Assembly: GCA_902801765.1 (NCBI GenBank)
Contig: CADCJO010000006.1
Coordinates: 58,058 to 122,057 of the forward strand
DNA: 64,000 nt
From: an uncultured Eubacteriales bacterium
GTDB taxonomy: Bacteria; Bacillota; Clostridia; Christensenellales; Aristaeellaceae
Direction of reading: 5' to 3'
Position 1 is the stretch's first letter. Each line of letters starts with the position of its first letter. The notes beneath the pieces were generated by a model, which was not told the DNA's origin, searched no databases, and saw only the letters and a list, made by a program, of their open reading frames with translations. Shown piece after piece: positions 1 through 64,000 of this stretch. The translations under genes were made by a program, and so were the position numbers.

Positions 1-2439
1 GTGGATGCCTCCGAAATAGAGCATGTTAAACTGGCGGTTTTTTCCCAGGTCGAACGTGATCTGCTCATCCGGAGATTCCGACACGTAGGCCGTCTGCGGC
101 GCTTTCATGGACCCCAGATTCGTAAACGTCAGCACAGCATAGGCGGCCGTGACGCAGGCAAGGATCACCCAGTCCCGCCGGGTCATTTTCCGGGTGGGCG
201 TTTCCTGAGGAAGGGGAGAAGCGGCCTGACGTTCCGTCAGCAGGCTGACGCATTCGCCCCGGCTCAGCGCGCTGCACAGCGCCAGCGAGGCAAAGCATAC
301 CAGACAATTCAGCGAGGCGGCGGCATATTCCAGCACCGCCATATCGCTTTGCAGCCCCACCGCAGGGGCATCCAAATGGCCCGACGCCCCGCCAATGCGG
401 GTGTTTCGGTCAAGAGCGCAGCCCACATTCAGGAATCCTGCCACCGTCACGCCGACAGCCAGCCACAGGATGCGGACATCCTTGTTCCACAGATAGCCCA
501 GCAGCAGCAGGGCAACCGCCGGGAACAAATACCGCTCGTGCATCATCGACCCGGTGTTGAACAGCAGCAGCAGCAGTCCCGCGCCGAACACGGGCAGATG
601 CTTTATATCGTTCGCGAACGCGTACAGCGCGGCAAAAACCGCCACGGCGTACACGATCATGACCGTGCCGAGGGTGGAATAATCCAGGCTTCCGACAGCG
701 GACAGGACGATCATCGTCAGGCCCAGTACCGCCGCCAGCCCGCCCAAGGTGTACAGGCGGATACGATCCTTTTTTTCGCCGAGCTGTCCACGGAAGATCG
801 GCGCGCGCCGCACCGCCGCCGTCAGCAGCGGCAGCACCGCCAGGCACCACGTCAGGAAGGGCAGCAAAAACGCGCCGCTGAGGCTGCTCTCCACCGTGAC
901 CCAGTTTTTACCCAGCAGGAAATACAGGTTGCAGCTGTTCACCGTGGCGTAGGCATACCGGCCCATGGTTTTCCCATACAGGGTGAAAAGCCAGTCGGCG
1001 GGCAGGTGGATGGAGAAGGGAACCACGATCAGGAGCGCCGCGGCCGCCATCGCCGCCAGGCCCAGGCCCACGTCCCGGAGGACAGCCTTCCGCGCGGTTT
1101 CGTTTTTCCAGTGATAAACGATGTGCATTCCAAGCGCCAGCAGACCCAAGGGCCCGAACATCAGCGCCTGGGGCTTGAACAGCACGGAAACGATATAGAA
1201 AGGCAGCGCCGCGATCCACTTTCCCCGTACCGCGTACAGCACGGTGAGCGCCAGAAACAGCGTCATCAGCGCGTCCGCCTGGCCCCAGGCGGAGCCGGCC
1301 ACGATGATGAGGGGATTGAGCGCATACAGCGTTACCAACGCCAGCGCCGCGGGCCCGGACAGCTTTTGCTTCTTCGCTTCCCGATACAGCACAGCGCACA
1401 GCACGATGTCCGCCAGAACAGGCGGCACCTTGACCATGAATTCCGTGGCTCCGGTAGCCTCTGCCTTGCCAATCAGGCCCACAAGCCAGAGGATCAGCAT
1501 GTACCCCGGCGGATAGTCGCAGGAGGCAAAGGGGTCCGATGGATCATAGAAATTCACGGGCCCGGTTGCCGCCATGCGGTTGGCCCAGGCGCGGAAGCAG
1601 CCGATATCCACATCATAGCCGGATACGTGTTCGGCAATCACCAGCCGCAGGGCACAGGCGGCCAGCAGAATGATGACTGCGCACCAGGGCTTTTCACCGA
1701 TGGATTTTGTGTTCAGCGCTGACTGCGGCTTGCGCAGGAACCGGCAGAGAATGGCAAAGCACAGCACATACGCCGCGCCGCACAGCACCAGCAGAAATCC
1801 AGCGTCGCCCTGGCCTGCGTTATTGCTCAGCAGCGGAATGCCGGTTTCCCGGAACCAGTTTTGGGCGCTGTACCCTTCCGGCACGCCGCTCACTTTTTCC
1901 AGCACGATATCCCGGTAGTACGCTTCGCCAATGGCTTCGCCGCTGTATCCGCCCAGCCGGACGTACACGGTTACACTGTGCTGATCCCGGCCCGTACGGC
2001 CGTAGAGCGAAAAGTGCTCCCATTCCCCCGCTGTGTCGTACAGATTGTCAGAATACAGGTACACATCCTCAACGGACAGGTTGGCGCCCCATCCATCCTG
2101 CGCATCTGCTTTAATATATCCGTGAAGGAGGTAGAGCGTGTCCGGCTCCACGTCAACGGTCTGGGCAAAGCGCGCATCCTTGAGCAGGTGGTTCACGATA
2201 TGCGCGGCCTTTCCCTCTTCCGTGTCGACCACCTCAAAATCGGAGCCGGTCAGTCCTGCCCAGGCGTCTCTGTACCAGCCGACGGGAAGCCCGTCCTTTA
2301 CATCGGAAAAGTCGCCGTTGATCAGCAGGTTTTCACCCGTGCCCGCAACCTTTCCGGCAGGACGGAAGAGAAAAAAACATAAAACGCCCACTGCCAGAAC
2401 CGCCGCGGCAATCAGAGCGTACCGCTTGACATTCTTCAT
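1..2439 (-). CDS. GT-C family membrane glycosyltransferase, 3' part missing
   Basis: An open frame of at least 813 codons runs off the left edge, so the C-terminus is absent. It starts at ATG 2439 behind GAGGAG. An N-terminal membrane anchor (about residues 5-25) is followed by a jelly-roll-like extracellular segment with the phrase NLLINGDFSD, then many hydrophobic helices from about residue 205. The loop after the first core helix carries DVDIGCFRAW and YDPSDPFASCDYPPGY, an acidic loop typical of GT-C dolichyl/polyprenyl-phosphate-sugar transferases. The end still visible (VSESPDEQITFDLG) looks like the start of another galactose-binding-like domain. Likely role: adding sugars to cell-surface polymers from a lipid-linked donor. 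Donor and acceptor are unknown. It lies just downstream of yraN on the same strand, so it may be co-transcribed. Confidence 0.72.
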   Translation of the reverse strand, partial: MKNVKRYALIAAAVLAVGVLCFFLFRPAGKVAGTGENLLINGDFSDVKDGLPVGWYRDAWAGLTGSDFEVVDTEEGKAAHIVNHLLKDARFAQTVDVEPDTLYLLHGYIKADAQDGWGANLSVEDVYLYSDNLYDTAGEWEHFSLYGRTGRDQHSVTVYVRLGGYSGEAIGEAYYRDIVLEKVSGVPEGYSAQNWFRETGIPLLSNNAGQGDAGFLLVLCGAAYVLCFAILCRFLRKPQSALNTKSIGEKPWCAVIILLAACALRLVIAEHVSGYDVDIGCFRAWANRMAATGPVNFYDPSDPFASCDYPPGYMLILWLVGLIGKAEATGATEFMVKVPPVLADIVLCAVLYREAKKQKLSGPAALALVTLYALNPLIIVAGSAWGQADALMTLFLALTVLYAVRGKWIAALPFYIVSVLFKPQALMFGPLGLLALGMHIVYHWKNETARKAVLRDVGLGLAAMAAAALLIVVPFSIHLPADWLFTLYGKTMGRYAYATVNSCNLYFLLGKNWVTVESSLSGAFLLPFLTWCLAVLPLLTAAVRRAPIFRGQLGEKKDRIRLYTLGGLAAVLGLTMIVLSAVGSLDYSTLGTVMIVYAVAVFAALYAFANDIKHLPVFGAGLLLLLFNTGSMMHERYLFPAVALLLLGYLWNKDVRILWLAVGVTVAGFLNVGCALDRNTRIGGASGHLDAPAVGLQSDMAVLEYAAASLNCLVCFASLALCSALSRGECVSLLTERQAASPLPQETPTRKMTRRDWVILACVTAAYAVLTFTNLGSMKAPQTAYVSESPDEQITFDLGKNRQFNMLYFGGIH

Positions 2440-2448
2440 AGCTTCTCC

Positions 2449-2784
2449 TCAAAACGCGTTTTTAATATGCTGCAGGCCCGCAGCGCTGATTTCGATCACG
2501 TCGAAACGAACCTTTTCCCAGGGATGAGCCTGTAAATAAACCTGCGCCGCATAACGCAGATGGCCCCGCTTTTTCGCGTTCACCGCCAGCAGACCGTCCC
2601 CTTCGTTTCCGCTTGGCCGGGCCTTCACTTCCACAAATACCAAGGTATCCCTGTCCCGGGCGATCAGGTCGATTTCGCCGTGGGGGGTGCGGTAGCGTTT
2701 TTCCAGGATGCGCATGCCCTGCCGTTTCAGGTATGCCGCCGCCTGGCCCTCGCCCCGCAGGCCGATTTCAAAAATGCTGCTCAT
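2449..2784 (-). CDS. yraN: YraN/UPF0102 family endonuclease-like protein
   Basis: This 111-residue protein has the family's normal length. It keeps the restriction-endonuclease-like core: G-EIDLIA (about residues 36-41), then FVEVKAR (50-56), the Asp/Glu-x-Lys arrangement of the PD-(D/E)XK fold. The family is usually placed near rnhB, as here: its ATG overlaps the rnhB stop by 4 bp (positions 2781-2784), which points to translational coupling. Its exact cellular role is not settled. Annotation by family and synteny is secure, function is not. Confidence 0.9.
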   Translation of the reverse strand: MSSIFEIGLRGEGQAAAYLKRQGMRILEKRYRTPHGEIDLIARDRDTLVFVEVKARPSGNEGDGLLAVNAKKRGHLRYAAQVYLQAHPWEKVRFDVIEISAAGLQHIKNAF

Positions 2785-3410
2785 ACCGCCACAAAATGCC
2801 CGATAAAGCTGCGCCTGTGTTCCGGGCAGGGGCCGAGAGCTTTCAGCGCGGCGATGTGCTGCGCGGTGCCATAGCCCTTATGCTTTGCAAAGCCGTAACC
2901 GGGATACAGCTTTTCCAGTTCTTCCATCTGCCGGTCACGGGTGACTTTGGCGATGATGCTTGCGGCGGCAATGCTGTAACACACGGCGTCGCCATGAATG
3001 ATGCCCCGTTCCTCGCCGGGCAATCCCATCCCCCGCAACGCGTCGATCAGAAACACATCCGCCGGGGCGTTTTCCGCCGCGCGGCGCATGGCCATTTTGG
3101 TTGCTTCCAGAATATTGTATTCGTCGATTTCCTTCGGGCTTGCCTGACCCACGCCAACGAACAGCGCGGTCTGCATGATTTCATCATACAGCTTTTCCCG
3201 CCGCTGGGCGGACAGCTTCTTGCTGTCGTCCACCCACAGCAGCAGCGGTTCCTTCGGCATCATCACGCAGGCGGCTACTACATTGCCAACCAATGGGCCC
3301 CGGCCTGCCTCATCCATACCCGCGAAACGCACGCCCGCGTCCCACAGGGGCAGGTCAGTCTGAATCAGTTCGTTCAGCCTCTCCCGGCGCTTCTCCTCGA
3401 TCTTGCTCAT
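2781..3410 (-). CDS. rnhB: Ribonuclease HII
   Basis: This 209-residue enzyme removes ribonucleotides and RNA from RNA-DNA hybrids. The catalytic motif DEAGRGPLVGNV lies at about residues 33-44, DDSKKLS follows near 62, and further acidic residues occur in LIDALRG. The N-terminus is short compared with the Bacillus enzyme, but the catalytic domain is complete. ATG 3410 has GGAGGA eight bases upstream, inside the 3' end of rbgA, so the two genes overlap by 56 bp in different frames. The order rbgA-rnhB-yraN is common in Firmicutes. Confidence 0.95.
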   Translation of the reverse strand: MSKIEEKRRERLNELIQTDLPLWDAGVRFAGMDEAGRGPLVGNVVAACVMMPKEPLLLWVDDSKKLSAQRREKLYDEIMQTALFVGVGQASPKEIDEYNILEATKMAMRRAAENAPADVFLIDALRGMGLPGEERGIIHGDAVCYSIAAASIIAKVTRDRQMEELEKLYPGYGFAKHKGYGTAQHIAALKALGPCPEHRRSFIGHFVAV

Positions 3411-4281
3411 CCACCGTTTCCTCCGGCGCTTTTTCTTCTTCCTGGCGCGGCGCTTCCAGGGTGATGCGGCCCAGCTTGCCGCCGCGGAACTCGTCCAGAA
3501 TCACCTGGCAGGCGCGTTCGGTGTCATACACTCCGCCCTTCATCAGGAAGCCCCGGCCCTCGCACACCGCGTCCAGCAGCTCTGGCCCGCGCAGGGACGT
3601 GTCCTTGATCTTGAACCGCTCCACCACCATGTCCGGCGCGGTTTCCAGCAGGTCCGTCAATAATTGGATAGAAAGCGCCGCCGTGTCCACCACCTCGTCG
3701 CGGATGGCGGCGATGTAAGCCAGCCGCCGCGCGGCCACCGGATCGTCCAGGCGCGGCCAGAGCAGGCCGGGGGTATCCATGATTTCCAGGTACGGCGTCA
3801 CCCGCACCCACTGATTGGAGCGGGTCACGCCCGGCTTGTCCCCCACCTTGGCGATGCTGCCGCCGTGGAGGCGGTTGATCAGCGTGGATTTGCCCACGTT
3901 CGGCACGCCAACAATCATGGCCCGCACGGTCTTTTTGATACCGCGCTGAGCCGCGCGCTCCACGGTTTCCTTCGCCGCCCGGTCGATCAGGGTCAGGGCG
4001 TTTTTCGCCTGTCTGTTCATATCCAGCGCCATGCAGTTGTCAATCCCCCGGCGCTTGAATTCTTTCAGCCACTGGCTGGTCAGGTTCGGGTCAGCCAGGT
4101 CACTTTTTCCCAGCAGCAGCACCCGTTCCTTTCTGGAGGTAAGACGCATCAAATCCGGGTTCCGGCTGGAAAAGGGCAGCCGCGCGTCACATAATTCGAT
4201 CACCACATCCACCCGCGACAGCTGATCGGACAGCAGCCGTTTTGCCCGCGCCATATGCCCCGGATACCAATTGATTTCCAT
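3355..4281 (-). CDS. rbgA: Ribosome biogenesis GTPase A (YlqF/RbgA)
   Basis: This 308-residue circularly permuted GTPase acts late in 50S subunit assembly. It begins with MEINWYPGHMARAKR, the family signature. GTPase motifs occur in permuted order: G4 as GKSD (instead of the usual NKxD), then G1 GVPNVGKST, then G3 DTPG. The C-terminus ends in an acidic, low-complexity tail (EEEKAPEE and following), which is longer than usual and overlaps rnhB. An in-frame TTG lies at 4299, but ATG 4281 is preferred because GGAAGG sits ten bases before it. The Asn to Gly change in G4 is odd and may alter guanine contact. Confidence 0.94.
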   Translation of the reverse strand: MEINWYPGHMARAKRLLSDQLSRVDVVIELCDARLPFSSRNPDLMRLTSRKERVLLLGKSDLADPNLTSQWLKEFKRRGIDNCMALDMNRQAKNALTLIDRAAKETVERAAQRGIKKTVRAMIVGVPNVGKSTLINRLHGGSIAKVGDKPGVTRSNQWVRVTPYLEIMDTPGLLWPRLDDPVAARRLAYIAAIRDEVVDTAALSIQLLTDLLETAPDMVVERFKIKDTSLRGPELLDAVCEGRGFLMKGGVYDTERACQVILDEFRGGKLGRITLEAPRQEEEKAPEETVDEQDRGEAPGEAERTDSD

Positions 4282-4476
4282 AAACAACGAGCCTTCCAAA
4301 ATTTGTAATTTAAACGCATGATCGCGTTCTGCTTATAATAAATAGCACTTTTTATGAAAAAACGCAAGAGTCAATTTTGCTGTTTTACAATTCTGACGCA
4401 TTTCAGGCAGGGCATATCTGCCCGGGAAACCGCGCATACTATGGCCAAGCAATGAAGGCGGGAGGAGCGATGAATT

Positions 4477-6735
4477 TTGTCATTACAGGCGATCATTATG
4501 GCGGGCGGCGAGGGCGTTCGATTGCGCCCTTTGACTTCGCACACCCCGAAGCCCTTGTGTCCGCTGCTGGGCGAACCGGTGATGGGCTATGCCGTCAAAC
4601 TGCTCAAAGCACACGGCGTTTCCGATATTGGCGCAACCCTGTGGTTTCAGCCGCAAAAGATCCGGCGGGCGTTTCACAAGGGCGAACGGTACGGGGTGAA
4701 GCTGAAATATTTTGAGGAAAAGGAGCCGGTTGGCACGGCTGGCAGCGTAAAGCTGGCGAAAAAACTTCTGTCCGACACATTTTTCGTTCTTTCCGGCGAC
4801 GGGCTGACGGACTGCGATCTGACAGAAGCGATGCGTTTTCACAAAGAAAAAAAGGCCCTGGCAACGCTGGTATTAAAGCGCGTTTCCATTCCGCTGCCCT
4901 ACGGGGTGGTGCTGACGGACGGCGACAGCCGCGTGATCCGGTTTATCGAAAAACCGGATTGGAAGCGGGTGTTCAGCAACCTGGTGAATACCGGGGTGTA
5001 CATTCTGGAACCCGATATTTTCGATTATATACCAGACACCGGCACCCCGGATTTTGGCAAGGATGTTTTCCCCGCGCTGCTTTCCGGCGGCCTGCCGGTG
5101 TACGGCTATGAAACGGAGGGCTATTGGTGCGACGTGGGCGACCAGCGGGCCTACCTGCAGGCGCAGACGGATTTATTTCAAGGGAAGGTTCAGCTCCCCC
5201 ATGCCTCCGGAATCCATGAAAACGCTCAGCTTGCGCCTTCTGTCAAAGTCGAAGGCGATTGCTTCATCGGCGATGGCGCAATCATCGGCCCCGGCGCGGT
5301 GATCAGAAACGCGGTGATCGGCAGCCGCGCGTACATCGGTCCCGGCGCGGTCATAGAAAACAGCTGCCTTTGGCAGGATACGGCCGTGCAGGAAAAGGCG
5401 CGGATCAGCGGCAGTGTGCTCTGCGACGGCGCGGCGGTGCGTCAGGGGGCCGAGCTTTCCGACGGCTGCGCTTTGGGTCAGCGGGCGTCGGTGGGCGCTT
5501 TCGCGCTGCTGCGGCCCGGCGTGAAGGTGTGGCCCCATTTCCGGGTCGCGCCGGGAGCGGTTGTTTCGCAGAACGTGACAAGCGGAGATTGGAGCGCGCC
5601 GCTGTGGACAGCAGGCGGCGCGGTTTGCGATACGGCGGAAAGCGTCTGCGCTTTGTGCAGAGCTTATGCGCGGGTAACAGGGGCGAAGCGGGTAATCGTC
5701 GGCCACAGCGGTTCGGAAGCTCTTGAAACGCTGGCCGGTGGAGCGTTCAGCGCCGCAGGCGCAGAAACGTATACGGCAGGAGAAAGCAGCGCCGCCATGC
5801 TGGGCGCGCTGATTCGCGCTTTGCGTATGGATGGCGGCGCTTTTGCCAGTGGCCAGACGCTCCTGTTTTTTGATTCATTCGGATTCCCGCTGTCCGCAAA
5901 GCAGACTGCCGCCATGGATACCTGCGTGCTTCGTCAGGACACGCCTGCCGCTTTCGCGCATCCCGGTTCTGTCATACCTTTTTATGGCGCGGAGGAAGTG
6001 TATCTGGCTTCCATCCTTCCGTCCGATACCGCGCGGCCCCTGTTTTCTCCCCTGGCCGTGTTCAGCGATAACGCTTTTTTGCGCCAATGGGCGGAAGCGG
6101 GCCTGCGCCGTATGGGCGCGCGGGATGTTCGCTGTGCTCCGATGGAAAATATGGATTTGCGGCCAGTGGAAACGGGCTTTCTGCTGTCTCCGGACGGAAA
6201 GGATGTTACGGTGTTTACCGTCTCCCACACCCTGACCCAGGAACAGAAAACCCTGCTGGTATTGGCGTTGCTGTTTCAGCAGAACGGGAAGCTCTATGAC
6301 CTGCCCGGCGTTCCGCGGGCGACGGAAAGAATCGCGCCTCTGGCATTGCCGGATCATGGAAAAGAATGCATCGCCCAGTGCGCGGCGGAAATCGACGGGC
6401 TGTTCAGTCTGTTTCTGATTGCCGACGCTCTGCGGGAAGGGCCGCTGGAAGCACTGCTGAAAGATCTGCCCGAAACCCATATTCTGGCAGAGGAAATCGT
6501 CTGTGGCGCCCGGGATAAAGGCCGCATCCTGCATCAGCTCTGCAGCCAGACCGACCTGCCCCACACCCTGGGAGAAGGCCTCCGAGTCAAACATGGTGCC
6601 GGCTATGCCACCATCGTGCCCGACGCCTATCGCAGCCTGGTGCATATCACCAGTGAAGCCGTCAGCAGTGAGTTTGCACAGGAGCTTTGCGATTTCTATT
6701 CAAATCGAATTCGGGAAATCACAGCGAAGGAATAG
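4477..6735 (+). CDS. Sugar nucleotidyltransferase (GMPP-like) with degenerate phosphomutase domain
   Basis: This 752-residue protein has three parts. Residues 1-235 are a nucleotidyltransferase with GGEGVRLRPLT (10-20), FEEKEPVGTAG and the catalytic-type Asp in LSGDGLTD. Residues about 245-365 are a left-handed beta-helix of hexapeptide repeats. Residues about 385-752 match the C-terminal phosphomannomutase-like region of Clostridia/cyanobacterial GMPP-PMM fusions (ARDKGRI, then EGLRVKHGAGY). The expected TASHNP serine loop and DGDGDR metal loop are not visible, so the mutase half is probably non-catalytic. The start is TTG 4477, nine bases after GGAGGAG; an ATG at 4470 is out of frame. Likely makes an NDP-sugar for surface glycans; GDP-mannose is inferred only from the family. 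Confidence 0.85.
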   Translation: MSLQAIIMAGGEGVRLRPLTSHTPKPLCPLLGEPVMGYAVKLLKAHGVSDIGATLWFQPQKIRRAFHKGERYGVKLKYFEEKEPVGTAGSVKLAKKLLSDTFFVLSGDGLTDCDLTEAMRFHKEKKALATLVLKRVSIPLPYGVVLTDGDSRVIRFIEKPDWKRVFSNLVNTGVYILEPDIFDYIPDTGTPDFGKDVFPALLSGGLPVYGYETEGYWCDVGDQRAYLQAQTDLFQGKVQLPHASGIHENAQLAPSVKVEGDCFIGDGAIIGPGAVIRNAVIGSRAYIGPGAVIENSCLWQDTAVQEKARISGSVLCDGAAVRQGAELSDGCALGQRASVGAFALLRPGVKVWPHFRVAPGAVVSQNVTSGDWSAPLWTAGGAVCDTAESVCALCRAYARVTGAKRVIVGHSGSEALETLAGGAFSAAGAETYTAGESSAAMLGALIRALRMDGGAFASGQTLLFFDSFGFPLSAKQTAAMDTCVLRQDTPAAFAHPGSVIPFYGAEEVYLASILPSDTARPLFSPLAVFSDNAFLRQWAEAGLRRMGARDVRCAPMENMDLRPVETGFLLSPDGKDVTVFTVSHTLTQEQKTLLVLALLFQQNGKLYDLPGVPRATERIAPLALPDHGKECIAQCAAEIDGLFSLFLIADALREGPLEALLKDLPETHILAEEIVCGARDKGRILHQLCSQTDLPHTLGEGLRVKHGAGYATIVPDAYRSLVHITSEAVSSEFAQELCDFYSNRIREITAKE

Positions 6736-6759
6736 AAAACCCTCCCGTAAAGGGAGGGA
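6735..6759 (-). terminator. Terminator downstream of mnmA
   Basis: Stem CCCTCCC (6740-6746) pairs with GGGAGGG (6752-6758). On the minus strand it is followed by TTTT, so it fits a Rho-independent terminator for mnmA. It also sits right after the stop of the converging nucleotidyltransferase gene, but the plus strand lacks a T-run. Confidence 0.7.
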
Positions 6760-6763
6760 GTTA

Positions 6764-9113
<2,350 letters not shown>

Positions 9114-9165
9114 GAAAAGCATCCTTCCAAAGTATTGTCATACGGACGTTATTGTAGCATACTTG

Positions 9166-10263
9166 TCATTTCGCCGCAAGGCTTGTTTTACCGAGCGCGT
9201 GTTCAATGATGGCGCGGTTTTCCTGCAATCGCTTGTTCTCCGGCGCGTATTTCAGCGCTTCCGAAATCGCTATGTGGGCTTTTTCATATTGCCCGGTATA
9301 GAAAAACGCCAGCGCCCGCAGATCCCAGGGCAGGCTGCCCCAGGCGGTGTTTTCCGTGATGTAGTTTCTGCTTCTTTTCTGAATGCTCAGGGCCAGCCCG
9401 GTCAGGTAAATCACCGCTTCCCAATTTTGTTGTTTGTATTTTTCCCAGGCCAGATCCATGAACGGCTCCCTCAGATACGGCGCTTCCGCCATGGCGCGCC
9501 AGTACCACTGCTCCGCGGCGGCAGAGTCACCCTTGCCCAAATACGCTTTGGCAATATATCGCATGGACGCGCAGCGCTCGTCTTTCCAGGTGGCTTTCGG
9601 GAGGGACAGATGCTTCTTTAGCATTTGAATACAATCATCCCAGCGGCCATGGAAATAGTATTCCCGGCCCAGGTAATGGGTGTTGCGGTCATCCTCCGGC
9701 GCTTCCCGAACGGACAATTCCAGCAGGGGCAGATACTGCGCCCGGGATTTTTCCGGGTCAGGATGATGATTGAGCTGCATCCTCTCCACCATAATCCGTT
9801 TTTCTGGTCCCTCTCCCTGCCAGTTCAGCACCTCATGAACGGGATGCGTCCAGCGGTATCCATATCTCGTATGTATTTTGTCCAGCCAGAATACCCGGCC
9901 CTCTGAGCCGTCTGGCTCAAAGCTCCAGGTATAGCGATAGGACGCGCGGGTCGTTCCCGGCTGCCAGGCGGTTTCCAGTTTCTTGCGCCAGCCGGATTCA
10001 AAGACCTCGTCCAGGTCAGTGCATACGCAGATGTCAGCGTCCTCCGGCACCAAGTCCAGGGAGGCGTTCCGAGCGCTGTCAAAGCGCCAGGGGTTAATTT
10101 TGGCTTGTGCTACATGCACATGATATTTTCTCAGAATGGAATCGGTGTCATCTTCTGACCCTGTATCCAGCACATAGATTTCATCCGCCTCACGCATGGA
10201 AGCGGCCCAGCGGGCAGCAAACTTTGCTTCATTTTTCGCGATGGCATACACGCATATTTTCAT
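9166..10263 (-). CDS. Family 2 glycosyltransferase with TPR tail
   Basis: This 365-residue protein has an N-terminal GT2 domain: MKICVYAIAKNEAKF, DTGSEDDTDS (33-42) and a DxD-type DLDE (83-86). From about residue 200 it turns into helical tetratricopeptide-like repeats (YLGREYYFHGRWDDCIQ, YLGKGDSAAAEQWYWRA, FFYTGQYEKAHIAISEAL). Such GT2-TPR proteins are often found near surface-protein or peptide glycosylation loci. It lies downstream of the collagen-like gene on the same strand, behind a terminator, so it could glycosylate threonines of that repeat protein; that link is inferred from position only. It is predicted cytosolic. Confidence 0.85.
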   Translation of the reverse strand: MKICVYAIAKNEAKFAARWAASMREADEIYVLDTGSEDDTDSILRKYHVHVAQAKINPWRFDSARNASLDLVPEDADICVCTDLDEVFESGWRKKLETAWQPGTTRASYRYTWSFEPDGSEGRVFWLDKIHTRYGYRWTHPVHEVLNWQGEGPEKRIMVERMQLNHHPDPEKSRAQYLPLLELSVREAPEDDRNTHYLGREYYFHGRWDDCIQMLKKHLSLPKATWKDERCASMRYIAKAYLGKGDSAAAEQWYWRAMAEAPYLREPFMDLAWEKYKQQNWEAVIYLTGLALSIQKRSRNYITENTAWGSLPWDLRALAFFYTGQYEKAHIAISEALKYAPENKRLQENRAIIEHALGKTSLAAK

Positions 10264-10280
10264 ATTCCCTTTTCCCCCTG

Positions 10281-10307
10281 AAAAAAAGACGGCGTTTCAG
10301 AACGCCG
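10281..10307 (-). terminator. Terminator after the collagen-like gene
   Basis: Stem CGGCGTT (10290-10296) pairs with AACGCCG (10301-10307) around TCAG. The plus-strand run of seven A (10281-10287) gives a T-tract on the minus strand. It separates the collagen-like gene from the GT2 gene. Confidence 0.85.
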
Positions 10308-10325
10308 CCCCTGGATTTGATTGTA

Positions 10326-11147
<822 letters not shown>

Positions 11148-11290
11148 TCATTTCATTCTGTTGACTGGGCAGCGGCTTTTCCTGCCCAGTTTCAGCTTAT
11201 GCGAGTAGAAAAAAAGCGTGAGCAGGGATACAGAAGCCAGGGGTTTGACAAATTGGGGAAAAGTTTTTACATTCTTCATCCGATTTCAGA

Positions 11291-11320
11291 TTGACAAACA
11301 AACGGATTCGGGATTAATAT
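11291..11320 (+). promoter_or_regulatory. Sigma-A type promoter for the gene at 11380
   Basis: TTGACA (11291-11296) and TAATAT (11315-11320) are separated by 18 bases. The nearest downstream start on this strand is 11380. Confidence 0.6.
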
Positions 11321-11379
11321 GATGAAACAATGGATTGACGCCGCCGAATAATCAGTGGCAGAAAGGAGCGGGAAGGAAC

Positions 11380-12114
11380 ATGAAAAGATGGCTGGCGGCA
11401 TTCACCGCGCTTGTTCTTGTATTTGCCGCGTTTCCCGCTTGCGCAGAGGAAACGGATACCACCGCCCGGGAGGAACTGATCGACGCGATTATCGAAACGG
11501 GCCATCAGCTGTATATTGCCGCGAACGGAAAGCTGCAGCGCGCGCAGAAGGCCGGGGATATTTATGTATGCAAAAATTTTACGGTGCATGTTTTCCGTCA
11601 GAACGCATCCGGGTATCAAATGGCGGAGTATCCCGGTGTCGCCCTGCGGGTGCCGAATAATCTTCCCGCTGAAAAATGCAAACCCCACGCCTACGGCTAC
11701 TGCTGGGAGGACGTGGCGGCGGAAGACGGAAACCCCTTCTATATCGCCGCGCAATTTCTCTACGACAGCAGCGAAACCAAACAGCAGAACATGGAGCGGG
11801 CCCTTGAATTCATGAAGCAGGTGCGGCGCGGTGATTATTTCCAGATGAGCGCGGAATACTATTACGGCGTCGGCGCCCACAGCGCCATCATGATTTCCGA
11901 CTACGACCCGGACAGCAACACAGTGCACTGGATGGACAGCAACATGGTGGGCGAAAAGCGGGGCGGCGTGCGATACGGCAAAGTACAGTATGACGCGGTG
12001 AAAGACATTTCCTGGTGGGCAGAGGCGTTCTGCAAAAAAAAGCGCGGGGCGACGATCTACCGTCTGCGCGATGACATCATCCGTGTAACGGAATCAAACG
12101 GGTCCGATGAATGA
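11380..12114 (+). CDS. Secreted protein with papain-like (NlpC/CHAP-like) features
   Basis: This 244-residue protein has a Sec signal peptide (MKRWLAAFTALVLVFAAFPA, cut near residue 22). The mature part has GDIYVCKNFTVHVF, where Cys64 opens a helix as in NlpC/P60 or CHAP cysteine peptidases, and later GVGAHSAIMIS followed by VHWMDSNM, resembling the His strand of the same fold. I did not recognise a named family. A cell-wall-acting or amidase-like role is plausible but not shown. ATG 11380 is preferred over the upstream frame because the signal peptide begins there. A good promoter lies 60 bases upstream. It is transcribed divergently from the collagen-like gene. Confidence 0.7.
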   Translation: MKRWLAAFTALVLVFAAFPACAEETDTTAREELIDAIIETGHQLYIAANGKLQRAQKAGDIYVCKNFTVHVFRQNASGYQMAEYPGVALRVPNNLPAEKCKPHAYGYCWEDVAAEDGNPFYIAAQFLYDSSETKQQNMERALEFMKQVRRGDYFQMSAEYYYGVGAHSAIMISDYDPDSNTVHWMDSNMVGEKRGGVRYGKVQYDAVKDISWWAEAFCKKKRGATIYRLRDDIIRVTESNGSDE

Positions 12115-12164
12115 TCTTTCGCCTGCTTCCCGCTAAAAAATCTTAAAATATTCACAGACAGGGA

Positions 12165-12193
12165 TGTACATTTTCGGGAAAAAGTGCTATAAT
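12165..12193 (+). promoter_or_regulatory. Promoter for the CdaR-type regulator
   Basis: A perfect -10 box TATAAT (12188-12193) has a weaker -35 TGTACA (12165-12170) 17 bases upstream. It lies 70 bases before ATG 12263. Confidence 0.55.
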
Positions 12194-12262
12194 TGAAACG
12201 ATAGATTTTCGCAGTTTGAATGCAGCATACAATCAACCTCCATTGAGAAGGGAGAAAGCCGA

Positions 12263-13333
12263 ATGGATAATCGTCTATTGTTTCAGCTGCAGCAGATATT
12301 TTCCCGTCTCCATACCCCGATTTCTCTTTTGGACGCCGATGGCAACAGCCTGATTCCCAACGAAGATATCCGATTTACGCTTCCGCCGCTCACGCAGCCT
12401 GGCGTACCCGTGGCGCAGGACGGACGGCTTTATCAGATTTGCACATCTTCACCGAGCTGGGTCATCATGACCACGATCACGGACGCGGATGCCGCGCGGG
12501 ACGCTTTTGTGCTGTGCGACGCGATGATTGGTGCGGCGATCACCGCCAACGAAGCGGGCAATGATCTGAACAACGCCTATCAGCGGATTCTGCAAAACGA
12601 ATTATCCTTGGCCGAGTTGGACGCCGTGGTGGACGAGCATGGCATTTCCCCCACCATGCCCAGGTGCGTGTTGCTTTTGCACATGGTACAGGTGCAGCAG
12701 CGTTCCGCCTATGAGATTCTGGAGGAATTCCTGCCCCGCGCCGTGACGGACGTTCTGGTTTCCATGGACAAGCATACCGCCGCCTTTGTGAAAGACGTAA
12801 GCGGGCTGGAGGACGAAGACGAGCTGCGCCAGTTCGCCTGCGCCGTCCAGGAAACGCTGATGGGCGAAATTGCCCTGCCGGTGATGGTCGGCATCGGCGA
12901 AGTAGCAAAGAGCGTTGGAGAACTGCATGCCTCCTACCGTCAGGCCCGCCGGGCGATCGAGATCGGCCGGGCTTACGCGCCGGAGCGCACCATTCACGTA
13001 TATCGCTCCATGATGCTGGAACGCTTCCTGTCCGATCTATCTCCTGAAATGGCGGAGCATTACCACGGGCTGCTGTTCAACCGCTCCACTTCCCGCCTGT
13101 TCGGGGAGGAAATGCTTTACACCATCGAAATGTTTTTCAAAAAGGATTTGAATCTGTCGGATACGGCGAGGCAGCTGTACATCCACCGCAACACGCTGGT
13201 GTACCGTTTGGATAAGGTGCAGCGCCAGGTCGGCCTCGATCTGCGCAAATTCGAGGACGCCGTTACGTTCAAAATGCTGCTTGAAATGCGCAAATGCGGC
13301 AATAATAAAACAAAAGTGAAGAAAGGACGCTGA
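12263..13333 (+). CDS. CdaR/PucR-family transcriptional regulator
   Basis: This 356-residue protein has a GAF-like sensor segment at the N-terminus, a GGDEF-related middle part (about 130-240), and the C-terminal PucR-type helix-turn-helix: LNLSDTARQLYIHRNTLVYR then LDKVQRQVGLDLRKF. This family activates sugar-acid, purine or amino-acid genes, but the inducer cannot be read from sequence. It starts at ATG 12263 behind GAGAAGGGAG. It lies 32 bp upstream of the S41 protease gene on the same strand, so the two may form an operon. No sugar-diacid genes are nearby, so its regulon is unclear. Confidence 0.85.
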   Translation: MDNRLLFQLQQIFSRLHTPISLLDADGNSLIPNEDIRFTLPPLTQPGVPVAQDGRLYQICTSSPSWVIMTTITDADAARDAFVLCDAMIGAAITANEAGNDLNNAYQRILQNELSLAELDAVVDEHGISPTMPRCVLLLHMVQVQQRSAYEILEEFLPRAVTDVLVSMDKHTAAFVKDVSGLEDEDELRQFACAVQETLMGEIALPVMVGIGEVAKSVGELHASYRQARRAIEIGRAYAPERTIHVYRSMMLERFLSDLSPEMAEHYHGLLFNRSTSRLFGEEMLYTIEMFFKKDLNLSDTARQLYIHRNTLVYRLDKVQRQVGLDLRKFEDAVTFKMLLEMRKCGNNKTKVKKGR

Positions 13334-13365
13334 CAGAGCCGTCTTTTCCAACGAAGGGAGAACGC

Positions 13366-14589
13366 ATGAAGAAAAAGGCCTTGATCATTTGCCTGCTGCT
13401 GACGCTGATTTCCAGCGCCGTCATTGTGACCGCCAATGCCTCCAATATTTTCGACCTGCTGAAAAAGAACAACAAGACCGTTACCATCAGCCAGGAAGAA
13501 TATGACCGTCTGAGCCGGTACAGAAAAATGGATACCATCCTGCAATATGTGGAGGAATGGTACATTGACGCGCCGGACACAGACAAAATGATCGAAAACG
13601 CCACCCGCGGCCTGCTCTATGCTTTGGAAGATCCTTACACGTTCTATTATAATGCCGAAGAATGGAAGCAGATGCAGGAGGACGACGAGGGCGAATACGG
13701 CGGAATCGGCATCCAGATGCTGGGGAACGCGACGGATTATACCGTTACGATCACCCGCGTATTCAAGGATACCCCCGCGGAACGGGCGGGCGTGAAGAAG
13801 GGCGACCTGCTGGTTCGCGTCGAAGATTTGGAAGTGGACTTCTATTCCATGCAGAACGCTGTGAACATCATGCGCGGCATCGTGGATGAAGTCGTAGAGA
13901 TCGAGGTCAAGCGCGGCGAGGAATACGTCACCTTCCAGATTCCCCGCGCCACCATTCATGTGAACCGCGTGGAATCCACCATGCTCGACGATCATGTCGG
14001 CCTGATTGTGCTCTATGAGTTCGCCGGCGAAAGCGAAAAGGAATTCATGGCCGCGCTGGACACGCTGGAAAATCAGGGAGCAAAAGCCCTGATCGTTGAC
14101 CTGCGCGACAACGGCGGCGGCTGGGTGGAATCCGCCCGGCAGATCGGCGATCTGTTCCTGGACGACGGTATTCTCTTTTATACCCAGGACCGTGCCGGAT
14201 ACCGGGAAGAATCCAAAATGAAACCCGGCAAGGACGACATTCCGCTGGTCTTTATGGTGAACGAAAACAGCGCTTCTTCTTCCGAGATTCTCTCCGGCGG
14301 CCTGCACGACCGCGGACGCTGCACCCTCGTGGGCACACAGTCCTATGGCAAGGGCATCGTCCAAGCCGTGCTTCCGCTCGACGACGGCGACAACGCGGAC
14401 GGCTTCCAGATGACCATTGAGGAATACTTCCTGCCTTCCGGGGCAAAGGTGCACAAGGAAGGGTTGACGCCGGACATCGTATCTGAAATGCCTGAAGAAC
14501 TGAAGAACGCATACTTTGAGCTTGGAGACCTCAGCGACCCGCAGCTGAAAGATGCCTGGACCGCCGCGAAAGACCTGATCAAAGAATAA
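13366..14589 (+). CDS. C-terminal processing peptidase, S41 family
   Basis: This 407-residue exported or membrane-anchored protease has an N-terminal hydrophobic segment (4-24), a PDZ domain (about 110-190, with GGIGIQM and ERAGVKKGD), then the S41 core. The Ser-Lys dyad is clear: Ser304 in NSASSSEIL and Lys329 in SYGKG, 25 residues apart as in CtpA/CtpB. The substrate-contact loop DLRDNGGG (246-253) is intact. Members cut exported proteins near their C-termini; the CtpB relative in Bacillus acts in sporulation signalling. The target here is unknown. AAGGGAG precedes ATG 13366. Confidence 0.93.
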   Translation: MKKKALIICLLLTLISSAVIVTANASNIFDLLKKNNKTVTISQEEYDRLSRYRKMDTILQYVEEWYIDAPDTDKMIENATRGLLYALEDPYTFYYNAEEWKQMQEDDEGEYGGIGIQMLGNATDYTVTITRVFKDTPAERAGVKKGDLLVRVEDLEVDFYSMQNAVNIMRGIVDEVVEIEVKRGEEYVTFQIPRATIHVNRVESTMLDDHVGLIVLYEFAGESEKEFMAALDTLENQGAKALIVDLRDNGGGWVESARQIGDLFLDDGILFYTQDRAGYREESKMKPGKDDIPLVFMVNENSASSSEILSGGLHDRGRCTLVGTQSYGKGIVQAVLPLDDGDNADGFQMTIEEYFLPSGAKVHKEGLTPDIVSEMPEELKNAYFELGDLSDPQLKDAWTAAKDLIKE

Positions 14590-14606
14590 GCTGACAGGCA
14601 TGCATG

Positions 14607-14636
14607 GCCGCGAAGCGATTCGCTCCGCGGCTTTTT
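14607..14636 (+). terminator. Terminator after the S41 protease gene
   Basis: GCCGCG (14607-14612) pairs with CGCGGC (14626-14631), with an inner AAGCG/CGCT stem, followed by TTTTT. It closes the CdaR-ctp transcription unit. Confidence 0.85.
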
Positions 14637-14743
14637 CATTTTCAATGGCAGGATTGCCAATTAAAGCATCTTGGTGTCATTGATGGATTTTGGGGACTAT
14701 GTGTTGTATAATGTGTTTATACTGATCGGAAAGGAGGAAAGCC

Positions 14744-16231
14744 ATGCGTTTCTTCAAACGTTTCGTTTTTGCGCTCTGCCTGTTCCTCCTTTTTCCCCGG
14801 CTGTCCTGTGCGGCAGAAGAAGCAGTTGAAGGCCAGCGCCGGGCGCTGCTTATCGGCTGCGACCATTTTCTGTCCCAGCCTGACACCTGGCCTGCGGCGG
14901 AAAACAACGTGCGGATGCTGTCTGACACGCTGTTTTCCGATGCCCGTCCTTATGCCCTGGTGCGTACAGCTTCCAACACCATCGCTTCGGTGGAAGCGTT
15001 TGAAGACGCAGTACGGGCGGCTTTCCAAAATAGTGCCGAAGCAGATACATCTGTGCTGTATCTGAGCACCCACGGGGTGTTTGAAGAAAACGTCAGCAAT
15101 GCCGATGCAGGTCTGCTTTTGAGCAATGGAGAAACAGAAAGCCTGCTGACCGGAAAAGACTTGCAGCGGATTCTGGATCAGGTGGCCGGAAAAAAGGTCG
15201 TGATTCTGGACGCCTGCAATTCGGGAGCCATCATCGGCAAAGGCCTGTCCGGCGGCGCAAATCAATGCTTCCTTTCCGGACCGGAATACAAGGTGCTTTG
15301 CAGCGCTGGCGGCAGCGAAGCCAGCTGGTATTACCAAAGCCCTGATGCCGCGGCGGAGGGGGCCAGCTATTTTGCGTCAGTGTTGGCTTTCGGATTTGGC
15401 GCAGCGGGCGGTCATGCCGCCGATCAGAATGATGACGGTGAAATCACGCTGGCGGAAACCTATGCCTATTTGTTGGAGCAATACGCCGCTTCCACGCCGC
15501 AGGTCTACCCGCAGCAGGATGACGCCGAAGTGCTGTTTGAATATGACAATAACGCGCCGGTGCAGATCGCCAAAGCGATCACCGACCTCACTTTTGAAGA
15601 AACGCTCCTCACAGCGGGCAGCACCGAAGTGACTTTTTCCTTTACCGTCCAGCGCAAAGCGGCGCTGTATTATCAAATCATCTATCACCACGACGGGGTT
15701 TGGCAGTTTTCCCAGGCTCAGCAGATACCCGACGGCGAGCAGGATGACGGTACCATCCTGCCAGGCCGAAAGATGCGCGTGCTTTCTCTGAATACGGGGG
15801 AGGACGATTATGGCTACGCGATCATTCAGCTGATAACCCTCGAATCCGGAACACCCGTGTTCCAGGGCGCAAGCCTGCTGTGCGTGCAGCCCGCAGAGGG
15901 AGAAGTAAAGCTGCGGGCGGTTGCGGGCGCATCCTTTGTGCCCGCCCTCGGTCAGGAGATGGCCATTCTGGCCCAGCATAACGTGCCCTGCGGCCTGACG
16001 GTGAACATCCTGAACCAGGAAAACAAAACCGTCAGACGTCTGGCGTATGAAGCGCCCTCCAGACCGCAGCAGCTCTCCCCCGCCGCCAGCAGCTTTTACT
16101 GGGACGGAAAGCTGGCCGACGGCAGCTTCGCTCCGCCCGGCCGTTATACGGTTCAGATCAAAACGATCATCAACGATACCCAGTACATCTGCCAAAGCGA
16201 ACCGTTTTTCCTGGAAGCACCCGGCATGTAA
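14744..16231 (+). CDS. Secreted caspase-like (C14) peptidase with FlgD-like Ig domain
   Basis: This 495-residue protein begins with a signal peptide (about 1-23). Residues 30-270 form a caspase/metacaspase fold: RRALLIGCDHF (32-42), catalytic His110 in YLSTHG and catalytic Cys158 in LDACNSG, followed by a WYYQ segment and a DQNDDGEITLAE EF-hand-like acidic loop (about 227-238). The C-terminal ~90 residues resemble the FlgD Ig-like domain seen at the tail of many secreted bacterial proteins (LSPAASSFYWDGKLADGS, APPGRYTVQI). Secreted caspase-like enzymes are usually Arg- or Lys-specific; specificity here is not known. AAAGGAGG precedes ATG 14744. Two S41 proteases occur elsewhere in the window. 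Confidence 0.88.
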   Translation: MRFFKRFVFALCLFLLFPRLSCAAEEAVEGQRRALLIGCDHFLSQPDTWPAAENNVRMLSDTLFSDARPYALVRTASNTIASVEAFEDAVRAAFQNSAEADTSVLYLSTHGVFEENVSNADAGLLLSNGETESLLTGKDLQRILDQVAGKKVVILDACNSGAIIGKGLSGGANQCFLSGPEYKVLCSAGGSEASWYYQSPDAAAEGASYFASVLAFGFGAAGGHAADQNDDGEITLAETYAYLLEQYAASTPQVYPQQDDAEVLFEYDNNAPVQIAKAITDLTFEETLLTAGSTEVTFSFTVQRKAALYYQIIYHHDGVWQFSQAQQIPDGEQDDGTILPGRKMRVLSLNTGEDDYGYAIIQLITLESGTPVFQGASLLCVQPAEGEVKLRAVAGASFVPALGQEMAILAQHNVPCGLTVNILNQENKTVRRLAYEAPSRPQQLSPAASSFYWDGKLADGSFAPPGRYTVQIKTIINDTQYICQSEPFFLEAPGM

Positions 16232-16300
16232 TACTATTCCTCTTCTAAATTCTTAAGAGTGTCTTTCTCAAGGGTGATCATTATACCAACAAAAAGGAAC

Positions 16301-16665
16301 GATGGGGTTTCACCCCAGACCCCACCAGGGAGATGATCCCCCTGGACCCGCAACTGGCGATTTTGCGGAGTTGGGATAAGCAGACAAGCTCCGCCTGCCG
16401 CGCTGGGGTTACGAAAAGTTTGAGGGCTTCTGGCCCAAGAAAGCCAGGGAAAATCCCAGGGGGAAAGTTCACTTTCCCCTCGGGATTATTCCCAGGCTTT
16501 CCCCGGATGCGAAGCATCCGGGTTGGCGTCAAGTCAGACTTTCGCGTTCTTCCCCGTATCAGCGGGAAGCAAGCTGCTTTTCCAGCTCAAGTTAATTCCG
16601 CTATTGAGGTCCGGGAGATGAAATCTCCTGGTTCAGGGGTACAGGGGGCTGAATAAGCCCCCTGC
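16301..16665 (-). repeat. Family A structured intergenic element, copy 1
   Basis: About 365 bp of serial hairpins. The order is stem TGGGG/CCCCA, stem CCAGGG/CCCTGG, the conserved text GCGCTGGGGTTACG, a long AATCCCAGGGGG-type stem, GGATGC/GCATCC, AGGAGAT/ATCTCCT-type stem and a closing GGGGGCT/AGCCCCC stem. Three relatives (39735, 42664, 45239) have the same order with changed but paired stems. No coding potential. Strand is given as minus because the other copies follow minus-strand genes. Confidence 0.8.
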
Positions 16666-16707
16666 TCCGTCTTTATTTCCTTCACATCATGACTCTTAGT
16701 ATTTTAT

Positions 16708-16864
16708 ACTATTTCTCGTCTAAAATATTGAAAGATTCGGGATGGATTTTTCGTTCTGGCTAAGCTGAATGAAGGGAGGCGTAGCAGCGCTACGTTGACC
16801 GGAATGAAGCAACGCCATGGCGTAAAAGATGCCCAAAGATGATATAGTTTTAGATTGAGTTTAG
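16708..16864. repeat. Family C MITE-like element, copy 1
   Basis: About 157 bp bounded by imperfect terminal inverted repeats: CTATTTCTCGTCTAAAATA at the left and, read on the opposite strand, CTAAACTCAATCTAAAACTA at the right. It has the same interior (GAATGAAGGGAGGCGTAGC) as copies at 28070 and 52300. No open frame of its own. Confidence 0.7.
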
Positions 16865-16883
16865 TATTAGAAGATGAATAGTA

Positions 16884-16921
16884 TAAAAAGAACCTGTTCA
16901 TCAGCCAAACAGGTTCTTTTA
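16884..16921 (-). terminator. Terminator for the zinc-ribbon gene
   Basis: Stem AAAAGAACCTGTT (16886-16898) pairs with AACAGGTTCTTTT (16908-16920). T-runs on both strands make it potentially bidirectional; the nearest gene is the minus-strand gene ending at 16937. Confidence 0.85.
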
Positions 16922-16936
16922 TCTTTCGGAAAACTA

Positions 16937-17641
16937 TTACAGAATAATTAGCAGCCGGCCGCAGGTTTCGCATTCCACCAGTTCGCCCGCCTTCACTTTC
17001 CTGGAAATGGAGGAAGGAAGCGACATATTGCAGCCCTGGCACTGGTCGCCGTTCAGAGCGGCGAGGGGCGGCACGCTGTGGCGCTTGATCTCCTTATAAC
17101 GTTCCATATATTCTTTTTCGATGGGCTGGGCTTTCTCCGCCGCGGCAGCCTTCACGGCTTCCAGCTCACCGTCCTTCGCACGTTTTTCGTCGTCGTAGAC
17201 CAGCTTCAGCTTGTCAAATTCGCTCTTGGCCTTGGCGGCGCGGACGCGCACGTCGTGCTGCTGCCGTTCGCGGTCTCCCGCGTCCTTGCGAATGCGCTTC
17301 ACTTCCTGTTCATAAGCGGTCAGGTTGTTCTGGAAGCGCTTGGCGTCATTCATATACTGCTGCACTTCGGCGGCGGATTTGGGTTCTTCGCTTTCCATTT
17401 TCGCGTGCAGCGCATGCACCTGCTCATTGGTCATCCGGATGGCGTCCTTCAGCGCCTCCAGACGGTCCTGCATCGTGGCCACTTCGCCTTCGATGCGTTT
17501 CATGGCGTTCTGCTGCTCCGCGTAAAGATCCCTGTATTTCACCAGTTTTTGTCTGACAGGAGAGCGTCTGATGGAAGCTTCGACCTTATCCACTTCCACG
17601 TCTGCTTTCTGATATTCCCACAAAAGATGCAACTGATCCAT
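16937..17641 (-). CDS. Coiled-coil protein with C4-type zinc ribbon
   Basis: This 234-residue protein is a long coiled coil (about 5-170, rich in Glu, Lys, Ala and Gln) followed by a C-terminal zinc ribbon with CQGC (about 205-208) and CETCG (226-230). It belongs to a conserved bacterial family of C4-type zinc-ribbon proteins usually found next to the Nif3-like gene, exactly as here (23 bp downstream). Function is not established; nucleic-acid binding is suggested for relatives. Last gene of the dgt-to-nif3 block, and a terminator follows. Confidence 0.85.
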   Translation of the reverse strand: MDQLHLLWEYQKADVEVDKVEASIRRSPVRQKLVKYRDLYAEQQNAMKRIEGEVATMQDRLEALKDAIRMTNEQVHALHAKMESEEPKSAAEVQQYMNDAKRFQNNLTAYEQEVKRIRKDAGDRERQQHDVRVRAAKAKSEFDKLKLVYDDEKRAKDGELEAVKAAAAEKAQPIEKEYMERYKEIKRHSVPPLAALNGDQCQGCNMSLPSSISRKVKAGELVECETCGRLLIIL

Positions 17642-17664
17642 CTTTGTGCCCTCCTTCTATCTGA

Positions 17665-18435
17665 TTAAACGCAGCCAAAGGGCGCGCACTGAGACGGGAA
17701 AACCCGCACATTATATTGTACATCATTTAAGCGGTTTTGTAAATACTCTGCAAGAAAAGGCACCAACGGCGCTTCCGTGCCGTAATGTCCGCCGTCGAAC
17801 AGCACAAAACTGCTCATGGATGCTGCCAGGGCGTTGTGGTGGCGCACTTCGCCGGTCAGCAGCGCCTGAGCGCCAAGCGCTTTTGCCTCCATCCAATCCC
17901 CGTCGTCCGCGCCGCCCGCGATGGCAAGGGTGGAAATCATCGCGTTTCCGTCGCCGTAGCAGCGAACGGGAAAAGAAATGGCACTGGAAATTTTCTTTTC
18001 CAGATCAGAGGCTTTCATCGGCGCTTCCAATTCTCCCAGGAACAGATAATTGGTTTCCTTCCTGATATTTTGCAATCCCAGCAGCTTCGCGCAGGCCGCG
18101 CTGCCGCTGTATTCCGTCTGATCCAGATTGGTGTGGGCCGACACAAGCGACAGATTCTTCCGCGCCATTTCACACAGAATGCGTCCCTCCGCGTCCTCCT
18201 CCAGCAGGTTTTTCCGGGCATGGAACAAAAGCGGGTGATGGCTCACGATCAGCTCGGCTTCCAGCTTTTCCGCTTCCTGCACCACGTCCCAGGTGCAGTC
18301 CAGCGCCACCAGAATCTTCGTGACCTGCGCGTCGCGGCGGCCCACCAGCGCGCCGACGTTATCGTAGCTTTCCGCTGTTTCCACGGGAGCCAGCTCGTTC
18401 AGGATATCCTCAATCGTTTTGACAGTGGCGTACAC
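17665..18435 (-). CDS. Nif3-like dinuclear metal-centre protein (YqfO family)
   Basis: This 256-residue protein has the family's metal-binding residues: SHHPLLF (about 65-71), HTNLDQ (about 101-106) and a C-terminal VLFDGGHYGTE carrying the His and Glu ligands. It is the short form without the inserted PII-like domain. The family forms toroidal hexamers and is often mislabelled GTP cyclohydrolase type 2; its activity is uncertain. It overlaps the 3' end of trmK by 26 bp, typical of this conserved pair. Confidence 0.92.
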   Translation of the reverse strand: MYATVKTIEDILNELAPVETAESYDNVGALVGRRDAQVTKILVALDCTWDVVQEAEKLEAELIVSHHPLLFHARKNLLEEDAEGRILCEMARKNLSLVSAHTNLDQTEYSGSAACAKLLGLQNIRKETNYLFLGELEAPMKASDLEKKISSAISFPVRCYGDGNAMISTLAIAGGADDGDWMEAKALGAQALLTGEVRHHNALAASMSSFVLFDGGHYGTEAPLVPFLAEYLQNRLNDVQYNVRVFPSQCAPFGCV

Positions 18436-19077
18436 GTGCTTCTTCCTCCTTCAGCCAGTTCAGTTCCTGTTGTCCTTCGGGCGACTGTTTCTTTTCAGCA
18501 ATCCCGATGCGCCATTGCAGGTATTCCGGATAATGCGTTGCTATGGTCCCCATCAGACGGGGTCCAAGGCAAAGCTGTTTTGCGTTAAGAATTTCAAGAC
18601 CCGGCACCGCGCGCAAAAGGCAGTAAAACCGATTCGCCGCAAAGGCAATTTCTTCCGTTTCAATGCGGTAATCCAGCTCCATCAGCGTTCGCCGCACCAG
18701 GGGCATGTCTGTATGGGCAGACAGAACCAGCGCTGCGTTTTTCAGCTTTTCCCGTCCATTATTCAAAATACCGCATAACGTATGCCCGCCCATGCCGAGA
18801 ATGGCAATGGCCCCGGCAGGGCGATCCAATACGCTCAGCCCGTCCCCGACCCGGAAATCCGCCCGGTCATGAAGGCCCCGTTCTGTCAGCAGCGCTTCCG
18901 CTTTTTTCAGCGAATCGGCGCTGATGTCCGCTACGCACATGCGTATTGCTTTGCCCGATTCCAGCAAAAAACAAGATAACCGCCCGTGATCGGCGCCAAT
19001 ATCGGCGCCATACTCACAGGCGGGAAAAAGCGCAGCCGCGCGGGAAAGCCGGTCGTCCAATGCAGAATAGCGGTTCA

Positions 19078-19078
<1 letters not shown>
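18410..19078 (-). CDS. trmK: tRNA (adenine(22)-N1)-methyltransferase TrmK
   Basis: This 222-residue SAM-dependent methyltransferase modifies A22 in the tRNA D-loop. The signature GADIGADHGRLSCFLL (about 24-39) is the SAM-binding loop, and AILGMGGHTLCGIL (about 92-105) is the family's catalytic segment with the conserved MGG. C-terminal helices are rich in Glu and Lys. Its ATG (19078) shares a base with the rpoD stop, so it is tightly coupled to rpoD. The trmK-nif3 pair downstream of rpoD is typical of Firmicutes. Confidence 0.94.
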
Positions 19079-20160
<1,082 letters not shown>

Positions 20161-20177
20161 GGCTCCACTCCTCCCCA

Positions 20178-21947
20178 TCAGCGTCCCTGCTGCTTCAACT
20201 GTTCCAATTCCTTGGAAAGCCCCTGTATCTCAGTCAGCATTTGCATTTGCTTTTCGGCTGAATCCAGCGTGCGCATGGATTCCGTCAGTTCTTTTATTTC
20301 CCTCGTCAAATTTCTGATCCGTAAATTCCGCAGGCAGTCGCCCGCGACGGACGCGGCGTTATCTTCTTCAGCGGCGGTGAGTGCGGAAAAGGCTTCCCCC
20401 GCCGCCTGACGCACATCATCTGTCAAATCTTCATCGGAAACGATGGCCTCCGGCGTTTCGCCCGCGATCAGGCGGCCCGCGATCAGGCGCAGGTTTTCCG
20501 AATCAAAGTCTGTTTCCTTGACCATTCCCTGGGGCAGCCTGCCCGTGGCGAGCAGGGCCAGCAGGGTCTGTTCCGTTTTATAGCCCTCAGGCTGTCGCGG
20601 CATCCTTTCCCGCGGCCGTCTTTCGGGCTGGGGAAGCAGGGCCGCGGCGTTTTCGTTTGCCGCCGTCTGTGCGCCGATCTGCGCCAGCAGCACGTCCCGG
20701 GAAAAACCGGTCTGCACCGCCAAAGCTTCCAGATAGTTTTCCAGATCGACGGGGTCGCGCACATTCCTGAGCAATTCCGCGCATTTTTTCGCGTACTCCG
20801 CGCGGCCGTCCTGGGTTTCCAAATTGTATTGCAGCCTGAGCCTCTGCATCCGGTACGCCGGAGGGCGCATGGGCTGGATGGCTTCAAAAGCGTCCAAGCC
20901 GCGCTGGCGTATGAATTCATCGGGGTCCAGGCCGTCCGGCAGGTAAATCACCCGGCAGGGCACGCCTTCCGCTTCCAGAATATCCAGGCCGCGCTCGATG
21001 GCGTGCTGGCCGGCCTCGTCGCCGTCATAGCAGAGGTACACCTCCGGGGCGTACCGCCCCAATAGCCGCGCCTGCTCGTTGGTCAGCGCCGTGCCCAGGG
21101 TGGCCACCGCGCCAACGACGCCCGCCTGGGAGATCGCCACCACGTCCATGTATCCCTCGACGAGAATAATCCGCTTCAAATCGCGGTTCTTCCGGATCAG
21201 GTTGATGGCGTAGACGCCCTTGCGTTTATTGAAAACGGGGGTATCAGAGGTATTCAGGTATTTGGGCTTGGCGTCTTTTTGCATGGCGCGTCCGCCGAAG
21301 CCCAGCACGTGGTTGTATTGGTCGATGATGGGAAACATGGCGCGGCTGCGAAACATGTCGAAAGCATGGTCGCCCTTCACCACCGTCAGCCCCGCCAGGT
21401 TGAGTTCTTCGCGGGTGTAGCCCTTTTCGGTCAGGAAATTGGTCAGATCGTCCCACTGGCTGGTGGACGCCCCCAGCCCGAACCGGCGGATCACGCCGTC
21501 CGTGAGGCCGCGGTTGTGGAGATAATCCAGCGCGGCTTTTCCCTCGGGCTTCCAAAGGGTGTCATGGTAAAACCGGGCGGCGTCGCGGTTGGCGGCCAGC
21601 AGCCGTTCCCGCTGGCTGCGGCGGTGCTCATAATCAGGGTCTTCCTGCAATTCAGGCAGCGCCATATGCGCGCGGTCGGCCAGGATCTTCACGGCGTCCA
21701 TAAAAGGCGCGCGCTCCATTTCCATCACAAACTTGATTGCGTCCCCTGTTGCCTTGCAGCCGAAGCAATAATACATGTTCATATCGGCGTTGACGGAAAA
21801 CGAAGGGGTCTTTTCATTGTGGAATGGGCACAGGCCCCAGTAGCGGCGGCCGTCCTTTTTGAGCGTCACGTAGCTGGAAACGACGGAAACGATGTCGGTG
21901 CGGGCGAGCAATTCTTCCTTCCATGCCGATGGGAGCCGTATCGCCAT
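20178..21947 (-). CDS. dnaG: DNA primase
   Basis: This 589-residue enzyme lays down RNA primers at the replication fork. It has an N-terminal zinc finger ([13 protein letters not shown], then [11 protein letters not shown]), the RNA polymerase domain and a Toprim centre with LVEGYMDV and [10 protein letters not shown]. The C-terminal helicase-binding part ends in a predicted coiled coil. ATG 21947 is used ([20 protein letters not shown], the family N-terminus) with AGGAGG upstream; the frame extends 20 codons further without conservation. The gene is followed immediately by rpoD. Confidence 0.97.
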
Positions 21948-22085
21948 CCCGCAGCCTCCTTTCACGCCGTTCTGTCTGCCGTTCACCTCGCGCGTACGTT
22001 TAATCAATTCGCGGTGATTGCCGTTTTTCCTGCAAATGATGATAATTTTCGCCTGTTTTCGATTCGCCTGATCAAAAATTTACAT

Positions 22086-23087
22086 TCAGATCACCGGGAA
22101 GGAAACGGGAACGAACAATTCCTGATAGGTGCGCAGGGCGTAGCGGTCGGTCATGCAGGCCAGGAAATCGGTCACCGCCCGTTCGATGCCGTCCCGGTAG
22201 GAAATCTGGACATACTCCAGAGGCATTTTTCCCGGATGTTCCATATAATATGCGAAAAGAGAAGCGATCACATGGTCGCATCGGCGTTCTTCTTCCTTGC
22301 GCCACGCGTCCATATAAACGCGCTGAAACATGAATGCGCGCATTTCGTCGCTGGCGGCCTGAATTTCATCGCTCATGCGCAGGTGGGGCTGGCCCTGGCT
22401 TTCCCGCACAATGTCGGAAATCATGGTGTTGATGCGCTGGCCGTGGGTTTCGCCCAGCACATGCAGCAAGTCCTGGGGCAATTCAAATTCCCGCAGCACC
22501 CCGGCGCGGATGGCATCGTCGATGTCGTGGTTGATGTAGGCGATGCGGTCGGCCCGGGCGACGCATTCGCCCTCCAGCGTTTCGGGCTTTAAGGAACCGG
22601 AATGCTTTACTATCCCGTCCCGTACCTCCCAGGTCAGGTTCAGCCCTTCCCCGCCTTCCAGCACTTCCACCACCCGCAGGCTCTGTTCGTTATGGCGGAA
22701 TCCATTTTCCGTCAAGCGGTCGAGCGAGCGTTCGCCGCTGTGGCCGAAGGGCGTATGGCCCAGGTCATGTCCCAGGGCGATGGCCTCGGTTAAATCCTCG
22801 TTCAAATGCAGGCAGCGGGCCAATGTGCGCGCCACCTGGGACACTTCGAGCGTATGGGTCAGCCGCGTGCGGTAATGGTCGCCCTCCGGCGCGATGAACA
22901 CCTGGGTCTTGAACTTCAAGCGGCGAAAGCTCTTGCAGTGCAGGATGCGGTCGCGGTCCCGCTGAAACGCGGTGCGCAGGGGGCATGCCTCCATCGGCCG
23001 CTCCCGTCCCTTCGTGTCCGCGCTGCATACGGCAAAGGGGGATAAATACGTGCGTTCCCGCTGTTCCAATTCTTGCCGGATGGTCAT
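22086..23087 (-). CDS. dgt: dGTPase-like HD-domain triphosphohydrolase
   Basis: This 333-residue protein belongs to the deoxyguanosinetriphosphate triphosphohydrolase family, which splits dNTPs into nucleoside and triphosphate. HD-domain metal ligands are visible: H in RLTHTLEVSQ, and HDLGHTPFGHSGE. FRRLKFKTQVF is also conserved. It is of the short type found in Firmicutes next to dnaG. ATG 23087 is preferred over ATG 23093 because GGGAGG is eight bases away rather than two. It lies 138 bp upstream of dnaG on the same strand and probably heads that operon. Confidence 0.92.
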   Translation of the reverse strand: MTIRQELEQRERTYLSPFAVCSADTKGRERPMEACPLRTAFQRDRDRILHCKSFRRLKFKTQVFIAPEGDHYRTRLTHTLEVSQVARTLARCLHLNEDLTEAIALGHDLGHTPFGHSGERSLDRLTENGFRHNEQSLRVVEVLEGGEGLNLTWEVRDGIVKHSGSLKPETLEGECVARADRIAYINHDIDDAIRAGVLREFELPQDLLHVLGETHGQRINTMISDIVRESQGQPHLRMSDEIQAASDEMRAFMFQRVYMDAWRKEEERRCDHVIASLFAYYMEHPGKMPLEYVQISYRDGIERAVTDFLACMTDRYALRTYQELFVPVSFPVI

Positions 23088-23182
23088 GCCCATCGCCTCC
23101 CTGATGGTGCATATATACCACGCGAACGATGATTTTCCTTTTTTCGCGCTGGAAAAAGGCAGAAAAAAACCGCAGGCGTATT

Positions 23183-24058
23183 TCAGCGCTGCGGCAAAGA
23201 CTTCTTATAAGCCTTCGGAGAGGCTCCTACATATTTATAAAACAGCCGAAGAAAGTTGGAATAATTTTCAAAGCCGCATTGCTCCGATACTGTGTTGAGC
23301 GACACGCTGCCGGGAATCAGCTTTTTCGCCAGCATCACCCGGCGGTACAGGACATACTCATATACACTGCGGCTGGTGTACTTCTTGAATTCATGAGAGA
23401 GGTAGGATACGCTGACGCCAAACTGCTGGGCCAGGTTTTCCACGTTCAGCGGCTTCATATAATTTTCGTTGATGTACATCAAAATATCGTGAATGGCGGA
23501 AGAACCCGCGTCCGTGCGGGGCGGAGGCCCGGCGCGGCGCATGGATTCGCAGATGATTTCCAGGATGGGCAGCAGCAGGCAGTAATCCCGAAACCGGGAA
23601 AGGGGTTCCTCTTCCCGCTGATTTTCCCGCAGGCGCAGCAGCATATCCCGGCACTTCCGCGATTCTTCAGGGGTTAACGGAAACTGATGATGCCCGTTGG
23701 ATACCTTCGCCTGGAAGTATGCGTCCAGGTCAATCTGAGCACAGCCGCACATTTTCAGCGTGTCAGAATTGATGTACAGAAACGCCCGCTCGTAATCCGC
23801 CCCCGGCGGCACCGTAGCCCCATGCATGGCGAAGGGCGGAATAATATACAGCTGATCGGGCCGCATCTCATAATAATACTGGTCAATATCCATCATGCGC
23901 CCGCCGTGGAGATGCAGGAATAATTCATAAAAATCATGGCAATGGCTGATATACCGAAAGTTTTCCCCCACCGTATGGGTGTAGCAGGCTTCAAAATCCG
24001 TCTGATTATTGCCCATACTGCTGTATTGGTCAAACTGAATTGAATCTATTTTTGACAA
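23183..24058 (-). CDS. AraC-family regulator with cupin sensor domain
   Basis: This 291-residue protein has an N-terminal cupin-like arabinose-binding fold (CHDFYELFLHLHGG, YYEMRPDQLYIIPPFAMHG) and two C-terminal helix-turn-helix motifs (LAQQFGVSVSYLSHEFK; ISLNTV-type segment then CGFENYSNFLRLFYKYVG). A TTG start at 24058 is preferred: AGGAGG lies eight bases upstream and is itself inside the longer ATG-started frame from 24082. It is divergent from the LplB-type transporter operon starting at 24290, so it very likely senses that sugar and controls uptake. Confidence 0.9.
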   Translation of the reverse strand: MSKIDSIQFDQYSSMGNNQTDFEACYTHTVGENFRYISHCHDFYELFLHLHGGRMMDIDQYYYEMRPDQLYIIPPFAMHGATVPPGADYERAFLYINSDTLKMCGCAQIDLDAYFQAKVSNGHHQFPLTPEESRKCRDMLLRLRENQREEEPLSRFRDYCLLLPILEIICESMRRAGPPPRTDAGSSAIHDILMYINENYMKPLNVENLAQQFGVSVSYLSHEFKKYTSRSVYEYVLYRRVMLAKKLIPGSVSLNTVSEQCGFENYSNFLRLFYKYVGASPKAYKKSLPQR

Positions 24059-24087
24059 TCCTTGCGCCTCCTTTCTATGCACTTTCT

Positions 24088-24116
24088 ATAATAATGCAGG
24101 ATTTATATAAAATCAA
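24088..24116 (-). promoter_or_regulatory. Promoter of the AraC-type regulator
   Basis: On the minus strand TTGATT (24116-24111) and TATTAT (24093-24088) are 17 bases apart, about 30 bases upstream of the TTG start. Confidence 0.6.
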
Positions 24117-24289
24117 GCAAAAAATATGTAGATTTTCTAAAATGAGATTTGATAAAATAAATGCGAATGAAACAGACCTGTTACAAACGTACCGGTTTTC
24201 ACATTTTGTCCCGCCAAACGGAAGGATCAGAAAACAGGGGAATGAATGATTTTCCGTTTTCAGACGACGCAGGAAAGGAAGGGATTCAT

Positions 24290-25252
24290 TTGGGAAGCAC
24301 GTTGACGACTCAACAGGTGAACGCCGCAAGAAAAAGAAATAAACACATGGGCTTCTCCTGGAAAACCTACATCAAGCGGTACTGGACGCTGTATCTGCTG
24401 CTGGTGCTGCCCATCGCCTTCTTTGTCATATTCCGCTATACGCCTATGGCGTATATCCTGCTGGCCTTCAAAAAGAACAATATCCTCCAGCCCCCGTGGC
24501 AGGTGGCCTGGGCCAAGAACAACGGCTTTGAATGGTTCATCAAGGCGTTCAACGACAAAAACTTCTTGGACGCCCTGCGCAACACCATCGTGCTGAACCT
24601 GCTGGATCTGATCATCGGCTCGCCCATGCCCATCATCATGGCCATTCTGCTGAACGAGCTGGCCTATCCCAAGTTCAAGCGTGTCACCCAAACGGTGCTC
24701 TACCTGCCCCACTTCCTGAGCTGGGTCATCATTTCCAGCATCACCCTGCGCCTGTTCGCCACCAACGACGGCCTGATCAACAAAGCCTTTGGCACGGCAA
24801 TCCCATTCGTGGGGACGGAGGGCAACTGGCGCGCCACCTACATTGTTCTGGGTATCTGGAAGGAATGCGGCTGGAACACGATTATTTATCTGGCCGCCCT
24901 GACTGCTATCAGCCCCGAGCTGTATGAAGCCGCGGAAGTGGATGGCGCGGGCCGCCTGCGCAAGATCTGGCACGTGACGCTGCCCGGCATCCGCTCCACC
25001 ATCATCGTGCTGCTGATCATGAACCTGGGCCATATCCTTGGCTCCGAGTTCGACCGACCGTTTACCTTAAGCAATCCCCTGGTGGAGGGGGCCAGCAAGA
25101 CCATCTCCATCTTCGTGTATGAGCGCGGTATCCAGGGCAGCCAGTTCTCGCTGAGCACCGCCGTGGGCTTGTTCCAGAGCGTGGTGTGCGTGATCTTCCT
25201 GCTGCTCTCCAACTGGCTGGCCAAGAAATTTGGCGAGCGGGGCGTCTGGTAA
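24290..25252 (+). CDS. Sugar ABC transporter permease, LplB type
   Basis: This 320-residue membrane protein has six predicted helices and the permease EAA loop EAAEVDGAGRLRKIWHVTLP, which contacts the ATPase. The start phrase YLLLVLPIAFFVIFRYTPMAY is typical of LplB/YtcQ-class carbohydrate permeases. I choose TTG 24290 because GGAAGGG is six bases upstream; in-frame ATG 24242 and 24161 lack good ribosome sites. It forms an operon with the second permease (13 bp downstream) and the binding protein. No ATPase gene is present, so a shared MsmX-like ATPase elsewhere is expected. Confidence 0.92.
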   Translation: MGSTLTTQQVNAARKRNKHMGFSWKTYIKRYWTLYLLLVLPIAFFVIFRYTPMAYILLAFKKNNILQPPWQVAWAKNNGFEWFIKAFNDKNFLDALRNTIVLNLLDLIIGSPMPIIMAILLNELAYPKFKRVTQTVLYLPHFLSWVIISSITLRLFATNDGLINKAFGTAIPFVGTEGNWRATYIVLGIWKECGWNTIIYLAALTAISPELYEAAEVDGAGRLRKIWHVTLPGIRSTIIVLLIMNLGHILGSEFDRPFTLSNPLVEGASKTISIFVYERGIQGSQFSLSTAVGLFQSVVCVIFLLLSNWLAKKFGERGVW

Positions 25253-25265
25253 GGGGGTGGATGAA

Positions 25266-26195
25266 ATGAGCACAAAGCAAGCGACTCTGTCCTCCAAGCA
25301 TCTAAAGGACGGCATGATTAAATCCAAAAAGACCCAGGTCGGCGATTTGCTGATCGCCCTGTTCTGCCTGATCCTGATGCTGATCTGCCTCATTCCCATG
25401 GTGCACGTGCTGGCGTGCAGCCTGTCCTCCGCCGACGCGCTGGTGCGCAACGACGTGTTTCTCTGGCCCAAGGGCTGGAACACGGAAGCCTACCGCACCG
25501 TGCTGACCACCGAAAAGTACGTCCGCTCCCTGTGGTGGACGGCGCTGCTGACGGTGGGCTGCACCCTGCTGTCCCTGTTCTTGACCATCTGCGCCGCCTA
25601 TCCGCTGACCTACTCCAACCTGAAGGGCGGCAAATTTATCAACTTTATCATCCTGTTCACCATGTATTTCAGCGCGGGCACCATCCCGTCCTACATCCTG
25701 CTGAATAACCTGAAAATGCTCAACACCCCCTGGGCGCTGATCATCCCCAACTGCATCAGCGTATTCAACGTGATCATCATGCGTTCCTTCTTCTACGGCG
25801 TGCCGGAGAGCTTGCGCGAGGCCGCCGAGATTGACGGCGCAGGCCCCATCCGCACGCTGGTGCAGGTGTATCTGCCCCTGAGCCTGCCGGTCATTGCCAC
25901 CCTGGCGCTGTTCTACGCCGTGGGCCGCTGGAACGGCTTCTCCGACGCGCTGATGTACCTGAAAAAATCCAGCGCAGAAAAGTATTGGCCTATTCAGCTG
26001 CTGCTGTACAACGTCATCAAGAACTCCACCCAGACCAGCGAACAGGCCGCCCAGGAAGGCTTCTTCTCCAACGGTGTTTCCAAGACCATCCAGATGGCCA
26101 CCGTTATGTTCGCCACTGTCCCGATCCTGATTGTGTATCCCTGGCTGCAAAGGTACTTCGTGTCCGGCGTCACCATCGGCGCGGTGAAAGGGTAA
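25266..26195 (+). CDS. Sugar ABC transporter permease, LplC/AraQ type
   Basis: This 309-residue permease has six predicted membrane segments and the EAA loop EAAEIDGAGPIRTLVQVYLP. The start (about residues 20-45, IALFCLILMLICLIPMVHVL) is the first helix. ATG 25266 follows GGGGGTGG; an ATG five bases earlier is out of frame and stops at once. It pairs with the upstream LplB-type permease. The C-terminus RYFVSGVTIGAVKG is the conserved family ending. Substrate unknown, probably an oligosaccharide. Confidence 0.93.
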   Translation: MSTKQATLSSKHLKDGMIKSKKTQVGDLLIALFCLILMLICLIPMVHVLACSLSSADALVRNDVFLWPKGWNTEAYRTVLTTEKYVRSLWWTALLTVGCTLLSLFLTICAAYPLTYSNLKGGKFINFIILFTMYFSAGTIPSYILLNNLKMLNTPWALIIPNCISVFNVIIMRSFFYGVPESLREAAEIDGAGPIRTLVQVYLPLSLPVIATLALFYAVGRWNGFSDALMYLKKSSAEKYWPIQLLLYNVIKNSTQTSEQAAQEGFFSNGVSKTIQMATVMFATVPILIVYPWLQRYFVSGVTIGAVKG

Positions 26196-26310
26196 GTTCT
26201 AAGCTAAAAGTTCTAAGTTCCAAGTTAAAAGTTCTAAGCTGAATAATGAATTTTTCTTTGTACACTATTTAGGGGGTCAAGATGGCTTAGAACTTGGAAC
26301 TTAGAACTTC
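26196..26310. repeat. Tandem and inverted GTTCTAAG/AACTTAGAAC repeat
   Basis: Just after the permease stop there are several short direct repeats of the type AGTTCTAAGTT with variants AGTTCCAAGTT, and about 70 bases later the inverted version (ACTTGGAACTTAGAAC, near 26292-26307). The two halves can pair into a long hairpin between permease and binding-protein genes. Similar short AT-rich repeats are seen in intergenic regions of many bacteria; its role here is unknown. Confidence 0.7.
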
Positions 26311-26365
26311 ATACTTCTTCGTTCCTAAGGGCAGGAGCCCTGAATATAAAAAGGAGGAAATACTC

Positions 26366-27982
26366 ATGAAACGTATCCTGGCACTGGTTCTCATGCTGGC
26401 GATGATCGCCACCCTGGGCGCGACGAGCGCGTTCGCCGCGGATGACGGCTTTGTGGACGGCAAGTTCACCAACACCCGCCACATCACCGTCGAAATCTTT
26501 AACCGCAACAACGACGGCGGCACCGATCCCACCAACAACGTGTGGACCGAATACCTGAAGAAGGGTATGCTGGAACGCTACAACGTGGAAGTTGAATACG
26601 TGTCCGTAGGCCGCTGGAGCGAAGTGGATGACCTGAACAACCTGCTGGCCATCGGCGATGCCCCCGACATCTGCTACACCTATTCCGCTCCCACCATCCT
26701 GAACTACGCGGGCATGGGCGGCGTGATCGACCTGGCTCCCTATCTGGAAGAATACGGCGATCAGCTGGAAGACCTCAAGGCCCTGATCGGCGCGGAAAAC
26801 CTGTTCTATGACAAGGACCCCGCCACCGGCACCGTGTACATGCTGCAAGGCGCGATGCCCAACAATGGCCGCATCACCACCTTCATCCGTCAGGACTGGC
26901 TGAATAAACTGGGCCTGGCCGTTCCCACCACCACCCAGGAATTCCATGACACGCTGGTTGCTTTCCGCGACAACGCCGAAACCCTGCTGGGCGCTGATGC
27001 CGACAAGATGGTGCCCTACACCACCTCCACCGACATCGGCTGGCGCAATGACCTGATGAGCATCAGCTTCGTTCCCGACGACGTGACCGACGAAACCCTG
27101 TACGTGTACGGCTATGACGATCGTCACCTGCTGTATCCGAACTACAAGGAAGGCATCCGCACCCTGAACGCCTGGTACAACGAAGGCCTGGTCTGGAAGG
27201 ACTTCGCTCTGTACACCGACAGCACCGAAGAAGACAACATGATGAAGGCCGGTTACGTGGGCGCCTTCATGCACAACTGGGACTATCCTTTCCGCAACGG
27301 TGAAGACTCCATCGCCGCCAACCTGATCCGCAACGTGGGCGAAGACGCGATGTACATCCCGATCGACTGCTTCGAGAACAATGCCGGCATCACCCGCAAG
27401 TTCCTGGGCAGCGTGGTCGGCAGCGACCGTAAGTCCTTCCTCCCCTCCACCTGCGACGAACCTCTGGCTGCTCTGCTGTACCTGAACTTCATCTCCAGCG
27501 CGGAAACCATCAAGTACCTGCAGACCGGTCTGGAAGGCACCAACTTCGTCATGGCTGAGGGCGGCGCTTATCAGATCCTGCCCGCCACCGGCGAATGGGT
27601 GAAGAACTCCGGCAACAACATCGACTACACCATGACCTGCAACGGCCTGTACCTGGGTGAAGCCACCGACGCGTCCACCGCGCTGAGCTATCCCGGCATC
27701 CCCGCGGACATCGTCATCCAGGCCAACGCCTACAGCAAAACCAACGGTCGCATCGCCAAGCACTTCAACTGCGGCACCATCGAAGCTGAAAACGACGTGG
27801 GCACCAGCCTGACCTCCAAGCGCGACGCGCTGCTGACCAAGGCTGTCACCGCTGCCGTTGATGCCTTCGACGCCGAATTCGACGCCGGCATGGCCGATTA
27901 CCTCGCTTCCGGCGGCCAGGCTATCATCGATGAACGCATCGAGAAGCTGGCCGAAGTGTACGGCATCCAGTACGAAAAGTAA
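26366..27982 (+). CDS. Extracellular sugar-binding protein, LplA type
   Basis: This 538-residue exported protein starts with a signal peptide MKRILALVLMLAMIATLGAT ending AFA. The mature part is a large family 1 solute-binding protein (ITVEIFNRNNDGGTDPTN; GDAPDICYTYSAPT). There is no lipobox cysteine, so membrane retention must be by another route. It has AAGGAGG eight bases upstream of ATG 26366. As the third gene of the LplBC operon it should set substrate specificity. A strong terminator follows. The codon use is very even and GC-rich, as expected for a highly expressed gene. Confidence 0.93.
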   Translation: MKRILALVLMLAMIATLGATSAFAADDGFVDGKFTNTRHITVEIFNRNNDGGTDPTNNVWTEYLKKGMLERYNVEVEYVSVGRWSEVDDLNNLLAIGDAPDICYTYSAPTILNYAGMGGVIDLAPYLEEYGDQLEDLKALIGAENLFYDKDPATGTVYMLQGAMPNNGRITTFIRQDWLNKLGLAVPTTTQEFHDTLVAFRDNAETLLGADADKMVPYTTSTDIGWRNDLMSISFVPDDVTDETLYVYGYDDRHLLYPNYKEGIRTLNAWYNEGLVWKDFALYTDSTEEDNMMKAGYVGAFMHNWDYPFRNGEDSIAANLIRNVGEDAMYIPIDCFENNAGITRKFLGSVVGSDRKSFLPSTCDEPLAALLYLNFISSAETIKYLQTGLEGTNFVMAEGGAYQILPATGEWVKNSGNNIDYTMTCNGLYLGEATDASTALSYPGIPADIVIQANAYSKTNGRIAKHFNCGTIEAENDVGTSLTSKRDALLTKAVTAAVDAFDAEFDAGMADYLASGGQAIIDERIEKLAEVYGIQYEK

Positions 27983-27994
27983 TTCCAAAACAAC

Positions 27995-28036
27995 AAAAAG
28001 AGAGGCGCGTGTCTTGGACACGCGTCCCTCTTTTTG
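27995..28036 (+). terminator. Terminator of the LplBC-binding-protein operon
   Basis: A 19-base stem, AAAAAGAGAGGCGCGTGTC (27995-28013) with its complement (28017-28035), is closed by TTG and ends in TTTTT. Confidence 0.92.
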
Positions 28037-28069
28037 ATTATGTCCGCCTCGGCCCGCACTTCCGCTTCA

Positions 28070-28266
28070 TACTATTGCTCGTCTAAAATATCGAAAGATT
28101 CGGGATGAATTTTTCGTTCTGACAAAGCTGAATGAAGGGAGGACGAACCGTCGATGACCGCCTGTGGCGGGAATCTCATCGACGGTGAGATCAGCCGAAA
28201 CGAGCAATCACCGCTTTGCGGCGGAAAAGACGCCCGAAGATTCAATGGTTTTGACGAGAAACAGTA
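28070..28266. repeat. Family C MITE-like element, copy 2
   Basis: About 197 bp. The left end ATACTATTGCTCGTC and right end (opposite strand) ATACTGTTTCTCGTC are inverted, and both continue to a shared GATTCGGG or TCTTCGGG. The interior includes GAATGAAGGGAGG, as in copy 1, plus a CGTCGATGACC/ATCGACG hairpin and AGCCGAAACGAGCAATC, a piece also found inside family A copy 3 (42664). Confidence 0.7.
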
Positions 28267-28302
28267 TCATATAAAAGCTGAGGAACCGAATTGCTGATAA
28301 GG

Positions 28303-29190
28303 CTAAAACAGGTCCAGGGTACTGCTCAGGTATATTTCTTCCCGGACATTCAACTGATATTCCGGCTTCGTCATGTAATACAGCAAAAACTCCAGCAGAA
28401 GGGCGCTGCCCAGACTGCGTCCCTCAATTTTAAACTGGGAAAAACCGCAGGGCAAATAGATGTTCAGAATATTTTCCACACTGATGAAGCCGGGATTTTT
28501 CATGGCATCAGAAAAACGGTAGCCCCTGTGCGCGGTCGGCGACACGCAGAGGTGATCCGCACAGATCTCCCCCAGGTTTTTTCGGCTGACATTTTCATAG
28601 CATGCTTTTCTGTCAGGGCAGTCAAACCAGCAGCACTCATTGCACAGAAATTCCACTTTCCGCTTCTGGGATTCACTCAAACCGTTTAATCTGTCGAAGG
28701 CTTTATTCAGCCTGAAATCGGGCACTACATAGCGAAACTCCGGGCGGTCCAATTCGGTTCTGAACTGTTCAAATTCCGTCAGGACCTTGGTGGTGGAAGA
28801 AACAAAGTAAAAACCGGGAAACTTCTGCCGCAGATACCGCAGCAGCAAGTCCGAGCAAATGATCACGCCGTTTGAACCGCTGTTTTCAAATATGGCGCAC
28901 AGGGCGTTGCATTTGCGGTCGTTCAGATGTTCTTCCCGCAGCAGGGAATTGCTGAAGGTCAGCCGTGAGGAAATACCGTGCTTTCGCATCAGCGAGGCCG
29001 CGTTCTCCGCTTTTTCATCACCGAATCCAACTCTTCCTCCTCCCCAGAGGCAGTCACCCGGCGCGCCGTAAATGGAGCCGATTTCGCACCAGTCGTAAAA
29101 CCATTCTCTGCGCTCCCGGAAAAGAGGCAGGAAAGACTGATAAAAATCATAAAATTCAAATAATCCAGGCAAATGATAATATGCTTTCAT
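28303..29190 (-). CDS. U32-like protein with cysteine cluster, function unknown
   Basis: This 295-residue protein begins MKAYYHLPGLFEFYDFYQSF and is highly conserved among Clostridia as far as I recall, without a known role. It reads like a TIM-barrel of the peptidase U32/UbiU type, with DWCEIGSIYGAPGDCLWGG near the start and a cysteine cluster NECCWFDCPDRKACYEN (about 183-199) that could hold an Fe-S cluster. The segment GFSQFKIEGR near the C-terminus matches the FKIEGR signature of U32 proteins. ATG 29190 overlaps the stop of the DUF1801 gene (ATGA), so start and coupling are clear. Terminal DLF ends 28303. Confidence 0.75.
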   Translation of the reverse strand: MKAYYHLPGLFEFYDFYQSFLPLFRERREWFYDWCEIGSIYGAPGDCLWGGGRVGFGDEKAENAASLMRKHGISSRLTFSNSLLREEHLNDRKCNALCAIFENSGSNGVIICSDLLLRYLRQKFPGFYFVSSTTKVLTEFEQFRTELDRPEFRYVVPDFRLNKAFDRLNGLSESQKRKVEFLCNECCWFDCPDRKACYENVSRKNLGEICADHLCVSPTAHRGYRFSDAMKNPGFISVENILNIYLPCGFSQFKIEGRSLGSALLLEFLLYYMTKPEYQLNVREEIYLSSTLDLF

Positions 29191-29591
29191 TTTCCGTACA
29201 TTTCCAAACACCAGCGGGCAATTCTGGCAATCAGTTCCTTGGGCAATTCCCGATCATAGGGAAGCCGAATCGTGCCCTTGCTCACGTCATATTCCTTCAA
29301 ATCCTCCGCGAACACACCCGTAGCCTCGCCGCCGGGATAAAGGCCCAGGTGCTTCCTGGAGGCGGCGAAATGGATCAGGTTCCTGCCCTTCCAGTAGGTG
29401 GGCATGGACCAGGAAATGCGCTCCTCAGTTTCGGGAAGCGCGGCGCGCAGGATGGCCCGAAGCTCCCGCAGCGCGGGCTGTACGGCGGCGTCCTGCTGCT
29501 CGATGTATTCGTCAATCGTCTTGGGCTTTTGGCAGTAGTGGGATTGACCCTGCTTGTCAAACGTGCGCCCGCACGTGGGGCATTGCCACAT
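29187..29591 (-). CDS. DUF1801 protein with N-terminal zinc knuckle
   Basis: This 134-residue protein starts with a CPTCGRTF...HYC motif that may bind zinc, then a DUF1801 (YdhG-like) domain: IDEYIEQQDAAVQPALRELR, PETEERISWSMPTYW, LGLYPGGEA and GTIRLPYD. The family includes frataxin-like iron chaperones such as YdhG, but many members are uncharacterised. It overlaps the U32-like gene by 4 bp, so the two act from one transcript. A shared link to iron or Fe-S chemistry with that Cys-rich neighbour is an inference. Confidence 0.85.
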   Translation of the reverse strand: MWQCPTCGRTFDKQGQSHYCQKPKTIDEYIEQQDAAVQPALRELRAILRAALPETEERISWSMPTYWKGRNLIHFAASRKHLGLYPGGEATGVFAEDLKEYDVSKGTIRLPYDRELPKELIARIARWCLEMYGK

Positions 29592-29623
29592 ATCAGTATT
29601 CCCTTCTCCGATTTATGATAAAA

Positions 29624-29660
29624 GAAGAAAAAACCCAGGAAATCGCTGATTCCCTGGGTT
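29624..29660 (-). terminator. Terminator of the rplM-rpsI operon
   Basis: AACCCAGG (29632-29639) pairs with CCTGGGTT (29653-29660). On the minus strand the stem ends in a T-run. It lies 12 bases after the rpsI stop. Confidence 0.88.
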
Positions 29661-29671
29661 GATAAGCATTG

Positions 29672-30061
29672 TTAACGCTTGCTGAACTGAGGCGCGCGAC
29701 GGGCGGCTTTGAGGCCGTACTTCTTGCGTTCCTTCATACGAGGGTCACGGGTGAGGAAACCGGCCTTTTTCAGGGCGTCCCGCAGTTCGGGATTCACCTT
29801 GCACAGGGCGCGGCTGATGCCGTGACGGATAGCGCCGGCCTGACCGGTCAGGCCGCCGCCGCGAACATTGACCAGCACGTCGAAGCTGCCGCCGACGTTA
29901 ACCAGGTTCATGGGCTGACGCACGGTCATCTTCAGGGTTTCCAGACCGAAATAATCGTCGATATCGCGCTTGTTAATCAAAACTTTGCCTTCACCGGGCA
30001 CGAGACGCACACGGGCGACCGCGGACTTCCGACGGCCAACGGCGTTGAAATCATTTGCCAT
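29672..30061 (-). CDS. rpsI: 30S ribosomal protein S9
   Basis: This 129-residue protein has the universal S9 features: [14 protein letters not shown] at the start, [19 protein letters not shown] in the middle and the basic tail ending QFSKR, which contacts P-site tRNA. Length is normal. It follows rplM by 27 bp, and a terminator closes the operon. The ATG at 30061 has an AAGGAG site. Confidence 0.98.
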
Positions 30062-30088
30062 GATCGTTTACTCCTTCCGCTTCGCTTC

Positions 30089-30523
30089 TTACTTGATGAG
30101 TTCCAGCTTTTCGGGCTTCTGCGCGGCCTGTTCATGTTCGGGGCCGGCATAGATGCGCAGTTTGGAGGCCATCTGACGACCCAGGGGGCCCTTGGGCAGC
30201 ATGCCCACGATGGCGTGGCGCACCGCGAATTCGGGCTTTTCAGCAATCAGCTTGCGGTACTTGGTTTCCTTGAGGCCACCGGCATAACCGGAATGATGAT
30301 AATAGATCTTCTGGTCCAGCTTTTTGCCGGTTAGCACAATCTTGGAAGCGTTCACGATGATCACGTGATCGCCGGTATCCACATGGGGCGTATAGATGGG
30401 CTTGTTCTTGCCGCGCAGGATATTGGCCACCTGGCTGGCGAGACGACCAAGCACCATGCCGTCTGCATCAACGACATACCACTTGCGCTCTACGTTCTGC
30501 GCATTTGCCATATAGGTGTTCAA
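30089..30523 (-). CDS. rplM: 50S ribosomal protein L13
   Basis: This 144-residue L13 carries [16 protein letters not shown], the [13 protein letters not shown] core and [14 protein letters not shown]. The start is TTG 30523, eight bases after AGGAGG, giving MNTYMANAQ, which aligns with the usual family N-terminus. It is first in the rplM-rpsI operon, with a strong promoter about 115 bases upstream. Confidence 0.97.
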
Positions 30524-30631
30524 GTGAATTTCCTCCTTGAAAAATCAGGTAAACTTCTGTTGCCTTTCCGTGATGGTCGCACGTTCGGGCGTGTACAATA
30601 GCACCCGGGGCTAGCGGAGTCTATTGATGCG
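30524..30631 (-). ncRNA. Leader of rplM, candidate L13 autoregulatory leader
   Basis: The 5' UTR from the predicted transcription start (~30630) to the rplM TTG is about 107 bases and contains GC-rich pairing segments (CTAGCCCCGGG; GTACACGCCCGAACGTGCG). Firmicutes often have an L13 leader here that binds the ribosomal protein. I infer it from position and length; the specific Rfam structure was not verified. Confidence 0.4.
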
Positions 30632-30637
30632 TCTGAT

Positions 30638-30666
30638 AGTATACGAAATATTTCGTCTTTTGTCAA
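30638..30666 (-). promoter_or_regulatory. Strong sigma-A promoter of rplM-rpsI
   Basis: On the minus strand TTGACA (30666-30661) is followed after exactly 17 bases by TATACT (30643-30638), a near-consensus match. Confidence 0.88.
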
Positions 30667-30725
30667 GGTTTTTTCAGCATTTTCTTTCGGAAAATTGCCA
30701 TCTTTTCAGGTAAAAAACAGACGAT

Positions 30726-30758
30726 AAAACCGCTCCCCAAAGCTGAGGAGCGGCTTTT
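30726..30758 (-). terminator. Terminator after the SH3b gene
   Basis: CCGCTCC (30730-30736) pairs with GGAGCGG (30747-30753), with T-runs on both strands. It lies 52 bases past the stop of the SH3b gene. Confidence 0.82.
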
Positions 30759-30809
30759 CATCAAGCGGCCAAGGCCCGCCGGTTTGGATGATTGTTTTTT
30801 CCTGTTTTT

Positions 30810-31517
30810 TCAGAATTTGAGCATGTAGGTGCTTACAAAGCCCTGCTGGCCGTCGATTTCCACCTTGCTCCACAGTTTTCCCTTTTCCAGCACGATGACG
30901 GCGGTGCCGATGGGATATGCCTTGATGATCTTGGTCTTCATGCCGGGCGCTTTGCGGAAGTTGACATAGCAGCCGCCGTTGATATTTTTCAGGGTGGCGC
31001 AGGTCGGCTTCGAAGCAGGGGTGCAAGGAGCGGTCGATGCAGCCTGCTTCGCGCTCAGGTACGCGCTGGACATATAGCCTGTCAGTTCGCCTACCTTTAC
31101 TTTATACCAGGTCTCCCCCGCCTGAATCACGTTCACCGCTGTGTTGATGGGGAAGGATGTGATGATCTTCGCGCACAGGTTGGGCGCTTCCCGCAGGTTC
31201 AGACCGATGCCGGTATTGGTGCGCACGTACAGGGTTTTGCCGTTCTGGGCAAAGTTCAGGTACTTGGTCATCATGTAGCCAGCCTTGCCGTTGACCTTGA
31301 CCTGGCTCCAGGTTTCCCCCTTCTTGACCACTTCGATCCAGGTGCCCGTGCCATACTGGCCCAGCACCTTGGCGTCCAGCGACGCGGTTTGGCGCAGATT
31401 CAGCCCGCCGCCCTGCACGGTGGCAAACTCACTGGCCATCGCCGCCGCGGGCGCGGTCATGCACAGCGCCCCTGCCAGGGCGAAGCTGAGAATGCGATGG
31501 GTTTTCCAATTGCTCAT
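30810..31517 (-). CDS. Secreted protein with three SH3b domains
   Basis: This 235-residue protein has a signal peptide (about 1-29, cut after AMA) and three bacterial SH3 repeats, each with the GLNLRxxAS/APN or NFRKAPG pattern and a later ETWSQVKV, ETWYKVKV or KLWSKVEI strand with GYM/GFV. A Pro/Thr/Ala/Cys-rich linker precedes the third. SH3b domains usually bind peptidoglycan or cell-wall peptides. There is no catalytic domain, so it may be a wall-binding or structural protein. Its gene is single, with its own terminator. Confidence 0.88.
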   Translation of the reverse strand: MSNWKTHRILSFALAGALCMTAPAAAMASEFATVQGGGLNLRQTASLDAKVLGQYGTGTWIEVVKKGETWSQVKVNGKAGYMMTKYLNFAQNGKTLYVRTNTGIGLNLREAPNLCAKIITSFPINTAVNVIQAGETWYKVKVGELTGYMSSAYLSAKQAASTAPCTPASKPTCATLKNINGGCYVNFRKAPGMKTKIIKAYPIGTAVIVLEKGKLWSKVEIDGQQGFVSTYMLKF

Positions 31518-31745
31518 TGAGAGATTCCTCCTTTGTTGATTCGCTTGTTCCGGCCTTGACCGTACACCACAACGACGAATGCAAAGAGGTCATTCATCCC
31601 TTGTTTTATGGTAATTCCTGGAAAAATCGTTTCCTGCTTCCAAGTGTTTCCAGGGTGATCAGAAAGCCCTCTTTCGGAATAAAGGCATCATAACGCATCG
31701 AAAGCAAAAGTATCTGTCCCCCTTCTGCCAAATCATTCCAGCCTT

Positions 31746-31762
31746 GTTCATTCCGAATGAAC
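31746..31762. promoter_or_regulatory. Perfect 17-bp palindrome, candidate operator
   Basis: GTTCATTC, one central C, then GAATGAAC form an exact inverted repeat. It sits 45 bases before the -35 box of the branching enzyme, where an activator or repressor would bind. The binding protein is unknown. Confidence 0.45.
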
Positions 31763-31807
31763 GCTTCTGTTCACAAAAAGAACGGCAGTCCAAAGGTTCA
31801 AAGGCCC

Positions 31808-31836
31808 TTGCCATCCCAGCGTTTTGCTGTTATAAT
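31808..31836 (+). promoter_or_regulatory. Promoter of the branching enzyme gene
   Basis: TTGCCA (31808-31813) and a perfect TATAAT (31831-31836) are 17 bases apart, 60 bases before ATG 31896. Confidence 0.75.
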
Positions 31837-31895
31837 ATGAATGAAGAAAGTGCATAGCAATCATATGCCAATTGACGGAAAGGCGGTTTTGACCC

Positions 31896-33857
31896 ATGTA
31901 TCATATTTTGAAAACCCATCCCGAGCTCGTGCCCTTCGAGGGCGACATCAACCTGCGCATGGAGCGGTACAAGAATAAGCTGTATCAGCTTTTGCAGGGA
32001 AAAACGTCGCTAAAGGACTTTGCCAACGCCCATAAATACTACGGCTTCCATCATCAGCCCGACGGCTGGGTGTACCGGGAGTGGGCCCCCGCCGCCGATC
32101 AATTGTACCTGGCGGGTGAATTCAACGACTGGGCCTGGACGAAAACGCCCATGGAAAAAAAGGATAACGGCAACTGGGAGCTGTTTCTGCCCGGCGACAC
32201 GCTGCACAAAGGCAGCAAGGTGATCACCATCGTTCAGAACGGCGACCACCTGACCCAGCATCTGCCCCTCTACACCCGCCGCGCCATCCAGGACTGGTCC
32301 AACGGTAGCTGGTGCTGCGAAGTATGGGACGACCTGGAACCCTACGCCTGGACGGATCAGGACTTCCGTAACGACGAAAAGCCCCTGATTTACGAGGCCC
32401 ACGTGGGCATGTGCACCGAGGATTACCGCATCGCCACCTACCGGGACTTTGCAGACCTGGTGCTGCCCCATGTGAAGGACGCGGGCTACAACACCATCCA
32501 GCTGATGGCCATCATGGAGCATCCCTTCTACGGCTCCTTCGGCTACCAGGTGAGCAATTTCTTCGCCGCCTCCAGCCGCTTCGGCACCCCGGACGACCTG
32601 AAATACCTGGTGAACAAGGCCCACGAAATGGGCATCCGGGTGCTGCTGGACGTGGTGCATTCCCACGCGGTGGCCAACACCCTGGAGGGCATCAACCTGT
32701 TCGACGGCACCTCCTACCAGTTCTTCCACGAGGGCGGCAAGGGCGACCATCCCGCCTGGGGCACCAAGTGCTTCAACTACGACAAGCCCGAGGTCATCCA
32801 CTTCCTGCTGAGCAACCTGAAATTCTGGATGGAGGAATACCACTTCGACGGCTTCCGCTTTGACGGCGTGACCTCCATGCTCTACAATGACCACGCCCTG
32901 GGCACCAATTTCAGCAGCCTGGATATGTACTTCACCATGAACACCGACCTGGAGGCCGTGGTCTATCTGATGCTGGCCAACGAGCTGATCCGCCAGGTGA
33001 ACCCCCGGGCCCTCACCGTGGCCGAGGACATGAGCGGTATGCCCGGCATGTGCGAGCCCGTCGCCGACGGCGGCATCGGGTTTGACTTCCGCCTGGGCAT
33101 GGGCCTGCCGGATATGTGGATCAAGCTCAGCAAAAAGAAGGACGAGGACTGGTGGATGGAGGACATGTGGCGGGAGCTGACCTTCCGCAACGCGGGCACC
33201 ATCGCCTATGTGGAAAGCCACGACCAGGCCTTGGTCGGCGATAAGACGATGATCTTCCGCTACGCCGACGCCGCCATGTATACCGATATGCAGGAGGACT
33301 GCCACACCGGCGTGATCGACCGGGCCGTGGCGCTGCATAAAATCACCCGCCTGCTCACCCTGGCCGCCGGCGGCAACGGCTACCTTACCTTCATGGGCAA
33401 CGAGTTCGGCCATCCCGAATGGATCGACTTCCCCCGCCCCGGCAACGGCAACAGCTTCCATTACTGCCGCCGCCAGTGGAGCCTGCTGAAAAACGAAGCC
33501 CTGAAATACAAGGACCTCTACGCCTTCGACCGGGACATGATCCACGCCGCCACCAAGTACCATATCCTGGATCAGGAATATCCCGTTCTCAACTGGATTC
33601 ACAACAGCGACCACGTGATCGCCTTCGAGCGCGGCGGGCTGCTGTTCGCCTTCAACTTCTCCCCCACCCAGAGCTTCGTGGATTATCCCATCCCCGTCAC
33701 CGGGAAAAAGGCGTACGACGTGCTGTTCACCAGCGACGATGGATGCTACAACGGCTTTGACCGCATCGCCCATCAGTCCATGCCCGTGGAGGACGGCCAT
33801 GTGAAGCTGTATCTCCCCGCCAGGACGGCGATTGTGCTGGCCCCGGCAGACAAATAA
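31896..33857 (+). CDS. 1,4-alpha-glucan branching enzyme, eukaryotic-type (GH13_8-like)
   Basis: This 653-residue enzyme makes alpha-1,6 branches in glycogen-like polymers. An N-terminal CBM48-like domain (YREWAPAADQLYLAGEFNDW) precedes the GH13 barrel: DVVHSHAV, GFRFDGVTSMLY (nucleophile Asp), TVAEDMSGMP (acid/base Glu) and ESHDQALVGDKT (third Asp). The SGMP signature and overall layout fit the eukaryotic-like GH13_8 group rather than the usual GlgB. The rest of the glycogen operon (glgC, glgA, glgP) is not in the window. AAAGGCGG precedes ATG 31896. A terminator follows. Confidence 0.92.
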   Translation: MYHILKTHPELVPFEGDINLRMERYKNKLYQLLQGKTSLKDFANAHKYYGFHHQPDGWVYREWAPAADQLYLAGEFNDWAWTKTPMEKKDNGNWELFLPGDTLHKGSKVITIVQNGDHLTQHLPLYTRRAIQDWSNGSWCCEVWDDLEPYAWTDQDFRNDEKPLIYEAHVGMCTEDYRIATYRDFADLVLPHVKDAGYNTIQLMAIMEHPFYGSFGYQVSNFFAASSRFGTPDDLKYLVNKAHEMGIRVLLDVVHSHAVANTLEGINLFDGTSYQFFHEGGKGDHPAWGTKCFNYDKPEVIHFLLSNLKFWMEEYHFDGFRFDGVTSMLYNDHALGTNFSSLDMYFTMNTDLEAVVYLMLANELIRQVNPRALTVAEDMSGMPGMCEPVADGGIGFDFRLGMGLPDMWIKLSKKKDEDWWMEDMWRELTFRNAGTIAYVESHDQALVGDKTMIFRYADAAMYTDMQEDCHTGVIDRAVALHKITRLLTLAAGGNGYLTFMGNEFGHPEWIDFPRPGNGNSFHYCRRQWSLLKNEALKYKDLYAFDRDMIHAATKYHILDQEYPVLNWIHNSDHVIAFERGGLLFAFNFSPTQSFVDYPIPVTGKKAYDVLFTSDDGCYNGFDRIAHQSMPVEDGHVKLYLPARTAIVLAPADK

Positions 33858-33874
33858 ACAATAGTTTTACAAGT

Positions 33875-33906
33875 AAAGATCCCCCGGTTTTGCCGGGGGA
33901 TCTTTG
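33875..33906. terminator. Bidirectional terminator between converging genes
   Basis: AAAGATCCCCCGG pairs with CCGGGGGATCTTT around TTTTG (33875-33905). T-runs on both sides serve the branching enzyme and the converging S41 gene ending at 33921. Confidence 0.9.
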
Positions 33907-33920
33907 CTTTGCGGTGATTT

Positions 33921-35654
33921 TTAGGGAAGGTGGTTGATGTATTCTGTCAGCGCTTCCCGGTCATAGAAGCTTTCCGGCCGGGAAAGAATAAAGTCCGGTT
34001 GCACGCCCTGGTCGATGTCATAGTAGGAACCGTTTTTGTTGAAAGACATGCGGCTGGAGCCGGAAATATCAAAGTAGGTTCCCCAGGCAGAGGAGAGGAA
34101 CTGCACCGTGCAGGCGCCGCCGGAGGAGGGTCGTCCCAGCAGTGTAACCTTGCCGGAGGCTTTGAATGCGGCGGGCACCGTGTTGCCGCAGGAGAAGCTG
34201 ACGGGGGAAATGAGGCAGTACAGATTCTTTTCGGAGCAATTGTCATATTCGTTAAATACCCGGTCCAGGTTCACGTCCGCGCGGTATACTCCCGTGGACA
34301 TTGCGCCGGTGAAGGTATCCTTCACGTTCATCTCAGCCTTCCCCAGGAACCAGCTGATCACAAAGGCCGCCGCGTTTACAGCGCCGCCGGTGTTGTTGCT
34401 CAGGTCGATCACCACATTTTCAATGGGGCTGTCCTCCCGGTAGATTTTGTTGTGAGCGTAAATGATCAGTCCGATGGTATCAATGGGAAAATCGCTTTTG
34501 CCCTCCAGCGCGTCGTAGTATGCGGACGAATAGGTACTCTTAAATTCATCAAAGGTGATGTAAGCAGTGTTGCCCACTTCCTGATAAGGAGAGTAATCTC
34601 CAAGGATCTTTTCCCGCGCCGCGCCGTACCGTTTGACTTGCTCGTTCAGCGAGACGGACGCAGAGCCATCCATGCCTACCAGCTTATCTTCACCCGCCAT
34701 CCAGGAATAGCCGTCGAAATAGGTGTGCCCGTCGTTCAGGTAATAATCCAGGAAGGCATAGAGCGCCGCGTCGGCGTCTGCGGGGTTTGTGCTGGTCAGA
34801 GGTTCATCGTAGCCGATCTTCCAGAACAGGGAAGCGAAGCTGTCGATATCATGGGACTGCTTCAAGCCATACAAGCAGTCCAGCACCAGGCACAGCTCAT
34901 TGTAGCCATAATCCGCCAGCGCTGTGCTGCGTTCTGCGGGCTCGGCGGAATAGTATCTTTTCCCAATCTCCGTATACGCATCGTGCTCGCCCATCAGCTT
35001 TTCATTGGTGATGAACGCCTCACTGCCGTTATACAGCATTTCCACGTTGGCGTTGGTGGCCAGGGTGAAATCGCTCAGGGTCTGCATCGGCACAAGATAG
35101 AGATCATTCACATGAATCATTTCGATATCGTACTCTCCCAGCTCCAGCAGCACAGGCTCGCCGTAACGGTCGAAGGAAGCATCGGCGTCCCGCTGAAAAA
35201 GCGTCGGCCTGCCGTTCGCGTCAAACCCCGTTGCAGTGACCAAATCCAGCAGAGGCGTTATGCCGCCGGGTTCGTGAATGAACCCGTTGTAATCGTCGAA
35301 AAGCAGGGTGCCTTCCTCAAAGTCCGCCACCATGCGAAACCCGTTTTCCCGGGTCAGCTGGGCCTTTTCTCCATCGCAGGAATAGGTCAGCTCAAATGCC
35401 TTTTCGCCATATACTTCCTGCTGAAGAAAGTTGAGCACATTGCCCCAGACTTCAATATCGATCCAGGGCATATCCTCTGCGCCATCCACGAAATACATCG
35501 GGCAGACGAAGCTGCTTTCCATGTCCAGAGCATATGTCTTCACCTTTTTCTCTTCCAGCCGGTGTTCCGTCTTGTCAGCAGTTTCGGCCATTCCGGCGCA
35601 AGCCGTGGCAAACAGCAGCAGGAATGCAAGCGTCAGCGATATGATTCGTTTCAT
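33921..35654 (-). CDS. Secreted S41-family peptidase-like protein
   Basis: This 577-residue exported protein has a signal peptide (about 1-23; a Cys at 19 lacks a proper lipobox). The C-terminal half is an S41 core: NVVIDLSNNTGGAVNAAAF is the oxyanion/substrate loop, and SPVSFSCGNTVPAAFKASG followed by LLGRPSSGGA holds the serine region. The first 250 residues are not recognised. No PDZ domain is visible. The family cleaves exported proteins or peptides; here activity is inferred from the partial motif only. It lies 82 bp downstream of the GH5 endoglucanase on the same strand and may be the last gene of the polysaccharide locus. Confidence 0.8.
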   Translation of the reverse strand: MKRIISLTLAFLLLFATACAGMAETADKTEHRLEEKKVKTYALDMESSFVCPMYFVDGAEDMPWIDIEVWGNVLNFLQQEVYGEKAFELTYSCDGEKAQLTRENGFRMVADFEEGTLLFDDYNGFIHEPGGITPLLDLVTATGFDANGRPTLFQRDADASFDRYGEPVLLELGEYDIEMIHVNDLYLVPMQTLSDFTLATNANVEMLYNGSEAFITNEKLMGEHDAYTEIGKRYYSAEPAERSTALADYGYNELCLVLDCLYGLKQSHDIDSFASLFWKIGYDEPLTSTNPADADAALYAFLDYYLNDGHTYFDGYSWMAGEDKLVGMDGSASVSLNEQVKRYGAAREKILGDYSPYQEVGNTAYITFDEFKSTYSSAYYDALEGKSDFPIDTIGLIIYAHNKIYREDSPIENVVIDLSNNTGGAVNAAAFVISWFLGKAEMNVKDTFTGAMSTGVYRADVNLDRVFNEYDNCSEKNLYCLISPVSFSCGNTVPAAFKASGKVTLLGRPSSGGACTVQFLSSAWGTYFDISGSSRMSFNKNGSYYDIDQGVQPDFILSRPESFYDREALTEYINHLP

Positions 35655-35736
35655 ATGATTCCCTCACCTTTACGAAGTAGTTTTTTCTGTAATCAGGACA
35701 GCATGATTTGCTGCATGCAGGCATCGTGAACCATTT

Positions 35737-37548
35737 TTACCTGGCGGTTTTTCTGGGCGCGTAGGTGAATGTGACAGAAAGGGTTTCGATGCGGTTCATG
35801 ATGGGGTTGCTGCGATCTAGCAGCGTGGCGGAAATGCCGGTTAGATCGCCAAACAGCACGCGGGCGGTATCCTTCCCAACAGCTTTCATGTTCACCCATT
35901 CGTTAAAGAGGTTCGTGCGGGTGCATTTTCCGTCGTCGGAGCAGGTGTAGTTCCGGCCCTTGAATTTCACGGCTTCGCCGTTGATCAGGCAGGACGTGAT
36001 GTTGATGCAGTAGCCGGGGAATTTCTGTTCGCCGTTGGCAATGCCGATGGCGCTGAACGCCACGTTTTCGGCGTAGCCCTTTTCCGTGCCGGTAAAGTCC
36101 AGAGCGACAGTATATTCGCCTTCGCCGGTGATCTCCACGTCGGTGGGCACGATGCCGGGGGTGATGGAATCGGGGGTGTATGTGTCGCCCACGCTGTAGC
36201 TCAGCGCCCAGCTTCCTTCGCTGAACATGATCCAGGCAACGCAGGCATCCTCATTGACTTCCAAAGCGTCCTCCCGCAGAGTCGCTGGCGCGGCGGCGAT
36301 GGTTTCATCCAAGGCTTGCTTGCCCGCCGCAGCGATGTCGGCGCAGTCCCGGCCCTGTTCGGAGGCCGCGTTCCGCCCGGCGTAAACCGCCGCCATGTCC
36401 GGGTCCGTGATCTTCAGTTCCTTCCGGACGAAGAAGCCGCTGCAATCCCACAGGCAGGAGGTGAAGTCCAGCGCGTCGCAGCAGTCCAGGAAGGCTTTGT
36501 GATACTGCGCGGCGTTCGTTTTCATCACGCCGTCGCTGCCCGGCAGCGCGCCGTATTCGCCGATGACCACGCCGTAGCCCTGGCTGACGAATTTGCTCAT
36601 CTTGCTCAGGGTTTTGTACATGGCGTCAAAGTCCGCCGCCTTGCCCCACAGAGTAGCGCCCGCCGCGCTGGACGCGCCGCAGTAGCTCCAGGGGTCGTAG
36701 TAATGCACCGACACCATCAGCTTCTTGTTTGCCGTATCCTTGGGCATCTGGAAGCGGCTGTCGAAGGTCTGGTCGATGTTGGTGCCGTAGCCCGCAATCA
36801 GCAGGAAGCGGGATGCGTTGTTGCCGCCGGTGGCGCGGACGGTGTCCACGAACGCCTGATTGACCCGGTTGGTCAAGGTGTAGCGCTCGTTATCCGGCAG
36901 ATAGGACAGCACGGAATCCCGGGCGTAGCAGGGGGAATTTTCGTCGAACCGCGCGCCGAGCTCCTCGTTGGCGCTTTCAAAAATCAGATAATCGGAGTAA
37001 TCCCGGAAATATTCCGCAATCTGCCGCCACATGCCCTGATAGGCTTCCATGGCGAAGGCCGCAGTTTCCTTGCTTTCCGAGCCGAACATGCCCCACCAGC
37101 CGCCGTCCCAGTGGTCGTTGAGGATCACATACATGCCAGCGTTCCGGGCATAATCCACGATCTCCTTCACCCGGGCCAGGTAAGCCGGGTCGATAGTGTA
37201 ATCCTTCATTTCATAGGGCATGGCGGTGGCGTTGGTCATCCAGGCCACAGGAATGCGGATGGTGTCAAACCCGGCTTCCTTCATGCCGGTCAGCATCTCC
37301 TGGGTGGTCACGGGCTGGCCCCAGGCAGTTTCGTATACCACAGGGTCGTCGGCGTACCGGCCCCGGGTGTTGTCGCAGGCTTCCATGGTGTTGCCCAGGT
37401 TGATGCCGTTGCCCATAAGCCGGGTGGCTTCCACTGCCGTTAAGCCTTCCCGCATCGTTCCGTCATCGCCGGAAGCCCCTTCCGCCAGCGCGGGCAGGCA
37501 GGCGCAGAGCATCAGCAGGGCCAAAAACAGACAGATCATCTTTTTCAT
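35737..37548 (-). CDS. Secreted GH5 endoglucanase with C-terminal binding-like domain
   Basis: This 603-residue enzyme has a signal peptide (about 1-22), a GH5 catalytic domain (about 35-380) and a C-terminal domain (about 437-603). GH5 residues are clear: acid/base Glu195 in SANEELG, nucleophile Glu331 in VIGEYGALP, and HYYDPWSY. GH5 members cut beta-1,4-glucan, xyloglucan, mannan or mixed-linkage glucans; the subfamily cannot be told by eye. The C-terminal domain (AWIMFSEGSW, EGEYTVALDF, SAIGIANGE, FNEWVN) is homologous to the repeats of the secreted protein at 43133. ATG 37548 starts the signal peptide; the longer upstream frame runs into repeat DNA. Confidence 0.92.
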   Translation of the reverse strand: MKKMICLFLALLMLCACLPALAEGASGDDGTMREGLTAVEATRLMGNGINLGNTMEACDNTRGRYADDPVVYETAWGQPVTTQEMLTGMKEAGFDTIRIPVAWMTNATAMPYEMKDYTIDPAYLARVKEIVDYARNAGMYVILNDHWDGGWWGMFGSESKETAAFAMEAYQGMWRQIAEYFRDYSDYLIFESANEELGARFDENSPCYARDSVLSYLPDNERYTLTNRVNQAFVDTVRATGGNNASRFLLIAGYGTNIDQTFDSRFQMPKDTANKKLMVSVHYYDPWSYCGASSAAGATLWGKAADFDAMYKTLSKMSKFVSQGYGVVIGEYGALPGSDGVMKTNAAQYHKAFLDCCDALDFTSCLWDCSGFFVRKELKITDPDMAAVYAGRNAASEQGRDCADIAAAGKQALDETIAAAPATLREDALEVNEDACVAWIMFSEGSWALSYSVGDTYTPDSITPGIVPTDVEITGEGEYTVALDFTGTEKGYAENVAFSAIGIANGEQKFPGYCINITSCLINGEAVKFKGRNYTCSDDGKCTRTNLFNEWVNMKAVGKDTARVLFGDLTGISATLLDRSNPIMNRIETLSVTFTYAPRKTAR

Positions 37549-37569
37549 TTCGTTCCGTCCTTCTCTTGT

Positions 37570-37907
37570 TTCTGAAGGGTCCCTTCCTTGCCGAAAGGGG
37601 GGCCGCAAACCGTTTACAAACCCCGGGATGCATCGAAGGGCCCGCAGGCCCTTCGATTGTAATCCGCAGGCGGCGGCGTGTACGGCGCCGGGGGACGAAG
37701 CGCCTGGAAAACGGTACAGTGTACCGTTTTCAGCGTAGGCCGGGTGGAAGCCCCGGGCAGGCAACAGAATGTTGCTTCCTATATCAATTTCCGGCCGTAA
37801 AATGAGCGTTTCCAAAGGAAATGCCATTTTACAGGAAATTGATGTTTCCATCGAAAGACTGCTTTAGCTGACTTTCGATGGCTGAGCATCGACTTTGTCG
37901 ATGCTCA
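37570..37907. repeat. Family B structured element, copy 1
   Basis: About 338 bp between the binding-protein gene and the GH5 gene. On the plus strand it has GGGATGCATCGAAGGGCC with its pairing CCCTTCGATTG, then GCAGGCGGCGGCGTGTAC, a long stem formed by ATCAATTTCC and GGAAATTGAT enclosing GTAAAATG/CATTTTAC, then CATCGAAAG/CTTTCGATG and TGAGCATCGAC/GTCGATGCTCA hairpins. The last hairpin includes the stop codon of the binding-protein gene (37905-37907). Copy 2 at 53985 has the same order with different paired stems. Confidence 0.8.
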
Positions 37908-39665
37908 GTTGACCAGCGCCGCCTGGGCCTGCTGGGCCGCCCAGCACAGGGCCGCCTGCTCCTCGCACCAGGCCACGCAGTCCTGGTAGCCGTAGGCGTT
38001 GCAGTCCTTGATCATCTGGTTCAGGTGGAAGTTGAATTCGCCGTCGTTCTTGGCGTAAATGGCGCGCCAGGAATAGGTCTTGACCGCGGTCTGAATCTGG
38101 CTCCACTTGGTGTCCAGCACCTGGTCGCGCTTGGCGGGGGCGTAGGTGCCCTTGTCCAGCATCACCTTGTAGGGGTGCTTTTCCAGATACTGCTGGGTGG
38201 AGGCAGCGCCCGCCCAGTCAACCCAGGCCTGCTGGATGGGCCGCAGGTCGGCGCTCAGCACGCTGACCCAGCCTTCCTTATCCAGGGTTTCGGTCTTTTT
38301 GCTGTCGGGGTTCTGCTGGCTGGCGGTCAGGGTTGTGTTGTTGATTTGCAGCGCGCCGTCATTGTAGGTGCCGCTCTGGGGATATTCCTTTCCGGTGCGC
38401 GGGCCGATGAGGGTAACGCCCGCCATATCGAAGGCGGGGTCCGCGCTGGTCTTTTTGCCCAGCTCAGTAAAGTACGCGCCGCCCTCTTCGTCGTAATCCC
38501 AGGTCAGGCCTTTGGGGCCGTACCACATGGTCAGGCTGCCTTCGGGAGTTGCCAGGTAATCAATGATTGCCAGGCACAGTTCGGGGTATTCGGCGTCCGC
38601 GCCGACGCTCCAGATGCGGTTGCCGCCGGTCAGCGACAGACCGTAGGAAATGGGCGTGGCTTCGTCGGGCACCAGGGTGTACATGTACTTGCCGGCGTCC
38701 AAATGTTCAGCGGTGTTATAGATAGCGGAACCCGCGTAGTTGAAGATGCTCCAGAAGGTGCCGCCTGCCTTCACCTTTTCACCCATGGTGGAATAGGTCT
38801 GGCTGGCGGAGTTGGGGTCCAGCAGGCCTTCGCGGTAGAGCTGGTTGAAGAATTTCAAGCATTGTATATACAGCCCATCGGGCTCCAGGCAGCCCTGGAA
38901 CTGACCGTTTTCAGTGTTGATGAGGCCCAGCTCAAATTCGTCCCAGCCGAAGTAGGCGGTAGCCAGGGCCTTCACGTACATCACCATGTTGCCGTCCCAG
39001 TCAGGCCAGATGGACACGGCGTAGGTTTCATTGCCGTTTTCATCCGTGGGGCACAGCTCCTTCATTTGCTTGAACAGGTCGATCATGGCGTCCAGGTCCT
39101 TCACCGCGGGACAGCCCAGCTGCTGGTACAGATCCCAGCGCACGTCCCAGGTGTAGAAGAAGTTTTCATGGCTGCCCGCTTTCAGCGCCACGTTGTGGCC
39201 GAAGCCGTGCACCTTGCCGTCCGGGTTCTTGGCCCGGTTGGCTTCCAGCGCCATCTGATAGTTTTCCCACAGGTAGGGGGCGTACTCCGCCGCCAGATCG
39301 TCCTCTTCCCAGTCCAGCAGCAGGCCCTGGCTCACCGCGTCCTGGTACTTGTCGCCATCCGCGCCCCAGACCACGATGTCGCCCAGGTTGCCGCTCTCCA
39401 TGCGGGTGGCGTAGGTGCCGTCGGAATCAGGGATGATGTTGATCTTCACGTTGAACTTGTCCAGCAGCAAATCGGCGCTCCAATGGGCCTGAATGCCGCT
39501 GTAATTCGCCAGCTGGCTGTATACGTTGATCGTGATGGGCTCGCCGTCGTATACGCCGATGTCCTCCAGCTTGGCGTAGATGTCCTCGTCCTCCGCCATT
39601 GCGGGTACCGCCGCCACGCTCAGCAGCAGTGTAGCCGCCAGCAGGAAAGCAAGCAGTTTCTTCAT
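37905..39665 (-). CDS. Extracellular sugar-binding protein of the GH5 locus
   Basis: This 586-residue exported protein has a signal peptide (MKKLLAFLLAATLLLSVAAV then PAMAE). It is a family 1 solute-binding protein of the large LplA-like type (PITINVYSQLANYSGIQAHW, GDIVVWGADGDKYQD). No lipobox is present. ATG 39665 is used with AGGAGG eight bases upstream; ATG 39671 is only two bases from it. It follows two permease genes on the same strand but is separated from them by 470 bases containing a family A element, and it is followed by a family B element. It probably delivers the oligosaccharides released by the GH5 enzyme. Confidence 0.93.
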   Translation of the reverse strand: MKKLLAFLLAATLLLSVAAVPAMAEDEDIYAKLEDIGVYDGEPITINVYSQLANYSGIQAHWSADLLLDKFNVKINIIPDSDGTYATRMESGNLGDIVVWGADGDKYQDAVSQGLLLDWEEDDLAAEYAPYLWENYQMALEANRAKNPDGKVHGFGHNVALKAGSHENFFYTWDVRWDLYQQLGCPAVKDLDAMIDLFKQMKELCPTDENGNETYAVSIWPDWDGNMVMYVKALATAYFGWDEFELGLINTENGQFQGCLEPDGLYIQCLKFFNQLYREGLLDPNSASQTYSTMGEKVKAGGTFWSIFNYAGSAIYNTAEHLDAGKYMYTLVPDEATPISYGLSLTGGNRIWSVGADAEYPELCLAIIDYLATPEGSLTMWYGPKGLTWDYDEEGGAYFTELGKKTSADPAFDMAGVTLIGPRTGKEYPQSGTYNDGALQINNTTLTASQQNPDSKKTETLDKEGWVSVLSADLRPIQQAWVDWAGAASTQQYLEKHPYKVMLDKGTYAPAKRDQVLDTKWSQIQTAVKTYSWRAIYAKNDGEFNFHLNQMIKDCNAYGYQDCVAWCEEQAALCWAAQQAQAALVN

Positions 39666-39734
39666 GAACATAACCTCCTGTCTTTTTTGGAACACTTTAT
39701 AGATTGACGCAGTGAAAGATGTACGGGTGGGTTA

Positions 39735-40132
39735 CGCTGGGGGCTGCGCGCCCCCAGACCTGCGGCAAGGGATTTCATCCCTTGCATCCCAATAGGCGAT
39801 TAAGCAAGCAGTAGAGAGAAAGCAAGTTCCGCCTGCCGCGCTGGGGTTACGGAAAGTTTGAGGGCTTCTGGCCCAAGAAAGCCCGGGAAAATCCGAGGGG
39901 AAAATTCATTTTCCCCTACGGATTATTCCCTGGCTTTCCCCGGATGCTTTGCATCCGGGTTGGCGGCTTCACCGCCGGGCCAGAAGCACCACGGCACCAA
40001 GTCAAACTTCCGCGTTCCTTCCCGCTTCTGCGGGAATCAAGCTGTTTTTATGCCTCAAGCAATATCCGCTATTGAGGTCCAGGAGATGAAATCTCCTGGT
40101 GCAGGTGCACGAGGGCCGCACAGGCCCTCGCC
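39735..40132 (-). repeat. Family A structured element, copy 2
   Basis: About 398 bp directly after the permease stop (5 bases away) and before the binding-protein gene. Hairpins include CTGGGGGC/GCCCCCAG, GCAAGGGAT/ATCCCTTGC, GGATGC/GCATCC, GGCGGC/GCCGCC, a GGAGAT/ATCTCC stem and CGAGGGCC/GGCCCTCG. The first two differ from copy 1 and copy 4 by compensating changes. Confidence 0.85.
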
Positions 40133-40136
40133 TAGG

Positions 40137-41093
40137 TCAGCCCTTCACCGCGCCGAGCATGATGCCCTTAACAAAGAAGCGCTGCATGAAGGGATAGACC
40201 AGCAGGATGGGGATGATACTGACCATGGACACGGTATACTGGATAACGCGCTGGTTCAGCATGCTTTGGGCGGCCTGTTCGCTGATGGTGCCGCCCTGGC
40301 TCATCATAGCGCCCAGGTTGCTGGAGGAATTGAGGTAGATGTACAGCCGGTGCTGGAGGGTGTAGAGGTCGGGCCGGTTGTTCATCAGCAGCAGGGAATC
40401 CTGGAAGGAGTTCCAATTGCCTACCGCGCCGAAGATGGCGATGGTGGCCAGGATGGGCACGCTGAGGGGCAGGATGATTTTGAGCCACACCTTGAGGGTG
40501 GACGCGCCGTCGATGACCGCGCTCTCCTCCAGGGAAGAGGGAATGGACTCGATGTAGGTTTTCACCAGGATGATGTTGTAGGGGGCCACCATGCCGGGGA
40601 TGATGTAGGCCAGGAAGTTGTCGGTCAGGCCCATCATGAGCATGTTCATGTACCAGGGCACCAGGCCCGCGTTAAAGTACATTGTGACCACCAGGAAGCG
40701 GTACCAGAAGGAGCGCTTCCACATCTTCTGCTTGGTGACCAGATAGCCCGCCCAGGCGGAGGTGATCACCATCAGCGCCGTGCCCAGGAGGGTGCGGGCC
40801 ACCGTGACCAGCACGGAGGAGCCCAGGTCCTGCACGTTTTGCAGCGCCACGTAGTTGTTCACCTGGACGCCGAAGATCGGGTTGCCCTCGGCGTTTTTCA
40901 GCATCGGGAAGAAGTTCACCCGCCCGCTGGTGACCAGGTCGTTATCCGAAATGGTGTTGATGAGCAGGTAGTAGAAGGGGAAGATGCAGATGAAGGTGAA
41001 AATGCAGAAGAAGATGATGACCGCGATATCGAAGATCCAGTCCCCGGTGGTGCGCTTGATATGCTGGGGGGCGTTCTGTTCTTTTTTGCTCAT
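40137..41093 (-). CDS. Sugar ABC transporter permease, second of pair
   Basis: This 318-residue permease has six predicted helices and the EAA loop, here EESAVIDGASTLKVWLKIILP. The end RFFVKGIMLGAVKG is the standard family C-terminus. It is LplC/YtcP-like. It begins 15 bp after the stop of the 505-residue permease gene. Together with the binding protein 37905-39665 it makes up an uptake system without an ATPase gene. A family A element follows immediately. Confidence 0.93.
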   Translation of the reverse strand: MSKKEQNAPQHIKRTTGDWIFDIAVIIFFCIFTFICIFPFYYLLINTISDNDLVTSGRVNFFPMLKNAEGNPIFGVQVNNYVALQNVQDLGSSVLVTVARTLLGTALMVITSAWAGYLVTKQKMWKRSFWYRFLVVTMYFNAGLVPWYMNMLMMGLTDNFLAYIIPGMVAPYNIILVKTYIESIPSSLEESAVIDGASTLKVWLKIILPLSVPILATIAIFGAVGNWNSFQDSLLLMNNRPDLYTLQHRLYIYLNSSSNLGAMMSQGGTISEQAAQSMLNQRVIQYTVSMVSIIPILLVYPFMQRFFVKGIMLGAVKG

Positions 41094-41108
41094 TGCCTTC
41101 GCCTCCCC

Positions 41109-42626
41109 TTATATGATGCTTTCGCCGCGAATGGTCTTGGAAATGCCGTTCGCCGCGAAGAGCAGCGTAATGCCGATGAGGGACTTGGAAATGCCCACCA
41201 CGGTACTGAGGGAAATCCGGTTCTGGCCGATACCGATGTTGTATACGTACAGGTCCAGGACCTCGATCACGTCCTTGTTCATGGCGTTGGAGAACACCAG
41301 GTATTGCTCCATGCCATTGCTCAGGATGCCCGCGATGCTCATGAGCAGCATGACCATGTAGGTGGGCGTCAGGCCGGGAATGGTGATGTGCCAGATGCAG
41401 CGGAAGCGGTTCGCGCCGTCCACCTTCGCGGCTTCATACAATTGCTGGTCGATGCCCGCGATGCCCGCAATGTACACGATGGCGCTCCAGCCCACGCCCT
41501 TCCAGGTGCCCCACAGCAGCATTTTCAGCCACGTGTGGTCGGCGACCTGGAGGTAGTTGGTGTTTGCTCCGGACACGTGCATCACGTTGGTCAGAAAGCT
41601 GTTGATAAAGCCGTCGGTGGAGAAAATGCAGATGGCGATGGCATACACCAGCACCCAGGAAATGAAGTTGGGAATGGTGGTGAAGGTCTGCACGAAGCGC
41701 TGGAACTTGGTGGAGCGCACCTCGGCCAGCAGCACGGCAAACGCGATGGGCAGCCAGGAGGTGGCGATGCCCAGGCCGCTCATCACCAGCGTGTTACGCA
41801 GTACGCGGATCAGATCCTTCGTGGTTGCGGGGTCGGAGAACAGGAAGCTGAACCACTTGAAGCCCACGTAGTTGTCCGGGCCGATGCTTCCGCCGGGCGT
41901 GTAGTCAAAGAACGCGAAGCGCCAGCCCCAGATGGGCAGGTAGGCAAAGATCAGCGTCAGCAGGATCACCGGCAGCATCATCAGAAACAGCCGGTATTTT
42001 TCGTCCATTTCCATCTTCACGGCGGGGTCGGTTTCCTTCTCCGTGGTCAGAAACGCGATCAGCGCCGTAAGGAAAAGAAGCCCCGCAAACGCGCAGAACA
42101 CCCAGAACCCGCTGGGAATCATCATGTTGATTTTATCCAGCTTGTCCACTTCTTCGCCGTGGGCTATCATTTTGTTATAGGAAAGCCGGATCAGCACCAG
42201 GCCCGCCGCCATCACCGGCGCGCCGATGAGCGGAAACGTAAAGCCGCGCCGCCGCATTTTGCGGTTGCCCAGGCTCATGCAGCCGCCCACGCCGCAGAGG
42301 ATCACGCCCAGCATCACCACGACGCAGGCGATCATGAGCAGCGTAATGTCCGCGTCCTGAATCCACTGGGAACGCAGGATGCGGCCCATGCTGTTGGTGA
42401 TGGTGCCATAGCTGACGCCGTTGGTGAACAGACTGGCCGACGCGTTGATTTTTTCGCTGATGCGGCCCGGATTGGCGGGCGGGAAAAACATGGCGATCCC
42501 GGCCAGCAGCGCCGCGATGCGGAATACCCACAGCGGCAGCCGGCGGCTCAGGGGCATGTCCTCCCCCTGAAGCGCGCGTTGAGGGGCAGACACCATGCGT
42601 TCATCACTTCCTCTTTCGGTTTTCAT
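41109..42626 (-). CDS. Sugar ABC transporter permease with extra N-terminal membrane domain
   Basis: At 505 residues this permease is about 190 longer than usual. The C-terminal 300 residues are a normal LplB-type domain (FLMMLPVILLTLIFAYLPIW; EAAKVDGANRFRCIWHITIP). The extra part holds about four membrane helices: LPLWVFRIAALLAGIAMFF (near 30-50), ITLLMIACVVVMLGVILCGV (near 98-120), FPLIGAPVMAAGLVLI (near 135-150) and WVFCAFAGLLFLTALIAFL (near 180-200). Related proteins with this layout occur in some Clostridia. Start uncertain: ATG 42626 has no clear ribosome site and ATG 42596 has GAGGA 12 bases away. First permease gene of the locus. Confidence 0.88.
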   Translation of the reverse strand: MKTERGSDERMVSAPQRALQGEDMPLSRRLPLWVFRIAALLAGIAMFFPPANPGRISEKINASASLFTNGVSYGTITNSMGRILRSQWIQDADITLLMIACVVVMLGVILCGVGGCMSLGNRKMRRRGFTFPLIGAPVMAAGLVLIRLSYNKMIAHGEEVDKLDKINMMIPSGFWVFCAFAGLLFLTALIAFLTTEKETDPAVKMEMDEKYRLFLMMLPVILLTLIFAYLPIWGWRFAFFDYTPGGSIGPDNYVGFKWFSFLFSDPATTKDLIRVLRNTLVMSGLGIATSWLPIAFAVLLAEVRSTKFQRFVQTFTTIPNFISWVLVYAIAICIFSTDGFINSFLTNVMHVSGANTNYLQVADHTWLKMLLWGTWKGVGWSAIVYIAGIAGIDQQLYEAAKVDGANRFRCIWHITIPGLTPTYMVMLLMSIAGILSNGMEQYLVFSNAMNKDVIEVLDLYVYNIGIGQNRISLSTVVGISKSLIGITLLFAANGISKTIRGESII

Positions 42627-42663
42627 TTACACATAAAGGGCACTTTAAGTCTTTAATGGAAAC

Positions 42664-43092
42664 GCTGGGGCTGTTCGCCCCAGACCCCAACCAGGGTCCT
42701 GAGTATCCGCAGCCTCAATCGTCGCAACTCGCCTTCATGGCGAGATTGCTCGTTTCGGCTTAACTTTGTTGTGATAAACAACCAAGTTCCGCCTGCCGCG
42801 CTGGGATTACGGAAGGTTTGAGGACTTCTGGCCCAAGAAAGCCGGGAAAATCCCAGGGGAAAAGTTCACTTTTCCCTGGGGATTGTTCCCAGGCTTTCCC
42901 CGGATGCAAAGCATCCGGGCTGGCGGCTTCGCCGCCGGGCCAGAAGCACAACGGCACGAAGCCAGACTTCCGCGTCTCTCCCAGCATCAGCGGGAACCAT
43001 GCTGATTTTCCACCTCAAGCAATATCCGCTATTGGAGTCCAGAGGTCGAAGACCTTTGGTGCAGGTGCACGAGGGCCGCACAGGCCCTCGCC
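42664..43092 (-). repeat. Family A structured element, copy 3 (with insertion)
   Basis: About 429 bp between the repeat-domain gene and the permease genes. It has GCTGGGGC/GCCCCAG, then a ~70-base stretch (CCGCAGCCTCAATCG... AATTGCTCGTTTCGGCTT-like) in place of part of the second stem, then the conserved body. The AGGAGAT/ATCTCCT stem of other copies is AGAGGTC/GACCTTT here, still paired. It ends in CGAGGGCC/GGCCCTCG. Confidence 0.83.
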
Positions 43093-43132
43093 CCCGTTGT
43101 AATATAAAGTTCCCTTCAATTACGATATGCGA

Positions 43133-45118
43133 TTACCAGCCGCTGACGGTAAAGGTGATGGCCACGGTTTCATTCGCACCGGGAATGGTCCAGGTGATGG
43201 CGGGAGCGGCGGCCTGGTTGTAGGTGTCGATGATCTTGATGGCGACGTTTTCGCCGGAGGTATCAACCTCGGTGTATTCCTGGGTCGCGCCGGAGCCGAA
43301 CTTCACCTTGACATTGTCGATGGTCAGGAAGCCGTCGTTGACCAGCTTGCTGGGGATGTTGGTGGAAACGAAGAGCATGTTGTAATCGGCGGTGGCGCCC
43401 ATGCCCATGTCGCCGGTGGTGAAGGACACGGTGTATTCGCCGTCGCCCTTGATTTCAGCGTCCACGAAGGCGCCGCCGTAGTCCACCGCGTTGTTGTCGG
43501 CGTCCCAGCCGGTCAGACGGTTGAAGAATTCAGGATTCGCAAGGCCGTAGCTGGCTTCGTCCCAGCTGTTGCGGAACACGTAGGTGTCCTTGCCCTGCAC
43601 GCCGATGTAGGCGTTGAAGCCGTTCTGCTTGAGGGCGTCCGCTTCTTCCTGGGTCAGGGGGGCTTCCTCGTCCTTGGCGATGGGCTTGCCGTAGATGAAG
43701 TTGAAGGTCACTTCGATGGACTTGAAGGCGGCGAAGGCTTCCTTGTCCACGATGACGGGGGCAGCGCCTTCCAGGCTGCCGTCGGCGCGGCGGGCGTCGG
43801 CGGGCAGCTCACTGACCCATTCGTTGTAGATGTTTTCGCGGGTTTCAATGCCGTTGTCGGAAGAGGTATAGCCCTTGCCGATGGTGATGGGTTCGCCGTT
43901 GACCTTGATTTCGGTCACGTCGATGAAATAGCCGTTGAAGGTCTTTTCGCCGTTCACGATGCCCACGGCGGCGAAAGCCAGGCCCTGAGCTTCCTCGTCC
44001 AGCTCGATGCCAACGGTGTAGGTGCCGGGACCGGCGATTTCAGCGGTGGTCACCTTGCCGGGATATTCGTTGCCGTCATACCAGAACTGGTTGGCCCACG
44101 CGCCGTCCGCGTACATGAGGTAAGCCACGTCGGTCACGGGCAGGAGGGAGAAGTCGATTTCAAAGCTCTTGACCGCGGCGAACAATTCCTTGTCCACGAT
44201 AACGGGCTTCACGTCGTCCACCTTGCCATCGAAAGAGCGGGCGTCGGCAGGCACTTCGCTGACCCATTCGTTGTACACGTTCATGCGGGTTTCCACGCCG
44301 TTGTCGGAAGAAGTATAGCCCTTTTCAAAGGCGATTTCCTCGCCGTTCACGCGCATGGCGTTGATGCGTATGTAAGCGCCGGGATAGGTCTTTTCGCCGT
44401 TCACGATGCCCACGGCGGCGAAGGCCAGGCCCTGGGCTTCCTCGTTGAATTCCAGGCCCACGGTGTAATCGCCGAAGCCGTTGATCTGGGCGGTCTTGGC
44501 GGTCACGGGGTATTCGTTGCCGTCATACCAGAACTGGTTGGCCCAAGCGCCGTCCGCGTACATGATGTAAGCGGTGTCCACGCCAAACTGATGCAGGACG
44601 AAGTCGATTTCGATGGTCTTGACCGCGGCGAACAGCTCCTTGTCCACGATGACGGGCTTGACGTCGTCAGTCTTTCCGTCGAAGGAACGGGCGTCCTTGG
44701 GCACTTCGGAAACCCATTCGTTGTAAATGTTCATGCGGGTTTCCACGCCGTCGTCGGAGGAGGTGTAGCCCTTTTCAAAGGCGATTTCCTCGCCGTTCAC
44801 GCGGATGGCCTTCAGCTCGATGGTGTAGCCGGGCAGCAGGGTTTCGCCGTTCTTGATGCCGAGGGCGGCGAAGGCCAGGCCCTGGGCTTCCTCGTTGAAT
44901 TCCAGGCCCACGGTATATTCGCCCGCGCCGTTGATTTCGGCGGTGGCGGCTTTCACGGGATACTCGTTTCCATCGTACCAGAACTGGTTGGCCCACGCGC
45001 CGTCGGCGTACATGATGTAGGCCACGGGCGCGGCGGTTTCCTCCGCCATGGCGGGCACGATGGCCAGCGCGCTCATCATCAGCGCCAGGCACAGGATGAC
45101 ACTCAGAGTCTTTTTCAT
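43133..45118 (-). CDS. Secreted protein of four tandem ~150-residue binding-like domains
   Basis: This 661-residue protein has a signal peptide (MKKTLSVILCLALMMSALAI then VPAMAE). Three near-identical domains begin at residues 33, 183 and 332 (AYIMYADGAWANQFWYDG), each with GEYTVGLEFNEEAQGLAF, GYTSSDDGVETR, NIYNEWVSE and PVIVDKELFAAVK. A fourth, diverged copy spans 502-661 (AYIGVQGKDTYVFRNSW; GDGEYTVSFTTG; IDTYNQ; VAITFTVSGW). No enzyme motif is present. The GH5 enzyme at 35737 ends in the same domain, so a glycan-binding role is inferred. It has AGGAGG seven bases before ATG 45118. I did not recognise a named family for the domain. Confidence 0.9.
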   Translation of the reverse strand: MKKTLSVILCLALMMSALAIVPAMAEETAAPVAYIMYADGAWANQFWYDGNEYPVKAATAEINGAGEYTVGLEFNEEAQGLAFAALGIKNGETLLPGYTIELKAIRVNGEEIAFEKGYTSSDDGVETRMNIYNEWVSEVPKDARSFDGKTDDVKPVIVDKELFAAVKTIEIDFVLHQFGVDTAYIMYADGAWANQFWYDGNEYPVTAKTAQINGFGDYTVGLEFNEEAQGLAFAAVGIVNGEKTYPGAYIRINAMRVNGEEIAFEKGYTSSDNGVETRMNVYNEWVSEVPADARSFDGKVDDVKPVIVDKELFAAVKSFEIDFSLLPVTDVAYLMYADGAWANQFWYDGNEYPGKVTTAEIAGPGTYTVGIELDEEAQGLAFAAVGIVNGEKTFNGYFIDVTEIKVNGEPITIGKGYTSSDNGIETRENIYNEWVSELPADARRADGSLEGAAPVIVDKEAFAAFKSIEVTFNFIYGKPIAKDEEAPLTQEEADALKQNGFNAYIGVQGKDTYVFRNSWDEASYGLANPEFFNRLTGWDADNNAVDYGGAFVDAEIKGDGEYTVSFTTGDMGMGATADYNMLFVSTNIPSKLVNDGFLTIDNVKVKFGSGATQEYTEVDTSGENVAIKIIDTYNQAAAPAITWTIPGANETVAITFTVSGW

Positions 45119-45238
45119 GATGCTTCCTCCTTTAAAATTGTGTGCTTTGTATATCGCTTCCGCCATTTGGCGGGTTAGCTTCTCAGATCCTTGCGGTTCA
45201 TATCCTTTTCAAGGGCTTTTTTAAAACACCAAGAGACA

Positions 45239-45600
45239 CGCTGGGACTATTCGCCCCAGACCCCAACCAGGGTCCTGAGGACCCTGGACCCACAACTGGC
45301 GAAATAACATCGTTGGAATAGGCTAACAAACTCCGCCTGCCGCGCTGGGGTTACGAAAAGTTTGAGGGCTTCTGGCCCAAGAAAGCCTGGGAAAATCCGA
45401 GGGGAAAAGTAAACTTTTCCCTGCGGATTATTCCCTGGCTTTCCCCGGATGCAGCACAACGGCACGAAGCCAAGCTTCCATGTTCCTCCATGCAACAGCG
45501 GGAACCAATCCGATCTACCCAACCAAGCTACTTCCGCTACTGAGGTCCAGGAGATGAAATCTCCTGGTGCAGGTGCACGAGGGCCGCACAGGCCCTCGCC
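45239..45600 (-). repeat. Family A structured element, copy 4
   Basis: About 362 bp between the LacI gene (stop 23 bases away) and the repeat-domain gene. It has CTGGGACT..CCCCAG, CCAGGGTCC/GGACCCTGG, the common GCGCTGGGGTTACG, a AAAAGT-AACTTTT stem and the CGAGGGCC/GGCCCTCG closing stem. It lacks the GGCGGC/GCCGCC hairpin of copies 2 and 3. Confidence 0.85.
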
Positions 45601-45622
45601 CCGTTGTAATTTAAGTACTCTT

Positions 45623-46636
45623 TCACTCAACACGGTTATGAACTGGCCCCAGCGTTTCCCCCGGCAGGAGCGCGGCGGGCATCACCGTTTGACAGGGGCG
45701 ATGCGTGTCGGGGTTTTCGATGGCGTCCAGCAGTTGAACAATGGCCTGCCTGGCAATCGCCGCGGCGTCCTGCCGCACGGTGGTCAGGCGCGGATGCATC
45801 ATCTGGCCCATACGGATGCCGTCGCAGCCCGCCAGGCTCACGTCCTGCGGTGCCCGGAGGTTCAGTTCCTCCAGGGCCGACAGCGCGCCCAGGCAGCTGA
45901 AATCGTCGGGGCACAGGATGCAGGTGGGCGGTTCGGGGGCCTCCATCAGCGCGCGCACGTCCTTCGCGCAGGCGGCGGGATCGTGGAAATGTCCCTCCCG
46001 CACGTATTCCGCCGGGACGCGCGCGCCAAGCTCCGCGCATTGCTTGTAAAAACCCGCCAGCCGTTCCCGGGTGACCACGCTGTCCTCGCCGTGGATGTAG
46101 GCGATTTTCCGGTGGCCCCGTTCCCAGGCCGCCCGCACCAGCGCTTCCATCCCGGCACGGTTGCCGTTCAGCACGCAGTCGCAGCCCTCGTATGCGTGGT
46201 CGATCACCACAGTGGGGACGCTGTCCGCCACCAGGCGCATCACATCCGCCGAATTGAAATCCGTCTGCACCACGATCACGCCGTCCAGGCTGCGCCGCCG
46301 GACGCGCTCGCAGTAGGTGCCTTCTTCGTTCTGATGGGAGGAACGGCGGATGAAGGTCAGGTCGTAGCCCTGGGCCTCCGCGCCGAAGCGCAGTTCGTTG
46401 AGCAGCAGGCTGAAATACTCGTGATCCATCCTGTCCTCATACAGGATGCCGATATTGAAGGACCGGCTGGTTTTCAGCGTGCGGGCGGCGGCGTTGGGCA
46501 CATAGCCCATTTCCTTGGCTTTCTGGCGGATGTAGGCCGTATTCTTTTTGTCCGGGTTCGTGCGCCCGTTGAGCGCGCGGGAAACCGTGGCGGTGGAAAC
46601 GCCGCAGGTCAGGGCGATATCCTTTAGCTTGACCAT
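45623..46636 (-). CDS. LacI-family transcriptional regulator
   Basis: This 337-residue repressor begins with a LacI helix-turn-helix (KDIALTCGVSTATVSRALNG) and hinge helix (about 50-58), followed by a periplasmic-binding-like sugar domain with the C-terminal LTTVRQDAAAIARQAIVQLL. It sits at the head of the minus-strand polysaccharide locus and just downstream of a candidate LacI operator covering its own start site. Probably represses the GH5 transport and binding genes until oligosaccharide arrives. The inducer is not known. Confidence 0.92.
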   Translation of the reverse strand: MVKLKDIALTCGVSTATVSRALNGRTNPDKKNTAYIRQKAKEMGYVPNAAARTLKTSRSFNIGILYEDRMDHEYFSLLLNELRFGAEAQGYDLTFIRRSSHQNEEGTYCERVRRRSLDGVIVVQTDFNSADVMRLVADSVPTVVIDHAYEGCDCVLNGNRAGMEALVRAAWERGHRKIAYIHGEDSVVTRERLAGFYKQCAELGARVPAEYVREGHFHDPAACAKDVRALMEAPEPPTCILCPDDFSCLGALSALEELNLRAPQDVSLAGCDGIRMGQMMHPRLTTVRQDAAAIARQAIVQLLDAIENPDTHRPCQTVMPAALLPGETLGPVHNRVE

Positions 46637-46666
46637 GGACGTTCCCTCCCTTGCACAATAAAAGTT

Positions 46667-46680
46667 GTAATCGTTTGCAT
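46667..46680 (-). promoter_or_regulatory. LacI/cre-type operator over the LacI start site
   Basis: TGTAATCGTTTGCA fits the TGnAAnCGnTTnCA pattern of LacI-family operators and cre sites. It lies just downstream of the -10 box and overlaps the predicted transcription start, so it fits autoregulation or CcpA control. A weaker match, TGCAAACGATTTCT, is at 46816-46829. Confidence 0.65.
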
Positions 46681-46685
46681 TTATA

Positions 46686-46714
46686 ATATATCTGCTTTTT
46701 CAGTATTTGTCAAC
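46686..46714 (-). promoter_or_regulatory. Promoter of the LacI gene
   Basis: On the minus strand TTGACA (46714-46709) and TATATT (46691-46686) are 17 bases apart. Confidence 0.82.
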
Positions 46715-46864
46715 TGTTTTATGTCTTTTTTTATTGTTTTTTCGACCTGTTTTTTAATTTACATCAGAGTTATAAGGGATACACCGGTTTCTAAAGAATA
46801 CGACTCTTTGTTTTTTGCAAACGATTTCTCTGTTTTTTCAGAAAGATCGTTCATGACAGCAAAA

Positions 46865-46908
46865 CAAAAAGGAGCATGGCGTTCATGGAACAAGCGCCTG
46901 CTCCTTTT
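46865..46908 (-). terminator. Terminator after butyrate kinase
   Basis: GGAGCA-TGGCG (46871-46881) pairs with CGCC-TGCTCC (46895-46904), followed on the minus strand by TTTTTG. It lies ~90 bases past the buk stop. Confidence 0.78.
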
Positions 46909-46996
46909 GAAAAGCATTTGACCGACCTGTTTTCTTTTTTTCCATGCGGCATACCAGGGTTCCGCCGCCTTCTCTGACTGGCGATGAGGCACAGAC

Positions 46997-48109
46997 TCAG
47001 AAAGTCACGCCCTCAAAGCCTTGCCACACGTTTTTTCCGCTGTATATCATGGCTTTGGCCTGACCCCGAAGCACCTTCAGTACAGGGAACGCCATGGCTT
47101 CCTGTTCCATTTCGCCGGGATAAACGCAAATCGGGGCGATCCACCCACAGCGCTCCCGGATGCCCTCGGCAATATCGTTAAAGCGCATCAGACCGCCGGT
47201 CAAAAGAATGGCGTCCACCCGGCCGCAAAGCACGGCGCTCATCGCCCCGATATGCTTGCAGATTTGGTAAATCATGGTATTCCAAACCAAGGTCGCTTTC
47301 TTATCCCCCTGTTCCACCAGCGTATGGATCGTATCGGAATTGGAAGTGCCAAACAGGCTGACAAACCCGCCGGACCGGGAGCACATCCGCCGCACGTCGT
47401 CCATGGGATGCGTTTCCAAATAGTCCAGCAGCTGCAAAACCGGCACACTGCCGATGCGGGTAGGCGCAAACGGGCCTTCGCCGTCCGCGCCCATGGTGCC
47501 GTCGATCATGCGGCCATGGTCGTGGGCGCTGACGGTCACGCCGCCGTCAATGTGGCCCACGATGAAATTGCAGTCCTCATAGGTTCTGCCCATAGATTCT
47601 GCGTGAGCAGTGGCCACCGCCTTGGGATTGAGCACATGGGAATGTCCCGCCCGGTAGAGCCCCCGGATGCCGGTCAGCCGCGCGTAGTCGCAGTATTCAT
47701 CCACGTTGGTGGGATTCAGCGTATAAGCGGGCTTATGATAGTTCAAGGCAAATTTCCAGGCCAGCATCACACCCAGCTTCGCCGCGTGCTCACTGCCGCC
47801 CACAGCCGCTTCCGTGTCGTCGTACAGCTTTTGGTCGATGACGGTCACGCCGCTGGGCTGCGTGCACGCGCTGCCGCCGCGGCCAACGAATACATCAATT
47901 TGGGAAGGATTGATTCCCTCTTCCTTCAGCATGTCCAGGATCACCTGATACCGAAACGGCACCTGCCCATTGACATGGGAAAACTGCAGCAGCACCGGCG
48001 CGTCATGGAACTGGCTTTTTTGGAACAGCTCTTTTTCATTTTCAAACAGGCTGATTTTGGTAGAGGTTGAACCAGGATTGATGACCAGTAAATAAAAGCT
48101 TTTTTCCAT
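46997..48109 (-). CDS. buk: Butyrate kinase
   Basis: This 370-residue ASKHA-fold kinase converts butyryl phosphate and ADP to butyrate and ATP. Signatures include VINPGSTSTKISLF (about 9-22), VGRGG and LTGGLMRFNDIAEGIRE. The Asn-Pro-Gly-Ser-Thr phosphate loop and VGHIDGGVTVSAHDHGRM are conserved. Its usual partner phosphotransbutyrylase (ptb) is not next to it, so substrate could be another acyl phosphate. It lies between GH127 and the LacI gene, with 320 bp upstream and a terminator downstream. Confidence 0.9.
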   Translation of the reverse strand: MEKSFYLLVINPGSTSTKISLFENEKELFQKSQFHDAPVLLQFSHVNGQVPFRYQVILDMLKEEGINPSQIDVFVGRGGSACTQPSGVTVIDQKLYDDTEAAVGGSEHAAKLGVMLAWKFALNYHKPAYTLNPTNVDEYCDYARLTGIRGLYRAGHSHVLNPKAVATAHAESMGRTYEDCNFIVGHIDGGVTVSAHDHGRMIDGTMGADGEGPFAPTRIGSVPVLQLLDYLETHPMDDVRRMCSRSGGFVSLFGTSNSDTIHTLVEQGDKKATLVWNTMIYQICKHIGAMSAVLCGRVDAILLTGGLMRFNDIAEGIRERCGWIAPICVYPGEMEQEAMAFPVLKVLRGQAKAMIYSGKNVWQGFEGVTF

Positions 48110-48429
48110 ACTTCTTCCTGTTTCAGAAAGAACCCGGGAGATTCCTTCCTCTTCTCCTTACTCGTATTTCCTGCCCGCGGCTGAACGAGCCCCGGCGATT
48201 CCGGGCTTTGCCCGGGGAACGCTTTCCCATTATTCTCCAAAACTGCCCAATTTCCTGCTGCCGTATGTTCTTTTTTCATTCCGCGGGAAAGCGCGGCGCA
48301 GGTCAAAGGGTTTTCCGCATCTTACAAAGCACAGAAAAATCGCATGCAAAGGGATTACAGCGCTGCAATGAAACAATGCCATCCAGACAAGCATGCCGGT
48401 CGGGATGACATTGTTTGTTCCTTTACGTG
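48110..48429. other. Gap between GH127 and buk
   Basis: No gene seen in these 320 bases. Near 48373-48420 an inverted repeat (AACAATGCCATCC with GGATGACATTGTT) may end the GH127 transcript; its ends match the outer ends of the long inverted repeat at 63674. A GC-rich CCGGGCTTTGCCCGGGG hairpin lies near 48200. Confidence 0.5.
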
Positions 48430-50463
48430 TTATTCAGCGGCCAGCCAAACGCGCATTTCCCCCTTGCCGCGGTTGTTCCAGGCAAAATAAGGAATCAGTG
48501 TCATTTCCGTGTCTTCGGTTTCGGCGGGCGTCCAAGGGGTGTACAGCGGCGCGTTTTTCGCCGGTTCCTTCACGCGCCTGCCGGGCAGAATGACGGCGGG
48601 CAGGGTCAGGCCGTCGATGATGACGGTCTTTTCTCTCGCTTCCGCCACGCGGTCAGGCAGCGCTCGCAGGAGGTGCAGGCGCTTGCCGTTGTCTGCCTCC
48701 TCCGCGCAGAACACCAGCGGGCCCCGGGTGAAGCACACCTGGTTCATGGCTTCCTTCACCAGCGGAGAAGCCTTCACCGCCTTGACGGGCATAGTGAAAT
48801 GGATGGTCACCTGGCCGCCCTGCTTCCAAACGCCCTTGGCGTACAGATAACCGTTTTCGCTCCAGCTTTTCACGCCGGCGGGAATTTTCACATGGGCGTT
48901 GCCGGCCCAGGCGGGGTCGCGGAAGGCCAGGGTGCCCTGGGCTTCGCCCTCCAGAACGGTCACATGCACGTCGCCGTTTTTGAGCAGGTCGGCTTCCATG
49001 CGCAGGGTGACCTTCCCGCCGTTCAGGTTCACGGTCACGTCACTGCCAATATACAGGTGGAAGAACAGGGTGTCCTGGGTCTGGGTAAATATGTATTGGC
49101 CCAGGGAGGACACGATGCGGGCGATATTGGGCGGGCAGCAGGCGCAACCGAACCACTTCTGCCGAATGGGTTTCACATGGGACAGCCGTTGATCCGTTTC
49201 GCAGGCGTCCGGATCAACCTCCAGGGGATTGACATAGAAGAAGCTCTGCCCGTCCAGCGCCATGCCGGACAGGACGGTATTGTACAGCGCCTGCTCCATC
49301 ACATCGGCGTAATCGCTCAAAGGCTTCAATTGCAGCATCCGCCGGGCGAAGAAGGCCAGACCGATGGCCGCGCAGGTTTCGGAATAGGCGGTATCGGCAG
49401 GAAGGTCAAAAGGGCGGGAGAAAGCCTCGCCCACGTGGGTGCCGCCCACGCCGCCGGTGATATACAATTTTTCATTCACCACGGACTGCCACAGCCGTTC
49501 GCAGGCCGCCAGCATCTCCGGATCATCATTGAGCCGGGCTTCGTCCGCCATGCCGCAGCACAGGTACATCTGCCGCACCGCGTGGCCCACGGCTTCCTTC
49601 ATTTCCCGCACGGGCATATGCGCCTGGTGGTACTGATAGCGTTCGGAGGTAGTCGGCAGCTCCGGCTGGCCTTTTTCCGCCCGGCGGCGGTTTTCTTCCA
49701 CAGCAAAGGTGTTGGGCTCGGTGCCGCGAACGTCCAGGAAGAACTGGCTCAGGTCGCGCCACCGGGTCTCCCCCGTTTCCTCGTACAGCCGCATCAGCGC
49801 CATTTCCGCGATCTCATGGCCGGGGCAGCCGCGTTCCTTGTCCGGCCCAAAGCGTTCGGCAATGCACGCGGCGAAGCGCCGCGCGGCGTTCAGCAGATCG
49901 TCCCTGCCCGTGGCTTGATGCCAGGCAACGGCGGCTTCAGTCAGGTGGCCGAAGCAATAGAGCTCGTGGTTGTCCCGCAGATTGGTGAACGCCCGGTCGC
50001 GGCCCGTCAGGGTGTAGAAAGTGTCCAGGTAGCCATCCTCCTCCTGGGCGGCGCAGATCATGTCCACGGCCTCCTGGGCCTGGGCCTGCAAAACGGGATC
50101 GGGTTTTATCATCAGCTGATAGGCCACGGCTTCCAGCCATTTGTAGCCGTCGCTGTCCTGAAACACGAAACCGTAGAAGGCATCCTCCAGAGGCTTTTTC
50201 CCTTCCTCCGGCAGGGTTTCAATACGTTCGGAGCGGTGGGTGGGCACATATACTCCGCCTGCTTTTTTCGCCGCCACGGCGCGGGCGGCGGCCCGCATGT
50301 TGTGAGCCCACCAGGACGGCGCGGCGTCGGGAATCTGGTCGTGCAGCGCTTTCCACTGGTAGGGAATCACCGCCTGGCGAATCAGGCCGATTTCCCGCGC
50401 CCAGAACGGATCGGTCACGCGAACGTTATTTAGGGAAAGCGGCTGGGATGTTTCGGCGCGCAT
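48430..50463 (-). CDS. GH127 beta-L-arabinofuranosidase-like glycoside hydrolase
   Basis: This 677-residue enzyme belongs to the GH127 (formerly DUF1680) family, which removes terminal beta-L-arabinofuranose from plant glycoproteins and other glycans. The alpha/alpha barrel motifs are GYLDTFYTL and YCFGHLTEAAVAWHQATG, and the metal/nucleophile cluster is KWFGCACCPPNIARI (Cys residues bind Zn and attack the sugar). A beta-sandwich tail follows. No signal peptide, so it likely works inside the cell on imported oligosaccharides. ATG 50463 is preferred (GGAGG 11 bases upstream). It is 21 bp from the GH29 gene, same operon. Confidence 0.92.
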   Translation of the reverse strand: MRAETSQPLSLNNVRVTDPFWAREIGLIRQAVIPYQWKALHDQIPDAAPSWWAHNMRAAARAVAAKKAGGVYVPTHRSERIETLPEEGKKPLEDAFYGFVFQDSDGYKWLEAVAYQLMIKPDPVLQAQAQEAVDMICAAQEEDGYLDTFYTLTGRDRAFTNLRDNHELYCFGHLTEAAVAWHQATGRDDLLNAARRFAACIAERFGPDKERGCPGHEIAEMALMRLYEETGETRWRDLSQFFLDVRGTEPNTFAVEENRRRAEKGQPELPTTSERYQYHQAHMPVREMKEAVGHAVRQMYLCCGMADEARLNDDPEMLAACERLWQSVVNEKLYITGGVGGTHVGEAFSRPFDLPADTAYSETCAAIGLAFFARRMLQLKPLSDYADVMEQALYNTVLSGMALDGQSFFYVNPLEVDPDACETDQRLSHVKPIRQKWFGCACCPPNIARIVSSLGQYIFTQTQDTLFFHLYIGSDVTVNLNGGKVTLRMEADLLKNGDVHVTVLEGEAQGTLAFRDPAWAGNAHVKIPAGVKSWSENGYLYAKGVWKQGGQVTIHFTMPVKAVKASPLVKEAMNQVCFTRGPLVFCAEEADNGKRLHLLRALPDRVAEAREKTVIIDGLTLPAVILPGRRVKEPAKNAPLYTPWTPAETEDTEMTLIPYFAWNNRGKGEMRVWLAAE

Positions 50464-50484
50464 ATCTTGATCATCCTCCATCTG

Positions 50485-51951
50485 TCAGGTCATTTGCAAG
50501 TGGAACGCGACGGGCATCTCGCTGTGAATTCCCGGTGCGGAAATATGCAGCCCTTCCCCGTCGCGGCTCCATTCCACAGGCGCATCGCAGCACAGGGCTT
50601 CCACCTTGTCAATGCCGCCGATGAAGGCGGGCAGGGACAGGGAGCGGATGGTCACCTGCCCATCCTCCGGCCAGGCCATCACGACGGCGTACAGATTGCC
50701 GCCCTTCACGGTAAAGCGGATGTCCTGGGCGGTGTAGGTCTTCTCCTTGCTCTCGGCGAACTGGCCTTCCTCGATGTTGGTGGGACCCTCGCCGAACACA
50801 CGCCAGGGGCGGGTGCCGTAAATGGCTTCGCCGTTCTGTTTCAGCCAAGCGCCGATGGCTTTCAGCACCGCCGTATCCTCCGGGCCGATGGTGCCGTCCG
50901 CCTTGGGGCCGACATTCAGAAGCAATGTACCGTTCTTGCTCACCACGTCCACCAGCGTGCGCACCAAATCCTCGGGCTTTTTGAATTCGTTCTGCTCTGT
51001 GTAGCACCAGCTGTTCTTGGCGATGGCGGTGTCGGTCTGCCAGAAGAAGGGCTGAGTCGCCGCGAAGTGACCGCGCTCCATATCCGGCACGGCAGTGCCC
51101 AGCATGAAGGTATCCTGCTTATAGTTGATGGCGGGCTGCACGCCCCATTCCGCGGAACGGTTGTAATAATACGCGGCAAATTTTTTAATGTAGGGCTTCA
51201 TCACATTCTGCAGAATCCACCAGTCAAAATACACCACCACGGGATGGAACCGATCCACCAGCTCGCAGCAGCGCAGCAGCCAGTCCTGCATAAACTCTTC
51301 GCTGGGCGGGCATTCCGCGTCGCGGTTGAAATGATCCTTGGGCTCGGGCATGGAGGGCCAATAGATGTCGTCCCGGTCGATGGGGTCGTGGATATCCGAA
51401 TCAAAATCCTTGCCATGGCCCAGGAAGAACCAGTGCTCGATGCGGTGGCTGCTGACGCCCATGGGGATGCCCTTCTGCTCCAGCGCCTGTTTCAGTTCGC
51501 CTGTGGTGTCCCGGCACGGGCCCATTTCCGCGGCGTTCCAATGGCTGATTTCGCTTTTGTACATCTGGAACCCGTCGTGGTGCTCCGCCACGGGAATCAC
51601 ATACTTTGCCCCGGCTTCCGCAAACAGATCGGCCCAGGCGGCGGGGTCAAACTTTTCCGCCTTGAACAGGGGAATAAAATCCTTATAGCCGAATTCCTTG
51701 TGGGGGCCATAGGTTTTGATATGATGCTCAAACTCCGGGGTGCCCTGGATATACATGCTCCGGGGATACCATTCGTTCCTGTACGCGGGCACGGAATACA
51801 CGCCCCAATGGATGAAAATGCCGAATTTCGCGTCCTGATACCATGTGGGCGCGCTGAACCGGGACAGCGATTCCCAATTGTCTTTGAAAGGTCCCCGGAC
51901 AATCACCCGGTCGATTTCCTGAAGCCTCGCCGCGCGTTCGGCTGCGTTCAT
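50485..51951 (-). CDS. GH29 alpha-L-fucosidase
   Basis: This 488-residue enzyme releases L-fucose from glycan ends. GH29 features: SAPTWYQDAKFGIFIHWG at the start, VAEHHDGFQMY, and the nucleophile Asp in VVVYFDWWI. It is cytosolic (no signal). AGGAGG is eight bases before ATG 51951. It is first in the GH29-GH127 pair. Fucose and arabinofuranose removal suggests the locus handles plant side-chains such as fucosylated xyloglucan or arabinogalactan, which fits the GH5 enzyme nearby. A near-match operator (TAAAAACGTTTTCT, 52060-52073) lies upstream. Confidence 0.92.
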   Translation of the reverse strand: MNAAERAARLQEIDRVIVRGPFKDNWESLSRFSAPTWYQDAKFGIFIHWGVYSVPAYRNEWYPRSMYIQGTPEFEHHIKTYGPHKEFGYKDFIPLFKAEKFDPAAWADLFAEAGAKYVIPVAEHHDGFQMYKSEISHWNAAEMGPCRDTTGELKQALEQKGIPMGVSSHRIEHWFFLGHGKDFDSDIHDPIDRDDIYWPSMPEPKDHFNRDAECPPSEEFMQDWLLRCCELVDRFHPVVVYFDWWILQNVMKPYIKKFAAYYYNRSAEWGVQPAINYKQDTFMLGTAVPDMERGHFAATQPFFWQTDTAIAKNSWCYTEQNEFKKPEDLVRTLVDVVSKNGTLLLNVGPKADGTIGPEDTAVLKAIGAWLKQNGEAIYGTRPWRVFGEGPTNIEEGQFAESKEKTYTAQDIRFTVKGGNLYAVVMAWPEDGQVTIRSLSLPAFIGGIDKVEALCCDAPVEWSRDGEGLHISAPGIHSEMPVAFHLQMT

Positions 51952-52118
51952 TTTGAATTCCTCCTTTAAACTGCTGCTGCCTTTTCAGTCTGTTTTCATT
52001 GATTCACCATGCCGTTTCCTTTTCCTCTATTCGACACAGTTTTTCAAAACCCTATTTCATAAAAACGTTTTCTGAACTTTTTCAAACACGAAATTCGCTG
52101 AAACAGCGAAAAAAACAG

Positions 52119-52147
52119 TTGACAAAATCCTTCGTCTATGCTATTAT
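52119..52147 (+). promoter_or_regulatory. Promoter of tRNA-Trp
   Basis: TTGACA (52119-52124) and TATTAT (52142-52147) are 17 bases apart, 18 bases before the tRNA. Confidence 0.82.
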
Positions 52148-52165
52148 ACACCCGTTGTTCATCAA

Positions 52166-52236
52166 AGGGGAATGGTGTAATGGTAACACGTGGGTCTCCA
52201 AAACCTTTGTTGAGGGTTCGAGTCCTTCTTCCCCTG
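52166..52236 (+). tRNA. tRNA-Trp (CCA anticodon)
   Basis: A full cloverleaf folds: acceptor AGGGGAA/TTCCCCT, D stem GTGT/ACAC, anticodon loop CTCCAAA with CCA at positions 34-36, T arm GAGGG-TTCGAGT-CCTTC and discriminator G. The CCA end is not encoded. It has its own promoter and terminator. Confidence 0.96.
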
Positions 52237-52248
52237 CTGAACAGCGGA

Positions 52249-52278
52249 GCCTTGAAAACGTTGGTTTTCAAGGCTTTT
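52249..52278 (+). terminator. Terminator of tRNA-Trp
   Basis: GCCTTGAAAAC (52249-52259) pairs with GTTTTCAAGGC (52264-52274) and is followed by TTTT. Confidence 0.9.
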
Positions 52279-52299
52279 GTATTTTCAGTAGTATTAATA

Positions 52300-52456
52300 C
52301 TAAACTCAATCTAAAACTATATCATCTTTGGGTGTCTTTTACGCCATGGCGTTGCCTCATTCCGGTCAACGTAGCGCTGCTACGCCTCCCTCCATTCAGC
52401 TTAGCCACGGCGTAAAATCCATCCCAAATCTGATACATTTTTAGCTTGAGTTTAGC
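52300..52456. repeat. Family C MITE-like element, copy 3
   Basis: About 157 bp with the best-preserved terminal inverted repeats: CTAAACTCAATCTAAAACTA at the left; CTAAACTCAAGCTAAAAATG at the right (opposite strand). The interior has ACGCCATGGCG and AACGTAGCGCTGCTACG. It inserts between tRNA-Trp and the maltose-type operon, in the reverse orientation to copies 1 and 2. Confidence 0.8.
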
Positions 52457-52606
52457 AAAAGGAATGTTCTGTTTCATATAAAAAAGCTGCTTCGAAAATA
52501 TCCAGCCGGTATTCAAGCGAATGTCCAGCTGGTATGTTTTCATCCAGACTTTGCGAATTTTTCCAAAAGAAGATAAATAAATATGGAAAAATGCAACAAT
52601 TTCCTC

Positions 52607-52635
52607 TTGAAAATTTCGAGGAGTTATGCTATACT
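52607..52635 (+). promoter_or_regulatory. Promoter of the maltose-type operon
   Basis: TTGAAA (52607-52612) and TATACT (52630-52635) are 17 bases apart. Start site ~52642, 30 bases before ATG 52672. Confidence 0.82.
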
Positions 52636-52671
52636 TTTTTCACCTGGAAAATAATAAAGGAGGTTTCTCTC

Positions 52672-53904
52672 ATGAAGAAACTCGTCGCTCTCATTCTGTT
52701 TGCCGCGATGCTGCTCACCAGCACCGGCGCTCTGGCCGACATCGTGATCTGCCAGAACAAGGTGGAAATCACTGCCGCGATGCAGGATTACGCCAAGCTG
52801 TACACCGAAAAGACCGGCGTTGACGTGAAGGTCATCACCGGCGGCGGCTCCTCCGACTACAACACCGTGCTGAAAGCTGAAATGCAGTCCGGCCGCGAAC
52901 CTGACATCTGGGTCATTGAAGGCCCCGCGGGCTACGAGCTCTGGAAAGACAAGATCGCTGACCAGACCGGCGCGGAATGGACCCAGTACACCGCCGCCGC
53001 CTACATGGACGGCGACAAGGTGGTCGGCTTCCCCGTGGCCGTGGAAGGCTATGGCCTGGCCTACAACAAGAACATCCTGGACAAGGCCGGTATCGACCCC
53101 GCGACCCTGACCAACTTCGACGCCCTCAAGGCCGCCTTTGAAAAGCTGGATTCCATGAAGGCTGAACTGGGCCTGGACATGGTCGTTTCCATGGTAGCCG
53201 GCACCACCACCGGCATGACCTGGGTCACCGGTCTGCATAACTTCAACGTCTACCTGACCGTTGGCAACCAGCGCAACGACACCACCTACATCGACCAGGT
53301 GCTGGAAGGCAAAGTGGACGAAGAACGCTTCCATCAGTATTGCCAGTACGTGGCCCTGCTGTTCCAGTACAGCACCCAGGATATGCTGCTCAACGGCACC
53401 CAGGACAGCCAGCTGGCCGCTTTCGCCAACGGCAAAGCCGCCTTCTATCATCAGGGCAACTGGATGGATCCTTCCCTGGTGCAGCTGAATCCCGACTTTG
53501 AAATCGCCTACGCTCCCCATCCCTTCCTGCATGAAGACACCGACGGCATTCTGGTCAATCCTCCCTCCTGGTACGTTGTCAACGAAAACGGCAACAAGGA
53601 CGAAGCCATTGCTTACCTGAACTACCTGGCCACCAGCGAAGACGGCGCTGACTACATGGTCAACAAGGCTGCCATGGTGCCCGCGTTCACCAACGTGACC
53701 CTGGCTCCCTCCACTCCCCTGTCCAAGAGCGTCATGGAATGGAACGCCGCCGGCAAGACCTATGACTGGCAGCAGTACAAGCTGCCCGACGGGTTCGGCA
53801 TGGGCACCCTGGGCCAGATTTACGAGCTGTTCGCCGCTCAGGCCATCGACGTGGACACCTTTGAAATCATGATGAAGGATGCCATCGCCGGCATCGCCAA
53901 GTAA
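52672..53904 (+). CDS. Extracellular maltose/maltodextrin-type binding protein
   Basis: This 410-residue exported protein has a signal peptide ending GALAD and a MalE/UgpB-type family 1 binding-protein fold (VICQNKVEITAAMQDYAKLY; DIWVIEGPAGYELW; GKAAFYHQGNWMDPS). It has AAAGGAGG eight bases upstream. It is the first gene of an operon with two MalF/MalG-like permeases and a GH13 alpha-glucosidase, so an isomalto- or malto-oligosaccharide substrate is likely. No lipobox. A family B element follows and may limit transcription to the permeases. Confidence 0.93.
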   Translation: MKKLVALILFAAMLLTSTGALADIVICQNKVEITAAMQDYAKLYTEKTGVDVKVITGGGSSDYNTVLKAEMQSGREPDIWVIEGPAGYELWKDKIADQTGAEWTQYTAAAYMDGDKVVGFPVAVEGYGLAYNKNILDKAGIDPATLTNFDALKAAFEKLDSMKAELGLDMVVSMVAGTTTGMTWVTGLHNFNVYLTVGNQRNDTTYIDQVLEGKVDEERFHQYCQYVALLFQYSTQDMLLNGTQDSQLAAFANGKAAFYHQGNWMDPSLVQLNPDFEIAYAPHPFLHEDTDGILVNPPSWYVVNENGNKDEAIAYLNYLATSEDGADYMVNKAAMVPAFTNVTLAPSTPLSKSVMEWNAAGKTYDWQQYKLPDGFGMGTLGQIYELFAAQAIDVDTFEIMMKDAIAGIAK

Positions 53905-53984
53905 TTTCATTTCCCGTTTGACTCTCTGATATACCCAGCGGGGGCTGCGCCTTGGGACTCAGGCCTTAGAGCGCGGCCTCCGTT

Positions 53985-54300
53985 TTTCAAAAGCCTTCCC
54001 ATCAAGGGGAAGCCTCAGACTGTCGACAAAGTCCCCGGGATGCATCGAAGGGCCGCAGCCCTTCGATTGTAATCCGCAGGCGGCGGCGTGTACGTCGCCG
54101 AGGAGCAACAGAATGTTGCTTCCTATATCAATTTGCGACCGTAAAATGAGCATTTCAGGCATCTATTAATGCCTGGAACGCCATTTTACAACAAATTGAT
54201 GAAACGAATGGAAGGACGGTTTACCGGCCTTACATTCGCAGCGTGTCGAAAATACTTTTTCGACACGCTGCAGCTTCCCCTCAAAGGGAAGCCTTTTGGA
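53985..54300. repeat. Family B structured element, copy 2
   Basis: About 316 bp between the binding-protein and first permease genes. Same order as copy 1: GCATCGAAGGGCC stem, GGCGGCGGCGTGTAC, ATCAATTTG/CAAATTGAT with GTAAAATG/CATTTTAC inside, CGAATGGAAGG/CCTTACATTCG and CAGCGTGTCGAAA/TTTCGACACGCTG. Its outer ends are inverted: AAAAGCCTTCCCATCAAGGG at the left and AAAAGGCTTCCCTTTGAGGG at the right (opposite strand). Confidence 0.82.
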
Positions 54301-54337
54301 CGGGTTTATGAACTAACTGAAAAAAGGGGGAATTCGC

Positions 54338-55237
54338 ATGACCAGTAAACAGCGGCGCAAGCTGACGGAATTCCTGTTCCTGCTGCCCACGTTGCTTGCG
54401 TTCGTCATGGTCATCATCATTCCGTTTATCTACGGTATCTTCTATTCCTTCACCGACTGGCAGGGCACCGGCTCCTTCAGCAAAATGGTGGGCTTTGAAA
54501 ACTATGCGGTCATTTTCAAGGAACCCGCGTTCCTGCATTCCTTCCTGAAAACCCTGGAATTCACGGTGATCAACATCATCACGGTCAACGTGGTGGCGTT
54601 CATCATCTCCCTGCTGGTCACCAGCGAAATTCGCGGCCGCAACGTGTACCGCGCGGGCTTCTTCGTGCCCAACCTGATCGGCGGCATCGTGCTGGGCCTG
54701 ATCTGGCAGTTCATTTTCAGCAACATTCTGCCCGCTGTAGGCCAAGCCATCGGGTGGAACCTGATCAGCAAATCCCTGATCTCAAATAAGGACACCGTCA
54801 TGTTCACCATGGTCACCGTGAACACCTGGCAGTATGCCGGTTATATCATGCTGATCTATGTGGCGGCCATTCAGAGCATTTCCAAGTCCGTCATGGAAGC
54901 GGCGGAGGTGGACGGCGCCAAGTACTGGACGCGCATCACCAAGATTCAGATCCCCCTCATGGCCAACGCTTTCACCATCTCCCTGTTCCTGACGCTGACC
55001 AACAGCTTCAAGATGTACGACGTGAACGTGGCCCTGACCAACGGCGGCCCTGTTGGCATCTTCATGAACAAGCCCGTCAACAGCTCCGAGCTGCTGGCCC
55101 TGAACATTTACCAAACCGCTTTCAAGTACAACAACATGGCCCAGGGCCAGGCCAAGGCCGTGCTGTTCTTCGTGGTGCTGACCATCTTCTCCATCATCCA
55201 GGTATCCTATAACAAGAGCAAGGAGGTGGAAGCGTAA
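54338..55237 (+). CDS. Sugar ABC transporter permease, MalF/UgpA type
   Basis: This 299-residue permease has six predicted helices (FLFLLPTLLAFVMVIIIPFI is the first) and the EAA loop EAAEVDGAKYWTRITKIQIP. The family is CUT1. ATG 54338 follows a GGGGG site. Its stop overlaps the start of the MalG-type permease by one base (55237), so the two are strictly coupled. It belongs to the operon beginning at 52672 and needs an external MsmX-like ATPase. Confidence 0.92.
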   Translation: MTSKQRRKLTEFLFLLPTLLAFVMVIIIPFIYGIFYSFTDWQGTGSFSKMVGFENYAVIFKEPAFLHSFLKTLEFTVINIITVNVVAFIISLLVTSEIRGRNVYRAGFFVPNLIGGIVLGLIWQFIFSNILPAVGQAIGWNLISKSLISNKDTVMFTMVTVNTWQYAGYIMLIYVAAIQSISKSVMEAAEVDGAKYWTRITKIQIPLMANAFTISLFLTLTNSFKMYDVNVALTNGGPVGIFMNKPVNSSELLALNIYQTAFKYNNMAQGQAKAVLFFVVLTIFSIIQVSYNKSKEVEA

Positions 55238-56136
55238 TGGCTAAGAAGCAGAAGGAACAGATCGAGCGTATGGCCGGTTCCATTCCCCATCCGGGACGGC
55301 GCATTGCCCTGGAAATCGTTACGCTCATCCTCTTTATCCTGTTCATGCTGCCCTTTGTGATCGTGCTGATGAACTCCATGCGCACCAACGCGGAAATCAT
55401 CAACGCGCCCGTGGGCCTGCCGGAAAACCCGGCCAACCTGTTCCAGAACATATCCGACGTATGGAACAACCCCACCTTCAATTTCCTGGCCGCCTGCCGT
55501 GACAGCCTGATCATCACCATCCTGTCCCTGGCCGCCATTTCCATCTTCTCCGCCATGGCCGCCTGGGTGCTGGTGCGCAACAAGACCAAGTGGAGCAATC
55601 TCTTGTTCCTCATGTACGTGGCCGCCATGGTCATTCCCTTCCAGGTCGTTATGTTCCCCCTGCTGACCTGGTTCCGCACCGTGGGCGATTTCCTGCATAT
55701 CCCCATGCTGCGCTCCTATCAGGGTATCATCTTCGCCTACCTGGGCTTCGGCGAAGCCATGAGCATTTTCATCTTCCACGGCTTCATCAAGGGCGTGCCG
55801 CTGGAACTGGAAGAAGCGGCGGATATTGACGGCTGCTCCCGCGCGGGCACCTTCTTCCGCATCGTGTTCCCCCTGCTGCAGCCCGTGTTCGTCACCGTCC
55901 TGGTGCTCAACGGCCTGTGGATCTGGAACGACTACCTGCTGCCCCTGCTGGTGCTGGGCGCTTCCGGCGACATCCGCACCATCCCCCTGGCCGTGCAGGG
56001 CTTCAACGGCTCCTTCGTGAAGCAGTGGAACCTGATCATGGTGTCCACGCTGCTGGCCATGCTGCCCATCATCATCCTGTATATCTTCGCGCAGAAGTAT
56101 ATCGTCAAGGGCATGGTGGAAGGCTCTATCAAGTAA
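55237..56136 (+). CDS. Sugar ABC transporter permease, MalG type
   Basis: This 299-residue permease has the EAA loop EAADIDGCSRAGTFFRIVFP and ends IFAQKYIVKGMVEGSIK, the typical CUT1 C-terminus. The first helix is ALEIVTLILFILFMLPFVIV. It overlaps the MalF-type gene by one base. A terminator-like hairpin 14 bases after the stop separates it from the GH13 gene. Confidence 0.93.
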   Translation: MAKKQKEQIERMAGSIPHPGRRIALEIVTLILFILFMLPFVIVLMNSMRTNAEIINAPVGLPENPANLFQNISDVWNNPTFNFLAACRDSLIITILSLAAISIFSAMAAWVLVRNKTKWSNLLFLMYVAAMVIPFQVVMFPLLTWFRTVGDFLHIPMLRSYQGIIFAYLGFGEAMSIFIFHGFIKGVPLELEEAADIDGCSRAGTFFRIVFPLLQPVFVTVLVLNGLWIWNDYLLPLLVLGASGDIRTIPLAVQGFNGSFVKQWNLIMVSTLLAMLPIIILYIFAQKYIVKGMVEGSIK

Positions 56137-56149
56137 AATGATCAAATAA

Positions 56150-56175
56150 GGGGCAGAGAGTTTCTGCCCCTTTTT
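56150..56175 (+). terminator. Attenuating terminator before the GH13 gene
   Basis: GGGGCAGA (56150-56157) pairs with TCTGCCCC (56163-56170), followed by TTTTT. Because the GH13 gene follows with no obvious promoter, partial readthrough is likely. Confidence 0.82.
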
Positions 56176-56193
56176 GCTGTAACAGGAGGCACT

Positions 56194-57867
56194 ATGTACG
56201 AAGAAAAAAAGGCCTGGTGGAAGGAAGCGGTGGTCTACCAGATTTACCCGCGCTCTTTCGCGGATTCCAACGGCGACGGCATCGGCGATCTGAACGGGAT
56301 CACGGCGCACCTGGATTATCTGAAAAATCTGGGCGTGGATGTGATCTGGTGCAGCCCCATTTTCGCCTCTCCCAACCATGACAACGGCTACGATATTTCG
56401 GATTACTACGCCATTATGAAAGAATTCGGCACCATGGCGGACTTTGACCGCCTGCTGGCCGAAGTCCATGCCCGAGGCATGAAGCTGGTAATGGACCTGG
56501 TGGCCAACCATTCCTCCAACGAGCACGCCTGGTTCGTGGAAAGCCGGAAGGGGAAGGACAATCCCTATCGGGATTACTACATCTGGCAGGACGGCAAGAA
56601 CGGCGGCCCGCCCAACAACTGGGGCAGTTGCTTCTCCGGCTCCGCCTGGGAATACGACGAGGTGAGCGGCCAGTATTATCTGCATCTCTTTACGAAGGAG
56701 CAGCCCGACCTGAACTGGGCCAATCCGAAGGTGCGGGACGGTATCTTCAATATGATGTGCTGGTGGTGCGATAAAGGCATCGACGGCTTCCGCATGGACG
56801 TGATCGGCATGATCGGCAAGGAAAACTTCAACGACGGACCGGTTGCGCCCGGCGCGCTGTACGGCGACTTCGCCCCCTCCTGCCAGCATACCGAAACCAC
56901 TCACAAATACCTCCGCGAAATGCGTCAGCGGGTGCTGAACAAGTACGATCTGCTCACCGTGGGCGAAACCAGCGGCGCTATTGAAAACGTTCTGCGGTAT
57001 GCCAATGAGGACGGCAGCGAGCTGAACATGGTGTTCACCTTCGATCACAACGACGGCCTGAACGACGGCACGGAGCTGGGCAAATGGAGCGATCACGGCG
57101 CACCGCTGAAGGACGTGCGGGCTACCATGAACAGCTGGCAGACGGCCCTGCAGGGCAAAGCATGGGGCACGGTCTACCTGGGCAACCACGACCAGCCCCG
57201 GCAGGTGAGCCGCTATGGGAACGACAGCGAGCTGTTCCGCGCCGTCAGCGCCAAAATGCTGGCCACGCTCATCCATACCCTGCGGGGCACGCCCTACGTG
57301 TATCAGGGCGAAGAGCTGGGCATGACCAACATTTATTTCACCAGCATCGACCAGTATCAGGACGTGGAAAACCACAATGCCTGGAAGCAGTGGGTGGAAA
57401 GCGGCCGGGTGGACGCCCAGGATATGCTGCGGTATTTCGCCCGCATTTCCCGGGATAACGCCCGCACGCCCATGCAGTGGAACACCGAGAAAAACGCGGG
57501 CTTTACCACGGGCACGCCCTGGCTGCCGGTCAACCGGAATTATCTGCTCGTCAACGCGGAGGATCAGGTCAACGACCCGGATTCTGTATACAATTATTAC
57601 AAAAAGCTGATCGCTCTGCGCCATCGCTACCCGGTGATCGTGTACGGCCGGTTCGTTCCTTTGCTGGAGGATGATCCCAGCGTATGGGCTTACCGCCGGG
57701 AATACGAAGGAGCCACGCTGACCGTGGCCCTGAACTGGACGGATAAAAAGGCTCCCTGCACCCTGATGGACGAAACGCCGGGAGAAATCCTCATCTCCAA
57801 TTATCCCACCCATCAGCAGGGCGTTCTGCAGCCCTACGAAGCCATTGTGAAGTTTATTTCCCAATAA
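56194..57867 (+). CDS. GH13 oligo-1,6-glucosidase / alpha-glucosidase
   Basis: This 557-residue cytosolic enzyme cuts imported alpha-gluco-oligosaccharides. The barrel motifs are DLVANHSSNEH, GFRMDVIGM (nucleophile Asp202), TVGETSG (acid/base Glu258) and LGNHDQPR (Asp333). The residue after the nucleophile is Val203; in related enzymes Val there goes with alpha-1,6 (isomaltase) preference and Thr/Ala with alpha-1,4. So isomalto-oligosaccharides or limit dextrins are likely substrates. The annotation of family is secure; the linkage preference is inferred. AGGAGG lies four bases before ATG 56194. It is the last gene of the operon. Confidence 0.93.
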   Translation: MYEEKKAWWKEAVVYQIYPRSFADSNGDGIGDLNGITAHLDYLKNLGVDVIWCSPIFASPNHDNGYDISDYYAIMKEFGTMADFDRLLAEVHARGMKLVMDLVANHSSNEHAWFVESRKGKDNPYRDYYIWQDGKNGGPPNNWGSCFSGSAWEYDEVSGQYYLHLFTKEQPDLNWANPKVRDGIFNMMCWWCDKGIDGFRMDVIGMIGKENFNDGPVAPGALYGDFAPSCQHTETTHKYLREMRQRVLNKYDLLTVGETSGAIENVLRYANEDGSELNMVFTFDHNDGLNDGTELGKWSDHGAPLKDVRATMNSWQTALQGKAWGTVYLGNHDQPRQVSRYGNDSELFRAVSAKMLATLIHTLRGTPYVYQGEELGMTNIYFTSIDQYQDVENHNAWKQWVESGRVDAQDMLRYFARISRDNARTPMQWNTEKNAGFTTGTPWLPVNRNYLLVNAEDQVNDPDSVYNYYKKLIALRHRYPVIVYGRFVPLLEDDPSVWAYRREYEGATLTVALNWTDKKAPCTLMDETPGEILISNYPTHQQGVLQPYEAIVKFISQ

Positions 57868-57885
57868 TCCGAAAACCATATGCAT

Positions 57886-57929
57886 AAAAAACCAGGGGGT
57901 GATTTCACATTCTTCACCCTCTGGATTTC
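57886..57929. terminator. Bidirectional terminator between converging genes
   Basis: CCAGGGGGTGA (57892-57902) pairs with TCACCCTCTGG (57914-57924), with an A-run on the left and TTTCTT on the right. Confidence 0.78.
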
Positions 57930-57940
57930 TTGAGTTTGAT

Positions 57941-58276
57941 TCATCGCATCACTTTTTCCAGCGGCTTTCCCTTGGCCAATTCGTCCACCAGCTTATCCAA
58001 CTGGCGGATACGCTTCATCAGTGGATCGTCGATGGTTTCCACCTGCACGCCGCACACCTTGCCTGTGATCAGCTCGGCGCGGGGATTCCAGGCCGGCGCG
58101 TCGCCGAAAAAAGCCCGGCAGGGCACATCCAGATCAGCGCTCGCCATCTCATACCCCGTCAGCCAGGAAATGGCAGCGTCTACTTCTCCCTTCGTGCGTC
58201 CTTTACGCTCCGCTTTCTGCACCAGCATCGGATAAACCTTTGAAAAATGCATATCGTAAATGGATTGTCTGGGCAT
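57941..58276 (-). CDS. DUF2200 family protein
   Basis: This 111-residue protein matches DUF2200, a small conserved family without known function: IYDMHFSKVYPMLVQKAERKG, KGEVDAAISWLTGYE, ICGVQVE-like VCGVQVETIDDPLMKRIRQLDKL. Helix-rich and cytosolic. Single gene, converging with the GH13 gene. Confidence 0.87.
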   Translation of the reverse strand: MPRQSIYDMHFSKVYPMLVQKAERKGRTKGEVDAAISWLTGYEMASADLDVPCRAFFGDAPAWNPRAELITGKVCGVQVETIDDPLMKRIRQLDKLVDELAKGKPLEKVMR

Positions 58277-58408
58277 ACGTACCTCCCGGATGATTGTTTC
58301 AGGTTTCGCTGTTTGTCAGCACCATTATACATGATCCCATCGCCGTTGTATACTGACAAGATCATCAAAAAATCAAAATACCCCTCTGGAGAGGTGAAAG
58401 ATGAAGCA

Positions 58409-59050
58409 ATGAAAACGATTCTATTGAATGGCAGTCCCCGGAAAAACTGGAACACGGCGCTGATGCTGAAGGAAGCGCAGAAAGGCGCTGCTTCTGTCGG
58501 CACGGAAACGGAATACATCGACTTATTCGATCTAAGCTTTACCGGCTGCCGTTCCTGCCTGGCCTGCAAACGGAAGGACGCGGAACGGTGCAAGTGCTTC
58601 TGGAAGGATGATCTGTCGCCCGTGATCGACCGCATCTTTGCCGCCGACGCCCTGATCGTCGGTTCCCCGATCTACCTGGGAGATATTACGAGCCAGCTGA
58701 GGGGGCTCATCGAGCGGCTGCATTTCTGCGCTTTATCCTATGACGACTATTCCAACTATTTCACCGGCAAAGTGGACGTGGGCATCATCCTGACCATGAA
58801 CGCGCCCAAGGCTTTCTATGATCTTGCCTACAGGAAGAAAGCCCAGGAAATCGCCAAGAGTTTCCAAGCGCTCAATGGCAGCGTGGAAGTGTACGCCTGC
58901 TGTGATACGCTGCAGGTAAAGGATTACAGCCGATACAGCATGGCCGGTTTTAATGAAGAACACAAGAAGGCTATGCGGGAAAAGCAGTTCCCCTTGGATT
59001 TGGAGCATGCTTTTCAAATGGGCGCAAGGCTTGGCGGAGGGGCAGAATGA
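58409..59050 (+). CDS. NADPH-dependent FMN reductase / flavodoxin-like protein
   Basis: This 213-residue protein has the flavodoxin fold: MKTILLNGSPRKNWNTALML is the FMN phosphate loop, and CRSCLACKRKD followed by DALIVGSPIYLGDITSQLRG is the NADPH-dependent oxidoreductase pattern. A CxxC pair (near 46-49) may bind metal or form a disulfide. ATG 58409 starts the conserved N-terminus; a longer frame upstream is not conserved. It overlaps the Pr6Pr gene by 4 bp, so both come from one transcript. Physiological substrate unknown. Confidence 0.88.
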   Translation: MKTILLNGSPRKNWNTALMLKEAQKGAASVGTETEYIDLFDLSFTGCRSCLACKRKDAERCKCFWKDDLSPVIDRIFAADALIVGSPIYLGDITSQLRGLIERLHFCALSYDDYSNYFTGKVDVGIILTMNAPKAFYDLAYRKKAQEIAKSFQALNGSVEVYACCDTLQVKDYSRYSMAGFNEEHKKAMREKQFPLDLEHAFQMGARLGGGAE

Positions 59051-59724
59051 TTGGAACAAAAGCGAAAATTCTTTCCGTGTTTTTAAAATGTGCTGTCATC
59101 ATATCTTCCGCTGTCGGCGTCATTCTCAGCGCGATTGCGGGAGCGCAGTCCTTCATGGGCGGCGGCCGGGTGTTCATGTATTTCACCGTCCAGTCCAACA
59201 TCGCCATCGCGCTGGTATGCGCCGTTGGGGCGGTGCTGCTGCTGCGCAATCAGCCCGTCCAGGATATTTGGTACTTGATCAAATTTGTTTTCACCGTTTC
59301 GATCACCCTGACCGGCGTGGTGTTCTGCTTCGTGCTCGCGCCAACCCTGGGGAAATACGCCTGGAGGCTGCAGCATGTGCTGACCCATGTGGCGGTGCCC
59401 CTTGCGGCGATCCTGGATTTCTTCGTCACGGGCAGATACGGCAGCATCAAAAAGCGCAGTGTGTTTTTCGTCATCATCCCGCCCTTGCTGTACGCTATCT
59501 ATACCGGCATTGCTTATGTCGCGAAATGGGAGTTTTCCAGAGGCGTCCATTATCCCTATTTCTTTCTGAATTGGGGCAGCCCGGCCGGGGCGTTCGGCTT
59601 TACAAATGATCTGCCGTATATGGGCTGCGCCTGGTGGATTCTGCTGATTCTCGTGATGCTGCTGGCGGTGGGATACGGATATTTGCTGGTACTGGATTTG
59701 ATAAAAAAGAGATCGCGCGGATAA
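59047..59724 (+). CDS. Pr6Pr-family membrane protein
   Basis: This 225-residue protein has six predicted membrane helices. It begins near KCAVIISSAVGVILSAIAGA, has MYFTVQSNIAIALVCAVGA, then HVLTHVAVPLAAILDFF, and ends IKKRSRG. The YFTVQSN motif and HxxxHxxVP motif are typical of the Pr6Pr/FAR-17a-like family. Function is not known. It overlaps the FMN reductase gene by ATGA (59047-59050). Confidence 0.8.
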   Translation: MIGTKAKILSVFLKCAVIISSAVGVILSAIAGAQSFMGGGRVFMYFTVQSNIAIALVCAVGAVLLLRNQPVQDIWYLIKFVFTVSITLTGVVFCFVLAPTLGKYAWRLQHVLTHVAVPLAAILDFFVTGRYGSIKKRSVFFVIIPPLLYAIYTGIAYVAKWEFSRGVHYPYFFLNWGSPAGAFGFTNDLPYMGCAWWILLILVMLLAVGYGYLLVLDLIKKRSRG

Positions 59725-59768
59725 ATCATCACAACAAACGATTTCCCTGACGATGTTGTTTTTTGCGC

Positions 59769-59797
59769 TTGACCATTTTCGCGCCGCATGGTATAAT
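59769..59797 (+). promoter_or_regulatory. Promoter of the pheST T-box leader
   Basis: TTGACC (59769-59774) and a perfect TATAAT (59792-59797) are 17 bases apart. Expected start ~59804. Confidence 0.88.
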
Positions 59798-59803
59798 GCG
59801 CCT

Positions 59804-60057
59804 ATCGGCTGTGAAGGAGAACAACCTCTCCGTCATGCGCGTTTCTCAAGAGAAGGGCTGGCCACGGGCTGGAAGCCGCCCGGAACGCGGGAGAACATTC
59901 GCTCCGGAGCCGCAGCGGTGAACCCAAGTAAGCGCTGCCGTATACCCGCGTTAAGGGAAACGAGGGCGGTATTTTAATGAAAGAATGCCGCTGAAATTGG
60001 GTGGTACAGCGTGCGCCTATCACGCCCCATGGCACTTTTACGCCATGGGCGTTTTTG
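59804..60057 (+). ncRNA. T-box riboswitch (phenylalanine) of pheST
   Basis: A 254-base leader upstream of pheS has the T-box TTGGGTGGTACAGCG (59998-60012), a stem I with GGGCTGGCCACGGGCTGG (about 59860-59877), specifier codon TTC (59898-59900, Phe) in GAACATTCGC, and the AGTAAGCG motif. It ends with a terminator hairpin: CGCCCCATGGC (60023-60033) and GCCATGGGCG (60042-60051), then TTTTT. Uncharged tRNA-Phe should bind and switch to antitermination. Confidence 0.93.
60023..60057 (+). terminator. T-box regulated terminator
   Basis: The hairpin GCCCCATGGC / GCCATGGGC with TTTTTG follows the T-box; the antiterminator would pair the T-box bulge with upstream sequence and free the ribosome site. 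Confidence 0.85.
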
Positions 60058-60077
60058 ATTACAGGAGGAAGATGCAC

Positions 60078-61106
60078 ATGGATATCCGGGAAAACCTTGC
60101 GCAGATTGGCGAGGAACTGAGAAAGGAACTGGACGGCGCCGACGCGCTGCAATCGCTGGAGCAATTGCGGGTGAAGGTGCTGGGCAAGAAGGGCAGCCTG
60201 ACGGCGCTGCTGCGCGGTATGGGCGGCTTGAGCCCCGAGGAACGGCCGAAGATGGGCCAGATGATCAACGATGCCCGTGAAAAGCTGACCGCTCTGCTGG
60301 ACGAAAAGCAGCAGGAGCTGGCCGCGAAGGAAAAGGAAATCCGCCTGGCCGCTGAAGCCATTGACGTGACCGAGCCCCGCGACCTGCCCGAAATCGGGGC
60401 GGAGCATCCCATGAACCTGGTCCTCAGCGAAGTGCTGGACTGCTTCACCTCCATGGGTTTTTCCGTGGTGGAGGGTCCCGAAGTGGAGCTGGACCTGTAT
60501 AACTTTGAACTGCTGAACGTGCCCAAGAACCATCCGGCCCGCGACGCCCAGGACACCTTCTATATCGACGATAACGTGGTGCTGCGCTCCCAGACCAGCC
60601 CGGTGCAGGCCCGCACCATGCTGGCCCAGAAGCCCCCCATCCGCATCGTGTGTCCCGGCCGCGTGTTCCGCGCGGACGAGGTGGACGCCACCCACAGCCC
60701 CGTGTTCCACCAGATCGAAGGGCTGGTGGTCGACAAGGATGTGACCATGGCCGACCTGAAAGGAACCCTGGACGCGTTCGCCAAGCGGCTGTACGGCAGC
60801 GACATTGACGTGCGTTTCCGTCCCTCCTTCTTCCCCTTCACCGAACCCAGCGCCGAAGTTGACCTGACCTGCATGAACTGCCACGGCAAGGGCTGCCGCG
60901 TCTGCAAGGGCACCGGCTGGATCGAAGTGCTGGGTTGCGGCATGGTGAACCCCAAGGTGCTGGAAATGTGCGGCATCGACAGCAAGGTGTATTCCGGCTT
61001 CGCCTTCGGCATCGGGGTGGAGCGCATCACCATGCTGCGCTACGGCATCAAGGATATGCGGCTTTTGTATGAGGGCGATTTGCGGTTCCTCAAACAGTTC
61101 AGATAA
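60078..61106 (+). CDS. pheS: Phenylalanine-tRNA ligase alpha subunit
   Basis: This 342-residue subunit holds the class II aminoacylation site. Motif 2-type FRADEVDATHSPVFHQIEG and motif 3 GFAFGIGVERITMLRYG are intact, after an N-terminal coiled coil. FPFTEPSAEVDL lies between them. ATG 60078 is nine bases after AGGAGG; ATG 60072 is too close. A CXXC..CxxC-like CMNCHGKGCRVCKG (about 270-283) is the family's metal-like insertion. First gene of pheST, controlled by the T-box. Confidence 0.97.
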   Translation: MDIRENLAQIGEELRKELDGADALQSLEQLRVKVLGKKGSLTALLRGMGGLSPEERPKMGQMINDAREKLTALLDEKQQELAAKEKEIRLAAEAIDVTEPRDLPEIGAEHPMNLVLSEVLDCFTSMGFSVVEGPEVELDLYNFELLNVPKNHPARDAQDTFYIDDNVVLRSQTSPVQARTMLAQKPPIRIVCPGRVFRADEVDATHSPVFHQIEGLVVDKDVTMADLKGTLDAFAKRLYGSDIDVRFRPSFFPFTEPSAEVDLTCMNCHGKGCRVCKGTGWIEVLGCGMVNPKVLEMCGIDSKVYSGFAFGIGVERITMLRYGIKDMRLLYEGDLRFLKQFR

Positions 61107-61186
61107 ACATTATTACTTTTGCCGCACGGGGAAGCAAGCGTAAAAGCGGATATTCCTGACATCCCGATTCCGTTTTCGGAAGGGGT

Positions 61187-61226
61187 GCGGGGGAAACCGC
61201 TTTTGACACAAAAGCGGTTCCCCCGC
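61187..61226 (+). promoter_or_regulatory. Strong intercistronic hairpin between pheS and pheT
   Basis: GCGGGGGAAACCGCTTTT (61187-61204) pairs with AAAAGCGGTTCCCCCGC (61210-61226). No T-run follows, so it is not a terminator. It stops just before the pheT ribosome site (GAGAGGA, 61229-61235). It may protect mRNA or tune pheT translation. Confidence 0.7.
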
Positions 61227-61245
61227 AAAGAGAGGAAGTTATAAA

Positions 61246-63639
61246 ATGAAAGTATCCATGAAATGGTTAAAGCAATACGCGGATATTCCGGTGACACCGG
61301 AAGAATATGAAAGCCGCATGGTGATGACCGGCACGGGCGTGGAGGGCGTGGAGCCCATCGCGCCGGAGCTGGAAGGCGTGGTGGTGGGCCGGGTGCTCAC
61401 CTGCCGCGACCACGAGAACAGCGACCACCTGCACGTGTGCACCGTGGACGTTGGCGAAGCGGAGCCCCTGCAGATCGTGTGCGGCGCGCCGAACGTGAAG
61501 GAAGGCATCCTGGTGCCCGTGGCGAAGATCGGGGCAAAACTGCCGGGCGGCGTGACCATCAAGAAGGGCAAAATGCGCGGCGTGGAAAGCTTCGGTATGC
61601 TGTGTTCCGGCCCCGAAATCGGTGTGCCGGTGGAGCTGTACCCCTCCGTGGGTACGGCGGGCCTGCTGATCTTCCGGGAGGATCATCCCCTGGGCGCGGA
61701 TGTGAAGCCCATTTTCGGCCTGGACGATACGGTGATCGACTTTGAGATCCTGGCCAACCGGCCCGACTGTCTGTGCGTGTGGGGCGTGGCGCGGGAAACC
61801 GCCGTGGCCATGGGCACGGAGCTGAAACTGCCCGAAATCAAAGTGCAGGAAGCAGGCGGCGACATTCACGACTACGCCAAGGTGGACGTGCTGGAAAGCG
61901 AACTCTGCCCCCGGTACGCCGCGAAGGTGATCAAAAATGTGCGCGTGGGCGAAAGCCCCTATTGGCTGCGGCAGTATCTGTACGCCGCCGGGATGCGCTC
62001 CATCAACAACATCGTGGACATTACCAACTTCATCATGCTGGAAACCGGCCATCCCATGCACGCCTTTGACCTGAGCAAGGTGCGGGGCAATCACATCATC
62101 GTGCGCAAGGCAGCCCAGGGCGAAAAGCTCACCACCCTGGACGGCAAGGAATACGCCCTGAACGGCACCGAGCTCATGATCTGCGATGAGCAGGGCCCCA
62201 CGGGTCTGGCCGGCATCATGGGCGGCGAGGAAAGCGAAATCACCGAAACCACCAAGGATGTGCTGTTCGAGTGTGCCTCCTTTGACCGGGCCTGCATCCG
62301 CGTGACCGCCCGTTCCTTGGGTATCCGCACGGAATCCAGCGGACGGTTCGAGCGCGGTGTCTCCCCCGCCACCGTGATGGACGCCCTGAACCGGGCCTGC
62401 CAGATGGTGAACGAGCTGGACGCTGGCGACGTGGTCAGCGGCGTGATCGACATTTATCCCAAGCCCTTGCAGCCCGTGACCCTCACCGTGTCCTGCGCGC
62501 GCATGGCGCGGCGGGCGGGCGTGGACATCTGCCCCGAGGAAATGGAAGACATCCTCAAAAAGCTGCTGTTCACCGTGAAGCGCAGCGGCGACGAAATGGT
62601 GGTCACCGCCCCCATGTTCCGTCAGGACATGGAGCAGGAAGCGGATATTTGCGAAGAAGTGCTGCGCTACGCGGGCTATGAGCGCATCCCCATCACCCAC
62701 CTGCGGGGCGAAACCCCCATGGGTGGCCTGAACGATACCGGACGGCGGGAAAGCATCATCCGCGGCCAGCTGACCGGGATGGGCTTCTACGAGAGCATGA
62801 CCTTCTCCTTCATCTCCCCCAAGACCATCGCGGCCCTGGGCCTGCCGGAAAGCGATCCCCGCAATCAGCCCCTGATGATCCGCAATCCTTTGGGCGAGGA
62901 CACCTCCTGCATGCGCACCACAGTGCTGCCGGGCCTGCTCAAAACCCTGGCCACCAACATCAAGAACGGCAACGAAGCGGGCAAGCTGTACGAACTGGGC
63001 ACCATCTACGACGCGAAAAACCGCACCGCCGAGGGCCTGCCCACCGAAACCCACGAGCTGGCCCTGGGCATGTATGGCGGCAAGGCGGACTTCTACGCCC
63101 TGCGCGGCGTGATCGAAGCCCTGTGCCAGCAGGCAGGCATCGCCTATACTATCGCCTCCACCGACGCGCCTTACCTGCATCCCGGCCGCCGCGCCGCGAT
63201 CCTGGCGGACGGCGAATGCCTGGCGGTGGTTGGTGAAATGCACCCCGACACGGCGGAAAAATACGACCTGTCCGGCCGGGTGTATGTGGCCACGGTGAAT
63301 CTGCCCCTGTTCTTCGCCAAGACGCAGCCTATGGGCGAAGTGAAGCCCATCGCCCGCTTCCCCGCCGTGAACCGCGACCTGGCCCTGGTCATGAAGGACA
63401 GCCAGCAGGTCGGCCCGCTGATGGACGCCCTGCGCTCTGGCTGCGGCGCGATGCTGGAGGACATTCGCATGTTCGACGTGTTCCGGGGCGTGCAGGTTGG
63501 CCTGGGCAACAAATCCGTGGCCTTCTCCCTCACCTTCCGCGCCGCCGACCATACCCTCACCGACGAAGAAATCACGAACCTCACTGAAAAAGCGCTCAAG
63601 ATCAGCAAGGAACAGTTTAACGCCGTACTGCGGGCGTAA
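61246..63639 (+). CDS. pheT: Phenylalanine-tRNA ligase beta subunit
   Basis: This 797-residue subunit has the tRNA-binding OB domain (VGRVLTCRDHENSDHLHVCTV), the B3/B4 editing domain (LGIRTESSGRFERGVS), the B5 domain and the C-terminal FDX-ACB domain (FPAVNRDLALVMKD, ALKISKEQF). Length is typical of the long bacterial type. ATG 61246 follows GAGAGGA. It is 139 bp after pheS with a strong hairpin between. Together they charge tRNA-Phe. Confidence 0.97.
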   Translation: MKVSMKWLKQYADIPVTPEEYESRMVMTGTGVEGVEPIAPELEGVVVGRVLTCRDHENSDHLHVCTVDVGEAEPLQIVCGAPNVKEGILVPVAKIGAKLPGGVTIKKGKMRGVESFGMLCSGPEIGVPVELYPSVGTAGLLIFREDHPLGADVKPIFGLDDTVIDFEILANRPDCLCVWGVARETAVAMGTELKLPEIKVQEAGGDIHDYAKVDVLESELCPRYAAKVIKNVRVGESPYWLRQYLYAAGMRSINNIVDITNFIMLETGHPMHAFDLSKVRGNHIIVRKAAQGEKLTTLDGKEYALNGTELMICDEQGPTGLAGIMGGEESEITETTKDVLFECASFDRACIRVTARSLGIRTESSGRFERGVSPATVMDALNRACQMVNELDAGDVVSGVIDIYPKPLQPVTLTVSCARMARRAGVDICPEEMEDILKKLLFTVKRSGDEMVVTAPMFRQDMEQEADICEEVLRYAGYERIPITHLRGETPMGGLNDTGRRESIIRGQLTGMGFYESMTFSFISPKTIAALGLPESDPRNQPLMIRNPLGEDTSCMRTTVLPGLLKTLATNIKNGNEAGKLYELGTIYDAKNRTAEGLPTETHELALGMYGGKADFYALRGVIEALCQQAGIAYTIASTDAPYLHPGRRAAILADGECLAVVGEMHPDTAEKYDLSGRVYVATVNLPLFFAKTQPMGEVKPIARFPAVNRDLALVMKDSQQVGPLMDALRSGCGAMLEDIRMFDVFRGVQVGLGNKSVAFSLTFRAADHTLTDEEITNLTEKALKISKEQFNAVLRA

Positions 63640-63673
63640 TGACGGTTGGACCAAGAAACATATAAAAGCATAA

Positions 63674-63824
63674 AACAATGTCATCCTGAGCGGAGTGGAG
63701 CCTAAGGCGGAACGGAGTCGAAGGATCTGAAAGCGACGCTTTCATTCAAGGAACATGACAATCCAACGCTTAGATCCTTCGACTCCGTTCCGCTCTCGCT
63801 CCACTCCGCTCAGGATGACAGAAA
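63674..63824. repeat. Long inverted repeat (family E)
   Basis: About 150 bp that folds as one long hairpin: TGTCATCCTGAGCGGAGTGG at the left pairs with CCACTCCGCTCAGGATGACA at the right; GGAACGGAGTCGAAGGATC pairs with GATCCTTCGACTCCGTTCC. Related repeats of this type are widely seen in bacterial intergenic regions. The outer AACAATG(T)CATCC also bounds a smaller hairpin at 48373. Confidence 0.85.
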
Positions 63825-63856
63825 TGTTAGAAGATACTCCTTTGTTGAATGATAGA

Positions 63857-63907
63857 AAAAGCAGGCATGGGAATCAGTCCATTTTCTGATTCCCATGCCT
63901 GTTTTAT
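63857..63907 (+). terminator. Terminator of pheST
   Basis: AAAAGCAGGCATGGGAATCA (63857-63876) pairs with TGATTCCCATGCCTGTTTT (63888-63906), followed by AT. It is preceded by the inverted repeat 63674-63824. Confidence 0.88.
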
Positions 63908-63927
63908 ACTAAACTCAAATTAAAGTA

Positions 63928-63956
63928 TTAACAAAGAAGGAAAAGTATGGTATACT
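63928..63956 (+). promoter_or_regulatory. Promoter for the gene starting at 63974
   Basis: TTAACA (63928-63933) and TATACT (63951-63956) are 17 bases apart. Confidence 0.7.
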
Positions 63957-63973
63957 GGAATGGGTGATGAGAA

Positions 63974-64000
63974 ATGAGCCGATTCCAGATCAGTAAGGAA
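63974..64000 (+). CDS. Start of an unidentified gene, cut by window end
   Basis: ATG 63974 begins MSRFQISKE and the frame is open to the end. A promoter is 18 bases upstream. Too little sequence to identify. Confidence 0.45.

Follow-up and report, generated by a model that had tools for sequence, protein, structure and literature searches.

The window, that is, the whole stretch of 64,000 nucleotides analysed here, holds a minus-strand gene for REP, a protein that carries a signal peptide and consists of three similar modules (A) followed by a diverged fourth one (D). We consider it probable that REP is a secreted, non-catalytic and multivalent glycan-capture protein of a monoderm ABC-importer locus, in which module A would be an undescribed carbohydrate-binding module (CBM) and glycans would pass from a GH5 enzyme to a substrate-binding protein (SBP) and then to the permeases. 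A first-pass annotation of the same DNA had proposed a glycan-binding protein that feeds a transporter, a reading that is plausible and is now better founded through its context.

The REP gene and its modules

The gene and its parts were placed as follows.

43133..45118, minus strand: REP gene, secreted four-module protein (A-A-A-D), 661 aa, based on ORF, RBS, modules and purifying selection
45044..45118, minus strand: REP signal peptide MKKTLSVILCLALMMSALAIVPAMA, signal peptidase I type, without lipobox, read by eye
44594..45025, minus strand: module A copy 1, based on profile and identity comparison, AlphaFold2 pLDDT 96.5
44144..44575, minus strand: module A copy 2, 82% identical to copy 1
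43697..44128, minus strand: module A copy 3, 67% identical to copy 1
43139..43615, minus strand: module D, the diverged fourth module, based on profile comparison, AlphaFold2 pLDDT 94.0

The REP ORF extends over 43133..45166 of the minus strand and would encode 677 aa, but an RBS-like aaaggaggaagcatcATG located 5' of 45118 favours the start used in the first-pass annotation, which gives the 661-aa form. An ORF of 683 aa on the plus strand (43127-45178) was rejected as a shadow, the conserved protein being the REP of the minus strand. In seven comparisons, dN/dS of REP ranged from 0.10 to 0.56, indicating purifying selection, and these values below 1, together with relatives of the same layout, rule out that REP is a chance or low-complexity repeat.

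ORF, module comparison and Pfam agree on a secreted protein built of four modules with no catalytic domain, as had been described, and a Pfam search of REP returned no catalytic family. The modules start at residues 33, 183, 332 and 502 of the 661-aa form, exactly where the first-pass annotation had placed them. Its statement that three of them are almost identical was too strong in wording, even though the similarity is real: the copies of module A, of about 145 residues each, show 82% (copies 1 and 2), 67% (copies 1 and 3) and 69% (copies 2 and 3) identity. The repeat is also visible in the DNA, as three copies of 300 nt (71% and 75% identity to the reference) and three copies of 181 nt (83% and 87%), with a spacing of 447-450 nt. 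That the fourth module descends from the same ancestor as the others but has diverged was borne out by aligning the A and D alignments in hhalign (E 4e-6, probability 87) and by a 98-row module-A profile, which matched D weakly in the own genome (E 7e-4); a stronger value (E 3e-15) came from an iterated profile possibly already including D rows and was not relied on.

Module A on a GH5 enzyme and in comparison with known families

In the window, REP comes after a LacI-type regulator and ahead of the genes for two ABC permeases, the SBP and a GH5 enzyme, gene order and Pfam agreeing with the arrangement given before. The neighbouring features are listed below.

45623..46636, minus strand: LacI-family regulator, by Pfam
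41109..42626, minus strand: ABC permease A, by BPD_transp_1
40137..41093, minus strand: ABC permease B, by BPD_transp_1
37905..39695, minus strand: large SBP, 596 aa, with a signal peptide without cysteine, assigned by size, signal peptide and permease-adjacent position
35737..37851, minus strand: GH5 endoglucanase with C-terminal module A, by Pfam Cellulase, E 2.5e-48
35761..36240, minus strand: the one module A with which the GH5 enzyme ends, by sequence and profile comparison
48430..50481, minus strand: GH127-family enzyme by Pfam, upstream of the operon, its link suggested by position
50485..51951, minus strand: GH29-family alpha-L-fucosidase by Pfam, upstream of the operon, its link suggested by position

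Module A was found in 28 of 150 genomes of the window's family, its own included, and in 13 of 50 genera (E 0.001), in 11 of 297 genomes of the order (E 1e-4), seven of which belong to the window's family, and in two of 398 genomes of the phylum, one of them the own genome. A scan of named genomes confirmed 256 stretches, and the best 80 of the 256 gave 78 loci, by record titles mostly from rumen and hindgut Clostridia assemblies; the list was ordered by resemblance to copy 1, which favours REP, and the labels REP, GH5, SBP and so on in these loci stand for the best BLASTP match to the window proteins.

The GH5 gene lies four genes downstream of REP, its true start is probably an internal Met ahead of a signal peptide (by eye), and its module A is 36% identical to the REP module (E 7e-30). 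This sharing of A by enzyme and REP had escaped the first-pass annotation, as had the restriction of D to REP in the loci seen. In the own genome, which is 81% complete, module A occurs in REP and in this GH5 enzyme only, a wider profile adding the D of REP weakly. All 34 module-bearing ORFs other than REP in the 78 loci have one A each, and a GH5 catalytic domain was matched in every one of them (34/34, although over 152 residues only in L081) and in none of the 77 REP ORFs. Module A is hence discrete, non-catalytic and fused to a carbohydrate-active enzyme in the window GH5 and in 34 GH5 ORFs of these loci, as a CBM would be. The accessory module of a glucanase is usually a carbohydrate-binding module, and CBMs are typically found as one beta-rich module at the C-terminal end of an enzyme such as a GH5. 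Given that the GH5 enzyme of the same locus ends in module A and that REP is tied to the importer, A is most likely a CBM common to the enzyme and REP.

Conservation reaches at least 85% at 30 positions of A in GH5-borne and other copies alike (18 GH5-borne rows against 80 others, one of the 80 being a GH5 row, from L143), including D138, T143, R144, N146, N149, W151 and R160 (P0002 numbering), and many of the 30 fall in YTSSDDGxxTRxNxYNEWV and at Arg160. Because these positions are common to both groups, A probably does the same job on the enzyme as in REP. Module D has no TSSD..TRxNxYNEWV motif and shows instead its own FRNxW/RLTGWD motif and its own conserved aromatic and polar positions, which suggests a ligand or partner different from that of A. 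In a tree of 90 module rows (148 columns, built by a quick method that left 33 of 87 inner branches open), one branch (99, starred) set all 15 sampled GH5-borne copies apart, so that the versions on the enzyme and in REP seem to have been separate for a long time. The positions within REP were also clustered (17 changes, versus 49.6 in shuffles), with 18 of 25 third copies forming a group (97, starred) and first and second copies intermixed.

The domain had been called unrecognised, and it is still so, since neither Pfam and NCBIfam searches of REP, in which nothing exceeded any cut-off, nor PDB profiles gave a match above cut-off. The search of single modules by HMM and AlphaFold that had been recommended yielded confident, beta-rich AlphaFold2 models (pLDDT 96.5 and pTM 0.91 for A, from a 98-row alignment; pLDDT 94.0 and pTM 0.89 for D, from 53 rows), but it returned no CBM match, and no known non-carbohydrate domain above cut-off either. 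In Foldseek against PDB, neither A (618 matches up to E 10) nor D (560 in total) had a match reaching E 0.001; among the best 50 of 618 for A, the top E was 0.047 at TM 0.26, and among the best 50 of 560 for D the top-ranked TM was 0.27, TM being low throughout these rows. The best PDB sequence-profile matches, YojF for A (77 rows; E 0.038, 36 residues) and dihydrolipoyl acetyltransferase for D (20 rows; E 0.11), were given no meaning. Likewise, a TAXi_C match in REP (E 3e-4, 22 residues) was below the family cut-off, and matches to Shr-like_HID (E 0.004, 10 of 77 module rows) and Glucodextran_B (2 of 77) were below cut-off or scattered.

Two CBM families come close to module A in their setting. 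CBM65, from E. cellulosolvens and with homologues in R. albus, binds beta-glucans and is found on rumen endoglucanases (PMC4954948), and the beta-glucan-binding CBM72 (C5614-1) has homologues that are C-terminal, two of them with tandem copies (PMC4725902); here and below, statements drawn from papers cited by PMC number refer to the excerpts available. Both are, like A, modules of rumen endoglucanases (PMC4954948, PMC4725902), but A has no CBM65_1 match and the spacing of the CBM72 triad is nearly absent from it (PMC4725902). CBM65_1 (PF18259) matched neither REP nor the GH5 enzyme (Pfam, E up to 1) and was not among the 12 families that matched the 77 module rows (Pfam, E up to 0.1); no CBM65 chain appeared in the best 50 of 618 Foldseek rows for A or in 23 PDB profile matches, and CBM65 sequences were looked for and found in none of 199 genomes and likewise in none of 14 controls. 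The W-Y-W spacing of the CBM72 triad (Trp-380/Tyr-411/Trp-423, PMC4725902) was present in two of 237 A and none of 71 D modules, against a background of 7% of 5000 random ORF windows in this crude ungapped test. Membership in CBM65 or CBM72 is thus not supported, although neither the Pfam model nor the triad spacing is decisive. As many newer CAZy families are absent from Pfam, the novelty of the module is claimed with respect to Pfam, NCBIfam and PDB, not CAZy. Among the papers listed by searches of the open-licence PMC literature, none was recognised as describing module A, or a capture protein with several CBMs encoded together with an ABC importer.

These searches also bear on the view that A is a protein-protein module, by which the GH5 enzyme and REP would be joined in one extracellular complex with REP as a scaffold and not a glycan binder. 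No CBM match was obtained by sequence or fold, the most conserved stretch of A is polar (its core consists of a polar loop motif and a single Trp, with no obvious aromatic platform, which like the missing CBM match counts against the glycan-capture reading), D is limited to REP in the loci seen, and the presence of A on both enzyme and REP would suit a complex as well. The GH5 enzyme nevertheless has the usual CBM architecture, and GH5-borne A occurs without REP or its permeases in L140 (titled Ruminococcus, 20.5 kb) and L141 (titled Treponema, 12 kb), so we regard this view as quite improbable; L142, which has no REP but a permease-A relative at its edge, was not counted as a REP-free case.

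Gene order, substrate and anchoring of the REP locus

REP is present in 75 of the 78 loci, and the layouts of its 77 ORFs were A-A-A-D in 57, A-A-D in 14 and others in six, some of them truncated where a contig stops or the frame is broken. Permease A directly follows REP in 71 of the 75 loci and is at most four genes away in 73, and the SBP is within four genes of REP in 66. The window SBP matched nothing in Pfam (E up to 1) or among PDB sequences (E up to 0.001); it is conserved in relatives. The GH5 enzyme with A was found in 34 of 78 loci, 31 of which belong to the 75 with REP, and it lies at most four genes downstream of REP in 27 of the 75. The 44 REP loci with no GH5+A in the stretch, which weigh against the main reading, are partly due to contig ends and partly to other GH5 forms in its place, such as enzymes with other C-terminal parts (Big_2 and an unnamed module, in L083 and L106) and module-less enzymes between REP and permease A (L133 and L137). 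Module D is confined to REP within the 78 loci. Outside this set, L166 has a separate ORF with D.

Directly upstream of REP, the gene encodes LacI in 35 of the 75 loci, and in 11 there is no upstream gene in the stretch. In L143 this position is taken by a histidine kinase gene, which would be in keeping with REP as a glycan sensor, or else as a structural surface-layer protein, rather than an uptake component, given that multi-module secreted proteins can form surface arrays. Considering how often LacI is the upstream gene, and that Pfam detected no signalling or S-layer domain in REP, such a role appears very remote.

With respect to substrate, the gene content leans towards, and does not prove, a beta-1,4-glucan-backbone polysaccharide, with xyloglucan or mixed-linkage glucan as first candidates. 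By sequence, the PDB entries nearest to the GH5 catalytic domain are the beta-1,3-1,4-glucanases 4x0v (E 9e-52) and 5h4r, with the xyloglucanase 2jep also near (E 1e-50) and 1edg among the top matches, all four of which we take to be GH5_4. Three divergent loci provide the position of GH31 for three of its five neighbour cases: the order is GH5+A, GH29, GH31, histidine kinase, REP, permeases, SBP in L143; GH29 ... GH5+A, REP, permeases, SBP, GH31 in L094; and GH5+A ... LacI, GH94, REP, permeases, SBP, one ORF, GH31 in L108. The GH94 gene between LacI and REP in L108 and the structures nearest to the GH5 enzyme favour a beta-glucan backbone. A fucosidase and a xylosidase would suit xyloglucan, which is favoured by GH29 and GH31 in L143 and L094, GH31 in L108 and the GH29 gene of the window; GH31 families are functionally mixed.

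Among neighbours, defined as same-strand ORFs of at least 280 aa within 4 kb and given for the best 25 of 74 families upstream and the best 25 of 31 downstream, GH31 was seen in two of 67 upstream and three of 43 downstream proteins, and GH94 in three of 67 upstream proteins. Since GH43 (3/43) and GH9 (2/43) downstream and GH67 (2/67) and GH39 (2/67) upstream also adjoin REP, the substrate is not pinned to xyloglucan, and many neighbours of REP are not glycan genes. GH31 was discarded as a genome-wide marker of xyloglucan, since all 40 genomes tested, which cover 40 of the 78 loci, have it and it gives no discrimination, and Pfam showed other identities for neighbours first taken as GH31 (L128, L139 and L127) or GH94 (L084 and L092).

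Regarding the cell envelope, the outer-membrane marker Omp85 was detected in none of 21 genomes, the own one included (7 of 14 controls positive), and LspA in 19 of 21 (10 of 14 controls positive), which indicates a lineage able to make lipoproteins and probably monoderm; an outer membrane was accordingly rejected as the explanation of an unanchored SBP. In the window, REP and the SBP have signal peptides, and neither has a lipobox or membrane anchor (by eye). The description of REP as a free protein is hence right by sequence for the window REP, with its signal peptide and neither lipobox nor tail, but six of the 75 relatives (L103, L108, L112, L121, L125 and L143; 35-49% identical to the window REP) end in a hydrophobic segment and basic tail, a membrane tail that fits a surface role. 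Some other relatives look N-terminally anchored, with a hydrophobic segment followed by a coiled-coil-like stretch (by eye), and REP may be surface-held in tailed or N-terminally anchored relatives.

In the loci with a tailed REP, the SBP has a lipobox in five of six by a strict pattern and in the sixth, L125 (TTAC-S), by eye, whereas in the other 69 REP loci 58 SBPs are of the plain signal-peptidase type, one is ambiguous and 10 are unreadable; the tailed and untailed sets are groups of relatives, not independent events. Relatives were classified by pattern scripts and the window proteins by eye, and a loose lipobox pattern gave 18 of 66 SBPs and 12 of 77 REP ORFs, against five of 66 SBPs plus one ambiguous for the strict pattern, whose script missed L125. 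With no anchor visible on REP or the SBP of the window, nothing accounts for their staying close to the permeases, which counts against the main reading.

The absence of an anchor could also point to REP as a plant cell-wall adhesin or matrix component, with modules that bind glycan to attach cells, or released enzyme, to fibre and not to feed the importer. Tandem modules suit avidity, an anchorless window REP could coat fibre, and the tailed relatives and those with an N-terminal hydrophobic and coiled-coil-like stretch would fit attachment too. A comparable protein is Cgt of Actinoplanes, which, like the window REP, is free and secreted, consists of a CBM only (CBM20), binds starch and has no growth phenotype when deleted (PMC7275007), although, differently from REP, it has a single CBM20, its ligand is starch, and the excerpt mentions no importer operon (PMC7275007). 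A pure adhesin, however, needs no fixed position beside a permease, and permease A is linked to REP in 71 of 75 loci, versus 31 of 75 for GH5+A; we therefore judge this role unlikely.

A proposed glycan capture beside the ABC importer

In the glycan-capture reading that we prefer, module A would bind a beta-1,4-glucan-backbone polysaccharide, with xyloglucan or mixed-linkage glucan first, and the single A would direct the GH5 endoglucanase to the polymer, while the three tandem A modules would give REP an avid grip on that polymer. Oligosaccharides freed by the GH5 enzyme would then be delivered to the large SBP and through it to permeases A and B, and the REP-specific module D could bind a second glycan feature or serve to attach REP to the cell surface or the transporter. 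A more speculative version, possible but on balance doubtful, is that A and D constitute a new CBM family with an undescribed variant of a beta-rich fold, and that REP is a monoderm surface glycan-binding protein dedicated to the ABC importer, in which three A modules hold the polymer and D docks REP to the SBP or permease, offsetting the lack of an anchor in the SBP.

SusE and SusF are surface glycan-binding proteins of Bacteroidota, and surface proteins of this type are lipid-anchored. The analogy to them drawn in the first-pass annotation stands as regards function, REP being multi-module, non-catalytic and importer-linked, but no sequence relation was found; the window REP also has no lipobox by eye and thus lacks their lipid anchor, and a TonB-dependent partner is likewise absent. 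SGBP-A and SGBP-B of the xyloglucan locus of B. ovatus are surface glycan-binding proteins as well (PMC4967831). Like these and SusE/F, REP is non-catalytic, a proposed glycan capturer, and encoded with an importer and a GH5 endo-glucanase; the SGBPs (PMC4967831), and SusE/F as well, feed a TonB-dependent transporter, in whose place the REP locus has an ABC importer.

Among Firmicutes, Sas20 of Ruminococcus bromii is a polysaccharide-binding protein of two domains with features unpredictable from sequence, and shares with REP, whose binding is predicted, a composition of binding-type domains that are not recognised by sequence (PMC9112005). The domains of Sas20 are two unlike ones, whereas REP has three similar ones plus one, and Sas20 acts on starch in cell-surface amylosome complexes, with no ABC-importer operon mentioned in the excerpt (PMC9112005). 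On the importer side, xyloglucan ABC importers have been described in Anaerocellum bescii (Athe_2052-2054; PMC12710961) and Ruminiclostridium cellulolyticum (PMC4780118), and their loci are similar to the REP locus in having two permeases and an SBP with no ATPase gene, and GH31 nearby, as in L094, L108 and L143 (PMC12710961, PMC4780118). In contrast to the REP locus, no multi-CBM capture protein is mentioned for them in the excerpts (PMC12710961, PMC4780118), and kinship of the window SBP with the fold of Athe_2052 is not apparent by sequence, at the PDB threshold of E 0.001.

Polymer capture beside an importer is well known in Bacteroidota (SusE/F and SGBPs), and capture beside an ABC importer in Gram-positive-type gut bacteria is little described in the searchable literature. 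The REP locus recurs in many uncultured Clostridia of the rumen and hindgut and offers a defined protein for testing the capture idea. If true, it would add a CBM family unrecognised by Pfam and NCBIfam and carried on rumen glucanases, which would be useful for annotating the genomes of fibre-degrading bacteria.

Repeats in the window and around REP

The window has four copies of a non-coding, dispersed repeat roughly 310 bases long. Three of them occupy the intergenic gaps on both sides of the gene for REP, a secreted four-module protein with a putative role in glycan capture, and the gap between the permease B and substrate-binding protein genes:

16309-16678, repeat copy
39752-40132, repeat copy between permease B and the substrate-binding protein gene
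42659-43107, repeat copy on one side of REP
45235-45614, repeat copy on the other side of REP

At least 40 long matches, query counted, were found in the same genome (40 of 181 candidates scored), and among those scored the matches other than the query are 80-88% identical. Both strands of one copy are predicted to form very stable hairpins (z -7.5 and -7.1), and an Rfam search with the repeat returned no family reaching the gathering score.

A second, shorter repeat family, with 92-93% identity, occurs in both orientations:

16703-16869, shorter repeat
28066-28142, shorter repeat
52295-52431, shorter repeat

In addition, 10471-10985, inside an ORF region, matches itself in tandem at offsets of 108-324 bases.

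Module A outside REP

A GH5 enzyme bearing module A, an unnamed module of REP, was also found in records titled Ruminococcus (L140), Treponema (L141) and Oscillospiraceae (L142), and REP was not found in the examined stretches of these three loci. At the edge of L142, a permease A relative adjoins a 970-residue ORF that is not REP. The Treponema enzyme suggests either cross-phylum transfer or a mis-binned contig.

In three loci, GH5 enzymes at the same operon position have another unnamed C-terminal module in place of A, preceded in L083 and L106 by Big_2-type domains (Pfam):

L083 16422-18644
L095 16606-19020
L106 8230-10431

Module A-like domains also occur in distant proteins that this importer does not adjoin, for which Pfam gave no family:

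L051 8124-9914
L052 7997-10959
L063 7654-9534
L053 8603-9799

Substrate-binding proteins and the lipobox

Two substrate-binding protein genes of ABC importers lie in the window:

37905-39695, minus strand
52534-53904

Among these two proteins and the substrate-binding proteins of loci L066-L139, most have an ordinary signal peptide and no clear lipobox (59 of 66 with our strict pattern script versus 47 of 66 with the loose one). Their lineage has LspA and lacks Omp85, and importer substrate-binding proteins mostly without a clear lipobox are, in such a lineage, unusual for a monoderm.
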